In this document: positions 1 to 64,000 of the stretch, one piece after another
Numbering within the stretch: the first letter of the stretch is position 1
Layout: each line of letters opens with the position of its first letter
Source: Carallia brachiata
Taxonomy: Eukaryota; Streptophyta; Magnoliopsida; Malpighiales; Rhizophoraceae
NCBI GenBank assembly: GCA_021464245.1
Contig: JADCRB010000016.1
Location: 3,651,250 to 3,715,249, forward strand
Reading direction: 5' to 3'
Length of the DNA: 64,000 bases
The notes under the pieces: model-generated
What the model saw: only the letters and a program-made list of their open reading frames with translations
What the model was told of the DNA's origin: nothing
The model's database searches: none
Position numbers and translations under genes: made by a program

Positions 1-620
1 AGTAGAAAAGGTGACAACTACAACAACAAACTAGACTCCTAGCCCGCATGAGTATAAAAGGCGAGACACAACAGCAAAATGGACTCCTGCCTCGCACGAG
101 TATCAAAAGCGAACAGCTCAACAACACTGTTCAACACTCCTGCTTCGCACGAGTATAAAAGGCAAACAACTGAATCAAACTCTTGTTTCGCATGAGTATA
201 AAAGGCGACTACTACAACAACAAACTAGACTCCTAGCCCGAATGAGTATAAAAGGCGAGACGGCAACCGCAAAATAGACTCCTGCCTCACACGAGTATAA
301 AAGGCGAACAACTTAATAGCATAGTTCAACACTCCTACCTCGCACGAGTATAAAAGGTGATAACTCAACTACAACTCAGACTCCTAGCCTGTACGAGTGT
401 AAAAGGGGACAACCTAACAACATACTCCTAGCTCGCACAAGTATAAAAAACGAATAGCTGAACAACACTTTTGCCTTGCACGAGTATAAAAGGCAACAAC
501 ACAGTGCAACACTCCTGTCTCGCATGAGTATAAAAGGTGACAACCCAACAACACACTCTTGCCTCGCACGAGTGTAAAAGGCTACGACTTAATAGTCAAA
601 GCATACTCCTAACCCACACA
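1..620 (+). repeat. TATA-box-like minisatellite array 1
   Basis: About a dozen degenerate units spaced roughly 42-54 bp apart, each with a core close to CGCACGAGTATAAAAGGCGA joined by AACAACA-rich linkers. The array runs off the left edge of the window. It lies directly upstream of, and in the same orientation as, the homeobox pseudogene at 805. Open frames across it on either strand are by-products of the repeat, not genes. Confidence 0.9.
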
Positions 621-804
621 AAAGGCAAAATAGTAACAACCAGACAAGGCCCAGTCCAAAACTCTTGGCCTGCGTGAGTATAAATTGTGAACGACTCAAA
701 AGGATAAAAATGATTAAGGGTTTAAGTCTTAATCACTATTCTACTCTCAACCTTTTACTCGTTCTTACTGCAGGTCAAGCTTCTACATCCTTTCAGTAAA
801 AAAG
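621..804 (+). promoter_or_regulatory. Upstream segment of the WUS-like unit
   Basis: A non-repetitive stretch that precedes every full homeobox copy in the window. It contains a last TATA-like box (GAGTATAAATTG, about 677-688) some 120 bp before the ATG, then a pyrimidine-rich run ending in CTGCAGGTCAAG and CTTTCAGTAAAAAAG, either of which resembles a splice acceptor. It could be promoter plus 5' untranslated region captured with the gene. Transcription is inferred, not shown. Confidence 0.45.
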
Positions 805-1580
805 ATGAAACTAGTTGTAAAATGTCAAGATAAGGAAGAGCATAGGTCACCACGCATTAGATGGCAACCAAGTCCAATGCAACTGCAAATCTTGGAGGAG
901 TACTTTCGCAGCAATGAAGATACTTGTCCCAGCTTATCACAGCTCTCCCAACTTACTTCACGAATGCGGCCGTACAGAGCAGTCAAAACAAAAAAAATGT
1001 GTATTTATGGTTCCAAAACCGAAGAAACAGGGAGAGAGCAGCACAAAGTTGTTGTTTCTGAAGCACAGTCTACCATCACAGCTGTTCTTGCGGTAGATCT
1101 CACGAGTATGGCGTCGTCCTCAAATTAGCCAGGTCCAAACTCCACCGCTGCAATGATCCCTCAAGGCTATTTCAACCAAAACTGTAGCCTATGGGACTAC
1201 ACATACTATTCCTAGTGGTTTTATGGAGTCAACAAGTGGTTCATCCTTTACTGGAACTTCAGTCTAGGAGGAAACTTTGCACCAAGAGGGAGCTGCTCCA
1301 GTGAAACTCTACCTCTCTTTCTGGTATACTCCAGTGACGTCAACCAGTAGGAAAGTTCCAGTAGTGTCAACGTCACCGGTCTGCAAAGCAAAGACACAAT
1401 TGACTTGGAGCGGCGTCTCGGGCCCCATAAGGCCGGACAACAAGGATATAGTGCAACAACTTTTTGCAATGCACAGTATTCACTTGTGTGACACGCCTCA
1501 ACCGCAGCCTCATTTGTCTCGTATTGTAAAAAGAAATGTGGAAGAGGTCCACACCAGATTCTGCATATCTCATTTCTGAC
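805..1580 (+). pseudogene. WUSCHEL-like homeobox pseudogene, copy 1
   Basis: Reads from an ATG at 805 into a homeodomain: residues 19-45 include RW-x-P-S-P and QLQILEEYF, followed by LSQLSQLTSRM and RPY. An expanded run of A at 990-997 shifts the frame, and helix 3 continues in the next frame from 999 as VYLWFQNRRNRERAAQ. Further on, 1306-1329 reads TLPLFLVY, matching the WUS-box of WUS-clade WOX repressors, and in the same frame 1405-1419 reads LERRL, the place of the C-terminal EAR-like motif; one TAG lies between. WUS-clade proteins are stem-cell transcription factors; this copy cannot make one. It sits between the TATA minisatellite and the retroelement 3' module. Family assignment comes from motif order; no search was run. 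Confidence 0.75.
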
Positions 1581-2280
1581 TTCGAAAAAATAATCAAGAA
1601 AAGGTGGCAGTTTTTGTTGTGTATATATTTCTTGCGTTCTTAAGTCGCACAGCTCACCCCTCAACTCTTCTTTCTCTCTGAAGAAAGAATATGGCTAGTG
1701 CTTGTGTTCTCCTTTTTAGGAAATTCTTTAATCAAGAAGCTGAAGACACAAGAATCAGAAAGAGAAAGAGTCATTCGCTTCGAAACTCTCTAATCTCGAC
1801 CTCTAACGTCATCTTGTTCGATGAAGTTTCAACCACTCTCCTTAGTGCACATCTATCACAACGAGCTGAAAAATTGTGACCATCCTCATTTGTTCTCAGA
1901 TTCGGCAACAGACGGAAAAGTTGCAACTACTCTCCTTACATCACGACATACAGGAAAGTCATCACTATAGCCCGTCTCTCTGTGAGTTGGCCTTGTTATG
2001 CCATGGTGTTGGGCCTTCATTATTGGAAGGATCAAGCTCTCTACCTACTGCATCATCCTCACCAAAATCATTGGACTTCAATTTCTATATTGGCTGGAAG
2101 GCTAACATCCTAAAGGTCGTATCGGTTCTTATGGAAGCTGGACAGCAGCTGGGCCAATCGGAGTTAAAGACCTTAAGATCAATGTTCATCAAGATGTCTC
2201 AAGCTTCAAACTGGACTTCAAGATTTGGTTCTAATCATGTCCCAAGATCCTTTCTGACCAAGCCTTGAAGTGGGGCCATT
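1581..2280 (+). other. Retroelement 3' internal module with PPT, copy 1
   Basis: This module follows the homeobox segment and ends in the polypurine tract (about 2263-2278, here TTGAAGTGGGGCCA) just before the LTR. It carries a short basic ORF and then about 400 bp that is open in different frames in different copies, ending in the conserved reading HQALKWGHL-stop elsewhere. I recognise no domain. Confidence 0.7.
1691..1879 (+). CDS. Short basic ORF, 62 codons, unknown
   Basis: ATG-initiated ORF reading MASACVLLFRKFFNQEAE and then a basic cluster RIRKRKSHS. The same peptide recurs in other copies (intact at 10680-10811 on the - strand; damaged at 23180, 33880, 37790, 41930, 46390, 54180 and 60590), always about 100-120 bp after the homeobox segment. 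Repetition through copies of one element does not by itself prove selection. No family is recognised; the basic cluster could be a nuclear-localisation or nucleic-acid-binding stretch. Confidence 0.3.
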   Translation: MASACVLLFRKFFNQEAEDTRIRKRKSHSLRNSLISTSNVILFDEVSTTLLSAHLSQRAEKL

Positions 2281-3115
2281 TGAAAACTCAAAAAAAAAAA
2301 AAAAAAAAAGAAGAGTCAAGAGCCAACATCTAGAAGGAGGAAAACGAAAAAAAATCAGAGTCAAGATCCATCATCTAAAAGAGAGGGAAAAAATCAACAA
2401 AAAATTGGTGGCACAGTACTACACAGTGTCTCCTCCCAACCTACAAATAGGCGCAAAATCTCCAACGGCCAATCAAACCATAGAAACATAGGAGGCACAA
2501 CAAAATTCAAGGGGCGAAAGTTTTGTTTAAAACTTTTCCCTTATGTTTTCGTATTTTAAGCATACGCTGCCCAAATTCATATTCCATATATAAGGCCGAA
2601 AATATTTAATATACTCAATTCCATAAATATATTGGGTATATACTTTCCGGTCGCCTCAAATTGGGATTTACGAGAATAAAAATCTAAAATATTAAAATAT
2701 TAAACATATGTCTGGGATTAAGCTCTTACGGCTCTCAGTAGAGTCAGCCCACAGGAGAACAAGTCCTTACGGCCGCTAGTCGAATTAAACCAGTCCGAGT
2801 GGGATCAAGCCCTAGCCCTCAGTAAAGTAAAACTAGTCCATATAAGATCAAGCTTATACGGCCCTCACCGGAGTTCTAGCATCTACCTAAGATCAAACCT
2901 CACCCCTTAGTGGAATTTGTTTCCTACAGTTAAAGAGCACGGTGTGGAAATTCATTCTCTTTCAGTCAAAATCAAGCCTTTGCAGTCCTTGACGAAATCA
3001 CACAAGAGAATTAATCGGAGGATTGCACAGAGATCGACCCCACATAAATTTTAAATTTTTACTTGTAATTTGTATCTGTATTTTTTGAGTCTAACTATTG
3101 CCGGCTCGAAACATA
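2281..3115 (+). mobile_element. LTR, subtype I
   Basis: Begins TGAAAACTC just after the PPT. A-rich start, then the direct repeat around AGTCAAGA-GCC-ACATCTAGAAG that marks subtype I, a degraded promoter box (CCTACAAATAGG, about 2440), the ATTAAAATATTAAACAT segment, five or six degenerate GGCCCTCAG/TGAGATCAAGCC repeats and the end CTCGAAACATAC. The last bases (CCCTCACA) are scrambled. Confidence 0.85.
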
Positions 3116-3504
3116 CCCTCCCCCCATAGTTTTTTGAATTTTTACTCTTGTAGATTCCAATCTGAGTTAACCAGAGAGTATATACCTAAAAGGTCCTATG
3201 TCGACTATTAAAATAGAGAATCTGCAACTCACACAGCAATAAGATCTCTCACCTAACTCTCTGATTGAATAGAGAAGTCGACTATTCACTCTGACCGATG
3301 TTGGGGGCAAAGGGTCAAATCCTTACCAAGCCCCTCCATTCCAATCTTCCTAGCTGGGGAACAGTTTCCATCGAACAGCATCAAAAGCACCAATCTAGCG
3401 ATACGCTCGCTTCCGAATGGGACGAGTCATACCTGGTTCAAGAAGTCTACACTACTGATGCTTATATGCTGTCAAACCAAAAAGACAACTGAGCCAGTCC
3501 CTCA
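3116..3504. mobile_element. Junction: inverted LTR scrap and distal leader piece
   Basis: About 3130-3190 matches the middle of the LTR on the - strand (TTTTTACTCTTGTAGATTCC). From about 3206 to 3495 it matches the distal leader of the family on the + strand, including GAGAAGTCGACTATTCACTC and GTTGGGGGCAAAGGGTCAAA. No gene. Confidence 0.6.
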
Positions 3505-3735
3505 CAATTTTTGGCACGCCCAATAGGACATCTTTGCCTCCCTTCTTGTGCTCATTTAAAAAAAAAAAAATTCTAGCAGGAATCCAACTCCCCTTAGGAC
3601 CTAGAAGAGCACGACTGCCGCCATCAGCAAAATGGCGACTACTCTATCACCTGTATGAACTACCCTATTTGAGTATGCAAGTCCACAGACTCGCGCATGG
3701 ACATGGTTCCTCGCCACCAACAAAATTCAAATGAA
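3505..3735 (+). other. Primer-binding site and leader start
   Basis: TCCCTCACA followed by ATTTTTGGCACGCCCAATAGG marks an LTR 3' end joined to the primer-binding site, although only the last bases of that LTR remain. The leader that follows has a poly-A run and the segment coding for a peptide like PRRARLPPSAKWRL in one frame. Confidence 0.65.
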
Positions 3736-4452
3736 AGATAGTTCAACAGCTCAGCATCTCAACAGTTCAACAGCTCAGCGAATTCACCACTCCTGCCTGG
3801 CACGAGTATAAAAGGTGAAAACCTCCACAACACTGCTCAACACTCATGCCTGACACGAGTATAAAAGGCGAACAGCTCCACAACACCGCTCAACACTCCT
3901 GCTTCGCACAAGTATAAAAGGCGAACAATTGAATCAAACTCTTGCCTCTCACGAGTATAAAATGCGACATCTACAACAACAAACTAGAATCCTAACCCGC
4001 ACGAATATAAAAGGTGAGACGGCAATAGCAAAAAACACTATTGCCTCGCATGAGTATTAAAAGGTGAACAACTCAACAGCATAGTTTAGCACTCCAACCT
4101 CGCATGAGTATAAAAGGCAACGACTCAACAATAGACTCCTGCACCGCACGAGTATAAAAAGCGAATAGCTCATCAGCAAATCCAAACTCCTACCTGGCAG
4201 AAGTATAAAAGGCAACAGTTTAACAGCAACAAACACTCCTGCCTCGCATAAGTATAAAACGCAAAAAGTTCAACACAGTTCAACACTCCTGCCCACAAGT
4301 ATAAAAGGTGACAACACAGTTCAATACTCCTAGCCCACATAAATATAAAAGGTGACAACACAATTCAACAGTCCTACCTCGTGCAAGTATAAAAGGTGAA
4401 CAACTGAAGTGGACTCTAGCCTTGCACGAGTATAAAAGGTGACAATCAAACA
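3736..4452 (+). repeat. TATA-box-like minisatellite array 2
   Basis: Around fifteen units of the GAGTATAAAAGG repeat. The array is cut at about 4452, where it passes straight into an LTR fragment with no homeobox segment between. Confidence 0.9.
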
Positions 4453-5092
4453 AAAACACGAGGGGCACAACAAAAATTAAATTCAATGGGCCAAAGTTTT
4501 GTTTAAAACTTTTCCCTTACATTTTCGTATTTTGGGCATACGCTCCCCAAACTCCATTGAGGGAGATACTCCATATATAAAGCTCAAACTATTTAATATA
4601 CTCATTCCCATTCATATTTTGGGTATACGCTCTCTGGTCGCCTCAGATTGGAATCTGTGAGAGTAAATATCTAAAATATCAAAATATTAAACATTCACCT
4701 AAGATTAAGCCTCCTATGAAACCTTAGCGGAGATAAACCAGTCTAAGTGGAATCAAGCCTCGACCCTCAGTGGAGTCAAATCAATCCAGCTGAGACCAAG
4801 CCCATACGGCCCTCACTAAAATCAAACCATTTCGAACGAGATCAATCCTTTACGGCTCTCATCGAAGACACAACATCCCCTTAGATCAAGCCTTGGCTCT
4901 CAGTGGAATTTATGTTTGTTGTTCAAGATCACGTTGTGGAAATTTATCACTTTCAGTCAAGATCAAGCTTACGCAGCCCTTGACTAAATCACACATGAGC
5001 ATTAATCGAAAGATCTACATAAAGATCGACCCTACATAAATTTTAAATTTTCACTTGTAATTTGTATCTGTATTTGTCAAGTCTCACTGTTG
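4453..5092 (+). mobile_element. LTR fragment (5' part missing)
   Basis: Starts inside the LTR at GGGGCACAACAAAAATTAAA and runs to CTCACTGTTGCA. It lacks the U3 start and the promoter box. Confidence 0.8.
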
Positions 5093-5750
5093 CAACCTAT
5101 AAATAGGTGCAAAATCTCCAATAGGCAAACACACCACAGAAACATGGGGGGCACAGCAAAAATTAAATTCAAGGGGCCAAAGTTTTGTTTAAAACTTTTT
5201 CCTTACATTTTCGTATTTTGGTCATGCACTCCCCAAACTCCCTTAAGGGAGACATTCCATAGCCCAAAATATTTAATATACTCAATTCGATACATATTTT
5301 GGGTATATGCTCTCCGTTCGCTACAGATTGGGATCAAAATATTAAAATATTAAACATTTGTCTGGGATTAAGCCTCCTACGACCCTTTAGTAGAGTCAAT
5401 CCACTTGAGAATAAGCCCCTACAGCCCTCAGTGGAGTTAAACCAGTACAAGTGGGATAAAACCCCAGGTCTCAGTGGAGTCAAACTAGTCGTCTGAGATC
5501 AACCCATACGGCCCTCATCGGAGTTCCAGCATCTACCTGAGATCAAGCCTCAGCCTTTAGTGAAATTTATTTCCAACAGTTAAAGAGCACGCTGTGGAAA
5601 TTGAATCTCTTTCAATCAAGATCAAGCTTTTGCGGCCTTTAATAAAATCACACAGGAGCATTAATATGAGGATCACACAGAGATCGACCCCATATAATTT
5701 TTAAATTTTCACTTATAATTTGTATCTGTATTTTTCGAGTCTAACAATTG
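5093..5750 (+). mobile_element. LTR fragment starting at its promoter box
   Basis: The preceding LTR end joins directly to ACCTATAAATAGGTGC (box at 5096-5107), so two truncated LTRs lie head to tail. Continues to TCTAACAATTGTGGG, where the normal end CTCGAAACATAC is lost. Confidence 0.8.
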
Positions 5751-5935
5751 TGGGTAGGAAAATTCAGTGTATGGGTACGTCTCCCCCTCACAATTCGGGT
5801 TTCAATCACAATTGTATTATATTAAGATTCCAACTTCATCTCACCTCACAATTCGGGTTTCAATTCGCCAAGCTATCTCTTGCCTGCCCATACGACCTCA
5901 TTTTTAATAAGATTCTAGCCAAAAGCATACAAGTA
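5751..5935 (+). other. Linker with a 58-bp direct repeat
   Basis: CCTCACAATTCGGGTTTCAA occurs at 5786 and again at 5844. It resembles an LTR end (CCTCACAATT) followed by a sequence unlike the usual primer-binding site. Nothing else is recognised here. Confidence 0.4.
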
Positions 5936-7015
5936 TTGTGGACCTCTCTGCCTTCTATCTTTTGCTCCTAAAAACAAAAATTTTTTGTAGGAATTCAACA
6001 CCAACATTGTCGCAGTCATGATGACAAGCACAACCAACGTGAAAGGCAAGATCACAGAATTGGAAAACAAAATTTTCTAGTTGATGAAAGCTTAGGAAGA
6101 AAAGGATCAAAAAATTGCCAATCTCAAAGACCAGTGGGGAACAGCTATATTTGCTTGGTTTCACCCTAAAAGCGACGCTAGCCAACATTGTCCTAGCTGA
6201 AAAACAATAAGGCAGTCCTGCACAACTACCATCTTCAAGTTCAATCGCTTCATTATCTGTCCAACAATTACAGAATATGATAACGAATACATTCCGTCTA
6301 CAATCAAGTGCACCATTTACAAGTTCACAAATGTACTTCAAACCGTACACGAGACGGATTGAAAACCTCAGCATGCCCTTGACTACTAGCTGCACAAGTT
6401 TCAACAATTTGATGGACGAGGTGATCCAAAGGAGCAATTTGCTCACTTTGTCAAAACCTACAACAACGCAGGAACTTACGGTGACCTTTTGGTGAAATAA
6501 TTTATTCGTTCACTTAAGGACAGTACCTTCACCTGGTTCATAAACCTTGAACCAAAATCAATTGATAGTTGGGAACAGCTACAACGCAAGTTTCTCAATA
6601 GATTTTTTGGCACCCATCGAATAGTGAGCATGATGGAGCTCGAAAGAGCCAAGCAACAGAAAAGAGTCTGTCATCGAATACATAAACAGATGGCGTGCTC
6701 TTAGTCTCCATTGCAAGGATTGTTTGACGATGACTTTCACTGTAGAAATGTGCATTCAAGGGATGCACTGGGAGTTGTTATAAATCTTGCGGGGTATCAA
6801 ACCTCGTACTTTTGAGGAATTGGCACTCATGCGCATGATGTGGTGATAAGCATCAAGATTTTTGGGGGTACGGTTCCCATCCAATTGGACAGGGACATGG
6901 GCCTGGAAGCGATGGTCATTGATACTATACCAATAAAAGTAGGAGTTAACGCAAAAGTGAGCCCTCTAGTGCTAACAATTCAACCAAAACAACAAGCAGC
7001 AAAAGCAGGATAAGC
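5936..7015 (+). pseudogene. Retrotransposon gag pseudogene, copy 1 (3' truncated)
   Basis: Tandem ATGs at 6018/6021 begin a coiled-coil-like N-terminus (KITELENKIF), then segments of a plant Ty3/gypsy gag: MITNTFRLQ, KPYTRRIENL, FQQFDGRGDPK, SLKDSTFTWFINLEP and FLNRFFGTHRIVSMMEL. Several stops and frame changes break it (for example after NKIF and near 6660). It normally coats the element RNA and forms virus-like particles in the cytoplasm. The 3' end is lost at about 7015, where an LTR interrupts. Confidence 0.8.
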
Positions 7016-7738
7016 AAAAAAAAAAAAAGTCACAGGCGTAGAGAGGAAGAAAGAAATTTGGGAAAACAATGCTTTCCAAAACCTCTCCCATATGTTTTCA
7101 TATTTTTTGCGTACACTCTCTAGACGAATTAAATGCGATATCTAGAGTAAAGGCCCAAAATATTTAATATACCCATTTCCGTACATATTTTGGGTATATA
7201 CTCTTTGGTCACCTCAAATTGGGATCTGCGAGAGTAAATATCCAAAATATTAAAATATTAAACATTCGTGTGAGATTAAGCCTCCTAGGCCCTCAGCGAA
7301 GCTAATCCATCTGAGATTAAGCCCCTACGGCCCTCAGCGGAGCTAAACAGTCTGAGTGGGATAGAGCCCGGGCCGTCAACAGAGTCCAACCAATCTACCT
7401 GAGATCCAAGCCCAGACGGCCCTCACTGGAACCAACCCATTCTGAACGAGATCAAGTTCATGCGGCCCTTGCTGGAGTTCCAGAAACTACTTGAGATCAA
7501 GCCTCGGCCCTCAGTGAAATTTATTTCCTATAGTTAAAAGTACGCTGTGGAAATTCAATCTCTTTCAGTCAAGATGAAGCCTACGCGGTCCTTGACGACC
7601 TTGAAAAGGAGCATTAATCGAAGGATCACACAGAGATCAACCCCATACAAATTTCAAAATTTTTATCTGTAATTTATATCTATATTTTCGTGTCTAATTG
7701 TTCAAGCTTGAAGCATATGGGTGCCCTCACAATTTTTG
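7016..7738 (+). mobile_element. LTR fragment, subtype II
   Basis: Enters subtype II at the AGAGAGGAAGAAAGAAATTT region downstream of the promoter box; the U3 start is missing. Ends in GGGTGCCCTCACA. Confidence 0.8.
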
Positions 7739-7912
7739 GCACACCTAGTGGCGTGACCCAGCTTGAGTATAAACTGTCAACGGTACTAGAAAACCAGGAC
7801 TCAATCCAAAACTCCTCGTGTGCTGTGAGGTTGGCCGACAAGGATAAGGTGCAACAATTTTTGCAGCACACGATATTGACTTTTACAACACACTTTAGCC
7901 ACTACTTCATTT
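7739..7912 (+). pseudogene. Primer-binding site joined to WUS-like 3' fragment
   Basis: ATTTTTGGCACACCTAGTGG (primer-binding site) runs at about 7757 into the TATAAACTGTCAAC leader of the homeobox unit and then, after an internal deletion, its C-terminal codons and tail (GGCCGACAAGGATAAGGTGC). The homeodomain is absent. Joined directly to a gag 3' part. Confidence 0.55.
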
Positions 7913-8254
7913 GGGCATATCCATTCCCTGACTCTGACGTTCTAGGCATTCTCGATCAACTTTTGGAAGCTAAGCTGATCATGCTCTTAGAATGCAAGCA
8001 ACCCAATGAAAAGGATCGGGTCAATGATTCAAAATTCTGTAGGCATCACCGCATAGTCAGCCATCCAACTAAGAAGTGTTTCATCCTAAAGGAGCTAAGC
8101 TTGAAGCTCATAATCAAAATAAAATCATTTTGGACTAGGAAGACGTAATCTCAACCAACCAGACCACTGTCTCTTTGAATCTGTTGAGGAAAGTCAACAT
8201 GAATCTATGCTTATGCGCTATCAGATCAAAGATGCATCCTGACTTGGCTTGATT
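7913..8254 (+). pseudogene. gag C-terminal fragment
   Basis: Open for most of its length: YPFPDSDVLGILDQLLEAKL, then FCRHHRIVSHPTKKCFILKE, a cysteine/histidine pattern typical of plant gypsy gag C-termini. No gag N-terminus precedes it; it continues a homeobox fragment in the same ORF by chance. Confidence 0.75.
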
Positions 8255-8352
8255 AAGTAGTAAGTTTCGAGCCTAGCTGGAACTAGACTTCAAAACTCGG
8301 TTCAGATCACATCCCAAGTTCCTTCCTCACCAAGCCTTGAAGTGGGGGCATT
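8255..8352 (+). other. 3' module remnant with PPT
   Basis: Reads RFRSHPKFLPHQALKWGHL-stop; the last codons overlap the polypurine tract TTGAAGTGGGGGCA (8337-8350). The rest of the module and the homeobox are deleted. Confidence 0.7.
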
Positions 8353-9262
8353 TGTAAACTCAAAAACAAAAAAAAAAAAGAAAAAAGAGGAAGAGTCAAT
8401 AGCCAACATCTAGAAGGAGGAAAAAGAGAAAAAAATCAAAGTCAAGAGCCGACATCTAGAAGAGGGGAAAAAAAAAAGTCAGCAAAAAGTTGGTGGCATA
8501 GGACTACACAGTATCTCCTCCCAACCTATAAATAGGCACAAAATCTCCAATAGCCAATCACACCACAGAGGCTTGGGGGGCACAAAAAAAATTAACTTTA
8601 AGTAGCCAAAGTTTTGTTTAAAACTTTTCCCTTACATTTTCGTATTTTGAGCATATGCTCTCCAAACTCTATTAAGGAAGATATTCCAGATATAAAACTC
8701 AAAATATTTAATATACTCAATTCCATACATATTTTGGCTATATACTCTCGGATCGTCTTAGATTGGGATCTACGAGAGTAAAAATCCAAAATATTAAAAT
8801 ATTAAATATCTGTCTAGCATTAAGCCTCCTACGCTCCTTAGCACAGTTAGTTCATCGAGAACAAGCCTCTATGGCTCTCAGCAGAGTTAAACAGTTCGAG
8901 TGGGATCAAGCCCCGACCCTCAATAGAGTCCAACCAGTACACCTGAGATCCAAGCCCATAGGGCCCTCACCGGAACCAAGCCATTTCGAACGAGATCAAG
9001 GCCATATAGCCCTCACCAGAGTTCTAGCATTTACCTAAGATCAAGCCGTGGCCCTCAGTGGAATTTATTTCTTGCAGTTGAAGAGCACACTGTGGAAATT
9101 TAATCTCTTACAGTCAAGATCAAGCCCATGCGGCCCTTCACGATATAAACAATGAGCATTAATCGAATGATCAAATAGAGATCGACCCCACACAAATTTC
9201 AAAATTTTCATCTGTAATTTATATTTGTGTTTGCGAGTATAATTGTTTGCAGGCTTGAAACA
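8353..9262 (+). mobile_element. LTR, subtype I, almost complete
   Basis: Best + strand example of subtype I: start TGTAAACTC, duplicated CATCTAGAAG segment, promoter box CCTATAAATAGG at 8525-8536 (172 bp in), AT-rich middle, GGCCCTCAG-type repeats and the end GCAGGCTTGAAACAAACG, where it breaks into inverted homeobox sequence. Confidence 0.9.
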
Positions 9263-9432
9263 AACGATCGTCACTCCTTATCCTTGTCGGTTGATATCAC
9301 GACTCGAGGCATAGTTCCACAAAAGTTGTTGTACCCTAGCTTTGTCGGTCGACCTTATTGGTGGCCTAGTGGGGCCAGAGACATAGCTCCAAGTCAATTG
9401 TGTCTTCGCTTGGCAGATTGGTGGCGTTATTA
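9263..9432 (-). pseudogene. WUS-like 3' fragment, inverted
   Basis: On the - strand the segment reads EDTIDLELCL at about 9410-9382, the EAR-like end of the homeobox protein, followed by its downstream tail, partly duplicated. The homeodomain and WUS-box are absent. Confidence 0.6.
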
Positions 9433-9620
9433 ATGCTCCTGTGTGATTTTTTCAAGGGCCGCAAAGGCTTGATCTTGACCAAAAGAGGTTGAATGTCCAT
9501 AGCTTACTCTTAAATTGATGGAAATAAATTCTACTGAGGGCCAAGGAATTTTATGGAACTTAAAGTTCCATGACTTAGGTGATGATGATGCAATAGGCAA
9601 ACAAGCTTCCTCGACATACG
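9433..9620 (-). mobile_element. Inverted scraps of LTR and 3' module
   Basis: 9433-9548 matches the LTR 3' half (ATTAATGCTCCTGTGTGATT, - strand) and 9549-9620 matches the 3' module around AACTTTAAGTTCCATAAAAT. Confidence 0.6.
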
Positions 9621-10184
9621 TTTTCATATTTAGGGCGCATACTCTTTAGACACCATTAATTGTGATCTTTTAGAGTAAAGGTCCAAAATATTTAATATAC
9701 TCATTTCCACACATATTTTGAGTACATATTTTTCGATCGCCTCAGATTGGAATCTGTGTGAGTAAAAATTCAAAATATAAAAATGTTAAACATCTGTCTG
9801 AGGTTAAGTCTCCTATGGCCCTCAGCAAAGCCAGTCTGTCTGAGATTAAGCCCCTATGACCCTCGGCGGACCTAAACTAGTCCGAGTAGGATCAAGCCTC
9901 GGCCCTCAGTGGAGTCAAACCAGTCCATATGAGATTAAGCCCATACGGCCCTCACCAGAGTTCTAGCATCCACCTAAGGTCAAGCCTTGGCTCTCAATGG
10001 AATTTATTTCCTATAGTTTAAGATCACACTGTGGAAATTCATCACGCATCCGTTAACAAAATTACACAAAAGCGTTAATCAGAGGATCTACCTAAAGATC
10101 GACCCCACATAAATTTCAACATTTTCACTTGTAATTTGTATTTGTATTTTTCGAGTCTAACTGTTGCAGGCTCGAAACATACCG
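9621..10184 (+). mobile_element. LTR fragment, subtype II-like
   Basis: Begins at the ACATACGTTTTCATATTTAG segment beyond the promoter box and ends CTCGAAACATACC. The join to homeobox sequence follows at once, with no primer-binding site. Confidence 0.75.
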
Positions 10185-10509
10185 ACTTACTTCACTTGTC
10201 CTAACTTATCACAGCTCTCCCAACTTACTTCACGATTACAATTGTACAGAGTAGTCGAAACAAAAAAATGTGTATTTATGGTTCCAGAATTAGAGAAAGA
10301 GGGAGAGAGCAGCACAAAGAGTTGTCGTATTTGAAGCACAGTCTACCATCACAACTGTTCCTATGGTAGATCTCACTAGCATGGCGTCATCCACAAATGA
10401 GGTAGGTCCAAACTCCACAACTACAATGGTCCCTCAAGGCTGTTTCAACAAAAACTCTAGTCTGTGGGACTATACATACTGGTCCTAATGGTTTTATGGA
10501 GTCAACATG
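10185..10509 (+). pseudogene. WUS-like homeobox pseudogene, 5'-truncated
   Basis: Starts inside helix 1-2 and keeps LSQLSQLTS and, in a second frame, VYLWFQN then SMASSTNEVGP. The A-run before helix 3 has 7 As where 6 would keep the frame. Ends at about 10508 before the WUS-box, at a join to an inverted 3' module. Confidence 0.65.
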
Positions 10510-10911
10510 GCCAACTCAAAGAGAAATGGGTTGTAGCGATGACTCTTCCATATATTGTGACATAAGGAGAATAGTTGTAGTTTCCCCGTCTATTGCCGCA
10601 TCTGAGAATAGATGAGGATGGTCACAACTTTTCAACTTGTTGTGATAGATGTAAATTAAGGAGAGTGGTCAGAACTTCATCAACCAAGATTGGTGTCAAA
10701 GGCTGAGATTTGAGAGTTTCGAAGCGAACGACTCTTTCTCTTTCTGACTCTTGTGTCTGCAGCTTCTTGATTAAAGAATTTCTTGAAAAAGAGAACACAG
10801 GAGATAGCCATATTCTTTCTTCGAAGAGAAAGAAGAGCTGAGGGGTGAGTTCTGTGACTCAAGGACGCAGGAAATATATACACAACAAAAGTTGTCCCCT
10901 TTTTTTTGATT
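10510..10911 (-). other. 3' module, inverted, with intact short ORF
   Basis: On the - strand, 10811-10680 reads MAISCVLFFKKFFNQEAADT followed by a basic RKRKS cluster, uninterrupted for 43 codons. The remainder of the module is truncated at 10510. Confidence 0.65.
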
Positions 10912-11004
10912 TTTTTTCCTCTCTTCTAGATGTTGGCTCTTGACTCTTCCTCTTCCCTTTTTTTTTTTGAGTTTACAAATGCCCCCACTTCAAGCCTCGG
11001 TGAG
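10912..11004 (-). mobile_element. LTR start with PPT, inverted
   Basis: Contains CTTCTAGATGTTGGCTCTTG (subtype I start), AGTTTACAAATG and CCCCCACTTCAAGCCT, which is PPT-TGTAAACT read on the other strand. Only about 70 bp of LTR remain. Confidence 0.65.
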
Positions 11005-11210
11005 GAACTCCTTTAAAAATAAAAATTCCCAATGAAAATATAGCTCCCATGGTGCCGAGGAAGAGCACGACCATCGACACCAGCAAAAAGGTTACTATTT
11101 AATCACCCACATCAACTGCCTTATTTGGGTACACAAGTCGACAGACTCATCCATGGACACAGTTTCTTTTTCCTCCTTCTAGATGTCAGCTCTTGACTCT
11201 TCTTCTTCCT
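11005..11210 (+). other. Leader fragment followed by an LTR scrap
   Basis: An ATG at about 11049 in the + frame opens VPRKSTTIDTSKK, the leader peptide seen more fully at 12968 and 58567. 11166-11210 is an inverted piece of the subtype I LTR start. Confidence 0.55.
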
Positions 11211-11385
11211 TTGAGTCGTTCACTTCGAAGCTCTCGAATCTCAGCCATTTTGGTCAATGAAGTTCCAACCACTCTCCTTAGTTCACATCTATCACAACAA
11301 GCCGAAAATTGTAATCATTCTCATGAGTTCACAGATGCGGCTACAGACGGGGAAGTTCTAACTACTCTCCTTACATCAAAGCATT
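11211..11385 (+). other. 3' module fragment
   Basis: Contains the repeated VPTTLLSSHLSQ / EVLTTLLTS coding pattern, then jumps to GCATTTGTAAACATG, so the LTR follows without the usual module end. Confidence 0.6.
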
Positions 11386-12238
11386 TGTAAACATGTTTTT
11401 TTTTTAAACTAAAAATAAAAATAAAAATAAAAGTATTTGGCTGGTAACTGGCCAAAGACTGATTTCTTAGGCTGACCACTGGCCAAAGAAAATCAATGAT
11501 CATATATTATAAAAAAAAAAAAAAAAAAGCTTGTTGGGAGCTTATAAATAGGCCATGGAGGCATCAAATTTTGGAAAACCAAGTTTTCAAAAACCTCTTC
11601 CATACATTTTCGTATTTTAGGCATAAGCTCTATGGATGCCATTAAGTGCAATATTCTAGAGTAAAGGCCCAAAATATTTAATATACCCATTTCCATACAT
11701 ATTTTGGGTATATACTCTTTGGTCGTCTCAAATTGGGATCTACGAGAGAAAATATCCAAAATATTAAATATTCGTTTGAGATTAAGCCTCTTACGGCCGT
11801 CAACGAAGCTAGTCCACCTGAGATTAAGCCCTTACGGCCCTCAGAGAAGCTAAACAATCTGAGTGGGATCAAGGCCTGGCACTTAGTGGAGTCTAACTAG
11901 ACAACCTAAAATCCAAGCCCATACAGACCTTATCAGAACCACGCCATTCCAAACGAGATCAAGCCCATATAGCCCTCACCGGAGTTCCAACATCTACCTA
12001 GGATCAAGTCTCGGCCCTCAGTGGAATTTATTTACTACAGTTAAAGAGTACGCTTTGGAAATTCAATCTCTTTAAGCCAAGATAATGCCTACATGGCCCT
12101 TGAAGACATTAATCGGAGCATTAATCGGAGCATCAAATAAAGATCGACCCCACACAAATTTCAAAATTTTCATATGTAATTTATATCTGTATTTTTTAAT
12201 CTAACTATTTCCAAGCTCAAAACATATGGTCCCTGACA
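11386..12238 (+). mobile_element. LTR, subtype II, complete (853 bp)
   Basis: TGTAAACATG start, ACA end. U3 shows the decayed hairpin arms CTGGCCAAAG of subtype II, TTATAAATAGGCC as the promoter box (about 11540), GTTTTCAAAAACCTC, then the shared AT-rich and GGCCCTCAG-type segments. The primer-binding site follows directly. Confidence 0.9.
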
Positions 12239-12322
12239 ATTTTTGGCATACTCGATGGGACATCTCTGCCTCTCATATTTTGTTCCTTAAAAAAGAAAGA
12301 GGTTGGTGGCACAGCGGCCACC
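12239..12322 (+). other. Primer-binding site and short leader
   Basis: ATTTTTGGCATACTCGATGG abuts the LTR end. After AGAGGTTGGTGGCACAGCGG the leader is cut by the next LTR fragment. Confidence 0.75.
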
Positions 12323-12888
12323 ATTAAGGGAGATATTCCAGATATAAAGTTCAAAATATTTAGTATACTCAATTCCATATATATTTTGCATATACACTTT
12401 CCGATCGCCTCAGATTTGAATCTACGAGAGTAAAAATCTAAAATATTAAAATATTAAACATCTATTCAGGATTAAGCCTCATATGGCCCTCAGTAGAGTT
12501 AGTCCACTTGAGAACAAGCCTCTACGGGCCTTAGTAGAGTTAAATAGTCCGAGTGGGATGAAGTCTCAGCCATCAGTGGAGTCCAACCAATCCACTAGAG
12601 ATCCAAGCCCATAGGGCCCTCATTGGAGTTCTAGCAGTCCCTTGAGATTAAGCCTCAACCCCCAGTGGAATTTATTTCCATCAGTTCAAGAACAAGCTGT
12701 GGAAATTCAACCTCTTTTGGTCAAGATCAAGCCTTTGTGGCGCTTGATGAAATCACACAGGAGCATTAATCGGAGGATCACACAGAGATTGACCCCACAT
12801 AAATTTTAAAATTTCACTTGTAGTTTATATCGTATTTTCGAGTCTAACTGTTGCAAGCTCGAAACATACGAGTCCCAATCACAATTTT
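12323..12888 (+). mobile_element. LTR fragment
   Basis: Starts at CCATTAAGGGAGATATTCCA and ends at CCCAATCACA followed by a primer-binding site, so it is the 3' two-thirds of an LTR that once began the element now split by the MULE. Confidence 0.85.
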
Positions 12889-13504
12889 TGGCACGCCCAT
12901 TGGAACATCTTTGCCTCCCATATTTTACTCCTTTAAAAAAAAATTCCAGCAGGAATCCAGCTCCCCATGACGCCAAGAAAGAGCATGACTGCTGCCACCA
13001 GTAAAAAGGCAACTGCTCTATCACTTGTATCAACTACCCTATTTGGGTACGCAGGTCCATAGACTCGCGCACGAACACAGTTCCTTGCCACTCAAAAGAG
13101 TCCACAAACTCATACAAGGACACAATTCCTCGCCACCAACAAAATTCAAATGAAAGATCTGCAATTCAGATATCAGCTAGATTTTTCACATGGCTCTCTC
13201 ACCGAATGAAGAAATCGACCAACTGCCTCAATTAGAGCATCAAATTCTACTCAACAGTAGGATCTGGTATGTTCTACTGAAAAAAGTTAGGAAAACTCAG
13301 AAGGGCCCTTCACTATAGTTTTCATGGATCATTCACCAATATTGACGTGATGAAACTGATGCTCCCAACTTTGAATACGTTTTTGCAGAAATAGAAAGAG
13401 GACTTTTACAGCTATAGGAGATCATAAATCAGCAAATTTCCAACCTCGAAAGAAGGCATCCAGAATGGCCCAAACAGCAGTAAATTTCTGAAGCATTGTT
13501 ATGT
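12889..13504 (+). pseudogene. Leader with putative gag-like ORF, decayed
   Basis: After the primer-binding site, an ATG at 12968 opens MTPRKSMTAATSKKATALSL, then stops. Further on are pieces such as MKDLQFRYQLDFSHGSL (about 13142) and, near 13370-13480, a coiled-coil-like stretch matching NFEYVFAEIERGLLQL and LERRHPEWPK. The same pieces appear in order at 58567-59040. I do not recognise the protein; its place after the primer-binding site suggests a divergent or reduced gag. Confidence 0.5.
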
Positions 13505-13669
13505 GTAAAAAAAAATTAAAAAAATAAAAATAGAGAAAAATTAAAAAAATTAAAAAAACAGAATAAAAAAAGGCAAAAAAAATTCAAAAAAATAAAAAAA
13601 GAAAAAAAAGGAAAAAAGTTTCAAAAAAAGGTAAAAACAAAAAAAAAATAAAAGAATTCAAGAAAAAAG
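13505..13669 (+). repeat. A-rich tract, the MULE target
   Basis: Long A runs broken by TTC, TTA and GG. The same tract stands before every CCAAATCC array in the family; here its 3' end was the insertion site of the MULE. Confidence 0.85.
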
Positions 13670-13678
13670 AAAAAAATG
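13670..13678 (+). repeat. MULE target-site duplication, left copy
   Basis: AAAAAAATG, identical to the nine bases at 19051-19059. Nine bp is the length made by Mutator-type transposases. Confidence 0.93.
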
Positions 13679-13748
13679 GGGAAATTTATCTCCACCATCC
13701 TTAACTTTGTCCTTATTACAAAAAACATATCGTATTATTAGAAATTAC
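13679..13748 (+). repeat. MULE left terminal inverted repeat
   Basis: Includes CCTTATTACAAAAAACATA, which matches the right end exactly over CCTTATTACAAAAAACATA. A second TTACAAAAAACATACTCCG at about 13775 repeats the motif, a possible extra transposase-binding site. Confidence 0.92.
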
Positions 13749-14016
13749 AGAAACATACCAAACTATGAATGCGGTTACAAAAAACATACTCCGTTAAAGA
13801 GCCGTTTGTAGACATCCATTTTAATAACAAAAATGCCATTATAATTGCCACAAAGGGTCCAAAATGCCCTAAATACATAATTGACTAAATATAGCCGTTA
13901 GGTCAACAAAAATAGAGAACAAAAGGCTGCTACAAAACAACAAAATATGTCTATTATCTGCAAAAACAAAAAATAACCGTTGGATTCTCCAGCCAAAGCA
14001 CTGTTGGACCTACATC

Positions 14017-14024
14017 TATAAAAA
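14017..14024 (+). promoter_or_regulatory. TATA box of the GRF gene
   Basis: TATAAAAA about 185 bp upstream of the ATG at 14208, in the only clear promoter-like position on this side of the element. Confidence 0.5.
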
Positions 14025-14207
14025 CCAGCACCAGCATCCTTCTCAACCTCCTTCAGAAAACCCAAATAGTCATCTCTCTTTTTTACAGCAAAACAGCAAC
14101 ACAATTTCATCGTTCACACCTCCTTCAACACGCCAGAAACTTCAATTACAGCCAGGTAGCTCCCCTTTTACAGCAAAAACAGCAAAATCTTTTTTGAAGC
14201 CAACAAA

Positions 14208-14659
14208 ATGTCCATGTCCAGCGCAAACTCCATGAATTTTGAAGGGCCAAAGTTCAGAAATATTTCATGCAAAACATGCAAGAAAAGAGCAGCAGTGAAA
14301 GTGAGTGAGTCAGAAAAGAATAAAAATAAGCTATATTATTGCTGTGAAGATAGGAACTGCAGTGCAAGCTTCCTAGGCTGGTGTGTACCCATTTACAAGC
14401 AAAGTGAAGAGCATGCAGAAGCTAATGAAACTCAGTATCCAACAACAGAATAGAAACTGAAGTGGACATAACATCTATAATGGGTGAAGTGCAATTAGTG
14501 AGAGTAGAGCTTAGGAAGTTAAATAACAAAATACATAACTTAGGAATGCAAACTACTTATGTTAAGATGATTGGGCTGATTTTGATATGTTGTACACTCA
14601 TACTTTATGTGTTAATCATTGTTTCAATTGTTATTTATTTAAATGAAATTGCATATTAA
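14208..14659 (+). pseudogene. GRF zinc-finger/transmembrane protein, one frameshift
   Basis: The first ORF (14208-14453) has a GRF-type finger at about residues 18-62: CKTC, KVSESEKN, YYCCEDRNC and a GWC-V-P end. GRF fingers bind single-stranded nucleic acid in several DNA-repair proteins. The second part, in another frame and open from 14429 to 14659, reads EVQLVRVELRKLNNKIHNL, a short coiled coil, then a hydrophobic segment (IGLILICCTLILYVLIIVSI) that should cross a membrane. A one-base indel between 14429 and 14450 would join them into 150 residues, the usual layout of small plant GRF proteins with a C-terminal anchor. No splice signals fit the break. It occupies the place that mudrB has in maize MuDR, but no similarity to MURB is visible. 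Confidence 0.75.
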
Positions 14660-14687
14660 GGATACATATTTTAACATACCATAAAAT

Positions 14688-17600
14688 TCATTGGGCTTGT
14701 TGTGATGCTGATGGCTGTGAATGAGATATACTAGCTTCTTGTGAGGCTCCTTGAGATGGCAAGTTATGATCCTAAAATAAAGCATAAACATAATTGAGGA
14801 TTTACTAATAATTGAACTAAATAAACAGCAACACAAAATACATAAATAAGATGTACCTTTTTTGACTTCTTACCATCACCTTTGCTAGTTTGTTTTCTCT
14901 TTTTACCTTGTCGGGTATTAGGAGTTGTACTGCCCCCAGGTACAGGCTGCATACCACCATTTTGTAAATTAAACTAAGTGCATATATATATAAAATATTA
15001 ATTACTTACCTCTTTACATGTTCTCGCATTGTGTCCATATTTCTTACATCTCCCACATGTTACTGTGCAAGACCTCATCCGGGGTTGTTTCTCCTCACCC
15101 TTTTCCCTTGTCCTCAACCTTTTTGGCCTGCCAGGTTTCCTCTTCAAGGGAGGAGGTTGTATCCGTTTAGCTCCCTCAATAAGATCCAAGTTTGTTTCAA
15201 AAAGAGGGTGGATCATATTCTTGTGGGCAGCAAGATAGTTCTTCACAGTGAAATAATCATCACATAGATCCTCCAAGTTCATCCTCATATAGTTTGCACA
15301 AGCTGCAACATGCTTGCATGGAATCCCACTCACTATCCATGCTCTACAACTACAATTCTTTGTTTTCAAATTTACTGAAAACTTATCAGATTCTTCAATG
15401 ACCTGAAATTCTTCATTACTTGCTGGCACCAACTTCAAAACCTAGCAGCTGTGGATACCTTTTCTAACATTTCCTTCACTTTTGGTGTGACCCTACCCTG
15501 CCAAGATGCAGCCTTGGCATATCGCCTATGCAGTCTAGCCATCAATTTCATTCGAATATTTTCTAAGAGTGTGAGGATGGGTTTATTTCTAAATTTTCCA
15601 ATCCAATGGTTAAAGGATTCTGTCATGTTATTGGTAACATGGTTACACTTCACTCTCTCATCATATGTCCATCTACACCACTCTTCTGATTTTTGTGTGC
15701 CTAAGCCACTTAACAGGATCATCATTTCCAACAACCATAGCAATTTCATGCATAGCCTTCTGGTGGTCACTATGACAGTATGACTTACATGCAGTCCAAA
15801 ATAGCTTTCTTAACTCTAAACCAGGCCATTTACATCTAAAATTTGCATACAAATGCCTAGCACATTTTCTATGAACTGCCCAACCAAAGTGTTTATCTAC
15901 AACATTTATAATTCCCTACACCAAGCATAAAAAACAAATTAGATTATATGACTTTAAACATATTACAAAGAAAGTACATCAATTAGAAAAACTTAGGGAC
16001 CTTTTGTCTATCTGACATGAAAGTAAGTGGCTTTCTTTCTATGTCATCTCTAATTGCATCATGTAGAAGGTCTAGGAACCAATTCCAACTGTCAATGCTC
16101 TTTTTTTTCCACCACGGCAAATGCAATTGGGAAGATCCCCATGTTGCCATCTACGGAGACTGCTAAAAGAAGACAACCACCATATGGACCTTTTAAAAAG
16201 CATCCATCTAACCCTATAAATGGCCCACAACCATCAACAAATCCATCCCTAGATGCCTTGTAACATATAAATATTCTTTCAAATATGGGCGGGGAAGTAT
16301 CATTCACATCTCTGTCCACATATTTGAATTTAGCTATGATCCCAGGATTTGTTGCTATTAGGTGGTCAACATATTGGGGCAACTTGAGGAAAGAATCATG
16401 ATGTGATCCATCAATCCAATCTATAGCTATTTGCTTACCCCTCCACACCTTATGTGGGTGTGGCTCAACTCCATAGGGTTCTTTCAAACACTTGAACATT
16501 AGCTCATTGCTCATGTCCGGATCTGCACGAAGGAAAGGCAACAGAACCCTTGCTATCCATTTTGCAGTGGCTGTCCTAACTTTCTCCAGCCTGACACAAG
16601 TGTGCTTATTGATTAATTTCTTGATCATAAATGTACTCCCAGGACCAGCTACCTTAGAAGCCCATATATAAAAAGGGCACCCATCTGCAGCACATTTAGC
16701 CCCCACTGCTTCCTTCTGATTTTTTTTATAAATGAAGTTAATGCCTTCCCAAACTGCATATTCTTTCAATACTTCTCTAAAATGATACACATCTTTAAAA
16801 ATGTGCATCACCTCCAAAACTACTCTACCTCCTTCCTGTGGCCTAAATGTTTTGCCTTTTATCCCAAAAGTTGGATCAACTTTTTTTAAATTAATTTTTT
16901 TCTCTTCCCCATCCTCTTCCACCGAAATTTCTCCATCTGAACCAGTGTTATCTGATTCATTACTATCCAGGTCCCAATCGTCACTGTCACTACCATCAAA
17001 ACCACCTCCAAGTTTAATACCATCAACAATCCTTTCTGCTTTTGCATCATTTTATCCTCATCAACAGCTTCTTTTAGCCACTCATCATCATGGATTCAGT
17101 ATACACAAACTCTTCATCTGAAACTCTAAAATCCGAATCGTCACTATTATCATCAGATCTCTCATCATTCTCTTCTAAAGTTGGATGCTTTTGTCCTCCA
17201 CTCCTACCGATGCAAGACCCCTCCTCAGTTTTCTTCCCATTTTTCTTTATTTCTTCACTTTGTTTTCTCACCTTCCCAGGCTGTGACCCACCTTGCTTCT
17301 TAGTTGCAGGGCTCTTAGCCTGCTTAGAAGGACTATCTGAAGTCACCTTGCTGGGTTGTGAAGCACTAATAGTTTGCCCACTATAAGCCAGCTTTTTCTT
17401 AGACTTTGGTGTTTTAGCCACAGACTTTTTGGCTAGTTGTTTAACCTTTTTTCCAGAACTAGGTGTGTATTGTCCACTAAGATTCTGCATTTCACTAGGA
17501 TTGGGACTAACACCCTTGCGCCCATGCACATCATCTTTTTCCTTATTCTGTTGCTCATTCTTGTCACTCACAGGATGCAAGATTTGCAATGGAACATCAA

Positions 17601-18014
17601 CTCCAAATGTTTTCCCATAATCTTTACCACTTGGACCCTCATCTATAACTTTAAGCCTCCACAAGACATAATTCCTAGCAATCTTGGACAACTCAGACTG
17701 CTGCAAAAGAACTTCATCAACTTTGGTTTCAGATCTAATAGGTGCATCAGGTAGCTTGAACTGTAGAGGCTTGGAGTGTGAATCTGCTTTGAGGTATAAA
17801 TGTAGTTTGTCACTCTTCTCACTATCAACTACCTTCAGCAAATCAGCATCATTTTTAATTTGTATGCTCCTATTAGTTGCAAGAGAGAATCCTTTTTGTC
17901 CACATCGAAAAGTAACTTGCAGATCTTTAAAATCTCAATAAAACTGGCATAGTCTTTGTCTGGTATTTCTAAGACTTCCTGTTTGTCTCCATAATGGACG
18001 ACAAAAGTAAACAT
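14688..18014 (-). pseudogene. MULE transposase, four exons, six single-base frameshifts
   Basis: Exons 18014-16001, 15915-15010, 14946-14857 and 14771-14688; introns of 85, 63 and 85 bp all start GT, end AG and are phase 0. Order: PB1-like domain (MFTFVVHYGDK, ending LHLYLKA); Lys/Ser-rich and acidic linkers; MuDR DNA-binding region (CAADGCPFYIWAS, KHTC); DDE core with FIGLDGCFLKG and, at the first splice site, FMSDRQKG; CARHLYANF; TNNMTESFNHWI; SWIM finger (CSCRAW...CKH, about 15300-15362); CCHC knuckle CGRCKKYGHNARTC. It would cut and paste the element. Frameshifts lie near 17854, 17090, 17051, 16104, 15692 and 15437, mostly at A/T runs; correcting them gives exon 1 of exactly 672 codons and about 1030 residues. 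The ATG at 18014 is the first in frame with the PB1 domain. Confidence 0.88.
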
Positions 18015-18915
18015 GGTGGTCCCTGTCAAACAGAGAATTCAGAAATAAACAAACTTACTGGACAAACTCTTAAAACAAAAATTAAAGTGGTCCCAAACTC
18101 CAAAACTAACATAACGTTCTTTCCCTTCACTAAAGCTAGCCCAACAATTACTTATGTTTAAAAATTGCTCTTTTTGTAATCCCACACTTCAGAATATTAA
18201 TTAAAACACCTACAAATAAATTTGAACTTTTCGAGAATAAGAAAAGGGAATTCTCGAATCATTTGGGTCAGCAAATTGAGAAGCATCAAATTACACTTTG
18301 TTTGTCTGGTAGCCTATGACAAATGTCCACCAAAATTCACCCCTTCTCAATTCATCCAATTTCCAAATTGTCTAGTCAATGTCTAAAAAAAATTAGCGAA
18401 AATGAATATGCAAGGTCCAAATTTATCCAAATCGTGTAAGACAAATACCCACCGAAAATCAAATGTCCAAAAAAAATTGATTAAACAAAATGGGTGTGCA
18501 AGGTCACAAAAAAATTTAAAATGATATTTATTTTACTTTTTTTGCAGTAGAAAAAAAATCTTTAATTAAACTAATAAGAAGAAAAAACTTACCTTTTCAA
18601 ATGGAGAAACTGAACAACCCAAATCCCCACAAGTGATGGTCCCCAACGGCTTCTTTTGTCGGGAAACAAACAAGAATCTTTTGGGCGACGGTCGGCTGCA
18701 ACAAATAGAAGGCGAAATAAATAGACAGATTTTAGTATTTTGAATGTTGGGCTACTCGATAATTAAAGACTTTGATAGATTTTAGTGAATAATTTTCGTG
18801 ATGATTGTGAATGATTTTGGGTTCAAAAGTTTGAGAGAATCGGTTGTTTGAGAGAAAAGAAGAAATTAGGGTTGGGTTTGCTTGATGGCCCCATCATTTT
18901 CTTTATATACGAGGG
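18015..18915 (-). promoter_or_regulatory. Transposase promoter and 5' untranslated region
   Basis: On the - strand a TATATAAAG box (18904-18912, plus strand CTTTATATA) lies about 900 bp before the ATG. A strong donor AAAAG/GTAAGT at 18593/18592 and an acceptor TTTGACAG at 18023 suggest a 570-bp intron in the 5' untranslated region. Nothing else is open in this stretch. Confidence 0.5.
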
Positions 18916-18980
18916 CTTTGTTTTCTTTTCACATGTTCCGTCTTGTTTGACTAACTGTCGTTAGTCTCAATATATTTTTT

Positions 18981-19050
18981 ATAATTTCTGATAACACAGT
19001 ATGTTTTTTGTAATAAGGCCAAAGTTGAGGATGCTAGGGGTAAATTACCC
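18981..19050 (-). repeat. MULE right terminal inverted repeat
   Basis: Reverse complement of this end aligns without gaps to 13679-13748; differences cluster at positions 11-17 and 52-56. Confidence 0.92.
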
Positions 19051-19059
19051 AAAAAAATG
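19051..19059 (+). repeat. MULE target-site duplication, right copy
   Basis: AAAAAAATG, matching 13670-13678. Confidence 0.93.
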
Positions 19060-19610
19060 TCTGAAGTTCATGTGCAGGTTCAAAACCCTTTTTTAAAATC
19101 CAAATTCAGATTCGGGAGCAAGTCCCCAAACATCAAATAAAACCCGAAGCTCAAATCCAAACTCGGACTCAAACTTACGTCAAATCTCAAAGCCCAAATC
19201 CAAATCCAAAACCCAAATCCAAATCCAAAACCCAAATCCAAACTCGAACTCAAAACCCATAACCAAATTCCAGTTCAAGTCAACAAATCCAAATCCTAGA
19301 CTGAAAGCCCAAACTCAAATTCCAGCTTAAATTCCAAATCTAGATCCAGGAGTAAACCCCAAATCCCAACTTAGAGTCAAACCTAGGCCCAAAACCCGAA
19401 TCCAAATCCCAGTTCAAATCCAAATTCCAAAAACCTAAACTCAAACCCTGGTCCAAAAATCTAATCCAAATTCAAACTTTGACTTAAATTCGAAACCCAA
19501 ATCCAAATTCGGACCCAAACTCAGGTTCAAAACCCCTAAATCTAGATTCTAGCCCAAAGTCTAAATTCAGATTCGGGAGCAACGACTGAACCTTAACTTA
19601 AAGCCCAAGT
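19060..19610 (+). repeat. CCAAATCC-rich degenerate array
   Basis: Opens TCTGAAGTTCATGTGCAGG, then many short variants of CCCAAATCCAAA and AATTCGGG with no fixed period. This is the right half of the unit interrupted by the MULE. The opposite strand is G-rich (TTTGGGTTTGG type). Confidence 0.85.
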
Positions 19611-20243
19611 CAATAGCTACAAATACAAGAAACTCTTGCCTCGCATGAGTATAAAAGGCGAACAATTTAACAGTTTTACACTACTGCCTCGAACGAGAAT
19701 AAAACGTGAACAATTCAACATAGTTCAACACTCCTGCTTCGCAAGAGTATAACAGGAGACAACACAAAATCACACTCCTGCTTCACATGAGTATAAAAAG
19801 GCAACAACTTAACAACAACTCCTGCATCGCACTAGTATAAAAGGCGACAACTCATCAACACACTATTGTCTCACAAGTATAAAAGACGATAGCACAATTC
19901 AAAGCTCCAGCCTTGCACGAGTTTAAAAAGCGACAGCACATTTCAACACTCCTGTCTCGCACGAGTATAAAAGTTGACAATCCAACAACAGAGTCATGCC
20001 TCGTACGAGTATAAAAAGTGACAACCCAACAATAAACTCCTGCCTCGCATGAGTATAAAAGTCGAACAGTCAAAGCATACTTCTAATCTGCACGTGTATA
20101 AAAGGCGAGACCACAACAGCCATACAACGCCCAGTCCAGCACTCTTGGCCTGCACAAGTATAAAGGCGAAATGGCAACAGCCACACAAGTCCTAGTCCAG
20201 CACTTCTAGCCCACGCGAGCATAAAAGGCGAAACGACAACCAC
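19611..20243 (+). repeat. TATA-box-like minisatellite array 3
   Basis: About fourteen units, some with altered cores such as CGAACGAGAATAAAACGTGA. Ends at 20243 in an abrupt join to the LTR middle. Confidence 0.9.
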
Positions 20244-20503
20244 TGAAGTTCTAACAGACCCCTGAGATCAAACCTCAGTCCTTAGTGGAATTTATTTCCA
20301 TCAGTTCAAGAGCAAATTGTGGACATTCAACCTCTTTCAGTCAAGATCAAGCCTTTGCAGCTGTTGACGAAATCAAACATGAGCATTAATTGGAGGATCA
20401 CATAGAGATTGACCCCACATAAATTTTAAAATTTCACTTGTAATTTGTATCTATATTTTTTGAGTCTAACGGTTGTAGGCTTGAAACACACCGGTCCCTC
20501 ACA
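20244..20503 (+). mobile_element. LTR 3' fragment
   Basis: Last quarter of an LTR, from GAAGTTCTAACAGACCCCTG to CGGTCCCTCACA. It provides the 5' boundary of the gag-carrying unit that follows. Confidence 0.85.
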
Positions 20504-20602
20504 ATTTTTGGCATGCCTAGTTGGACCTCCCTGCCTTCCATATTTTTCTCCTTAAAACAAAAAAATTTTCAACAGGAATTCAACACCAACATTGTCGTAG
20601 TC
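20504..20602 (+). other. Primer-binding site and gag leader
   Basis: ATTTTTGGCATGCCTAGTTGG, then the short leader CCTTCCATATTTTTCTCC and an A run, with the start of gag about 100 bp after the LTR. Confidence 0.8.
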
Positions 20603-22020
20603 ATGATGACAAGCACAACCAATACGGAAGGCAAGATTGCAGAATTGGAAAACAAAATTTTCCAGTTGGTGAAAGCTTTGGAAGAGAAGGATCAAGAAAT
20701 TGCCAATCTCAAAGAAAAGGCTCCAATATAGGTTAATCCTGAGACTAGTGGGGAGCAGCCATGTCTGCCTAGTTTCACTCCAGAAGCAACTCCAGCCAAC
20801 TTTTTTCTCGCTGAAAAACAACAAAGCAGTCTCGCACAGTTACCGCCTTAAAAGTTCTATCGCTTCATTATCTGTCTAGCAATTAGAGGCCATGATGACG
20901 AATATAGTTCGTCTACAACAAAGTGCACCATTTTCAAGTTCACAAATATACATCAAACTATACACGAGACTGATTGAAAACCTTTAGCATGCCCTTCGAC
21001 TATCAGTCGCCCAAGTTTCAACAATTCGATGGCCGAGGTGATCCAAAGTAGTACATTGTTCACTTCGTCGAAACCTGCAACAATGCTGAAACTTACAGTG
21101 ACCTTTTGGTAATACAGTTTATTCGTTCACTCAAGGACACCGCCTTCACCTAGTTCATAAACCTTGAACTAGAATCAATTGACAGTTTGGAACAGTTGCA
21201 ACGCGAGTTTCTCCACAGATTTTTCAGCACTTGTAAAATAGTGAGCATGATGGAGCTCACCAAAGCCAAGCAAAGGAAAGGAGAGTCTGTTATTGATTAC
21301 CTAAACAGATGGTGTGCTCTTAATCTCGACTGCAAGGATCATTTGATGGAGATTTCCGCTGTAGAAATGTGCATTCAAGGGATGCACTAGGAGCTGTTAT
21401 ACATCTTGAAGGGTATCAAACCTCGAACTTTCGAGGAACTGATGACTTGTGCGCATGAATTGGAGATAAGCATCAAGACTTCTGGGGGCACGATTCCCGT
21501 CCAATTAGACTGGGACGAGGGCCAATAAGGGATGGTCGTTGACACTCCACTAATAAAAGTTGGAGCTAACGTAAACGTGAGCCCTCTAGTGCTAACAATT
21601 CAATCGAAACACCAAGAAAAGGGAAAGGCGATGTTGCGAGAGTTGGAACAAAAAAGTATTCATTCCCTGACTCTGACGTTCTAGGTATTCTCCATCAATG
21701 TTTGGAAGCTAAGTTGACCATACTCCTAGAATGCAAGCAACCGAATTAGAAGGATCAGGTCAATGATATGAAATTATCCAAGTATCACCGCATAGTTAGC
21801 CATCCAACCAAGAAGTGTTTCGTCCTAAATGAGCTGATCTTGAAGCTCATAGTCCAAAATAAAATCATTTTGGACTGGAAAGACGTAGCCTTAACCAACC
21901 AGACCACCGTCTCTTCGAATCTGTCAGAGGAAAGTCGGAATGAATCTACACTTACACGCTGTCATATCAGAGATGCATCCCGACCTAGCTCGATGAAGCG
22001 GTAAGTTTCTAAAGTATTGT
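20603..22020 (+). pseudogene. Retrotransposon gag pseudogene, copy 2 (full span)
   Basis: The longest gag copy. MMTSTTNTEGKIAELENKIF, a coiled coil, runs to a TAG at 20729. The central domain is readable in the next pieces: SPKFQQFDG-like codons, [53 protein letters not shown] and PRTFEEL. The C-terminus has HRIVSHPTKKCFVLNELILK and DASRPSSMK. At least five stops (for example TAG for TGG in FT-W-F) and several frameshifts. No protease or reverse transcriptase follows; the A-rich tract begins at once. Confidence 0.85.
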
Positions 22021-22494
22021 TATGTGTAGATAAAAAAATAAAAAAAATTCAAAAAAATAAAAAATCTGAAAAAAAATGTGAAAGAAAAAACAAAAAAAAT
22101 TTGAAAAATATAAAAAAAGAGAAAAAAATGATGAGGCACACGTACAATCCTTGTGCCCAAATCCCAATTCCAGCTAAAAACTCAAACCCGAAGCCCAAAT
22201 CTAAAATCGGGTCCAAACTCGGGCTCAAATCCCCCAAACCCAAATTCCGGCCTAAAGTCCAAATCCAAATTCGTGGCCAGACCCCAAACCCGGATCTAAA
22301 TTCCAGCTCAAAATCTAAACTTGAGCTCAAACTCAATCTCAATGCCTCAACTCAATTTCTGGCCTAAAAACTAAATCCACATTTGGGGGCTGACCCCAAA
22401 CCCGGACCCAAATATAAAGCGCAAATCCAAGCACAAATTCAAATTCCAGCCAAAGTTTAAATCCATATTCGGGGGCAAATCCCGAACCCCGACT
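22021..22494 (+). repeat. A-rich tract and CCAAATCC array
   Basis: 22021-22138 is A-rich; 22139-22494 holds the array. One frame stays open from the end of gag through both (22017-22367), giving a Lys- then Pro/Asn/Ser/Lys-rich peptide. Such frames arise readily in this composition and I do not call it a gene. Confidence 0.8.
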
Positions 22495-23119
22495 CAGCTG
22501 AATGGCTCAACAGTTCATCAGCAAATCCACACTTCTGCCTCACACGAGTATATAGGGCAATAATCCAACAGTACACTCCTGCTTCGCACAACTATAAAAG
22601 GCGAAAGCTCAGCAAATTCAACACTCTTGCCTCGCACGAGTATACAAGGCAAACAGCTCCATAACACCGTTCAACACTCCTGCCACACACAAGTATAAAA
22701 GGCGAATAGCTCCACAACACTGTTCAACACTCTTGCTTTGCATAAGTATAAAAGGCGAACGACAAAATCAAACTCCTGCCTCGCACGGGTATAAAAAGCA
22801 ACAACTACACCAACAAACTAGAGTCCTAGCTCACACAAGTATACAAGGCGAGACGACAACAGAAAAATAGACTCCTGCCTCAGACAAGTTTAAAAAGCGA
22901 ACAACTTAATAGCATAGTTTAACACTCCTGCCGAATTTAAAAGGCAAACAACTCAATAGCATAGTTTAACACTCCTACCTCGCATAAGTATAAAAGGCAA
23001 TAACTCAACTACAACTCAGACTCCTAGCCCACACGAGTATAAAAGGCGACAAACCAACAACAGACTCTTACCTCGCATGAGTATAAAAGGTGAACAGCTG
23101 AACAACACTTCTGCCTCGA
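22495..23119 (+). repeat. TATA-box-like minisatellite array 4
   Basis: About fourteen units. It breaks at CTGCCTCGAG/TTACAGAACTC, joining directly to the 3' module: the homeobox segment is cleanly missing. Confidence 0.9.
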
Positions 23120-23731
23120 GTTACAGAACTCACTCATCAACTCTTCTTTCTCTTTAAAAAAAAAAAAGAAAAATAGTCAGTCCCTGCGCATTTTGTTTCA
23201 GGAAGTTTTTTGATCAAGAAGCTGGAGGCGCATTAGCTAAAAAGAAAAAGAGTAATTCTCTTCGAGGATCCTTGAAACCCCTCGAATCTCAACCTATGAC
23301 GCCATCAATGCCATGGCTGATGGAGTTCCAATTACTCTCCTTAGTTCACAACTATCGCAACGAGCTGAGAAGTTGTGATCATCCTCATCTGTTCTCAGAT
23401 GCAGCGACAAACATGGAAGTTCCAACTACTCTCCTTATGTTAAAGCAGAGTCGAGGATCATCACTACAGCTCGTGTCTCTATGTGTTGGCCTTGTTGTTT
23501 GATGGTACTAGCCCTTCCCCATGAGGAGGTTCAAGTTCTTCCTCACCAGAACTATGGAACATTGATTTCTATATTGGCTAGAACGCTGACATCCTCAAGG
23601 TCATATCAGTTTCTATGGGAGCCCAATAGTAGACTTCAAGTTTGACATCTCAAGTTTCAAACTAGACTTCAAGACTTGGTTCGGATGACGTCCCAAGGTC
23701 CTTCCTCACTAAGACTTGAAGTGGGGGCATT
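23120..23731 (+). other. 3' module with PPT
   Basis: Carries a damaged version of the short basic ORF (FRKFFDQEAGGA, about 23197) and ORF 23272-23502 from the VPTTLL region. Ends with PPT TTGAAGTGGGGGCA at 23716-23729. Confidence 0.7.
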
Positions 23732-24522
23732 TGTAAACACATAAAATAAAATAAAAAAAAAAGTTTTGGACACCACCGGCCAAAGAATTTGTCTTTGGCC
23801 AGTGAGAAATATCATTTAAAAAAATATAGGCCATGGTGGCATCCCACATAAGGCAACAAGAAGTAGCAAAAGCAAGCTGAGAAAGCATTGGAGAAAAGTT
23901 TGCCAAACATTACAAAAATTAAAATCCCATTATCCCCTTGCTATGTTTTTGTATTTTTGGGTGTATACTGTCTAGATGCCATAAAGTATGATATTCCAAA
24001 GTAAAGGTCCAAAATAGTTAAGATACTCATTTTCATTCATATTTTGGGTATACGCTCTCTGGTCACATTAGATTGGAATCTGCGTGCGTAAAAATCTAAA
24101 ATATTAAATGTCTGTCTGTGTTAAGCATCCTACGGCCCTTAGCAGAGCCAGTCCACCTAAGAACAATCCCCTAGGACCCTCAGCGGACCTAAACCAGTCT
24201 GAGTGGGATCAAGCCCCGACCCTCAATGGAGTCAAACCAGTCCATCAGAGATCAAGCCCATATGACCCTTACCAGAGTTCCAACATCCACCTGAGATCAA
24301 GCCTTAGTCGTCAGTGGAATCTACTTCCTCAGTTCAAGAATCAGTTGTGGAAATTAAACCTCTTTCGCTCAAGATCAAGCCTTCGTGGCCCTTGACAAAA
24401 TCACACTTAAGCATTAATCGGATGATCTACCTAGAGATCAACCCTACACAAATTTTAACTTTTCATCTGTAATTTGCATTGTATTTTCTTATCTAACTGT
24501 TCAGGCTCAAAACATACGAAAA
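23732..24522 (+). mobile_element. LTR, divergent subtype with U3 hairpin
   Basis: TGTAAACACATAAAA start, then the inverted pair GGCCAAAGA / TCTTTGGCC (about 23782-23803). The middle and 3' part match the other subtypes. Ends GGCTCAAAACATACGA at a head-to-head junction. Confidence 0.8.
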
Positions 24523-25021
24523 ATTGTCATTAGGACTCGTATGTTTTGATCCTCAAATAGTTAGGCTTCGAAAATACAGATACAAATTACAAGTAAAAAT
24601 TTTGAAATTTATGTGAGGTCAATCTCTGGGTAGATCCTCCGATTAATGCCTTGTGTAATTTTGTTAAGGGATTCATGATGAATTTCCATAGTGTGATCTT
24701 AAACTGTAGGAAATAAATTCCACTAAGGAACAAGGCTTGATCTCAAGTGGATGTTGGAACTCCAATTTGACTCCACAGATGGCTAGGGCCTGATCCCACT
24801 CGTACTAGTTTAGCCCCGCTGAGGACGTAGGAGGCTTAATCTCAGACAAATGTTTAATATTTTAATATTTTGAATTTTTACTTTAGCAGATCCCAATATG
24901 AGGCAATCGGAGAGTATGCAACCAAAATATGTTTGGAAATGAGTATAAATATTTTAGGCTTTTATTTTAAAAGATTGTGCTTAATGGCATTCAAAGAGTA
25001 TGCACCCAAAATATGAAAACG
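24523..25021 (-). mobile_element. LTR fragment, inverted
   Basis: On the - strand it runs from the middle of the LTR to CATACGAGTCCTAATGACA. The preceding + strand LTR faces it, forming a large imperfect inverted repeat of LTR ends with about 15 bp between. Confidence 0.75.
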
Positions 25022-25520
25022 TACTCTACCTCCCATCTTCTACTCCTAAAAAAAAAAAGGAAAAAGATGTTTGTGGCACAGCGGCGATTTCATGGCCTAT
25101 TAGGCCATGAAATGGCAAGCACCAACACAGCCCCATAATGAAAAAAAAAAGGGGGTAGGAATCTGGCACATCATTGGCACCAAAGAAGAGCCGGACCGCC
25201 TCTGCCAGAAATATGGCGACTGCTCCATCGCTTGCATCAACTACCCTACCTGAGTACACAAGTCCACAAACTCACGCATGAACATGGTTCCTCTCTGCCC
25301 AAAATACTGAAATAGAGAATCAACAGCTCACACAGTAACAAGATTTTGCACTCGACTCTCTTCTTGAATGGAGAAGTCGACCATCCACTCCGATCGAAGT
25401 TGGGGAGAATGGGTCAAATCCCTACTAACCCCTCCACTCTAGTCTTCTAACTTGGGAGCATCCAACTAGACCAGTAGAGGGATTGGAGCATCGATCCGGT
25501 AGCAAGGTCAATTCCAAGTT
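25022..25520 (+). other. Leader with palindrome
   Basis: Starts CTCTACCTCCCATCTTCTAC. A perfect 27-bp palindrome, arms ATTTCATGGCCTA, lies at 25087-25113. Beyond it are the ACCAAAGAAGAGCCGGACCG, GGAGAAGTCGACCATCCACT and GGTTCCCATCCAAACT segments. It lacks an adjoining LTR of its own orientation. Confidence 0.75.
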
Positions 25521-25884
25521 GGGGCACGGTTCCCATCCAAACTAAAAGCCCAAACCCAAATCTAAAGCACGAACCCAAATTCAAACTCGGGCCCAAAATC
25601 CAAATCCAAATTCCTGCTGAATGTCCAAATCCAAATTCGGGGGCAGACCTCAAGACCCAGCTAATCCAAACTCAGGTTCAAAGCCTAGACCTAAATTCCA
25701 GACTAACAGTACAAATCTAGATTTGGGGGTAGACCTCAAACCCAGGCTCAAATATAAAGCTCAAACCCAAACACAAATTTTGGCCTAAAGTACAAATCCA
25801 GAATCTGGGGCAGACCCCAAACCCAAACCCAAATCTGAAGTCCAAATCCAAACTTGGGGGCAAACCCCAAACACTAACTCAAAG
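25521..25884 (+). repeat. CCAAATCC-rich array
   Basis: Follows the leader with no A-rich tract, unlike the gag-bearing units. Confidence 0.8.
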
Positions 25885-26720
25885 CCCATATCAGTAGCTC
25901 AACAACCCAACGACAGACTCCTGCCTCGCACGAGTATAAGAGTTGACAACCCAACAAATTTAGACTCCTGCTTCCCACGAATATAAAAGGTGAATAGTTC
26001 AACTCTCCTACAGTGCATGAGTATAAAAGGTCATAACGCAGCAAATCTAGACTCTTTCCTTGCACAAGTATAAAAGGCGATCAACAAAAGTGCACTCTTG
26101 CCTCGTACAAGTATAAAAGGCGATCAACTGAAGCAGACTTCTGCCTCGCAAGAGTATAAAAGGTGATCACTCAACAATAGACTCCTACATCGCACAAGTA
26201 TAAAAGGCGAGTAGCTCATCAACAAATCCAGCCTCCCCCCTGGCACGGGTGTAAAAGGCCGTAGCTCAACAGCAACACACACTCTTGCCTCGCACACGTA
26301 TAAAAGGTGAAAAGTTCAACACAGTACAACACTCTTGCCTTGCACGAGTATAAAAGGCGATCAACAAAAGTGCACTCTTGCCTCGCACAAGTATAAAAGG
26401 CGATCAACTGAAGCAGACTTCTGCCTCGCAAGAGTATAAAAGGTGATGACTCAACAATAGACTCCTACATCGCACGAGTATAAAAGGTGAGTAGCTCATC
26501 AACAAATCCAACCTCCCGCCTGGCACGAGTGTAAAAGGCCGCAGCTCAACAGCAACACACACTCTTGCCTCGCACACGTATAAAAGGTGAAAAGTTCAAC
26601 ACAGTACAACACTCTTGCCTTGCACGAGTATAAAAGGCAATAGCACAGCTCAATACTGCTAGCCTGCACGAGTATAAAAGGCGATGACTCAAAAGTCAAA
26701 GCATACTCCTAACCCGAACA
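25885..26720 (+). repeat. TATA-box-like minisatellite array 5
   Basis: The longest array outside 30661-31522. It contains a recent higher-order duplication (see 26061-26620). Confidence 0.9.
26061..26620 (+). repeat. 280-bp tandem duplication inside the minisatellite
   Basis: 26061-26340 and 26341-26620 align without gaps with 9 mismatches (about 97% identity), far closer than neighbouring units. Each copy spans about seven minisatellite units. Confidence 0.93.
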
Positions 26721-26903
26721 AATGGCGAAACAACAACAACCAAATAAGGCCCAGTCCAAAACTTTTTGCCCGCATGAGTATAACCTGTAAATGCCCAAAA
26801 AGATAAAAACGATTGAGAGATTGAGTCTGAATCACCATTCCAGTCTCAACCTTTTAGTCGTTTTTACTACAGGTCAAGCTTTTGCATCCTTTCAGTAAAA
26901 AAG
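26721..26903 (+). promoter_or_regulatory. Upstream segment of WUS-like unit
   Basis: Same stretch as at 621-804; the last TATA box is reduced to GAGTATAACCTG. Confidence 0.4.
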
Positions 26904-27083
26904 ATGAAACTAGTTGCGGAACCTCTAGACAAGGGAGAGGATAGGTCACCATGCATTAGATGGCGGCCAAGTCCAATGCAACTACAAATCTTGGAGGAGT
27001 ACTTCCGCAACAATGAAGGTACCTGTCCAATCTTATCACAACTCTCCCAACTTACTCCACAACCACGGCCGTACGGAGTAGTT
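26904..27083 (+). pseudogene. WUS-like homeobox, N-terminal half only
   Basis: ATG at 26904, in frame through RWRPSPMQLQILEEYFRNNE, LSQLSQLT and RPYG, with no stop. At about 27081 it fuses to the 3' module (CTGCATCATCCTCACC), losing helix 3, the WUS-box and the EAR-like end. This is the best-kept N-terminal half in the window. Confidence 0.75.
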
Positions 27084-27326
27084 CGCTGCCTGCTGCATCA
27101 TCCTCACCAGAACCATGGGACTTTAATTTCTATATTGGTTGGAGGGCTGATATCCTCAAGGTGGTATCAGTTCCTATAGAAGCTCGACAATAGCTGGGCT
27201 AGTCGGAGTTAAAGACCTCAGGATTCAATGTTCATCAAGACATCTCAAGCTTCAAACTGGACTTCAAGACTCAGTTTAGATCACGTCCCAAGGTCCTTCC
27301 TCACCAAGCCTTGAAGTGGGCACATT
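27084..27326 (+). other. 3' module remnant with PPT
   Basis: Second half of the module, from CCTGCTGCATCATCCTCACC to TTGAAGTGGGCACA (PPT damaged). Confidence 0.7.
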
Positions 27327-28195
27327 TGTAAACACAAAGAAAAAAAAAGGAAGAGGAAGAGTCAATAGCCGACATCTAGAAGAAGGAAAAAGAAAAAAAA
27401 TTAGAGTTAAGATCCAACATTTAGAAGAGAGGAAAAAAAAAGTCAGCGAAATGTTGGTGGCACAGTACTTCACTGTGTTTCCTCCCAACCTATAAATAGG
27501 CGCAAAATCTCCAACAACCAATCACACCACAGAAACATGGGGGCACAGAAAAAATTAATTTCAAGGGGCCAAAGTTTTGTTTAAAACTTTTCCCTTACGT
27601 TTATTGTATTTTGGGCATACGCTCCCTAAACTCCATTGAGGAAGATATTATAGATATAAAGCCCAAAATATTTAATATACTCAATTCCATACATATTTTG
27701 GGTATATACTCTCTTGTTGCCTCAGATTAAGATCTACAAGAGTAAAAATTCAAAACATTAAAATATTAAACATCTGTCTGGGATTAACCCTCCTACGGCC
27801 CTCAGTAGAGTTAATCCACTTGAGAACAAGCCCCTACGGCCCTCAGCAGAGTTAAACCTGTCCGAGTGGGATCAAGCCCTGGGCCACAGTGGAGTCAAAC
27901 TAGTCCATCTATGATCAAGCCCATACGGCCCTTATTGTAGTTCCAGCAGTCCCTTGAGATCAAGCCTTGAACCTTAGTGGAATTTATTTCCATCAGTTTA
28001 AGAGCAAAATATGGAAATTCAACTTCTTTCGGTCAATATCAAGCCTTTGTGGCCCTTGACGAAATCACACAGAAGCGTTAATCAGAGGATCACAAAGAGA
28101 TCGACCACACATAAATTTCAAATTTTCACTTGTAATTTGTATATGTATTTTTTGAGTCTAACTGTTGTAGGATCGAAACATACGGTTCCATTCAC
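27327..28195 (+). mobile_element. LTR, subtype I
   Basis: TGTAAACACAAAG start; promoter box CCTATAAATAGG at 27489-27500, 162 bp in; end GGTTCCATTCACA. The next bases (ATTTTTT) begin a primer-binding site that is cut off. Confidence 0.9.
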
Positions 28196-28252
28196 AATTT
28201 TTTAACCTCGCAAGAGTATAAAAGGCGATAACTCAACTACAACTCAACTCCT
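28196..28252 (+). repeat. Single minisatellite unit between two LTRs
   Basis: AACCTCGCAAGAGTATAAAA and one linker, left by a deletion that removed the rest of an internal region. Confidence 0.75.
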
Positions 28253-28642
28253 AGAGTTAGTCCACCTGAGAACAAGCCCCTATGGCCCTCAGTGGAGTTA
28301 AACCAGCCTGAGTGGGATCAAGTCGTAGACTTCAGTGGAGTCAAATTAGTCCATATGGGATTAAGCTCATACGACCCTTATCGGAGTTCCAGTAGTTCTC
28401 TGAGATCTAGCCTTGGCCCTCAGTTGAATTTGTTTCCATCAGTTCAAGACCAAGCTATGAAAATTCAATCTCTTTCAGTCAAGATCAATCCTTTGCGGCC
28501 CCTGACGAAATCACATAGGAGCATTAACTAGAGGATCACAGAGAGATCGACCCCGCTTAAATTTTAAATTTTCACTTGTAATTTGTATCTGTATTTTTCG
28601 AGTCTAACTGTTGTAGGTTGGAAACATACTGTCCCCTCAAAA
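28253..28642 (+). mobile_element. LTR 3' fragment
   Basis: From GAGTTAGTCCACCTGAGAAC to CTGTCCCCTCAAA. Confidence 0.85.
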
Positions 28643-28744
28643 TTTTTGGTACGTCTAGTGGGACCTCTTTGCCTTCCATCTTTTGCTTCTCAAAAAAACA
28701 AAAAAAATCAGTAGGAATTCAACATCAACATCGTCGTAGTCAGG
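28643..28744 (+). other. Primer-binding site and gag leader
   Basis: ATTTTTGGTACGTCTAGTGG followed by CCTTCCATCTTTTGCTTC, parallel to 20504-20602. Confidence 0.78.
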
Positions 28745-30130
28745 ATGACAACCACAACCAACGCAGAAGGCAAGATCGTAGAATTGGAAAATAAATTTTC
28801 CAGTTGATGAAAGCTTTAGAAGAAAATGATCAAGAAATTGCCAATCTCAAAGAAAAGGCTCGATACAGATTGATCCTGAGACCATTGGGGAACAGCCATA
28901 TCTATTTGGTTTCGCTGCAGAAGCAACTCCAGCCAACATTTTCCTAGCTGAAAAACAATAAGGTGGTCCCGCATAGCTACCGCTTTCAAGTTTTATTGCT
29001 TCATTATCTGTCCAACAATTACAGTACATGATAACAAATACAGTCTGTCTACAACAAAGTGCACCATTTTCTGGTTCAAAAATGTACATCAAACCGTACA
29101 CGAGACGGGTTGAAAACCTCGAGATGCCCTTGGGCTACCAGCTACCCAAGTTTCAATAATTCGATGGACGAGGTGATCCAAAGCAACACATAGCTCACTT
29201 CGTCAAAACCTGTTACAATGTAGGAACTTATGGTGACCTTTTGGTGAAACAGTTTGTTTGTTCACTCAAGGACACTGCCTTCACCTGGTTCATAAACCTT
29301 GAACCAGAATCAATTGACAGTTGGGAACTGTTGCAATGCGAGTTTCTCAACAGATTTTTTAGCACTCATCAAATAGTGAGCATGATGGTGCTCATAAGAT
29401 CCAAGCAAAGGAAATGAGAGTCTGTCATCAAACACATAAACATATTACGTGCTCTCATTCTTGATTGCAAGGATCATCTGATGAAGACTTCCACAGTAGA
29501 AATGTGCATTCAAGGTATGCACTGGGAGCTGTTATACATCTTGCAAGGTATCAAACCTCGAACTTTTGAGGAAGTGGCGCCTTGTGCACATGATATGGAG
29601 ATAAGTATCAAAACTTTTAGGGGCACAGTTCCGATCCAATTGGACCAGGACGGGGGACAGGAAGTGATGGTCATTGATACTCCACCAATAAAAGTAGGAG
29701 CTAACGCAAAAGTGAGCCCTCCAGTGGTAACAATTCAATCGAAACAACAAGAAGAGTGAAAGGGGACGTTGCGAGTGTTGGAACAGAAGAAGTATCCATT
29801 CCCTGACTCTGACGTTCCAAGCATTCTCGATCAACTTTTGGATGCTAAGCTAATCATGCTCCTAGAATGCAAGCTACCAAATCAAAAGGATCAAATCAAT
29901 GATTCGAAATTCTGTAGGTATCACCGCACATTTGGCCATGCAACCAAAAAGTGTTTCGTCATAAAGGAGCTGATCTTGAAGTTCATAGTCAGAAACAAAA
30001 TTATTTTGGACTGGGAAGATGTAGCCTCAGCCAACCAGACCACTGTCTCTTCGAATCAATAGGAGGAAAGTCGGCATGAATATATGCTTACAAGCTATAA
30101 GATCAGAGATGCATCCTGACCTAGCTTGAT
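28745..30130 (+). pseudogene. Retrotransposon gag pseudogene, copy 3 (full span)
   Basis: ATG at 28745 (the first of the two usual ATGs is AGG here). A one-base loss in the ENK-F run near 28795 shifts frame at once. Later pieces: FTWFINLEPESIDSWE, then ORF 29481-29759 with [20 protein letters not shown], and ORF 29769-30062 with YPFPDSDVPSILDQLLD and FCRYHRTFGHATKKCFVIKE. The frame is thus retained over long C-terminal stretches although the N-terminal third is broken. Confidence 0.85.
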
Positions 30131-30660
30131 CAAGTGGTAAGTTTCTATAGCATTGGTTTGTGTGGATAAAAAAAAATTAAAAAAGCTAAAAAAAGAAAAA
30201 AAAATGGAAAAATTCAAAAAAAATTGAAAAAAGTGAAAGAAACAAACAAAAAAAAGCAAGGAAAAAAATAAAAAAAATTTCAAAAAAGAGAGAAAAAAAT
30301 GTTGAGGCACATGTATAGTCCTTGTGCCCAAATCCCAATTCCAACAAAAGCTCAAACCCGAAGCCCAAATCCAAAATCGTGTCCAAACTCTGGTTTTAAA
30401 ACACCCAAACCTAAATTCCGACCTAAAGTCCAAATCCAAATTTAGGGGCTGACCCCAAACCAGATCCAAATTCCAACTCAAAATCTAAACTCGAGTTCAA
30501 CTTGTGCTCAAAGCCCAACTCAATCAATTTTTGGTGTAAAATCAAAATCCACATTCAGGGGCAGACCCCAAACTCAGACCCAATTCTAAAGCACAAATCC
30601 AAGCCCAAATCCAAGCCAAAGTTGAAATCCACATTTGAGGGCAAATCCTGAACCTCGACT
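30131..30660 (+). repeat. A-rich tract and CCAAATCC array
   Basis: A-rich to about 30305, then GTTGAGGCACATGTATAGTC opens the array. Confidence 0.8.
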
Positions 30661-31522
30661 CAGCTCAACAGCTCATCAACAAATCGACACTCCTACCTCG
30701 CACGAGTATAAAAGACAACAGATCGACAATAGACTCTTGCCTTGCACGAGTATAAGGCGACAAAATGGTTCAACACACTTGCCTCACACGAGTATAAAAG
30801 GTGACAATCCAACCACACACTCCTGCTTTGCACTAGCATAAAAGGCGACAACTCAGCAAATTCAACACTCTTGCCTCGCACGAGTATAAAAGGCGAACAG
30901 CTCCACAACACCATTGAACACTCTTACCTTGCACGAGTATAAAAGACGAACAGCTCCACAACACCATTCAACACTCCTACCTCACACAAGTATAAAAGGC
31001 GAACAACTGAATCAACCTTTTGCCTCGCACGAATATAAAATGTGACAACTATAACAACAAACTAGACTCCTAGCCAGCACGAGTATAAAAGGTTAGACGA
31101 CAACAACAAAATAGATTCCAGCCTCGAACAAGGATAAAAGGTGAACAACTTAATAGATAGCTCAACAATCCTACCTTGCACAAGTATAAAATGCGTTAAC
31201 TCAACTACAACTCAGACTCTTGGCCCGTATGAGTATAAAAGATGGCAACCGAGCAACAGACCCCTGTTTCGCACGAGTATAAAAGGTTAATAGTTGAACA
31301 ACACTTCTGCCTTGCACGAGTATAAAAGGCGACAACATAGTTCAACACTCCTGCCTTGCATGAGTATAAAAGGCGACAACCCAACAACAAACTCTTGTCT
31401 CGCATGAGTATAAAAGGCAAATAGATTAACAACACACTCCTACCTCGTATAAGTACAAAAGGCGACAGTTCAGCAACAACACACTCCTGCCTCGCATGTG
31501 TATAAAAGACGACTACTCAACA
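30661..31522 (+). repeat. TATA-box-like minisatellite array 6 (longest)
   Basis: About twenty units. It ends at CAACAATTAGAAGG, joined to a gag fragment rather than to a homeobox unit. Confidence 0.9.
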
Positions 31523-31795
31523 ATTAGAAGGATTGGGTCAAAGATCCAAAATTTTGCAAGTATCACTGAACAGTCAGCCATCCAACCAGGAACTGTTTCG
31601 CCCTAAAGGAGCTGATTTTGAAGCTCATAGTCCAAAATAAAATCATTTTGGTCTAGGAAGATGTAGCCTCAGCCAGTATGACCACTGTTTCTTTGAATCT
31701 GTCGGAGAAAAGTCGGCATGAATCTAACTTACACGCTGTTAGATCATAAATGCATCCCATCCTGGCTCGATCAAGCAGTAAGTTTCTAAAGCATT
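31523..31795 (+). pseudogene. gag C-terminal fragment
   Basis: Matches the FCKYHRTVSHPTRNCFALKE part of gag and its tail up to GTAAGTTTCTAAAGCATTG, in broken frame. It starts a second A-rich/array/minisatellite series, so two units are fused here. Confidence 0.7.
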
Positions 31796-32285
31796 GTTAT
31801 GTGTAGACAAAAAAAATAAAAAAAGCAAGATAAAAGAAAAAAATCAAAAAATGGCAAAAAAATGTGAAAAAAAACCAAAGAAAAAAATAAAAATATTCAA
31901 AAAAAAGAGAAAAAAAATGTTGAGGCACATATACGGTGTTTGTGCCCAAATCCTGATTGCAGCCAAAGACTCAAACTCGAACCCCAAATCCAAAATTGGG
32001 CCCAAACTCGAGTTCAAAACCCCCAAACCCAAATTCTGGCCTAAAGTCCAAACCCAAATTCGAGGGCAAACCCCAAACCTAGATCCAAATTCCAACTAAA
32101 TATCTAAACTCGAGCTCAAACTCAGGCTCAAAGCCCCAACTCAATTTCTGGCCTAAAATCCAAATCCACATTCGAGGGTAGACCACAAACACAGCCCCAA
32201 ATCTAAAGTGCAAATCCAAGCTCAAATTCAAATTCTGGCTAAAGTTCAAATCCAGATTTGGGGGCAAATCTCGAACGCCAATTCA
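31796..32285 (+). repeat. A-rich tract and CCAAATCC array
   Basis: Boundary at about 31920 (GTTGAGGCACATATACGGTG). Confidence 0.8.
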
Positions 32286-32815
32286 GCTCAACAGCTCATT
32301 AGCAAATCCACACTCCTGCCTCGAACGAGTATAAAAGGCAACAGATCAACAACAAACTCCTACCTCGTACGAGTGTAAAAGGCGACAACACGATTCAACA
32401 CTCTTGCCTTACACAAGTATAAAAGGTGACAATCCAATAGAATACCCCTGCTTCACACAAGTATAAAAGGTGACAGCTCAGCAAATTGAACACTCCTACC
32501 TCACACGAGTATAAAAGGCGAACAACTTCACACCACCATTCAACACTCTTGCTTCACAAATGTACAAAGGCAAACAACTGACTCAAACTCCTGCCTTACA
32601 CGAGTATAAAAGGTGACAACAACAACAACAAACTAGACTCCTAGCCCGTAGGAGTACAAAAGGTGAGATGGCAACAGCAAAACAGACTCTTGGCTCGCAC
32701 GAGTATAAAAGGCGAACAACTCAACAACATAGTTTAGCACTCCTACCTTGAACAAGTATAAAAGACGATAACTCAACTACAACTCAGACTCCTAACCCTC
32801 ATGAGCTTAAAAGGT
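32286..32815 (+). repeat. TATA-box-like minisatellite array 7
   Basis: About twelve units leading, in the complete order, into a homeobox unit. Confidence 0.9.
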
Positions 32816-32992
32816 TAAATAGCAACAACCAAACAAGGCCCAATCCAAAACTCCTCGCCCGTTTGAGTATAAACTGTGAACAGCCCAAAAGGATAAAAAC
32901 GATTGAGGGTTTGAGTCTGAATCACTATTCCAGTCTCAACCTATTACTCGTTCTTATTGCTGGTCAAGCTTCCGCATCCTTTCAATAAAAAA
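32816..32992 (+). promoter_or_regulatory. Upstream segment of WUS-like unit
   Basis: Contains GAGTATAAACTGTGAAC (TATA-like) and AGGATAAAAACGATTGAGGG, as before copy 1. Confidence 0.4.
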
Positions 32993-33772
32993 GATAGAAC
33001 TAGTTGCAGAACCTCAGGACAAGGGAGAGGATAGGTCACCAAGAATTAGATGGCGACCAAGTCCAATGCAATTGCAAATCTTGGAGGAGTACTTCCACAA
33101 CAATGAAGGTACTTGTCCTAGCTAATCACAGCTCTCCCAACTTACTTCACGACTGTGGCCGTACGAAGCAGTCGAAAAAAAAAAGTGTATTTTTTGTTTC
33201 CGAACAGGAGAAACAGAAAGACTGTAGAACAAAGAGGTGTTGTTTCTGAGGCACAGTCTGCCATCACAACTGTTCCTGTGGTAGATCTCACCAGTATGGC
33301 GTCGTCCTCAAATTAGGCGGCTCCAAACTCCACCACTGTAATGATCCCTGAAGGCTGTTTCAACCAAAACTGTAACTTGTGGGAATACACATACTGGTCA
33401 TTGTGGTTTTGTGGAGTCAACTAGGGGTTCATCCCTTATAGGAACTTCAGTCTAGGAGGAAACTTCGCACCAAGAGGGAGCCACTTCGGCGAAACTCTAC
33501 TCTGTTTCCGGTACACCCCAGTGACGTCAACTAGAAGGAGAGTCCAAGTAGTGTCAACATCACCAGTCTGCCAAGCAAACACGCAATTGACTTCGAGCAA
33601 CGTCTCGGGCCCCACAAGGCCGGCCAACAAGGATAAGATTCAACAAATTTTTGCAGCTCACGGTATTGACTTGTGCGACACGCTTCGACCGCTTCCTCGT
33701 TTGTCTTGTACGGCAGAAAGAAACGTGAAGGAAGGCCCCACTAGATTATGCATATCTCCTTTTTGACTTTGA
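32993..33772 (+). pseudogene. WUS-like homeobox pseudogene, copy with canonical WUS-box
   Basis: Start codon mutated to ATA. Frame through RWRPSPMQLQILEEYFHNNE, one TAA in helix 2, then LSQLTSRL. Helix 3 shifts at a run of 10 A and is changed (VYFLFPNRRNRK). At 33494-33516 the codons spell TLPLFPVH apart from one missing C, the best WUS-box here. In the following frame come SDVN, SSVN and DFEQRLGPHKAGQQG-stop, the EAR-like end. Order and spacing match copy 1. Confidence 0.78.
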
Positions 33773-34165
33773 AAAAAAATCAAAAAAGAGGGAGGCAGCT
33801 TTTATTGTGAATATATTTCCTCCGTCTTCAAGTCACAGAACTCACCCCTCAGCTTTCTTTCTCTACGAAGAAAAAATTTGGCTAGTCTCTATGTTCTATT
33901 TTTTATGAAATTCTTTAATCAAAAAGCTGCAGACACAAGAATTAGAAAGAGAAAGAGTCATTCGCTTCGAAACTCTCAAATCTCAGCCTCTGACGCCATC
34001 TTTGTCAATGAATTTCCAACCACTCTGCTTAATTCACATCTATCACAATGAGCTGAAAAGTTGTGACCATCCTCATATGTTCTCAAATGCAGTGACTGAT
34101 GGGGAAGTTTCAATTGCTCTCCTTACGTCACAACATACGGAAGAGTCATCGCTACAGCCCGTCTC
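33773..34165 (+). other. 3' module, truncated
   Basis: Carries the short basic ORF in damaged form (ATG changed to TTG at about 33879) and the VPTTLL region; no PPT, because an LTR fragment cuts in at 34166. Confidence 0.65.
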
Positions 34166-34636
34166 TCAGATTTGGATCTACGAGAGTAAAAATCTAAAAT
34201 ATTGAAATATTAAACATCTGTATGGGATTAAGCCTCCTACGGTCCTCAGCAGAGTCAGTCCACCTAAGAACAAGCCCCTACGGCCTTCAACAGAGTTAAA
34301 CCAGTTTGAGTGGGATCAAACTCGGCCCTCAGAGGAGTCAAACCAGTCCATCTCAGATCAAGCCCATATGGCCCTCATCGGAGTTCTAACAGTCCCCTGA
34401 GATCAAGCTTCAGTCGTTAGTGGAATTTATTTCCATCAGTTCAAGAGCAAGTTGTGGAAATTCTACCTCTTTCGGTCAAGATCAAGCCTTTGCAGCCTTT
34501 GAGGAAATCACACAAGAGTGTTAATCAGAGGGTCACACAGAAATCGACTCCAAATAAATTTTAAATTTTCACTTGTAAATGTATATATATTTTTTGAGTC
34601 TAACTATTGCAAGCTCGAAACATACCGTCCCCTCAC
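34166..34636 (+). mobile_element. LTR 3' half
   Basis: From CAGATTTGGATCTACGAGAG to CCGTCCCCTCACA. Confidence 0.85.
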
Positions 34637-35102
34637 AATTTTTGGCACATCTGGTAAGGCATCTCTACCTCCCATCTTTGACACTAAGACAACGCTCGAG
34701 CAAAAAAAAGGGATAGGAATCCGCACATCACTGGCATAAGACCGCGTCCATCGGCAAATAGACGACTGTTCTATTGCCTACATCAACTACTTTACTTGGG
34801 TATGCAGGTCCACAAATTTGGGTACGGACACAGTTTTTCACCACTCAAAAAATTTAAAATAGAGAATCTACAGCTCACACAGTCGTAAGATCTCTCACCC
34901 AACTCTCTCACTAAATGGAGAAGTCGACTAGTCACTTCGATCGAAGTTGGGGAAAACAAGTCAAATCCTTACCAAGCCCCTCCACTCCAGTCTTTTCAGC
35001 TGGGGCATAGTTTCCATCCAATAGGACCAAAAGCACCAATCTAGCAACAGGCTCGCTTCCAAATGGGACAAGTCATACCTAGTTCAAGAAGTCTACACCA
35101 CA
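34637..35102 (+). other. Primer-binding site and leader
   Basis: ATTTTTGGCACATCTGGTAA, then a shortened leader without the palindrome; distal part ends GTTCAAGAAGTCTACACCAC, as at 3460. Confidence 0.7.
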
Positions 35103-35818
35103 TAAACATTAGGGGCATAGAAAAAATTAAATTCAAGGGGCCAAAGTTTTGTTTAAAACTTTTCCGTCATGTTTTTGTATTTTGGGCATACGCTCCCCAA
35201 ACTCCATTAAGGGAGATATTCCAGATATAAAGTTCAAAATATTTAATATACTCAATTTCATACATATTTTGGGTACATACTCTCTGGTCGCCTCAAATTG
35301 GGATTTACGAGAGTAAAAAAATTGAAAATATTAAAATATTAAAACATCTATTTGGGATTAAGCCTCTTATGGTCCTCAATAGAGTTAGTTCACTTGAGAA
35401 TAAGCCTCTACGGCCCTCAGCAGAGTTAAATAGTCCAAGTGGGATCAAGCTCCGACTCTCAGTGGAGTCTAACCAGTCCACCTCAGATCCAAGCCCCCAT
35501 ACGGCCCTCATCGAAACCAAGCCATTCTGAACGAGATCAAGCCCATATAGCCCTGACCGGAGTTCCAGCAGTTCCCTGAGATTAAGTCTTGGCCCTCAAT
35601 GGAATTCATTTCCATCAGTTCAAGAGCAAACTGTGGAAATTCAACCTTTTTCGGACAAGATCAAGCCTTTGTAGCCCTTGGCGAAATCACACAGTAGCAT
35701 TAATCAAAGGATCACAAAGAGATCGACCCCACATAAATTTTGAATTTTCACTTGTAATTTGTATCTGTACTTTTTGAGTCTAACTGTTGTAAGCTCGAAA
35801 CATACCGTCCCCTCACAA
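35103..35818 (+). mobile_element. LTR fragment (U3 start missing)
   Basis: Begins AGGGGCATAGAAAAAATTAA and ends CCGTCCCCTCACA. Confidence 0.85.
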
Positions 35819-35900
35819 TTTTTGGCACACCCAGTTGGACAACTACAACAAAAGGAAAAAATTCAAGAAAAAAAATTCGAAAAAAAGTCAAAAAAACAAA

Positions 35901-35931
<31 letters not shown>

Positions 35932-36320
35932 AAAAAAAAGAAAAAAAAGAGAAAAAAAAGAAAAAAAATGCTGAGGAAGATGTATAACCCCTGTGCCCAT
36001 ATCCCAATTCCAGCTAAAGATTCAAACCCAAAGCCCAAATCCAAACTCGGGTTCAAAACCCCCAAACCCAAATTTCAGCATAAAGTCCAAATCCAAATTC
36101 GGGGGCAGACCCCAAACCCGAATCTTAATTCCAGCTTAAAATCTAAGCTCGAGCTCAAAGTTAGGCTCAAAGTCCCAACTCAATATTTGGCCTAAAATCC
36201 AAATCCACAATCGGGGGTAGACCCCAAACTCGAACCCAAATCTAAAGCCAAATCCAAGCCCAACTTCAAATTCCAGCAAAAGTTCAAATCCAGATTTGGG
36301 GGCAAATCTGAACCCCAACT
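35819..36320 (+). repeat. Primer-binding site, A-rich tract and CCAAATCC array
   Basis: ATTTTTGGCACACCCAGTTGG passes within 25 bp into the A-rich tract: both gag and leader are deleted. The array begins at about 35971. Confidence 0.75.
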
Positions 36321-36392
36321 TAGCTCAACAGCTCATCAATAAATCCACACTCCTTCCTTGCATGAGTATAAAAGACGACAGACCAACAACAG
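36321..36392 (+). repeat. Minisatellite remnant at an inversion boundary
   Basis: One to two units (GCATGAGTATAAAAGACGAC), then an abrupt switch to a - strand LTR. Confidence 0.75.
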
Positions 36393-37235
36393 AGCTTGCA
36401 ACAGTTAGAGTCGAACAATAGAAATACAAATTACAAGTGAAAATTTAAAATTTATGTGGGGTCGATCTCTGTGTGATCCTCCAATTAATGCTCCTGTGTT
36501 ATTTCGTCAAAGGCCACAAAGGCTTGATCTTGAAAGAGGTTGAATTTCCATAGCTTGCTCTTGAACTAAAGGAAATAAATTCCACTGAGGGCCAAGGCTT
36601 GATCTCAGGGGACTACTGGAACTCTGGTGAGGGCTGTATGGTCATGATCTCATATGGAATGGTTTGACTCCATTAAGGGCCAGAGCTTGATCCCTCTTAG
36701 ACTGATTTAACTCTGTTGAGAGTCATAGGGGCTTGTTCTCGAGTGGACTAACTTTGCTGAGGGCCGTAAGAGGATTAATCCCAGACAGATGTTTAATGTT
36801 TTAATATTTTGAAATTTTACTCTTATAGATCCCAATCTGAGGTGACCTGAGAGTATATACCCAAAATATGTATGGAATTGAGTATATTAAATATTTTGGG
36901 CTTTATATCTAGAATATCTCCCTCAATGGAATTTGGTGAGCGTATGGCCAAAATACAAAAATGTAAGGAAAAAGTTTTAAACAAAACTTTGGCACGTTGA
37001 CTTTAATTTTTGCTGTGCCCCCTGTGTTTCTATGGTGTGATTGGCTGTTGGAGATTTTGCACCTATTTATAGGTTGGGAGGAGACACTATGCAGTACGGT
37101 GCCACCAAACTTTCCCTGACTTTTTTTTTTCCTCTCTTCTAGAGGTCAGCTCTTGACTCTGATTTTTTTCTTTTTCCTCCTTTTAGATATCGGATCTTGA
37201 CTCTTTCTCTTCCTTTTTTTTTTTTTTAGTTTACA
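36393..37235 (-). mobile_element. 3' LTR, subtype I
   Basis: TGTAAACT start at 37235; box CCTATTTATAGG (plus strand) at 37062-37073; truncated at GTTGCAAGCTC. Confidence 0.9.
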
Positions 37236-37900
37236 AATGACCCCACTTCAAGCCTTGGTGAGGAAGGATCTTGGGACGTGATCCGAACCGAGTCTTGAAG
37301 TCTAGTTTAAAGCTTGAGATGCGTTGATGAACATTGAATCTTGAGGTCTTTAACTCTGGCTAGCCTAGCTGTTGTCGAGCTTCCATAGTTCACAAAGGTT
37401 ATTTCATGGAACTTGAAGTTCCACGGCTTAGGTGAGGATGATGCAGCATGCAAAGAACTTGAACCTTCCTGGAATGAGGAAGGCCCAGCATTATGGCACA
37501 ACAAGGCCAACTCACAGAGAGATAGGCTATAGTGATGACTCTCCCATATGTCGTGATGTAAAGAGAGTAGTTGGAACTTCCCTGTCCGTCGCCGCATGTG
37601 AAAATGGATGAGGATGGTCACAACGTTTCGGCTCATTATGATAGATGTGAACTAAGGAGAGTGGTTAGAACTTCATTGGCCAAGATGGTGTCAGAGGTTG
37701 AGATTCGAGAGTTTCGAAGCAAACAACTCTTTCTCTTTCTAATTCTTGTGTCTGCAGCTTCTTGATTAAAGAATTTCTTGTAAAAGAAAGTGTAAGGATT
37801 AGCCATTTTCTTTCTTCAGAGAGTAAGGAGAGTGCTGAGGGGTGAGTTCTGTGATCTGACCAGACAAAAAATATATACACAAGAAAAGCTGCCCTTTTTT
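37236..37900 (-). other. 3' module with PPT
   Basis: PPT plus-strand form TGACCCCACTTCAA at 37238-37251. The short basic ORF is frameshifted (ATGGCTAATCC start at 37806, minus strand). ORF 37307-37636 covers the second half: KPWNFKFHEITFVNYGSS. Confidence 0.7.
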
Positions 37901-38700
37901 TTCAAAGTCAAAATAGAGATATACAAAATCTAGTGGGGTCTTCCTTCACGTTTCTTTCAACCATACGAGGCAAACAAGGCATCGGTCAAGGCATGTCGCA
38001 CAAGTCAATATCGTTCGCTGAAAAAAGTCATTGCACCTTATCCTTGTCTACTCGCCTAGTGGGGCCCAAGATGCAGCTCCAAGTCAATCATGTCCTCATT
38101 TGGAGTGTCGATGACATTGACACTACTGGAACTCTACTACTGGTTGATGATGCCAGACTGTATTGGAAAGAGAGGTAAAGTTTTGCCGGAGCGGCTCCCT
38201 CATAGTGCGAAGTTTCTTTCTGGACTGAAATTCCTGTAAGGGATGAATCCCTGGTTAACTTAATAAAACCACCAAGACTAGCATGTGTAGTCTCACAGGC
38301 TATAGTTTTGGTTGAAATAGCCTTGAGGGATCATTGCAGTGGTGGAGTTTGGACCTGCCTCATTTGAGGACGACGCCATACTGGTGAGGTCTACCACAGG
38401 AAAACTTGTGATGGTAGATTGTGCTTCAGAAACAGCAGCTTTTTGTCTGCTTTCTCCCTATTTCTCTGGTTCTGTAACTAAAAATACACATTGTTTGTTT
38501 AGACTGCTCCATATGGGCGCAGTCGTGAAGTAAGTTGGGAGAGTTGTGATAAGCTAAGACAAGTACCTTCATTGTTACGGAAGTACTCCTTCAAGATTTA
38601 CAGTTGCATTGGACTTGGTCGCAATCTAATTTATGGTGACCTATCTTATCCTTTGTCCTGAGGTTCTGCAACTAGTTACATCTTTCTCACTGAAAGGATG
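37901..38700 (-). pseudogene. WUS-like homeobox pseudogene, frame kept through helix 3
   Basis: ATG at 38681. One frame runs through the whole homeodomain with no indel but with several stops: SPMQL, EYFRNNEGTCLSLSQLSQLT, RLRPYGAV, then TNNVYF-stop-LQNQRNRE. The WUS-box at 38181-38158 reads TLPLFPIQ and, exactly 99 bp on in the same frame, 38082-38068 reads LELHL followed by GPH-stop, the EAR-like end; a double TAG lies between. Damage is mostly single-base substitution. Confidence 0.8.
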
Positions 38701-38880
38701 CAGAAGCTTCACTTGCGGCAAGAACAAGTAAAAGTTTGAGACTGGAATAGTGATTTAGACTCAAACCCTCAATCGTTTTTATCCTTTTGGGCCATTCACA
38801 ATTTATAATCGTGAAGGCCAAGTGTTTTGGACTGGGCCTTGTTTGGTTGTTGCTATTTCGCCTTTTGTGCAAGTTAGGAG
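38701..38880 (-). promoter_or_regulatory. Upstream segment of WUS-like unit
   Basis: Reverse of the 621-804 type; the TATA box is changed to GATTATAAATTG. Confidence 0.4.
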
Positions 38881-39355
38881 TATGCTTTGACTGTTAAGTC
38901 GTCGTCTTTTATACTCGTGCGAGGTAGGAGTGTGTTGTTATTGAACTGTCACCTTTTATACTCCTGCGAGGAAGGAGTGTGTTGCTGATCTATTCATCTT
39001 TATACTTGTGTGAGACAAGAGTGTGATTTTGTGTTGTGTTGTCCCTTTTATCCTCGTGCAAGGTGGGAGTCTGTTGTGCTAAGCTATTCGCCTTTTATAC
39101 TCATGTGAGGCAGGAGTCTGCTTCAGTTGATCACCTTTTGCACTCTTGCGAGGTAGGAGTCTGTTGTTGAATTGTTGCTTTTTATACTCATGGGAAGTAG
39201 GAGTCTAGTATTGAACTGTGTTGTCGCCTTTTATGCTAGTGCAAGGTAGAAGTCTGCTTCTGTTGATCGCCTTTTATACTTGTGTGAGGCAGAAGCGTGA
39301 GTTGTCACCTTTTATACTCGTGCCAGGTCGGAGTTTGTTGTTGCGTTGTCAAGCT
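38881..39355 (-). repeat. TATA-box-like minisatellite array 8
   Basis: About eleven units; on the plus strand seen as CGCCTTTTATACTCGTGCGAG. Confidence 0.9.
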
Positions 39356-39780
39356 ATTGATATAAGCTTTGAGTCATTGTTTGGGGTTTATCCCCGAGTT
39401 TGGATTTGGACTTTGTATTTGGGTTCAGGTTTGGGGTCTGCCCCCGAATCTGGATTTGTACTTTAGGTTGGAATTTGGGTCTAGATTTTGAGGATTTGGA
39501 TTTGGGTTTGAGCCCAAATTTGAGCCTGAGTGTGGATTTGAGTCCAGGTTTGGCGTCTACCCCTAAATCTAGATTTGTACTTTAGTCTGGAATTTCGGTC
39601 TAGGCTTTGAACATGTGTTTGGATTTGCTGGGTTTTGGGGTCTGCCCTTGAATTTAGATTTGGAGTTTTGATAGGAATTTGGATTTGGACTTTGAGCCCC
39701 AATTTGGATTTGGGCTTCGGGCTTTAGATTTGAGTTTGGGCTTCCAGTTTGGATGGGAACCGTGCCCCCAACTTGAAAGT
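39356..39780 (-). repeat. CCAAATCC-rich array
   Basis: Plus strand shows GATTTGGATTTGGGTTTGAG and similar G-rich text. Confidence 0.8.
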
Positions 39781-40261
39781 GAGCTAGCCGTCGGATCAGT
39801 GCTCTTGTCCCTCTACTGGTCCAGTTGGATGGGAACTGTGCTCCCAAGTTGGAAGACTGGAGTGGAGGGGTTTAGTAGGGATTTGACCCATTGCCCCCAA
39901 CTTCGATTGGATCGGATAGTCGGCTTCTCCATTCGACGAGAGAGCCAGATGAGAAATCTTGTTACAGTGTGAGCTACATATTCTCCATTTGTGGACCTAC
40001 GTACCCAAGTAGGGTAGTTGATTTAAGCAATGGAGCAGTCACCATTTTACTGGTAGAGGCAGTCCCAGTCTTCTTTGGTGCCAACCATGCATCAGATTCC
40101 TACCTTCCTTTTTTTTTTTTCATTTTCTTGGGGCTGTGTTGGCATCGGCTATTTTATGGCCTAATAGGCCATGAAAAGGTTGCTGTGCCACCAACCTATT
40201 TTTTTTTTTTTAAGGAGCAGAAGATGGGAGGTAGAGATGTCCCACTGGGTGTGCGAAAAAT
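39781..40261 (-). other. Leader with palindrome and primer-binding site
   Basis: Palindrome at 40151-40177 with arms ATTTTATGGCCTA / TAGGCCATGAAAA. Primer-binding site at the 40261 end reads ATTTTTCGCACACCCAGTGG. Confidence 0.78.
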
Positions 40262-41145
40262 TGCAAATGGATCATATGTTTTGAGCTTGCAAACAATTAG
40301 ACTCGAAAATATAAATATAAGTTACAAATCAAAATTTTGAAATTTATATGGGGTCGATCTCTATTTGATCCTCCGATTAATGCTCCTTTTGATGTCGTCA
40401 ACGGTCGTGCAGGCTTGATATTGACTGAAAGAGATTGAATTTCCACAACGTGCTCTTTAACTGTGGGAAATAAATTCCACTAAGGGCCGAAACTTGATCT
40501 CAAGAAGATGTTAGAACTCCAGTGAGGGCCGTATGGGCTTGATCTCATTCAGAATGGCTTGGTTCTGGTGAGGACCGTATGGGCTTGGATCTCAGGTGGA
40601 CTGGTTAGACTCCACTAAGGGCTGGGGCTCGATTTCACTCGGACTATTTAACTCTGTCGAGGGCCGTAAGAGGCTTAGTCTTAGATCGATGTTTAATATT
40701 TTAATATTTTAGATTTTTACTCTGATAGACCCCAATCTGAGGCGATCAGAGAGTATGTACCCAAAATATGTATGGAATTGAGTATAGTAAATATTTTGAG
40801 TTTTATATCTGGAATATCTCCCTTAATGGAGTTTGGGGAGCGTATGCCCAAAATACAAAAACGTAAGGGAAAAGTTTTAAACAAAACTTTGGCCCCTTGA
40901 ATTTATTTCTTGTGGTGCCGCCATGTTTCTGTGATGTGATTGGCTGTTGGAGATTTTGCACCTCTTTATAGGTAAGAAGGAGAAATTGTGTAGTACTGTG
41001 CCACCAACTTTTTGCAGACTTTTTTTTTTCTCTCTTCTAGATGTCGGCTCTTGACACTGATTTTTTTTTCCTTTTTCCTCCTTCTAGATGTCAACTCTTG
41101 ACTCTTCGTCTCCCTTTCTTTTTTTTTTTTGAGTTTACAAATGCG
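40262..41145 (-). mobile_element. 5' LTR, subtype I (884 bp)
   Basis: TGTAAACTC at 41145; promoter box altered to CCTCTTTATAGG (plus strand, about 40963). Ends CATTTGCA at the primer-binding site. Confidence 0.9.
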
Positions 41146-41385
41146 CCCACTTCAAAGTTTGGTGAGGAAGGATCTTGGGACGTGATCCGAACCGAGTCTT
41201 GAAGTCTAGTTTAAAGCTTGAGATGCCTTCATGAACATTGAATCTTGAGGTCTTTAACTCCGACTAGCCTAGCTGCTATTGAGCTTCCATAGTTCGCAAA
41301 GGTTATTTTATGGAACTTGAAGTTCCATGGATTAGGTGAGGATGATGCAGCATGCAAAGAACTTGAACATTCCCATGAGGAAATG
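41146..41385 (-). other. 3' module end with PPT
   Basis: TTTGAAGTGGGCGCA (- strand) precedes the LTR. Truncated at 41385, where the strand switches to a + A-rich tract. Confidence 0.7.
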
Positions 41386-41767
41386 TAAAAAAAAAAAAAA
41401 TTAAAAAAAACCAAAAAATGTGAAAGAAAAAAAAAAGAGAAAAAAAATGTTGAGGCACATGTATAGCCCTTGTGCCCAAATCCTGATTCCAGCTAAAGAC
41501 TCAAACCCGTAGCCCAAATCCAAAAATGGATCCAAACTCGAGTTCAAAACCCCCAAACCTAAATTTCGGCCTAAAGTCCAAATTCAAATTCGAGGGCAGA
41601 CCCCAAACCTAGATCCAAATTCTAGCTCAAAATCTAAACTCGAGCTCAAACTCGTGCTTAAAGCCCCAACTCAATTTCGGGCCTAAAATCAAAATCCACA
41701 TTTGGGGGCATACCCCCAACCTAGACCCAAATCTAAAGCGCTAATCCAAGCCCCAATTCAAATTACA
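41386..41767 (+). repeat. A-rich tract and CCAAATCC array
   Basis: A-rich to about 41450; GTTGAGGCACATGTATAGCC opens the array. Confidence 0.8.
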
Positions 41768-42493
41768 GCAAAAGGAAGAGACGTGACGTGCAACCCCACC
41801 AAATTCTACATATCTCTTTTTTGACTTTGAAAAATAAAAAGGTAGCTTTTGTCGTGTATATTTCTTACCTGCACAAATCACAGAACTCACCCCTCAGCAA
41901 TCTTCTTCCTCTTTGAAGAAAGAAAATGGCTAGTCCCTACACTTTCTTTTATAGGAAATTCTTTAATCAATAAGCTACAGACACAAGAGTTAGAAAGATA
42001 AAGAGTCATTCGCTTTGAAACTCTCAAATCTCAGCCGCTAACTCCATTTTGGTCGATGAAGTTCCAACCACTCTTCTTACTGCACATCTATCACAACGAG
42101 CCAAAAAGTTGTGATCATCCTCATTTGTTCTCAAATGCGGCGACGGATGGGAAAATGCTCACTACTTTACTTACATCACGACATACGGGAGAGTCATCAC
42201 TACATCCTGTCTCTCTATGAGTTGGCCTTATTGTGCCATGATGCTTGCCCTTCTTCATGGGAAAGTTTAAGTTCTTTGCCTTTTGCATCATCCTCATCTA
42301 AGCCATGCAACTTCAAGTTCCATAAAATAACCTTTGTGAGCTATGGAAGCTCGACAGTAGTGGGGCTGGCCAGAGTTAAAGATCTCAAGATTCAATGTTC
42401 ATAAAGATGTCTCAAGCATCATGCTGGACTTCAAGACTCGCTTCAGATCACGTCCCAAGATCCTTCCCTACCAAGCCTTGAACTGGGGGCATT
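41768..42493 (+). other. WUS-unit tail and 3' module with PPT
   Basis: 41768-41860 is the tail of a homeobox unit (ATTCTACATATCTCTTTTTT). The short basic ORF is broken (ATGGCTAGTCCCTACACTT at 41925). ORF 42111-42404 reads KPCNFKFHKITFVSYGSS. PPT is changed to TTGAACTGGGGGCA. Confidence 0.7.
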
Positions 42494-43348
42494 TGTAAAC
42501 TCAAAAAAAAAAAAAAAGGAAGAGGAAGAGTCAAGAGCCGAAACTAGAAGGGGAAAAAAGAAAAAAAAATTAGAGTCAAGAGTCGACATTTAGAAGAGAT
42601 AAAAAAAGTCAGAAAAAAGTTAGTGACACAATACTACACAGTGTCTCCTCCCAACCTATAAATAGGATAAAAATCTCCAACAGCCAATCACACCACAAAA
42701 ACATAGGGGGCACAACAAAAATTAAATTTAAGGGACCAAAGTTTTGGTTAAACTTTTCCCTTACGTTTTCATATTTTGGACATACGTTCCCCAAACTCTA
42801 TTAAGGGAGATATTCCAAATATAAAGCTCAAAATATTTAATATACTCAATTTCTTGCATATTTTTGGTATATACTCTCCGATCACCTCAGATTGAGATCT
42901 ACGAGAGTAAAAATCCAAAAAATTAAAATATTAAACATCTGTCTGGAATTAAACCTCCTACGGCCCTCAGCAGAGTTAAATAGTCCGAGTAGAATTAAAC
43001 CCCAAACCTTAGTGGAGTCCAACCAGTCCACCTGAGATCGAAGTCCACATGGCCCTTACCAGAACTAAGCCATACCGAATGAGATCAAGCCCATACAGCC
43101 CTCATTAGAGTTTCAGCATCTACCTAAGATCAAGTCTCGACCCTCAGTAGAATTTATTTCCTACTATTAAAGAGCACACTGTGGAAATTAATCTCTTTCA
43201 GCTAAGATCAAGCCTATGCGGCCCTTGATGACATAAAAAAGGAGCATTAATTGGAGAATCAAATAGAGATCGGCCCCACACAAATTTCAAAATTTTCACT
43301 TGTAATTTGTATCTGTATTTTCGATTCTAACTATTTGCAGGCTCGAAA
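42494..43348 (+). mobile_element. LTR, subtype I
   Basis: TGTAAACTC start; box CCTATAAATAGG at 42655-42666; end cut at GCAGGCTCGAAA, joined directly to an A-rich tract without primer-binding site or leader. Confidence 0.9.
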
Positions 43349-43950
43349 TGTGTAGATAGAAAAAGAGCAAAAAAGAAAAAAAATTCAAAAAAAGTAAAAA
43401 AAAAAATCAAAAAAAGCAAAAAAAAAGTGAAAAAAACAAAGAAAAAATAAAAAATTGAAAAAAAAAAAAAAAAAATAAAAAAATTTCAAAAGGAAAGAAA
43501 AATGTTTGAAAAAAGTAAAAAAAAAAAGGATGACAAAAAATCGAAAAAAAATGTGTAAAGCTCATGTGTAGGTTCAAAACTTATCCCTAAAATCCAAATC
43601 CAAATTCAGAGGCAGACCCAAACCACTCCGAATTCTAGCTCAAAATCCAAACTTGAGTTCAAACTTAGGTTCAGAGACCAAATCCAAATTCTGGCCTAAA
43701 GTCCAAATCCACATTTAGGGGTAGATCTCAAACCCCGACTCAAACTCGAAGACCAAATCCAAATTTGGGCTCAAACCTAGGGTCAAACCCTCAAATCCAA
43801 ATTCCAGCCAAAGTCCAAATCTAGATTTGGGGGCAGACCCCAAACCTGGACCCAAATCTAAAGCGCAAATCAAAGCCCAAATTCAAATTCCGGCCAAAGT
43901 TCAAATCCAGATTCGGGGCCAAATTCCGAACCCCAACTCAAATCAGCAAT
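43349..43950 (+). repeat. A-rich tract and CCAAATCC array
   Basis: The transition AAAATGTGTAAAGCTCATGT at about 43548 is an uninterrupted counterpart of the MULE insertion site. Confidence 0.8.
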
Positions 43951-44066
43951 TAATCCAGCACCATGGCACAACAAGCCAACTCATAAAGAGACAGGCTGTA
44001 ATGATGAGTCTCTTGTATGTTGTGACATAAGGAGAGTAGTTGGAACTTTCCCATTTATCGTCGCAA
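43951..44066 (-). other. 3' module scrap, inverted
   Basis: GGCACAACAAGCCAACTCAT on the plus strand equals the reverse of the module middle. Confidence 0.6.
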
Positions 44067-44250
44067 AGCAGACTTCTGCCTCGCACTAGTGTAAGAGGCG
44101 AACAATTCAATAGCATAGTTCAACACTCCTAATCACACAAATATAAAAGGTGATAACGACAAATAGGCACAACAGACTCCTACCTTACACGAGTATAAAA
44201 GACGGTAACATAACGCAAAATCACACTCCTGTCTTGCACGAGTATAAATG
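44067..44250 (+). repeat. TATA-box-like minisatellite array 9 (short)
   Basis: Four units, last one GCACGAGTATAAATG, then a strand switch into an inverted LTR end. Confidence 0.85.
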
Positions 44251-45048
44251 TTGTGAGGAGACGGTATGTTTCGAGCCTGCAACAGTTAGACTTGAAAAAT
44301 ACAGATACAAATTACAAGTGAAAATTTAAAATTTTTGTGGTGTCGATCTCTGTGTGATCCTCCGATTAATGCTGCTGTGTGATTTCGTCAAGGGCCGCAA
44401 AGGCTTGATCTTAACCGAAAGAAGTTGAATTTCCACAGCTTGCTCTTGAACTAATGGAAATAAATGCTATTGAGGGCCGAGGCTTGATCTTAGGGGACTA
44501 CTGGAACTCTAGTAAGGGCTGTATTGGGTTGATCTCGTTCGTAATAACTTGGTTTCGGTGAATGCTGTATGGGCTTGGATCTCAGGTGGGCTGGTTCGAC
44601 TCCACTGAGGGCGAGGGCTTGATCCCACTCAGACTGTTTAGCTCCACGAAGGGCCGTAGGGGCTTAATCTCTGGTGGATTGGCTTCATTGGGCCGTAGGA
44701 GGCTTAATATTAGACGAATGTTTAATATTTTAATATTTTGGATATTTACTTTCACAAATCCCAATTTGAGTCGACCAGAGAGTATATACCCAAAAAATGT
44801 GTGAAAATGATTATATTAAATATTTTGGGCCTGTCCTCTAGAATATCACACTTAATATCGTCCAAAGGGTATACGCTCAAAATACGAAAACGTATGGGAG
44901 AGGTTTTGGAAAACTTGGTTTTCCCAAATTTCTTTCTTCCTCTCTACATCTATGTTCTTTTTTTTTTTTTGCTTCGCCTACTTTTGCTGCTGAGTTTGGG
45001 ATGTCTCCGTGGCCTATTTACAGGCTCCCAACAAGTTTTTTCTTTTTT
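44251..45048 (-). mobile_element. LTR, subtype II, U3 start missing
   Basis: Ends (- strand) CGTCTCCTCACA at 44251; promoter box altered (CCTATTTACAGG, about 45016); cut near 45048 within the poly-T run. Confidence 0.85.
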
Positions 45049-45844
45049 TTTTTGTATAAATTTTGAAATTTGTGTGGGGTCGATCTCTATTTGATCCTTC
45101 GATTAATGGTCCTTTTATATGTCGTCAAGGGTCACATAGGATTGATCTAGACTGAAAGAGATTGAATTTCCATAGCATACTCTTTAACTATAGGAAATAA
45201 ATTCCACTGAGGGCCAAAGCTTGATTTCAGGTGGATGCTGAAACTCCGGTGAGGGCCGTATGGGCTTGATCTCAGATGGACTGGTTTGACTCCACTGAGG
45301 GCCGAGGCTTGATCCCACTCGAACTAGCTTAGCTTCGCTAAGGGCCGTGGGGGCCTAATCTCAGATGGACTAGCTTTGCTGATGGCCGTAAGAGGCTTAA
45401 TATTAGACAAATGTTTAATATTTTATTATTTTGAATTTTTACTCTCACAGATCCCAATCTAAGGCAATCAAAGAGTATATACACAAAATATGTTTGGAAA
45501 TGAGTATATTAAATATTTTGGACCTTTACTCTGAAAGATTGCGCTTAATGGCATCCAAAGAGTATGCGCCCAAAATATGAAAACATATAGGTGAGGAAGT
45601 TTTGTTAAAGGATTTCACATATGCTTCCTCGAGATGCCCCAAATGGTTTGTTGCGAAGGCTATTTATAGGCCTTTTTGCAAAGCAATCAGACAAAGGCCA
45701 ATGGCCTTTTGTCAATTTTGGTTGGCAGCAAGTTGCTGCCAACCTTTCTAACTACTTTTTTTTTCTTCCAGTTATGGACCGACCCTTGGCTTTTTTTTTT
45801 TTTGTCTTTTGTCTTATGTTTTTTTGAATTTTTTAATGTTTACA
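45049..45844 (-). mobile_element. LTR, subtype III, with U3 palindromes
   Basis: TGTAAACATT at 45844. U3 differs from the others and has a perfect 25-bp palindrome at 45720-45744 (arms GGTTGGCAGCAA) and a second inverted pair GACAAAGGCC / GGCCTTTTGTC near 45690-45713. Box CTATTTATAGGCC at about 45659. The 3' part matches the common LTR. Confidence 0.85.
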
Positions 45845-46490
45845 AATGCCCCCACTTCATGGCTTTGTGATAAAGCAGCTTGGGACGTGATTCGAGCTGA
45901 GTCTCGAAGTTCAGCTTGAAACTTGAGACGTCTTGAAGAATATTGAATGTTGAAGTCTTTAATTCTAATTAACCCGGCTGATGTCGATCTTCCATAGCTC
46001 ACAAAGGCTATTTTATGGAACTTGAAGCCCGTGGTTTAGTTGCGATGGTCTAGTAGACAAAGAATCTGAGCTTCCCCATGGAGAAGGCTAAGTACCATGG
46101 AACTTCAAGGCCAGTGCATAAAGAGATGGGTTGTAGTTATGATTCCTCTGTATGTCGTGATGTAAGGAGAGTAGTTGGAACTTCTCTATTCATCGCCGCA
46201 TTTGAGAACTGATGAGGATGGTCACAAGTTTTCAGCTCGTGGTGATAGATATGAACTAAGAAGAGTGGTTGGAACTTCATCGACCAAGATGGCGTAAGGT
46301 TGAGATTCGAGAGCTTTGAAGCGAACAACTCTTTCTCTCTTTTTTGTTTGTGTCTGCAGCTCTTGGATTAAAGAATTTCTTGAAAAAGAGAACACGGGGA
46401 CTAGCCATATTTTTTCTTCAGAGAGAAATAAGAGTTGACGGGTGAGTTATGTGACTTAAAGACGCAAGAAATTATAAACACAATAAAATT
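45845..46490 (-). other. 3' module with PPT
   Basis: PPT seen as CCCCCACTTCATGG on the plus strand. Short basic ORF damaged. Confidence 0.7.
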
Positions 46491-47278
46491 TGCCCCCTTT
46501 CTATTGATTTTTTTTAATGTAAAAGTCAAAAAGAGGATATGCTAGATCAGGTGGGGTCCTCCTTAACGTTCCTTTTTGTCATAAGTGACAAAAGAGGCAA
46601 TGGCTGATGCGTGTTGAAAAAGTTGTTGCACCTTATCCTTGTCGGCTAACTTCACGGGGCTTGAGGCATAGCCCCAAGTCAATTACATCCTCTTTTGGTG
46701 GGCCGATGACGTTGACACTACTCAAACTTTCCTGTTAATTGACATTGGCGGGATGTACTAGAAAGAGAGGTCGAGCTTCACCAGAGCGACTTCCTCCTAA
46801 TGCAAGGTTTCCTCTCGGATTGAAGTACCCGAAAGGGATGAATTCCTTACTGACTCCATAAAACCACCATGACCAATACATGTAGCCCCACAGGCTATAG
46901 CTTTGGTTGAACTAGCCTTGAGGGACCATTGCAGTGTTGGAGCTCGGACTTACCTTATTTGAGGCCGATGCCATAATGGTGAGATTTATCACAGGGAACA
47001 GCTGCAATGGTAGACTATGCTTCAGAAACAGCAGCTCTTTGTGCAGCTCTCTCCCTATTTCTGTGGTTCTAGAACCAGAATACACACTTTTTTGTTTCGA
47101 CTGCTCCGTACTGCCGCAGTCATGAAGCAAGTTGGGAGAGTTGTGATAAGCTAGGGCAAGAACCTTCATTGTTCCGGAAGTACACCTCCAAGATTTGTAG
47201 TTGCATTAGACTTGGTCGCCATCTAATGCGTGGTGACCTACCCTCTCCCTTGTCCTAAGGTTCTGCAACTAGTTCCAT
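46491..47278 (-). pseudogene. WUS-like homeobox pseudogene, best-kept homeodomain
   Basis: ATG at 47278. A single frame crosses the homeodomain (47224-47036, residues 19-81) without any indel: RWRPSLMQLQ, ILEVYFRNNEGSCPSLSQL, LRQYGAVETKKCVFWF, stop, NHRNRERAAQR. Stops at residues 8, 53 and 70 are TAG, TGA and TAG where other copies have CAG, CGA and CAG, i.e. C-to-T changes. Helix 3 (VFWF-x-NHRNRER) is close to the WFQNHKARER signature of WOX proteins, and the FRNNEG loop has the extra residue of WUS itself. Downstream: RPLFLVHPANV (WUS-box, worn) and DLGLCLKP near the C-terminus, then GRQG-type end and stop. Confidence 0.82.
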
Positions 47279-47500
47279 TTTTTTTGCTAAAAGGATGCAG
47301 AAGCTTGACCTGTAGTAAGAAAGAGTAAAAGGTTAAGACTAGAATAGTGATTCAAACTCAAACGCTCAATCTTTTTTATCCTTTTTGGGCCGTTCACAGT
47401 TTATATTGATGCGAACCAGGAGTTTTGGGTTGGATTTTGGGCCATTCACAGTTTGTACTCATATTGCCCAGGAGTGCTGGAGTGGACCTTGTGTAGCTGT
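47279..47500 (-). promoter_or_regulatory. Upstream segment of WUS-like unit, partly duplicated
   Basis: The GGGCCGTTCACAGTTTATA piece occurs twice (about 47389 and 47439), the second with TTTGTACTCATATT. Confidence 0.4.
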
Positions 47501-48065
47501 TGTCGTTTTGCCTTTTATACTCGTGCAAGGCAAGATTTTGGATTTGCAGTCGAACTATTCGTCTTTTATACTCGTGCAAGGTAGGAGTTTGTTGTTTCCT
47601 GCTGAGCTATTCGCATTTTATACTCATGTGAGGCAAGAGTTTAGATTTTGGTCATTGCCTTTCATACTCGTGCGAGGTAGAAGTGTGAATTTGGGTTGTT
47701 GCCTTTTATACGCGTGTGAGACAGGAGTTTGGATTTGCTAATAAGCTATTCACCTTTTATATTCTTGCGATAAAGGAGTCTATTGTTGAGTCGTTGCCTT
47801 TTATACTCGTGCGAGGTAGGAGTCTACTTCAATTGATCACCTTTTATACTCGTGCGAGGCTAGAGTGCACTTTTGTGGGTCATGTTTTATAGTCATGCGA
47901 GGTAGAAGTCTGGATTTGCTGTGTTATCACCTTTTATACTCATTCAATGCGGGAGTGTTGAGCTGTTCGCCTTTTATACTCGTGCGAGGTAAGAGTTAGA
48001 ATTTGTTGGGTTGTCGCCTTTTATACTCGTGTGAGGCATGAGTCTGTCGTTGGGTTGTTGAGCTA
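47501..48065 (-). repeat. TATA-box-like minisatellite array 10
   Basis: About thirteen units. ORF 47385-47741 across it is a by-product. Confidence 0.9.
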
Positions 48066-48485
48066 CTGATCAAGGCTTTGAGTCAGTGTTTGAGGTTTGC
48101 TCCCGAGTTTGGATTTGGACATTAGATTTGGGTCTGGGTTTGGGGTTCCCCCGAATCTGGATTTGTACTTTAGGCCGAAATTTGGGTCTGAATTTTGAGG
48201 ATTTCGATTTGGGTTTTGACCTCGAATTTGAGCTCGAGTTTTGATTTCAGCTTTATATTTGAGTCTAGCTTTGTGGTCTGCCCCCAAATATGGATTTGTA
48301 CTTTAGTCTAGAATTTTGGTCTGGGATTTGAACCTAAGTTTGGATTTGCTGGGTTTTTAGGTCTGCCCTCCATTCTGAATTTGGACTTTCAACAGAAATT
48401 TGGATTTGTACTTTGGGCCTGAGTTTGAGCCTGAGTTTAGATTTGGGTTTCAACCTTTAGATTTGGGTTTGCGCTTGAAGTTTGG
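48066..48485 (-). repeat. CCAAATCC-rich array
   Basis: Plus strand G-rich, e.g. TTTGGATTTGGACATTAGAT. Confidence 0.8.
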
Positions 48486-49061
48486 ATGAGAACTGTGCCC
48501 CCAACTTGGAAGTGAGCTTGCCGTCGGATCGGTGCTCCTGTCACTTTGTTGGTCCAGTTGGATAGGGACCGTGCTCCCAAGTTGGACTGGAGGGGTTTAG
48601 TAGGGATTTGACCCATTGCCCCCAACATCAATTGGAGTGGATGGTTGACTTCTCCATTCGGCGAGAGAATCATGTGAGAATCTTGTTACTATGTGAGAGG
48701 CAAATTCTCCATTTCTGTATTTTGGACAGTGAGGAACCGTGTTCATGTGCGAGTTTGTGGACTTACGTACCTAGGTAGGGTAGTTGATGGAGGCAAAGGA
48801 GTAGTCACCATTTTGCTTGTAGAGGCAGTCCTACCCTTCCTTGGTGCAAATGTTGTGTTGGATTCCTACCCTTTTTTGCTTGTAGGGTAGTTTGTGGACC
48901 TATTGTTTTTTTTTTTTGGTTTCATTTTGCCCTTGGGGCTATGTTGATGTTGGCTATTTTAGGGCCTAATAGGCCCTGAAATGGCCACTGTGCCACCAAC
49001 CTTTTTTTTTTTTAGGAGCAGAAGATGGGAGGTAGAGATGTCCCATTAGGCGTACCAAAAT
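48486..49061 (-). other. Leader with palindrome showing paired change
   Basis: The palindrome at 48956-48982 reads AGGGCCTA / TAGGCCCT where other copies have ATGGCCTA / TAGGCCAT: both arms changed together. Primer-binding site ATTTTGGTACGCCTAATGG lies before the LTR end. Confidence 0.78.
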
Positions 49062-49940
49062 TGTGAGGAACCTGTATGTTTCAAGTCTTGATAGTTAGGT
49101 TTCAAAAATACATATACAAATTGAAAGTGAAAATTTAAAATTTATGTGGTTTGATCTCTGGGTAGATACTCCGATTAATACTCCTGTGTGATTTGTCAAG
49201 AGCTACGAAGGCTTGATCTTGATCGAAAGAGGTTTAATTTTTACAATCTAATTCTTGAACTGAGGAAGTAGATTCCATTGAGGGCCGAGGCTTGATCTCA
49301 AGTGGATGTTGAAACTCTGGTAAGGGCCGTATAGGTTTGATCTCAGATGGACTGGTTTGACTCCACTGAGGGCCGAGGTTTGATCCCACTCGGACTAGTT
49401 TAGCTCCACTAAGAGCCGTAGGGGCATGTTTTTAGGTGGACTAGCTATGCTGGGGGCTGTAAGAGGCTTAATCTCAAATAGATGTTTAATATTTTAATAT
49501 TATAGATTTTTACTCTCGCAAATCCCAATTTGAGGCGAACGTAGAGTATAAACCCAAAAAATGTATGGAAATGAATATATTAAAAATTTTGGACTTTTAC
49601 TCTAGATGATCGCACTTAACTGCGTTTAGAGAGTATAAGCCTAAAATACGAAAATGTATAAGAGAGAAAATGTGGAATTGTTTTGCAATTGGTTTTTGCA
49701 AGCTTTCCTCTCGCCCCCTCGGTGTGTTGGGCTGTTGTTTTTTTTTTTTTTGCTCTGCCTGCTTTTGCTGCTAAGTTTGGGGATGCCTCCATTACCTATT
49801 TATAAGCTCCCAGCAAGCTTTTTCTTTTGTTTTTTTTTTAATAATATGATCTTGTATTTCTTTGGCTGGCCAAAGAAATTAGTCTTTGGCCAGCTACCGA
49901 CCAAAGACTTCACTTTTTCTTTTTTTTTAAAAAAAAAAGA
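49062..49940 (-). mobile_element. LTR, subtype II variant
   Basis: Has the subtype II hairpin arms (CTTTGGCTGGCCAAAG at about 49860) and an extra AGCTTGCAAAAACCAATTGC segment shared only with 62605-63317. Box CTATTTATAAGC at about 49796. Confidence 0.85.
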
Positions 49941-50129
49941 TCGAGTAGAAACTTTGGTTACGTGGGCAGATTTAGCCAACATAAAAGGCAAACAATATCA
50001 TATTATAAAAAAAAGGAAGCATTTTACAAATTACTGCCTTTTATACTGTCTGCCATTTTGGCTTAATCCCACACTCCTGCTTCCATCCCACCCAACATAC
50101 TCCTGTTGGCCCCTCACAAGTCAAAGGTT
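49941..50129. other. Unassigned linker
   Basis: Scraps of minisatellite-like text (CTGCCTTTTATACTGTCTGCC) and unique sequence. The 215-codon frame that crosses 49654-50301 is Phe-rich composition bias, not a gene. Confidence 0.4.
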
Positions 50130-50525
50130 ATTTTCTGGGAAACCCAAGTTTTCCAAAACCTCTCCCATATGTTTTCGTACTTTGGGCGTCTACTCTATGG
50201 ACACCATTAAGTGCAATATTGTAGAGCAAAGGCCCAAAATATTTAATATACCCATTTACATACATATTTTGGATATATTCTCTCTGGTCGCCTCATATTA
50301 GGATCTGCATGAGTAAAAATCCAAAACATTAAAATATTAAACATCTGTCTAGGATTAAGCCTCCTACGACCCTCAACAGAGTTAGTCCACGTGAGAACAA
50401 GCCCCTACGACCTTCAACGGAGCTAAACAGTTCGAGTGGGATCAAGCCCTAGCACTCAGTGGAGTCCAACCAGTCCACCTAAGATCCAAGCCTATACAGT
50501 GCTCATCGAAACCAAGCCATTCGCA
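50130..50525 (+). mobile_element. LTR fragment, subtype II
   Basis: From GGGAAACCCAAGTTTTCC to AAACCAAGCCATTCGC; both ends cut. Confidence 0.8.
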
Positions 50526-50735
50526 AGAAATATATACACAACCAGTCCGCTGAGGGTCGGGGCTTGATCCCACTCGGACTGTTTAGCTCTGTTGAGGGCC
50601 GTAGGGGCTTGTTCTTAGGCGGACTAACTCTACTGAGGGTCGTAGGAGGCTTAATCCTAGACAGATGTTTAATATTTTAATATTTTGGATTTTTACTCAC
50701 AGAGATCCCAATCTGAGGTACCGTTTGATATACGG
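50526..50735 (-). mobile_element. LTR fragment, inverted
   Basis: GGCTTGATCCCACTCGGACT and the TTTAATATTTTAATATTTTG segment on the plus strand. Faces the preceding fragment. Confidence 0.75.
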
Positions 50736-50889
50736 TGAAGGTGAGTTAAAACTGAAGTAATGACTCTGACTCAAACCCTCAATCATTTTTATCTGTTTAG
50801 GCCGTTCACAGTTTATACCCATATAGGTCAGGAGTTTTGGACTGGGCCTTGTTTGGTTGTTGTTATTTCGCCTTTTGTACGGGTTAGGA
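50736..50889 (-). promoter_or_regulatory. Upstream segment of a lost WUS-like unit
   Basis: Contains GGCCGTTCACAGTTTATAC and the ACTCAAACCCTCAATC stretch; the homeobox that should follow on the - strand is replaced by LTR sequence. Confidence 0.45.
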
Positions 50890-51428
50890 GTATGCCTTGA
50901 CTATACCTGTGCGAGCAAGAGTGTGTTGTTGTTGGATTGTTGCCTTTATACTCGTGTAAGGCAGGAGTGTGTTGTTGATCAGTTCTCTTTTTATACTCGT
51001 ATGAGACAGGAGTGTGATTTTGTGTTGTTTTGTCTCCTTTTATACTCATGCGAAGTAGGAGTCTATTGTGCTAAGATGTTCGCCTTTTATACTCGTGCGA
51101 AGCAAGATTCTAGTGTTGAATTGTGTTGTCGCCTTTTATACTCGTGCGAGGTAGGAGTGTGATTTGTTACTGAACTGTTTGCCTTTGATACTCGTGTGAG
51201 GCAAGAGTCTCATTTGCTAGATTGTCGTCTTTTATACTCGTGCAAGACAAAAAGGTTGAACTATTGTGTTGTCGCCTTTTATATTCGTGCGAGGCAGGAA
51301 TGTTGAACTGCGTTTTTGCCTTTTATACTCGTGCGGGCTAGGAGTCTAATTTGTTGTTGTAGTTGTCGCCTTTTATTCTCGTGCGAGGCAAAAGTGTTGA
51401 ACTGTGTTGAGTTGAACTATTGTGTTGT
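50890..51428 (-). repeat. TATA-box-like minisatellite array 11
   Basis: About twelve units on the - strand. Confidence 0.9.
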
Positions 51429-51750
51429 TGATTTGGGCTTTGAGTCAGTGTTTGGGGTTTACCCTCGAATTTGGATGTGGGTTTTGGCCAGGATTTGGAT
51501 TTGGGTTTTGAATCCGAGTTTGAGTTTGAGCTTTGAGTTTCATACCTGAGTTTAGATCTGAACTTCGAGTTTCAATTGAGGTTCAGAGTGTGCCCCGAAT
51601 CTAGATTTGGATTTTGAGGAAGAATTTTGGGCTTGAATTTAGATTTTTGGGTTGAACCTGCACATGAGCTTCAGACTTTTTTTCTTTCATTTTTTTTTAT
51701 TTCTTTTGCTCTTTTTCTTATTTTTTTGAATTTCTTTTCTGCACAGAACA
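51429..51750 (-). repeat. CCAAATCC array and A-rich tract
   Basis: Array 51429-51660; the A-rich part appears as T-rich on the plus strand (51665-51745), ending near the CAATGCTTTTTATGTTTACT piece that matches the end of gag. Confidence 0.75.
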
Positions 51751-52369
51751 ATGCTTTTTATGTTTACTGACTAATTAGACCGGTCTAGATGACCTTTTGG
51801 TTTGACAGCATGTAAGCATCGTCGGTATAGACTTCTTGAACTAGGTATGTCCCGTTCCATATGGAAGCAAGCCTATTGCTAGATTGGTGCTTTTGATCCT
51901 GTTGGATGGAAACTATGCCTCAGTTGGGAAGACTGGAGTGGAGGGGCTTAGTAAAGATTTGACTCGTTGCCCCCAACTTTGGTCGGAGTGAAAAGTTGAC
52001 TTCTCCATTCAGTGTGAGAGTTGGGTGAGAGATCTTACTGCTGTGTGAGCTACAAATTCTCTATTTTAATTTTTTTTGAGTGGCCAAAAACCGTGTCCAT
52101 ACTCAAATTTGTGGACCTGCATACCCAAGTAAGGTAGTTGAGGTAGGCAATGGAACAATCGTCTATTTGCTGGCGAAGGCGGTCTTATGCTAGTGATGCG
52201 TCAGATTCCTGTCCCTTTTTTTTTTTGTCCCGGTGTTGTGTTGGTGTTGGCCATTTCATGGCCTATAGGCAATGAAATGACCACTGTGCCACCAACCTCT
52301 TTTTTTTTAAAAAAAAAAAGGAGCAAAAGATGGAAAGTAGAGATGCCCCATTGGGCATGCCAAAAATTA
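51751..52369 (-). other. Leader with worn palindrome and primer-binding site
   Basis: The distal part matches 3206-3495 (GACTTCTTGAACTAGGTATG on the plus strand), the GGACTGGAGTGGAGGGGCTT-type piece follows, and a 26-bp palindrome with one arm damaged lies at 52253-52278. Confidence 0.72.
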
Positions 52370-53243
52370 TCAGGGGATAGTATGTTTCGAGCCTACAATA
52401 GTTAGACTCGAAAAATACAGATATAAATTACAAGTGAAAGTTTAAAATTTATGTGGGGTTCTTTGTATGATCCTACAATTAAAGCTCTTATGTGATTTCG
52501 TCGAGGGCCTTAAAGGATTCATCTTGATCGAAAGAGGTTGAAATTCCACAACTTGCTCTTGAACTGCTGGAAATAAATTTCACTGAGGCCTAAGGCTTGA
52601 TCTAAGGGACTACTAGAAAGGCTTGATCTCAGGGGACTGTTGGAACTTTGATGAGGGCCGTATAGGCTTGATCTCAGATGAACTGGTTTGAGTCCACTAA
52701 GGTCCGGGGCTTGATCCCACTCAGATTGGTTTAATTTCGCTTAGAGCTGTAGGGGCTTGTTCTCAGGTAGACTGACTCTGCTGAGGGCCGTAGGAGGTTT
52801 AATCTCAGATATATGTTTAATATTTTAATATTTTAGATTTTTACTCTTGTAGATCCCAATTTGAGGCCACTGGAGAGTATATGCCCAAAATATGTATGAA
52901 ATTGAGTATATTAAATATTTTGGACATTATATCTTCTGGAATATCCCCCTTAATAGAGTTTGCAGATTGTATGCTCAAAATACGAAAATGTAAGGAAAAA
53001 GTTTTAAACAAAACTTTGACCCCTTGAATTTAATTTTTGCTGTGCCCCCATGTTTCTTTGGTGTGATTGGCTGTTGTAGATTTTGCGCGTATTTATAGGC
53101 TAGGAGGAAACACTGTGTAGCATTGTGCTACCAACTTTTTGCTGACTTTTTTTTCCTCTCTTCTAGATGCCGGCTCTTGACTCTATTTTTTTTTCCTTCT
53201 AGATGTCGGCTATTAACTCTTCCTCTTCCTTTTTTTTTAGGAG
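52370..53243 (-). mobile_element. LTR, subtype I
   Basis: Promoter box weakly kept (GTATTTATAGGC, about 53088). The first 10-20 bases at 53243 are lost. Confidence 0.87.
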
Positions 53244-53287
53244 TAGAAGATCAGAGGTAGAGATGTCCCATTGGGCATCTTGAAAAT
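53244..53287 (-). other. Primer-binding site and leader scrap
   Basis: GGTAGAGATGTCCCATTGGG on the plus strand, joining one LTR start to the next LTR end: an almost complete internal deletion. Confidence 0.65.
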
Positions 53288-53618
53288 TGTGAGAGGACTG
53301 TATGTTTCGAGCTTGAACAATTAGATTCGAAAATATAGATATAAATTACAGATAAAAATTTTGAAATTTGTGTGGGGTTGATCTCTATGTGATCCTCCGA
53401 TTAATGCTCCTTTTTGTGGTCGTCAAGGACCGTATAGGCTTGATCTTGACTGAAAGAGATTGAATTTCCACAACCTGATTCTTGAAGTGAGGAAGTAGAT
53501 TCCGCTAAGGGTTAAGGCTTAATCTCAAGAAAATGGTCGACAAACCGACCATTGAAATTTCAAAGGTTGGTTTGCTGACCTTTGATTTGTTTTGTTAGAA
53601 AAAATATATATGTTTACA
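53288..53618 (-). mobile_element. LTR, subtype IV, internally deleted
   Basis: TGTAAACATATATA at 53618. Two perfect 8-bp inverted pairs with unlike sequence: TCAAAGGT/ACCTTTGA (53560-53585) and AATGGTCG/CGACCATT (53532-53553). The promoter box and middle are deleted, the 3' third remains. Confidence 0.8.
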
Positions 53619-54280
53619 AATGCCCCCCACTTCAAGGCTTGGTGAGGCAGAACTTTAAGACGCGATTTGAACCAAGTCTTGAAGTTCAGTTTGAAACTTG
53701 AATGTCTTGATGAACATTGACTGTTGAAGTCTTTATCTCTGATTAGCCCGACTGATGTTGAGCTTCCATAACTCGTAAAGGATATTTTATGGAACTTGAA
53801 ATCCATGGTTTAGGTGAGGATGATCCAATCAACAAAGAACTTGAACCTCCCCATGGTGAAGGTTCAGTACCACGAACCTTCAAGGCCAACACATAGAGAG
53901 GCAGACCGTAATGATGATTCCTCTATACGTAGTGACGTAAGGAGAGTAGTTGGAACTTTCCCATCTGTCACCGTATTTGAGAACAGATGATGATGATCAC
54001 AACTTTTCTGCTTGCTGTGATAGTTGTGAACTAAGGAGAGTGGTTGAAACTTCATCGACCATGATGGCATTTGAGGTCACGATTTGAGGATCCCTTGAAG
54101 AGAACGATTCTTTTTCTTTCTAACTTTTGTGTCTATAGCTTTCTGATTAAAGGATTTCCTGAAAAAAAGAACACAGGGACTAGCCATCTTCTTTCTTTAG
54201 AGAGAAAAAACAACTAAAGAATAAGTTTTGTGACTTGAAAATGCAGGAAATATGTACACAATAAAAAGTTGCTTTTTTTT
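53619..54280 (-). other. 3' module with PPT
   Basis: PPT as CCCCCCACTTCAAGG on the plus strand. Contains damaged basic ORF and the VPTTLL region (ORF 53864-54070). Confidence 0.7.
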
Positions 54281-54540
54281 TCTTCAGATTTTTTTATGCA
54301 AAAGTCAAAAAGAGGATATGCCGAATTAGATAGGAGTCCTCCTTCATGTCTCTTCCTGCCACAATGGACAAACGAGGTTGTGGTTGATGCGTATCACACA
54401 AGTCAAGGCAATAATGCGTGCCGTAAAAGTCGTTGCACCTTAACCTTGTCGGCCAACCTTGTGGGGCCCGAGGCATAGCTCTAAGTAATTGCATCCTGGG
54501 TTGATGACGTCGACACTACCGTGGACTGGGTTATGATTTT
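54281..54540 (-). pseudogene. WUS-like 3' fragment
   Basis: - strand: LELCLGPHKVGRQG-stop at about 54483-54442, the clearest EAR-like C-terminus, then the downstream tail. The homeodomain and WUS-box are deleted. Confidence 0.7.
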
Positions 54541-54664
54541 CTAGTGCCGTTCACAGTTTATACTGATGCAAGCCAAGAGTTTTGGAGTGGGTCCTGAATT
54601 TGATTTTTGGGCTGTTCACAATTTATAATCGTGTGGGCCAAGAGTTCTAGATTGGTATTACTGT
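54541..54664 (-). promoter_or_regulatory. Upstream segment remnant
   Basis: Two pieces of the GTTCACAGTTTATA stretch, at 54549 and 54614. Confidence 0.4.
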
Positions 54665-55312
54665 TTCGCCTTTTATACTCGTGCGAGGCAGGAGTCTACT
54701 TTTGTTAATCGCATTTTATTCCGGTGCAAGGCAGGAGTCTGGATTTGCTGTGTTATCGCCTTTTATACTCATGCAATGCGGGAGTGTTGAATTGTTTGCC
54801 TTTTATACTTGTGTGAGGCAAGAGTCCAAATTTGTTGTGTTGTCACCCTTTATACTTCTGCGAAGCCGTAGTCTGTCTTGGGTTGTTGAGCTACTATCTG
54901 GGCTTTGAGTTAGTGTTTAGGGTTTGCCCCCAAGTTTGGATTTGGACTTTAGATTTGGGTGTTGGTTTGGGGTTTGCCCTTGAATTTGGATTTGTACTTT
55001 AGGCCGAAATTTGGGTTTGGATTTTGAGGATTTGGATTTAGGTTTTGAGCTCGGATTTGATCCCGAGTTTAGATTTGAGCTTTATATTTGAGTCCGAGTT
55101 TGGGGTCTACTCCCGAACCTGGATTTGTACTATAGTCTAGAATTTATGTTTGGGATTTGAACCTGAGTTAGGATTTGTTAGGTTTTGGGGTCTGCCCCCA
55201 AATCTGTATTTGAACTTTCAGCAGGAATTTGGATTTGGACTTTGAGCCTGAGTTTGGATTTGCGTTTCGGGCTTTAGATTTGGGTTTTGGTTTGAAGTTT
55301 GGATGGGAACCG
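54665..55312 (-). repeat. Minisatellite array 12 and CCAAATCC array
   Basis: Five TATA-like units (54665-54896), then the array (54897-55312). Confidence 0.85.
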
Positions 55313-55850
55313 TGCCCCCAACCTGGAAGTGAGCTTACTGCCAGATTGGTGCTCCTATCCCTCTACTAGTTCAGTTGGATGGGAACTGTGCTCTCAAATT
55401 GGAAGACTGGAGTGGAAGGGTTTAGTAGGGATTTGACCCATTGTCCCCAACTTCGATCAGAGTGAATGTTTAACTTCTCCATTTGGTGAGAGAGTCGTGT
55501 GGGAAATCTTGTTATTACGTGAGCTACAGATTCTCCATTTCAGTATTTTGAGCAGCAAGGAACCGTGTTCATGCGCAAGTTTGTGGACTTGCGTACCCAG
55601 ATAGGGTAGTTGATGCAGGCAATGGAGGAGTCGCCATTTTGCTGATAGAGGCGGTCCTGCTCTTCCTTGGTGCCAATGATCCCCCAGATTTCTACCCTTT
55701 TTTTTATTTTGCCCTTGGGGCTGTGTTGGTGTTGGCCATTTCATGGCCTAAATTTGCCATGAAATGGCCGTTGTGCCACCAACCTCTTTTTTTTTTTTTT
55801 TAGGAGCAGAAGTTGGGAAGTAGAGATGTTTTACCTAGCGTGCCAAAAAT
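55313..55850 (-). other. Leader with palindrome and primer-binding site
   Basis: Palindrome at about 55738-55765, centre expanded to AAATTTG. Primer-binding site ATTTTTGGCACGCTAGGTA at the 55850 end. Confidence 0.75.
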
Positions 55851-56717
55851 TGTGAGAGGGACCCCTATGTTTTGAGCATGCAACAATTGGACTCGAAAAT
55901 GCAAATACAAATTACAAGTGAAATTTTAAAATTTATGTGGGGTTGATATCTGTGTGATCTTTTGATTAATGCCCCTATGTGATTTCATCGAGGGCTGCAA
56001 AGGCTTGATCTTGACCAAAAGATGTTGAATTTTCATAGGTTGGTCTTGAACTGATGGAAATAAATTCCACTAATTGCCGAGACTTGATCTTAGGGGACTG
56101 TTGGAACTCTGATGAGGGTAGTATGGGCTTAATCTCTGATAGACTGGTTTGACTCCAATGATGGCCGGGACTTGATCCCACTCAGACTAGTTTAACTCCG
56201 TTGAGGGCCGTAAGAGCTTGTTCTCAGGTGGATTGACGCTGCTGAGGGCCGTAGGAGGTTTAATCCCTAATAGATGTTTAATATTTTAATATTTTGAAAT
56301 TTTACGCTCGTAGATCCCAATCTAAGGCGACCGGAGACTATATACCCAAAATATGTATGGAATTGAGTATATTAAATATTTTGAGTTTTATATCTAGAAT
56401 ATCTCCCTTAATGGAGTTTAGGGAGCGCATGCCCAAAATACGAAAATGTAAGGGAAAAGTTTTAAAGAAAACTTTGGCCCCTTGAATTTAATTTTTGCTG
56501 TGCCCCCCATGTTTTTGTGGTGTGATTGGCTGTTGGAGATTTTGCGCCTATTTATAGGCTGGGAGGAGACCTATGTACTGCTGTGCCACCAACTTTTTAC
56601 TAACTTTTTTGTTTCCTCTCTTCTAGATGTCGACTGTTGACTTTGATTTTTTTTTTCTTTTTCCTCCTAGATGTTGCTATCAACTTTTCCTCTTTTTTTT
56701 TTTTTTGTGAGTTTACA
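55851..56717 (-). mobile_element. LTR, subtype I, complete (867 bp)
   Basis: TGTAAACTC at 56717, ACA at 55851; box CCTATTTATAGG (plus) at 56547-56558. With 53288-53618 it bounds an element of 3.4 kb on the - strand. Confidence 0.9.
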
Positions 56718-57159
56718 AATGCCTACACTTCAAGGTTTGGTGAAGAAGGATCTTGGGGCGTGGTTCGAACTCAGTCTTGAGTCTAGTTTGAAACTTGAGA
56801 CGTCTTGATGAATATTGAATCTTGAGGTCTTTAATTCCAACTAGCCCAACTGCTATCGAGCTTCCATAACTCACAACGGTTATTTTATGAAACTTGAAGT
56901 TCCATGGCTTAGGTCAGGATGATGTAGCAGACAAAGAACTTGAAACTTCCAATGGGAAAGGCCCAACATCATGGCATAACAAGGCCAACTCATAGAGAGA
57001 CGGGCTATAGTGATGACTCTCTCGTATACTGTGACAAAGAGAGTAGTTTGAACTTCCTTATCTATCACTGCATCTGAAAATAGATGAGAATGGTCACAAC
57101 TTTTCAGCTCATTATGATAGATGTGAATTAAGGAAAGTGGGTGGAACATCATCTACCAA
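56718..57159 (-). other. 3' module, truncated
   Basis: Second half and VPTTLL region; stops at 57159 where the strand switches. Confidence 0.7.
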
Positions 57160-57325
57160 CATTGATGTCACGATGACTGACACTCCCAACTTTGAAGATG
57201 TGCTTGCAGTAAATAGAAAGAGGACTTTTACAGCTGCAGGAGAAAATAGATCAGCAATTGCCAACCACGAAAGAAAGCATCTGGAATAGCCTAAGGAGCC
57301 GTAAATTTTTAAAATGTTGTTATGT
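57160..57325 (+). other. Leader ORF fragment
   Basis: Codes in pieces for TDTPNFEDVLAV, KIERGLLQL-like and ERKHLE, the coiled-coil-like part seen at 13370 and 58900. Confidence 0.5.
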
Positions 57326-57582
57326 TTAAAAAAAGAAAAAAAAATATAAAACAAAAAACTATAAAAATATAAAAAGAAAAAAAAACTAAAAAAAGGAAAA
57401 AAGAAAAAAAAAACCAAAAAATAAAAAAGAAAAAAATTGAAAAAAAGAAAAAAATGTTTGAAGCTCATGTGCACCTTCAAAACTCAGCCCTGAAATTCAA
57501 ATGTAGATTCGGTGGTAGATATCAAACTCTAACTTGAACCTGATGCCCAAATCCAAATTCGGGTTCAAACCCAGGGTTACGG
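57326..57582 (+). repeat. A-rich tract and short CCAAATCC array
   Basis: AAAAAATGTTTGAAGCTCATG at about 57450 is the closest uninterrupted counterpart of the MULE target. Confidence 0.8.
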
Positions 57583-57639
57583 ATACTTCAGTCCAACAGG
57601 GAACTTTGTATTAGGGGAGAGCTATTTTGGCGAGACTTT
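57583..57639 (+). pseudogene. WUS-like scrap
   Basis: GATACTTCAGTCCAACAGGG and GGGGAGAGCTATTTTGGCGA match the segment just before the WUS-box; the box itself is cut off by the LTR. Confidence 0.5.
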
Positions 57640-58483
57640 TGTAAACATGATTTTTTTTTTTTTTAAAAAAAAAGTGAAGTCTTTGGCTGGTGGCTGTCCA
57701 AAGACTAATTTCTTTGGCCGGCCAAAGAAAAACAAGATCTTATTATAAGAAAAAAAAAAAAGAAAAAGCTTGCTGGGAGACTATTAGTGGGCCATGGAGG
57801 CATCCCCCAACTCAGCAGCTAAAGCAAGAGAAGCAAAAAAAAAAAACGGACACAGACGCAGAGAGGAAGAAAGAAATTTGGGAAAACCAAGTTTTCCAAA
57901 ACATCTCCCATTCGTTTTCGTATTTTGGGCGTATATTTTCTAGATGCCATTAAGTGCGATATTCTAAAGTGAAGGCCCAAAATGTTTAATATAACCATTT
58001 CAATACATGGTAGCCTCAAATTGGGATATACGAAAGTAAATATCCAAAATATTAAACATTTATCTGAGATTAAGCCTCCTACAACCCTCAGCAAAGTTAG
58101 TCTACCTGATAATAAGCCCCTATTGCCCTCAACGGAGTTAAACCAGCTCGAGTGGGATCAAGCCTCGGCCCTCAGTGGAGTCAAACCAGTGCATCTGATA
58201 TCAAGCTCATATGGCCCTCATCAAAGTTCTAATAGGCCCCTGAGATCAAGTCTCGGACCTCGGTGGAATTTATTTCCAACATTTCAAGAGCAAGCTATGG
58301 AAATTCAACCTCTTTAGGTCAATATCAAGCCTTTGCAGCCCTTGATGAAATCACACAAGAACATTAATTGGAGCATCACATAGAGATCGACCCCACACAA
58401 ATTTCAAAATTTTCATCTGTAGTTTATATTTGTATTTTTGAGTCTAACTGTTTGAGACTTGAAACATATAGATCCCAATCACA
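57640..58483 (+). mobile_element. 5' LTR, subtype II
   Basis: TGTAAACATG start. U3 has a 22-bp perfect palindrome at 57709-57730 (core TCTTTGGCCGGCCAAAGA). Promoter box lost (CTATTAGTGGGCC). Confidence 0.9.
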
Positions 58484-59050
58484 ACTTTTGGCACGCTTAG
58501 TGGGACATCTTTGCCTCCTATATTTTGCTCCTTTAAAAAAAAAAATTCAGCAGAAATCTAGCTCCCATGGTGCCGAGGAAGAGTATGGATGCTGCCACCA
58601 GCAAAAAGGCGACTGCCCTATCACTTGTATCAATTACCCTATTTGGGTATGTAAGTCCACAGACTCGTGCACGAACATGGTTCTTCGCCACTAATAAAAT
58701 TCAAATGAAAGATCTGCAGTTCAAACAGCAGCTAGATTTTTCATGTGGCTCTCTCACCAAATAGAGAAATCGATTAACTGCCTCGGTCAAAGCATCAAAT
58801 TCTGCTCAACGACGTTTTGGTGAAACAAGTTCGAAAAAATTAGAATGGCCCTCTACAACAGTCTTTCGTGGAGCATCATCTACTAACATTGACGTCATGA
58901 TGACTAATGCTCCCAGCTTTGAAAACGTGCTTGCAAAAATAGAAAGAGGACTTTTACAATTGTAGGAGATCATATATCAGCAAATTGTCGACCTCGAAAG
59001 AAGGCATCCGGAATGGCTAAAACAACCATAAACTGTTGAAGTGTTGTTAT
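58484..59050 (+). pseudogene. Primer-binding site and leader ORF
   Basis: ATG at 58567 opens MVPRKSMDAATSKKATALSL and stays open for 65 codons to LDFSCGSLTK. After stops come TNAPSFENVLAKIERGLLQL and LERRHPEWLK (about 58905-59015). Parallel to 12968-13480. I recognise no domain; it may be a reduced gag. Confidence 0.5.
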
Positions 59051-59777
59051 GTGTAAAAAAAAAGACAATAAAATATAAAAAATAGAGAAAACAAGAAACA
59101 AAAATTTAAAAAAAAAAGAATTAAAAAAAAGCAAAAATTTCCAAAAAAAAGCAAAAAAAGCAAAAACAAAAAAATCAAAAAAAATCAAAAGAATTTTTTA
59201 TAAAAATTGCTTCTGAAGTTCACGTTCAGGTTCAAAATCCTTTATTAAAATCTAAATCCAGATTCAGGGGCAGGCCCCCAAACCCCGAATAAAATCTTAA
59301 GTCCAAATCCAAACTCTGGCTGAAACACAGGTCAAAGCTAAAAGCGCAAATCCAAATCCAAAACCAAAACCCAAATCCAAACTTGGATTCAAAACCCACA
59401 ACCATATTCCACTTCAAGTCAACAAATCAAATCCTTGACTCAAAGCCCAAACTCAGATTCTAGCCTAAATTTCAAATTCAGATTCGGGGGCAAATCACAA
59501 ACTTGGACCTTAATCCAAAGCCCAAATCTCGACTTAGACTGAAACACAGGCCCAAAACCCACAACCAAATCCAGTTCAAATCCAAATTCCCAAAACCCAA
59601 ACTCAAACCCTGACCCAAAAACTCAAATCCAAATTCAAACTCCGACTTAAATTCGAAGACCAAATCCAAATTCGGGCCCAAACTCGGGCTTGAAACCCTT
59701 AAATCCAGATTCCAACCCAAAGTCCAAATCTAGATTCAGGGGCACCGACGAACCCTGACTCAAAGCCCAAGTCAACA
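59051..59777 (+). repeat. A-rich tract and CCAAATCC array
   Basis: A-rich to 59205, then the longest CCAAATCC array in the window besides 19060-19610, which it resembles most in order of variants. Confidence 0.82.
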
Positions 59778-60290
59778 GCTAAAAATACAACAAACTCCTA
59801 CCTCGCATGAGTATAAAAGGCGAACGGTTCAACACAGCTCAACACGTCTGCCTTACACGAGTATAAAAGGCGACAACTACAACTACAAATTAGACACTTA
59901 GCTGCACGAGTATAAAAGGCGACAACACTGTTCAACATTCCTACAATGCGCAAGTATTAAAGGCGAGAACACAACAGTTCAACACTCCTGCCTCGAACGA
60001 GTATAAAAGGCAATAATCTAGCAAATCAAACTTATGCCTCGCACGAGTATAAAAGGCAAACAATTCAGTAACAAATCACACTCCTGCCTTGAACAAGTAT
60101 AGAAGGTGATAACATAGTTCAACACTCCTGCCTTGCATGAATATAAAAGGTAACAATCCAATGACAGACTGCTATGTCGTATGAGTATAAAAGGAGACAA
60201 CTCAGCAGTCAAAGCATACTCCTAGCCCACACGAGTATAAAAGGTGAGACGGAAACAACCACACAAGGCCCAGTTCAGAACTCTTGGTCC
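59778..60290 (+). repeat. TATA-box-like minisatellite array 13
   Basis: About eleven units ending GCATGAGTATAAACTATG, which is also the first base of the homeobox leader. Confidence 0.9.
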
Positions 60291-60540
60291 GCATGAGTAT
60301 AAACTATGAACGGCACTAAAAAAATCAGGACTAAGTCTAGAACTCCTCGAGCCCTGTAAGGTCAACCGACAAGGATAAGGAACAACAACTTTTATAGCAC
60401 AGGACATTTATTTTTACAACACGCGTTAGCCACCACTTCGTTTGTCCCTTATGACAGAAATGGACGTAAAGGAGGGCCCCACTTGATCTAACATATCCTC
60501 TTTTGGACTTTTGCAAAAAAAAAAAAGAAAGAAACATCTG
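60291..60540 (+). pseudogene. WUS-like unit with homeodomain and WUS-box deleted
   Basis: The leader (ACTATGAACGGCACTAAAA) passes straight into the C-terminal codons and tail (GTCAACCGACAAGGATAAGG). Same deletion type as 7739-7912. Confidence 0.6.
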
Positions 60541-61166
60541 TAAGGTCACCCCTCAGCACTCTTCTTTCTCTCTGAAGTGAGAAGATGACTAACTCTTGTG
60601 TTCTTTTTTTCAAGAAATCCTTTAATCAAGAAGCTGCAGACACAAAAGTTAGAATGAGAAAGACTCGAGAGATCTTCGAATCTCAACTTCTGACGCCGTC
60701 ATGACCAATGAAGTTCCAACTACTCTCCTTAGTTCGCATCTATCACAATGAGCCAAAAGTCGTGATCATCCTCATGAGTTCACAAATACGGCAACAAACG
60801 GGGAAGTTCCAACTACTCTCCTTACGTCAAAGCAGACTAGGGAATCATCACTACAACACATCTCTCCATGTGCTGGCCTTGAAGTTTCGTTGTACTGAAC
60901 TTGAAGTTTCGTTGTACTGAACCTTCTCCATGGGGAAGTTTAAATTATTTGTTTATTGTATCATTCTCACATAAGCCATGAAACTTCAAGTTCCATAAAA
61001 TAACCTCTGCGAGCTATGGAAGCTTGACATCAGTCGGGCTAATCAGAGTTAAAGACTTAAACATTCAATATTCAGCAAGACGTCTCAAGTTTCAAGCTGG
61101 ATTTCAAGACTCGGTTCAGATCACGTCCCAAGCTCCTTCCTCACCAAACCTTGAAGTGGGGGCATT
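60541..61166 (+). other. 3' module with PPT
   Basis: Damaged basic ORF near 60585; a short direct repeat (GAAGTTTCGTTGTACTGAAC at 60881 and 60902); PPT TTGAAGTGGGGGCA at 61151-61164. Confidence 0.7.
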
Positions 61167-62048
61167 TATAAACATAGTTTTTTTTCTAAAAAAAAGAAGA
61201 AAAAGTGAAGTCTTTGGCCGGTGGCTGGCCAAAGACTAATTTCTTTGGCCGGCCAAAAAAATACAAGATCATATTATTAAAAAAAAAAAAAGAAAACATG
61301 CTAAGAGCATATAAATAGGCCACGGACGCATCCCCAAACTCAGAACCAAAAGCAGGCAAAGCAAAAAAAAAAAAAAAGGGCACAGATGCAAAGAGGAAAA
61401 AAGAAATTTGGGTAAGCCAAGTTTTCCAAAACCTCGACCATACATTTTTGTATTTTAGGCGTACACTCTTTGTACGCCATTAAGTGCAATATTCTTGAAC
61501 AAAAGCCCAAAATATTTAAAATACTCATTTCCATACATATTTTCGGTGTATACTCTCTGGTCGCTTCAAATTGAGATCTGCGAGAGTAAATATCCAAAAT
61601 GTTAAAAAATTAAACATTCGTCTAAGATTAAGCCTCTCACGGCCCTCAGTAGAGTCAATCCACATAAGAACAACCCCCTGCGGCCCTCAGCAGAGTTTAA
61701 CCATTTTGAGTGGGATCAAGCCTCGACCCTTATTAGAGTTAAACCAGTCCATCTGAGGTCAAGCCTATACGGCCCTCACTGGACTTCTAGCAGTCCCCTG
61801 AGATCAAGCCTCGGCCCTTAGTGGAATTTATTTCCATCAGTTCAAGAGCAAACTGTAGAAATTCAACCTCTTTTGGTCAAGATCAAGCCCTTGCAGCCCT
61901 TGACGCAATCACAAAGGAGCATTAAACGGAAGATCACATAGAGATCGACCCCAAATAAATTTTAAATTTTCACCTGTAATTTGTATCCACATTTATCGAG
62001 TCTAACTGAGTCCAACTGTTGCAGGCTCAGAACATACGGTCCCTAACA
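61167..62048 (+). mobile_element. 3' LTR, subtype II
   Basis: Start changed to TATAAACATAG. U3 hairpin arms AGTCTTTGGCC / GGCCAAAGACT at 61210-61238 are perfect, followed by the second, CTTTGGCCGGCCAAA. Box TATAAATAGG at 61310-61319. Confidence 0.9.
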
Positions 62049-62517
62049 ATTTTTGGAACGCCTACTGGGACATCTCTACCACCCATCTTCTACTCCTAAA
62101 AAAAAAAAAAAAGAAAGAAGTTAGTTGCAAAACGGCCATTTCATGGCCTATTAGGCCATGAAATGGTCAACATCAACACAGCCCCGAAGGCAAAATGAAA
62201 AAAAAAAAAAGAAAAGGTAAAAATCTGGCTCATCATTGCCACTAAGGAAGAGCGGGACCGCCTTTGCCAGGAAAATGGCAACTGCTCCATCACCTATATC
62301 AACTGCCCTACCTGGGTACATAGGTCCACAAACTCGCGCATGAACACGGTTCCTCGCTGCCCAAAATACTGAAATAAAGAATCTGCAGCTCACACAGTAA
62401 CAAGATTTCCCACACGACTCTCTTGCCAATTTGAGAAGTCGACCATCCACTCCAATCAAAGTTGGGAGCAACAGGTCAAATCCGTACTAAACCCCTCCAC
62501 TCCAGTCTTCCAATTTG
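62049..62517 (+). other. Primer-binding site and leader with palindrome
   Basis: ATTTTTGGAACGCCTACTGG, then the 27-bp perfect palindrome at 62138-62164 (arms ATTTCATGGCCTA), extended by GGCC on the left. Ends at 62517 inside GTCTTCCAATTTG. Confidence 0.8.
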
Positions 62518-62604
62518 TCTAGCCTGTACGAGTGTAAAAGTCGACAACCCAATAACAAACTCCTACCTCGCATAAGTGTAAAAAGCGAACAATTGAAAAA
62601 CACA
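62518..62604 (+). repeat. Minisatellite remnant
   Basis: Two units with GAGTGTAAAAG and AAGTGTAAAAAGC cores. Confidence 0.75.
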
Positions 62605-63317
62605 ACAAGCCAAGATAATGATAGGGCGAGACAAAAGCTTGCAACAACCAATTGCAAAACAATTCCACATTTTCTCGCTTTTGCGTTTTCGTATTTTGGG
62701 CATATACTCTCTGAACGCCGTTAAGTACGATCTTCCAAAGTAAAATTCCAAAATATTTAATATAGTCATTTCCATACATATTTTGGGTTTATAATATGCG
62801 ATCACCTCAAATTGGGATCTGCGAGAAAAAATATAAAATATTACAATATTAAACATTTATCTAGTATTAAGCCTCCTATGGCCCTCAACAGAGCTAGTCG
62901 ACCTGAGAACAAGCCCTTACGGCCCTCAGTAGAGCTAGTGTACTTGAGAACAAACCCTTACGGCCCTCAACGGAGCTAAACCAGTCTGAGTGGAATCAAG
63001 CCAAAGCCCTCAGTGGAGTCAAGCCAGTACATATGAGATCAGGCCCATACGGCCCTCCCCAAAGTTCCAACATCCACCTAAGATCAACCATCAACTGTAG
63101 TGGAATCTACTTTCCTCAGTTCAAGAATCAGGCTGTGGAAATTCAATCTCTTTCGGTCAAAATCAAGCCTTTGTGGCCCTTGAAAAAATTACACAGAAGT
63201 ATTAATCGGAGGATCTACTAAGAGATCAACCCCACACAAATTTAAATTTTTGATCTATAATTTGTACTGTATTTTTGAGTCTAACCGTTCAAGCTCGAAA
63301 CATACAGTCCCCTCACA
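62605..63317 (+). mobile_element. LTR fragment, subtype II variant
   Basis: Starts in the AAAGCTTGCAACAACCAATTG segment shared with 49062-49940. One of its internal GGCCCTCA repeats is expanded (62879-62975). Ends CAGTCCCCTCACA. Confidence 0.85.
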
Positions 63318-63884
63318 ATTTTTGGCATGCTCGGTGAGACATCTCTACCTCCCATCTTCTGCTCCTAAAATAAAAAAAAAAAAAGAAAAAGGTTGGTGGC
63401 ACAGCAGCCATTTCATGGCCTATTGGGCCATGAAATGGCCAACACCAACACATACTCAAGAGCAAAATGAAAAAAAAAAAAAAAGGAAGATAGGAATCTG
63501 GTGCATCATTGGCATCAAGGAAGAGCGGGACCACCTATACCAGCAAAATGGTGACTGCTCCATTACCTGCATCAACTACCCTACCTAGGTGCACAGGTCC
63601 ACATACTCGCACATGAACATGGTTCCTTGCTGCCCAAAACACTGAAATGGAGAATCTGCAACTCACACAATAACAAGATTTCTCACATGACTCCATCGCC
63701 GAATGGAGAAGTCGACCATCCACTACGTTCGAAGTTGGGGTCGACGAGTCAAATCCCAGCTAAACCCCTCCACTCAAGTCTTCCAACTTGGGAGCACAGT
63801 TCCTATCCAATTGGACCAGCAGAGGGACAGGAGCACTAATCCAGTGACAAGCTCACTTTCAAGTAGGGGGCACTGTTCCCATCC
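63318..63884 (+). other. Primer-binding site and leader with palindrome
   Basis: ATTTTTGGCATGCTCGGTGA; palindrome at 63410-63436 with one mismatch at the centre (TATTGGGCC), flanked by GCC / GGCC that lengthen it. Confidence 0.78.
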
Positions 63885-64000
63885 AAACTTCAAGCTCAAA
63901 CCCAAATCTAAAGCCCAAAACCCAAATCCAAACTCGTGCTCAAACTTAGGTCCAAAGTCCAAATCCAAATTCCTGTCGAAAATCCAAGTCTAGATTCGGG
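63885..64000 (+). repeat. CCAAATCC-rich array, cut by the window end
   Basis: Starts CAAGCTCAAACCCAAATC and continues beyond 64000. Confidence 0.8.

What the first reader, a model, noticed from the sequence alone, without database searches (positions are those of the whole stretch)
46491..47278. WUSCHEL-like homeobox gene captured and amplified by an LTR retrotransposon family
Seen: about a dozen copies or fragments (805, 7757, 9263, 10185, 26904, 32993, 38681-, 47278-, 54540-, 57583, 60291) all lie between the TATA minisatellite and the retroelement 3' module. Copies share RW-x-P-S, QLQILE, a helix 3 of WF-x-N[HR]RNRER, a WUS-box and a terminal LELRL-type motif. Known: homeodomain, WUS-box TLPLFP and EAR-like motif in this order define WUS-clade WOX proteins. 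Inference: a WUS-like transcript was transduced by a retroelement and spread. I know of no described element of this kind.
Basis: partly seen in the sequence, partly recalled or inferred. Interest (0 to 1): 0.92.

Follow-up and report, generated by a model that had tools for sequence, protein, structure and literature searches.

The report
Retrotransposon carrying a WUSCHEL stem-cell gene
A plant jumping element has picked up a copy of WUSCHEL, the plant's stem-cell control gene, keeps it readable in many places in this genome, and so may carry its own version of a master developmental switch.

Summary
The window has four near full-length and several partial copies of a WUSCHEL-type homeobox ORF inside units of one LTR element family. 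Window copies are old and broken, and pol is lost but for remnants. The rest of this 337.5 Mb genome shows an intact form: a Ty3/gypsy element with RT, two RNase H domains and integrase (Tat lineage), with a 207-codon sense ORF between pol and the 3' LTR: homeodomain, TLPLFP, terminal LELxL, stop. 80 of 150 scored homeodomain hits share its signature (hand count); 30 of 30 fetched are this ORF, 22 in frame throughout. Seven of nine elements with both ends seen have perfect 5-bp target duplications; LTR divergence is 0.2-2.3% in six. Host WUSCHEL genes have introns between homeodomain and WUS-box; the ORF has none, so it came from spliced RNA. Silent sites are saturated against host WUSCHEL, so capture is old; dN/dS between subfamilies is 0.37-0.51. 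The homeodomain tree does not resolve the WOX donor; two published WUS-only traits favour WUS. Expression and function are untested. Ten full-text searches listed no such element.

The parts
805..1609 (+). WUS-like ORF copy c1 (3 stops and indels at a poly-A run), homeodomain to stop region
32994..33797 (+). WUS-like ORF copy c2 (4 stops, indels)
46491..47278 (-). WUS-like ORF copy c3, the finding itself (6 stops, two nearby indels that restore the frame)
37897..38681 (-). WUS-like ORF copy c4 (13 stops); keeps TLPLFP and LELHL
26904..27082 (+). WUS-like copy c5, N-terminal part; internal deletion into the 3' module
10195..10504 (+). WUS-like copy c6, middle part, between an LTR end and an inverted 3' module
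54279..54519 (-). WUS-like copy c7, C-terminal part (homeodomain deleted)
60345..60534 (+). WUS-like copy c8, C-terminal part (homeodomain deleted)
7825..7913 (+). WUS-like fragment
9276..9428 (-). WUS-like fragments, antisense
41794..41834 (+). WUS-like C-terminal fragment next to a 3' module
47702..48026 (-). TATA minisatellite upstream of copy c3 (other arrays 53-538 +, 25982-26682 +, 32330-32713 +, 38952-39317 -, 54669-54808 -, 59812-60245 +)
45850..46488 (-). 3' module between WUS ORF and polypurine tract (others 1610-2277 +, 33800-34167 +, 37241-37887 -, 41847-42488 +, 53625-54267 -)
45058..45845 (-). 3' LTR of the c3 unit, beginning TGTAAACATT after polypurine tract AAGTGGGGGCATT; truncated at its end
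49074..49599 (-). LTR 5' of the c3 unit, followed by a TTTTGGTACGCC primer-binding-like site
2278..3134 (+). 3' LTR of the c1 unit (end inferred from LTR-end contexts)
28629..30128 (+). gag region (PF03732, 5.1e-9) of the unit that holds c2
20491..21990 (+). gag region (PF03732, 4.3e-6) of a unit that lacks the WUS ORF
51793..51872 (-). remnant of the 3' end of pol (others 3410-3484 +, 13450-13505 +, 35047-35102 +): no other similarity to the young element's pol was found

Best explanation
A Tat-lineage Ty3/gypsy LTR retrotransposon long ago took up a spliced host WUSCHEL-type mRNA, most likely by a template jump between co-packaged RNAs during reverse transcription, and has kept it as an extra sense-strand gene in the env position between pol and the 3' LTR. 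The family has split into subfamilies that carry the ORF. One is young, with many open ORFs. The window holds an older, pol-deleted, partly gag-bearing one, now decayed and partly arranged in LTR-sharing tandem arrays. The ORF most likely makes a short nuclear WUS-like protein: a homeodomain that still has the recognition helix, WUS-box and terminal EAR-like repressor motif, without most of the middle of WUS. It would act in shoot stem cells or germ-line precursors, by mimicking or competing with host WUS, in a way that favours the element (longer stem-cell state, or blunting of the WUS-linked antiviral programme). Shown: WUS-type homology, place in the element, integration with target duplications, recent copies, absence of the host introns, long retention. 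Inferred: the jump mechanism, expression, localisation, protein function. I put 0.9 on capture and spread, 0.6 on a selected protein function inside the element, and 0.35 on the stem-cell role in particular.
For: Homology: (open ORF PF00046 2.7e-12). WUS traits: 63-residue homeodomain segment like 113 of 113 WUS orthologues that match the pattern (of 120 hits), against 62 in STENOFOLIA and recalled WOX1-5; PMC2584047 section 7 gives as WUS-only the extra residue, terminal LELxL and the WUS intron structure, of which the ORF has the first two; 42 columns invariant with 16 WUS proteins, including IEGKNVFYWFQN, TLPLFP and E-L-x-L positions. Element: pol frame of one locus = RVT_1 5.5e-34, RT_RNaseH, RVT_3 6.4e-24, rve 3.9e-10. 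Integration: 7 of 9 perfect 5-bp target duplications, 14 of the 20 long loci examined; LTR K2P 0.0021-0.0225 in 6 of 6 pairs measured. Copies: 80 of 150 scored rows share the 49.4-49.6 bit, 183-bp, position 2-56 signature (hand count); 30 of 30 fetched from these are this ORF. Spliced origin: both host WUS genes show three homology blocks, homeodomain in the first and TLPLFP in the third. Age: element against host WUS homeodomain pS 0.80-0.85, pN 0.34. Selection: open against window copies dN/dS 0.37-0.51 over 190-199 codons; pooled 0.46 among 9 distinct full ORFs against 0.73 and 1.23 in shifted frames.
Against: No expression data. Selection evidence is moderate: among the window copies singletons fall 64/63/75 by codon position (neutral decay), and their own dN/dS of 0.19-0.67 overlaps shifted-frame values; outside the homeodomain young-copy dN/dS is 0.48-1.06; the homeodomain value 0.07-0.10 and the count of open ORFs are biased, because rows were ranked by homeodomain score and the first 20 were picked for a 229-aa open frame. 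The homeodomain tree does not place the ORF with WUS: the best-likelihood attachment is WOX13, the AU test keeps WOX13, WUS, WOX1, WOX2 and WOX3 and rejects only WOX5 and WOX4. Two of nine elements lack a target duplication. Exons of host WUS are homology blocks, not transcript-proven.
Confidence: 0.8

Rival explanations
1. Passenger: the WUS ORF was captured and multiplied but never did anything for the element; its openness only reflects recent bursts from a few source copies.
For: Six of six dated copies are recent, the first 20 copies were picked for openness, C-terminal dN/dS reaches 0.98-1.06 in 3 of 16 pairs, window copies decay neutrally.
Against: Two subfamilies whose homeodomains differ at 27 of 59 residues (window c3 against L009) both keep homeodomain, WUS-box and EAR motif in order (WUS-box and EAR best in window c4); silent sites against host WUS are saturated while pN is 0.34. 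A passenger over that span should have lost the frame.
Confidence: 0.3
2. The ORF entered as a WUS retrogene (LINE-made processed copy) that landed in an element, not by template switching.
For: The ORF lacks host introns, as a LINE-made retrogene would; a WUS-less unit exists (20241-24517).
Against: None direct: borders of the ORF were not examined for a poly-A tail or target duplication. Units c7 and c8 keep WUS C-terminal pieces, so short units look like deletions, not pre-capture forms.
Confidence: 0.2
3. The donor was another WOX gene (WOX1 or WOX3 type), not WUS.
For: Homeodomain identity of the open copy L009 is 34/62 to recalled WOX3, 32/62 to STENOFOLIA, 32/63 to host WUSa; AU does not reject these.
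Against: 63-residue homeodomain segment and terminal LELxL are WUS traits.
Confidence: 0.15
4. Host-side benefit: copies supply WUS-like proteins or small RNAs to the plant (domestication).
For: Many open ORFs.
Against: No single conserved low-copy locus was identified; copies sit in mobile elements with target duplications.
Confidence: 0.05

Closest known systems
Retand/Tat-lineage Ty3/gypsy elements with pol-3'LTR additional ORFs (PMC11963269 parts 1-3; PMC6317226 passages)
   Same: Two RNase H domains, long pol-3'LTR region, tandem repeats, additional ORF there, some families without gag.
   Different: Published extra ORFs with known domains are antisense (mostly TRP28); the survey says no sense ORF in that region encodes a known domain. 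Here it is sense and a WUS homeodomain; no TRP28 match in the antisense frames scanned.
Orchid Ogre-related Ty3/gypsy with an m6A demethylase (2-ODD) ORF (PMC9289625, passages read)
   Same: Tat-family element that acquired an extra ORF and kept it across subfamilies.
   Different: RNA demethylase instead of a developmental transcription factor.
Maize Bs1 and LTR-captured genes of rice and sorghum (PMC13317346 section 5; PMC7264820 part 1)
   Same: Host gene pieces inside an LTR element.
   Different: None of the segments in Bs1 had a full-length ORF; transduced ORFs are described as present in one or a few copies. Here a whole start-to-stop ORF is in many copies.
WUSCHEL / WOX proteins
   Same: Homeodomain with extra residue, TLPLFP, terminal LELxL.
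   Different: 207 codons, about half identity in the homeodomain, middle part not recognisably related, no introns, multicopy in an element.

Membership tests
WOX modern clade, WUS type | Homeodomain of WOX type | tested here: met
WOX modern clade, WUS type | WUS-box TLxLFP in the C-terminal part | tested here: met
   TLPLFP in 16 of 20 ORFs (L013 TLSLFP, L027 TLPLFL, L020 and L028 lost) and in window c4
WOX modern clade, WUS type | Extra homeodomain residue (63 against 62 in the compared segment) | tested here: met
   WOX1-5 lengths from recalled sequences, STENOFOLIA
WOX modern clade, WUS type | LELxL at the extreme C terminus | tested here: met
   LELHLGPR or LELRLGPR before the stop in 19 of 20; trait
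WOX modern clade, WUS type | Groups with WUS in a tree | tested here: inconclusive
   AU rejects none of 8 placements; best is WOX13, AU rejects only WOX5 and WOX4 of 7
WOX modern clade, WUS type | WUS intron-exon structure | tested here: not met
   ORF uninterrupted; host WUS genes have gaps between three homology blocks. Expected for a spliced copy, so this speaks to origin, not ancestry
Ty3/gypsy, Tat lineage | RT, RH, INT order with INT after RH, and a second RNase H (aRH) | tested here: met
   L009 pol: RVT_1 83-242, RT_RNaseH 334-435, RVT_3 487-606, rve 777-872; dual RH unique to Tat (PMC6317226 passage)
Ty3/gypsy, Tat lineage | RT-based phylogenetic place | not tested
   no reference RT set was used here
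LTR retrotransposon | LTR pair, primer-binding site, polypurine tract, target duplication | tested here: met
   (7 of 9 duplications); the tRNA of the primer site was not assigned
Retand lineage | Antisense TRP28 ORF in pol-3'LTR region | tested here: not met
   no Pfam match in three antisense frames of L009 7320-9032 or window 805-2279; only these were scanned; the survey found it in all but two of its clusters
Transduced host gene | Host gene with introns, element copy without | tested here: met
   the exact donor gene is not identified because silent sites are saturated

The most novel reading that the evidence does not exclude
A plant retroelement with its own stem-cell regulator: the element-encoded WUS-like protein is made in shoot meristem cells, binds WUS target sites and holds or reshapes the stem-cell state (or switches off the WUS-dependent antiviral programme), so that new insertions reach the germ line. 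It would be a plant counterpart of a retrovirus carrying a cell-fate oncogene, kept over a long evolutionary span.
Probability: 0.3. Interest if true: 0.97.

Novelty: new variant of a known kind. Interest (0 to 1): 0.87.

Why it matters
Plants set no germ line aside early; shoot stem cells kept by WUSCHEL give rise to gametes (general knowledge). An element carrying a WUS-like gene would have the most direct means known to me of acting on the cells through which it is inherited. It also gives a sense, env-position ORF with a known domain, which the Retand survey reports as absent in its set, and a testable case of a master transcription factor turned into a mobile gene. For annotation: WOX family counts in such genomes may be inflated by these copies.

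Tried and rejected
Chance similarity: rejected (for copies 1 and 4 only). Low-copy ancestral locus: rejected. Retrotransposition inside the window: no target duplication could be shown; of 9 LTR starts that align from their first base (2278, 10980-, 23729, 27324, 37238-, 41142-, 42491, 45845-, 56720-; an A-rich match at 22099 left out), 8 directly follow a 3'-module end, that is, LTR-sharing tandem arrays or 3' LTRs. Gag in the pol-bearing loci L009 and L024: no Pfam match between 5' LTR and pol. Donor tree from homeodomains: not resolved. First motif run failed on a wrong pattern. Host species: not identified; among the 120 WUS proteins held, the host genes score best with Theobroma, Canavalia, Abrus (WUSa) and Cephalotus, Nyssa (WUSb), so a eudicot, perhaps a rosid. 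Total copy number: the pattern count did not complete. No scan of the whole window for pol domains by profile was made; absence of pol there rests on comparison with the L009 pol.

Literature: 10 full-text searches listed no title or abstract start about a WOX or WUS ORF in an LTR element; some searches were aimed at that. The library lacks most subscription journals and the term searches cap the listing, so this is not proof. Papers seen: PMC11963269 parts 1-3 of 5; PMC7264820 part 1 of 3; PMC13317346 passages and section 5; PMC9289625, PMC10589665, PMC6317226, PMC8124563 passages; PMC2584047 passages and section 7; PMC6274733 passages and section 8; PMC3726574 term search with 0 hits; the rest listings only.

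Full report
WHAT WAS CLAIMED AND WHAT IS THERE. blastn with the 46491-47278 segment finds similarity at or beside all 11 coordinates given, with 57583 and 9263 weak, and one more at 41794. Aligned, copies c1 (805), c2 (32994), c3 (47278-) and c4 (38681-) span the ORF; c5 to c8 are parts. Reading needs one frame change at a poly-A run. In my reading the run is in frame in c4, shifted in c1, c2 and c6, and shifted but restored by a second indel in c3, so whether the last common ancestor of the window copies was intact at that run is open. Without any frame choice, 733-1125 + matches only STENOFOLIA and WUSCHEL in the PDB. With pieces read through and X at breaks, WUSCHEL 4.3e-12 and STENOFOLIA 7.9e-12 stand far above the next homeodomain at 0.7, and 4 of 4 rows match PF00046.

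THE UNITS IN THE WINDOW. Module mapping gives one repeated order: LTR, leader with a TTTTTGGCACGCC-like primer-binding site, in some units gag (PF03732, 5.1e-9 and 4.3e-6), C/A-rich repeats, TATA minisatellite, WUS-like ORF, 3' module, polypurine tract AAGTGGGGGCATT, LTR. Of seven 3' modules that start at their first bases, 6 have a WUS match directly upstream and the seventh (10890-) has 24 bases of the ORF end in the alignment. One gag-bearing unit (20241-24517) has none; c7 and c8 keep only the C-terminal part and look like deletions. LTR pairs differ by about 19-24%. Of 9 LTR starts that align from their first base, 8 follow a 3'-module end, so much of the window is LTR-sharing tandem array. 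The window copies are decayed: 3, 4, 6 and 13 stops (c1-c4), half of directed changes (118 of 236) are G>A or C>T, and singletons are spread evenly over codon positions (64, 63, 75).

THE GENOME. The window lies in a 337,529,591-base assembly of 164 contigs. A homeodomain search there scored 150 of 1347 candidates; by hand count 80 rows share one signature (183 bp, position 2-56, 49.4-49.6 bits). I fetched the 20 of these that showed a 229-aa open frame and 10 others, 30 of 80. All 30 hold the same ORF. In the first 20 the frame is open by choice; it runs to LELxLGPR in 19, one of which (L020) has a local shift that destroys the WUS-box and recovers, and L028 ends in another frame. Of the other 10, 4 reach the end and 6 are truncated or shifted. 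So 22 of 30 are in frame from start to stop without a detected shift. L031, L032, L033 and L036, from outside that band, are further, more distant copies.

ELEMENT ANATOMY. L009 has LTRs at 445-1372 and 9039-9979, a 1064-aa pol frame and the WUS ORF 7453-8073. Pol carries RT, RNase H, a second RNase H-like domain (RVT_3) and integrase; two RNase H domains mark the Tat lineage (PMC6317226 passage). No gag domain was found before pol in L009 or L024. Of 19 loci checked, 1 has pol in a single full frame, although all have the WUS homeodomain open; this contrast is biased because loci were chosen for the WUS frame. Ends were examined in 14 of the 20 long loci. Both ends were seen in 9; 7 have perfect 5-bp target duplications (L011, L012, L014, L018, L021, L022, L025), L009 and L024 do not; in 5 the 5' end was not found in the piece fetched. 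LTR K2P in the six measured elements is 0.0021-0.0225, or roughly 0.1-1.6 million years at recalled plant rates of 7e-9 to 1.3e-8. Against the window, the young element shares LTR end, leader, TATA repeats, WUS ORF and 3' module, while only parts of the last 140 or so bases of pol remain in the window in four small pieces: the window units are pol-deleted relatives of another subfamily.

WHICH WOX GENE. PMC2584047 section 7 lists as WUS-only, for Arabidopsis and rice WUS: terminal LELxL, an extra homeodomain residue, and the WUS intron structure; TLxLFP is common to the clade. The element has the first two and TLPLFP. In the compared segment 113 of 113 WUS orthologues with the pattern (of 120 hits) have 63 residues, the element copies 63, STENOFOLIA and recalled WOX1-5 62. 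Alignment of the open ORF with 16 WUS proteins leaves 42 invariant columns, among them IEGKNVFYWFQN and TLPLFP. Against this, the homeodomain tree leaves the attachment open: the best-likelihood placement is next to WOX13, and WUS, WOX1, WOX2 and WOX3 are not rejected (rejects none of 8). I conclude WUS-type with probability about 0.85, resting on the two traits.

CAPTURE FROM RNA, AND WHEN. The host has two WUS genes, each with homeodomain, middle piece and WUS-box in separate homology blocks. The element ORF runs from homeodomain to WUS-box without introns. Element and host homeodomains differ at 80-85% of silent sites and 34% of replacement sites, while the two host genes differ by dS 0.16. 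Capture is thus much older than the host duplication.

SELECTION. Open ORF against window copies: dN/dS 0.51, 0.38, 0.42, 0.37 (c1-c4; homeodomain 0.39, 0.34, 0.34, 0.46), with neutral decay of the window copies pushing the figure up. Nine distinct full ORFs pooled: 0.46 against 0.73 and 1.23 in shifted frames; variable sites 20, 10, 20 by codon position. Homeodomain values of 0.07-0.10 between two young types are biased by ranking on homeodomain score. Outside the homeodomain values range 0.48-1.06. Among window copies the true frame gives 0.19-0.67 and shifted frames 0.48-1.40. I read this as real but moderate constraint.

HOW IT MAY WORK. The ORF has the env position, where spliced messages are known in retroviruses and in barley Bagy2 (PMC7264820 part 1). 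A pyrimidine-rich tract and CAG precede the start in three of five window copies (c1, c3, c5), and TATA-like repeats lie upstream in the window units; both are leads only. The protein would keep helix 3 and two repressor motifs. WUS is reported to take part in keeping RNA viruses out of stem cells (PMC10589665 passage, citing Wu 2020). A mimic or competitor made by the element in those cells is the boldest reading that fits; no expression evidence exists here.

NOVELTY. The Retand survey says that no sense ORF in its pol-3'LTR regions has a known domain; the main text of the 2026 review of gene capture in plants has no mention of WUSCHEL, WOX, homeobox or homeodomain; the rice/sorghum capture paper has none either. 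Gene capture by LTR elements is known (Bs1, Rider, orchid demethylase), so this is a new variant of a known kind, of high interest because of which gene it is and how long and widely it is kept.

Noticed in passing
15001-17051 -: Decayed MuDR/FAR-like transposase (DBD_Tnp_Mut 1.1e-9, SWIM 1.9e-8), the other gene-like stretch I recognised in the window.
   Followed up: partly
20241-24517, 28252-34625; L009, L024: Gag-bearing units without pol in the window and pol-plus-WUS loci without a detectable gag elsewhere share LTR ends and leader: possibly two complementary partners.
   Followed up: partly
whole window: LTR-internal-LTR-internal tandem arrays: 8 of 9 LTR starts aligned from their first base follow a 3'-module end.
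   Followed up: partly
window minisatellites; L009 about 3103-3360: TATAAAAGGC minisatellite of about 44-50 bp units, an array of TATA-box-like sequences; before pol in L009, next to the WUS ORF in pol-deleted units.
   Followed up: no
46491-47278 -, poly-A run of the homeodomain: Copy c3 has two opposite indels close together that restore the frame.
   Followed up: no
G000 C90 (L034, L051) and C65 (L035, L052): Two host WUSCHEL paralogues, homeodomain dS 0.16.
   Followed up: yes
L009, L011, L053, L060: At least two young ORF types (GGIMPNA..RADF and GGIIPSA..RTAF) coexist.
   Followed up: partly
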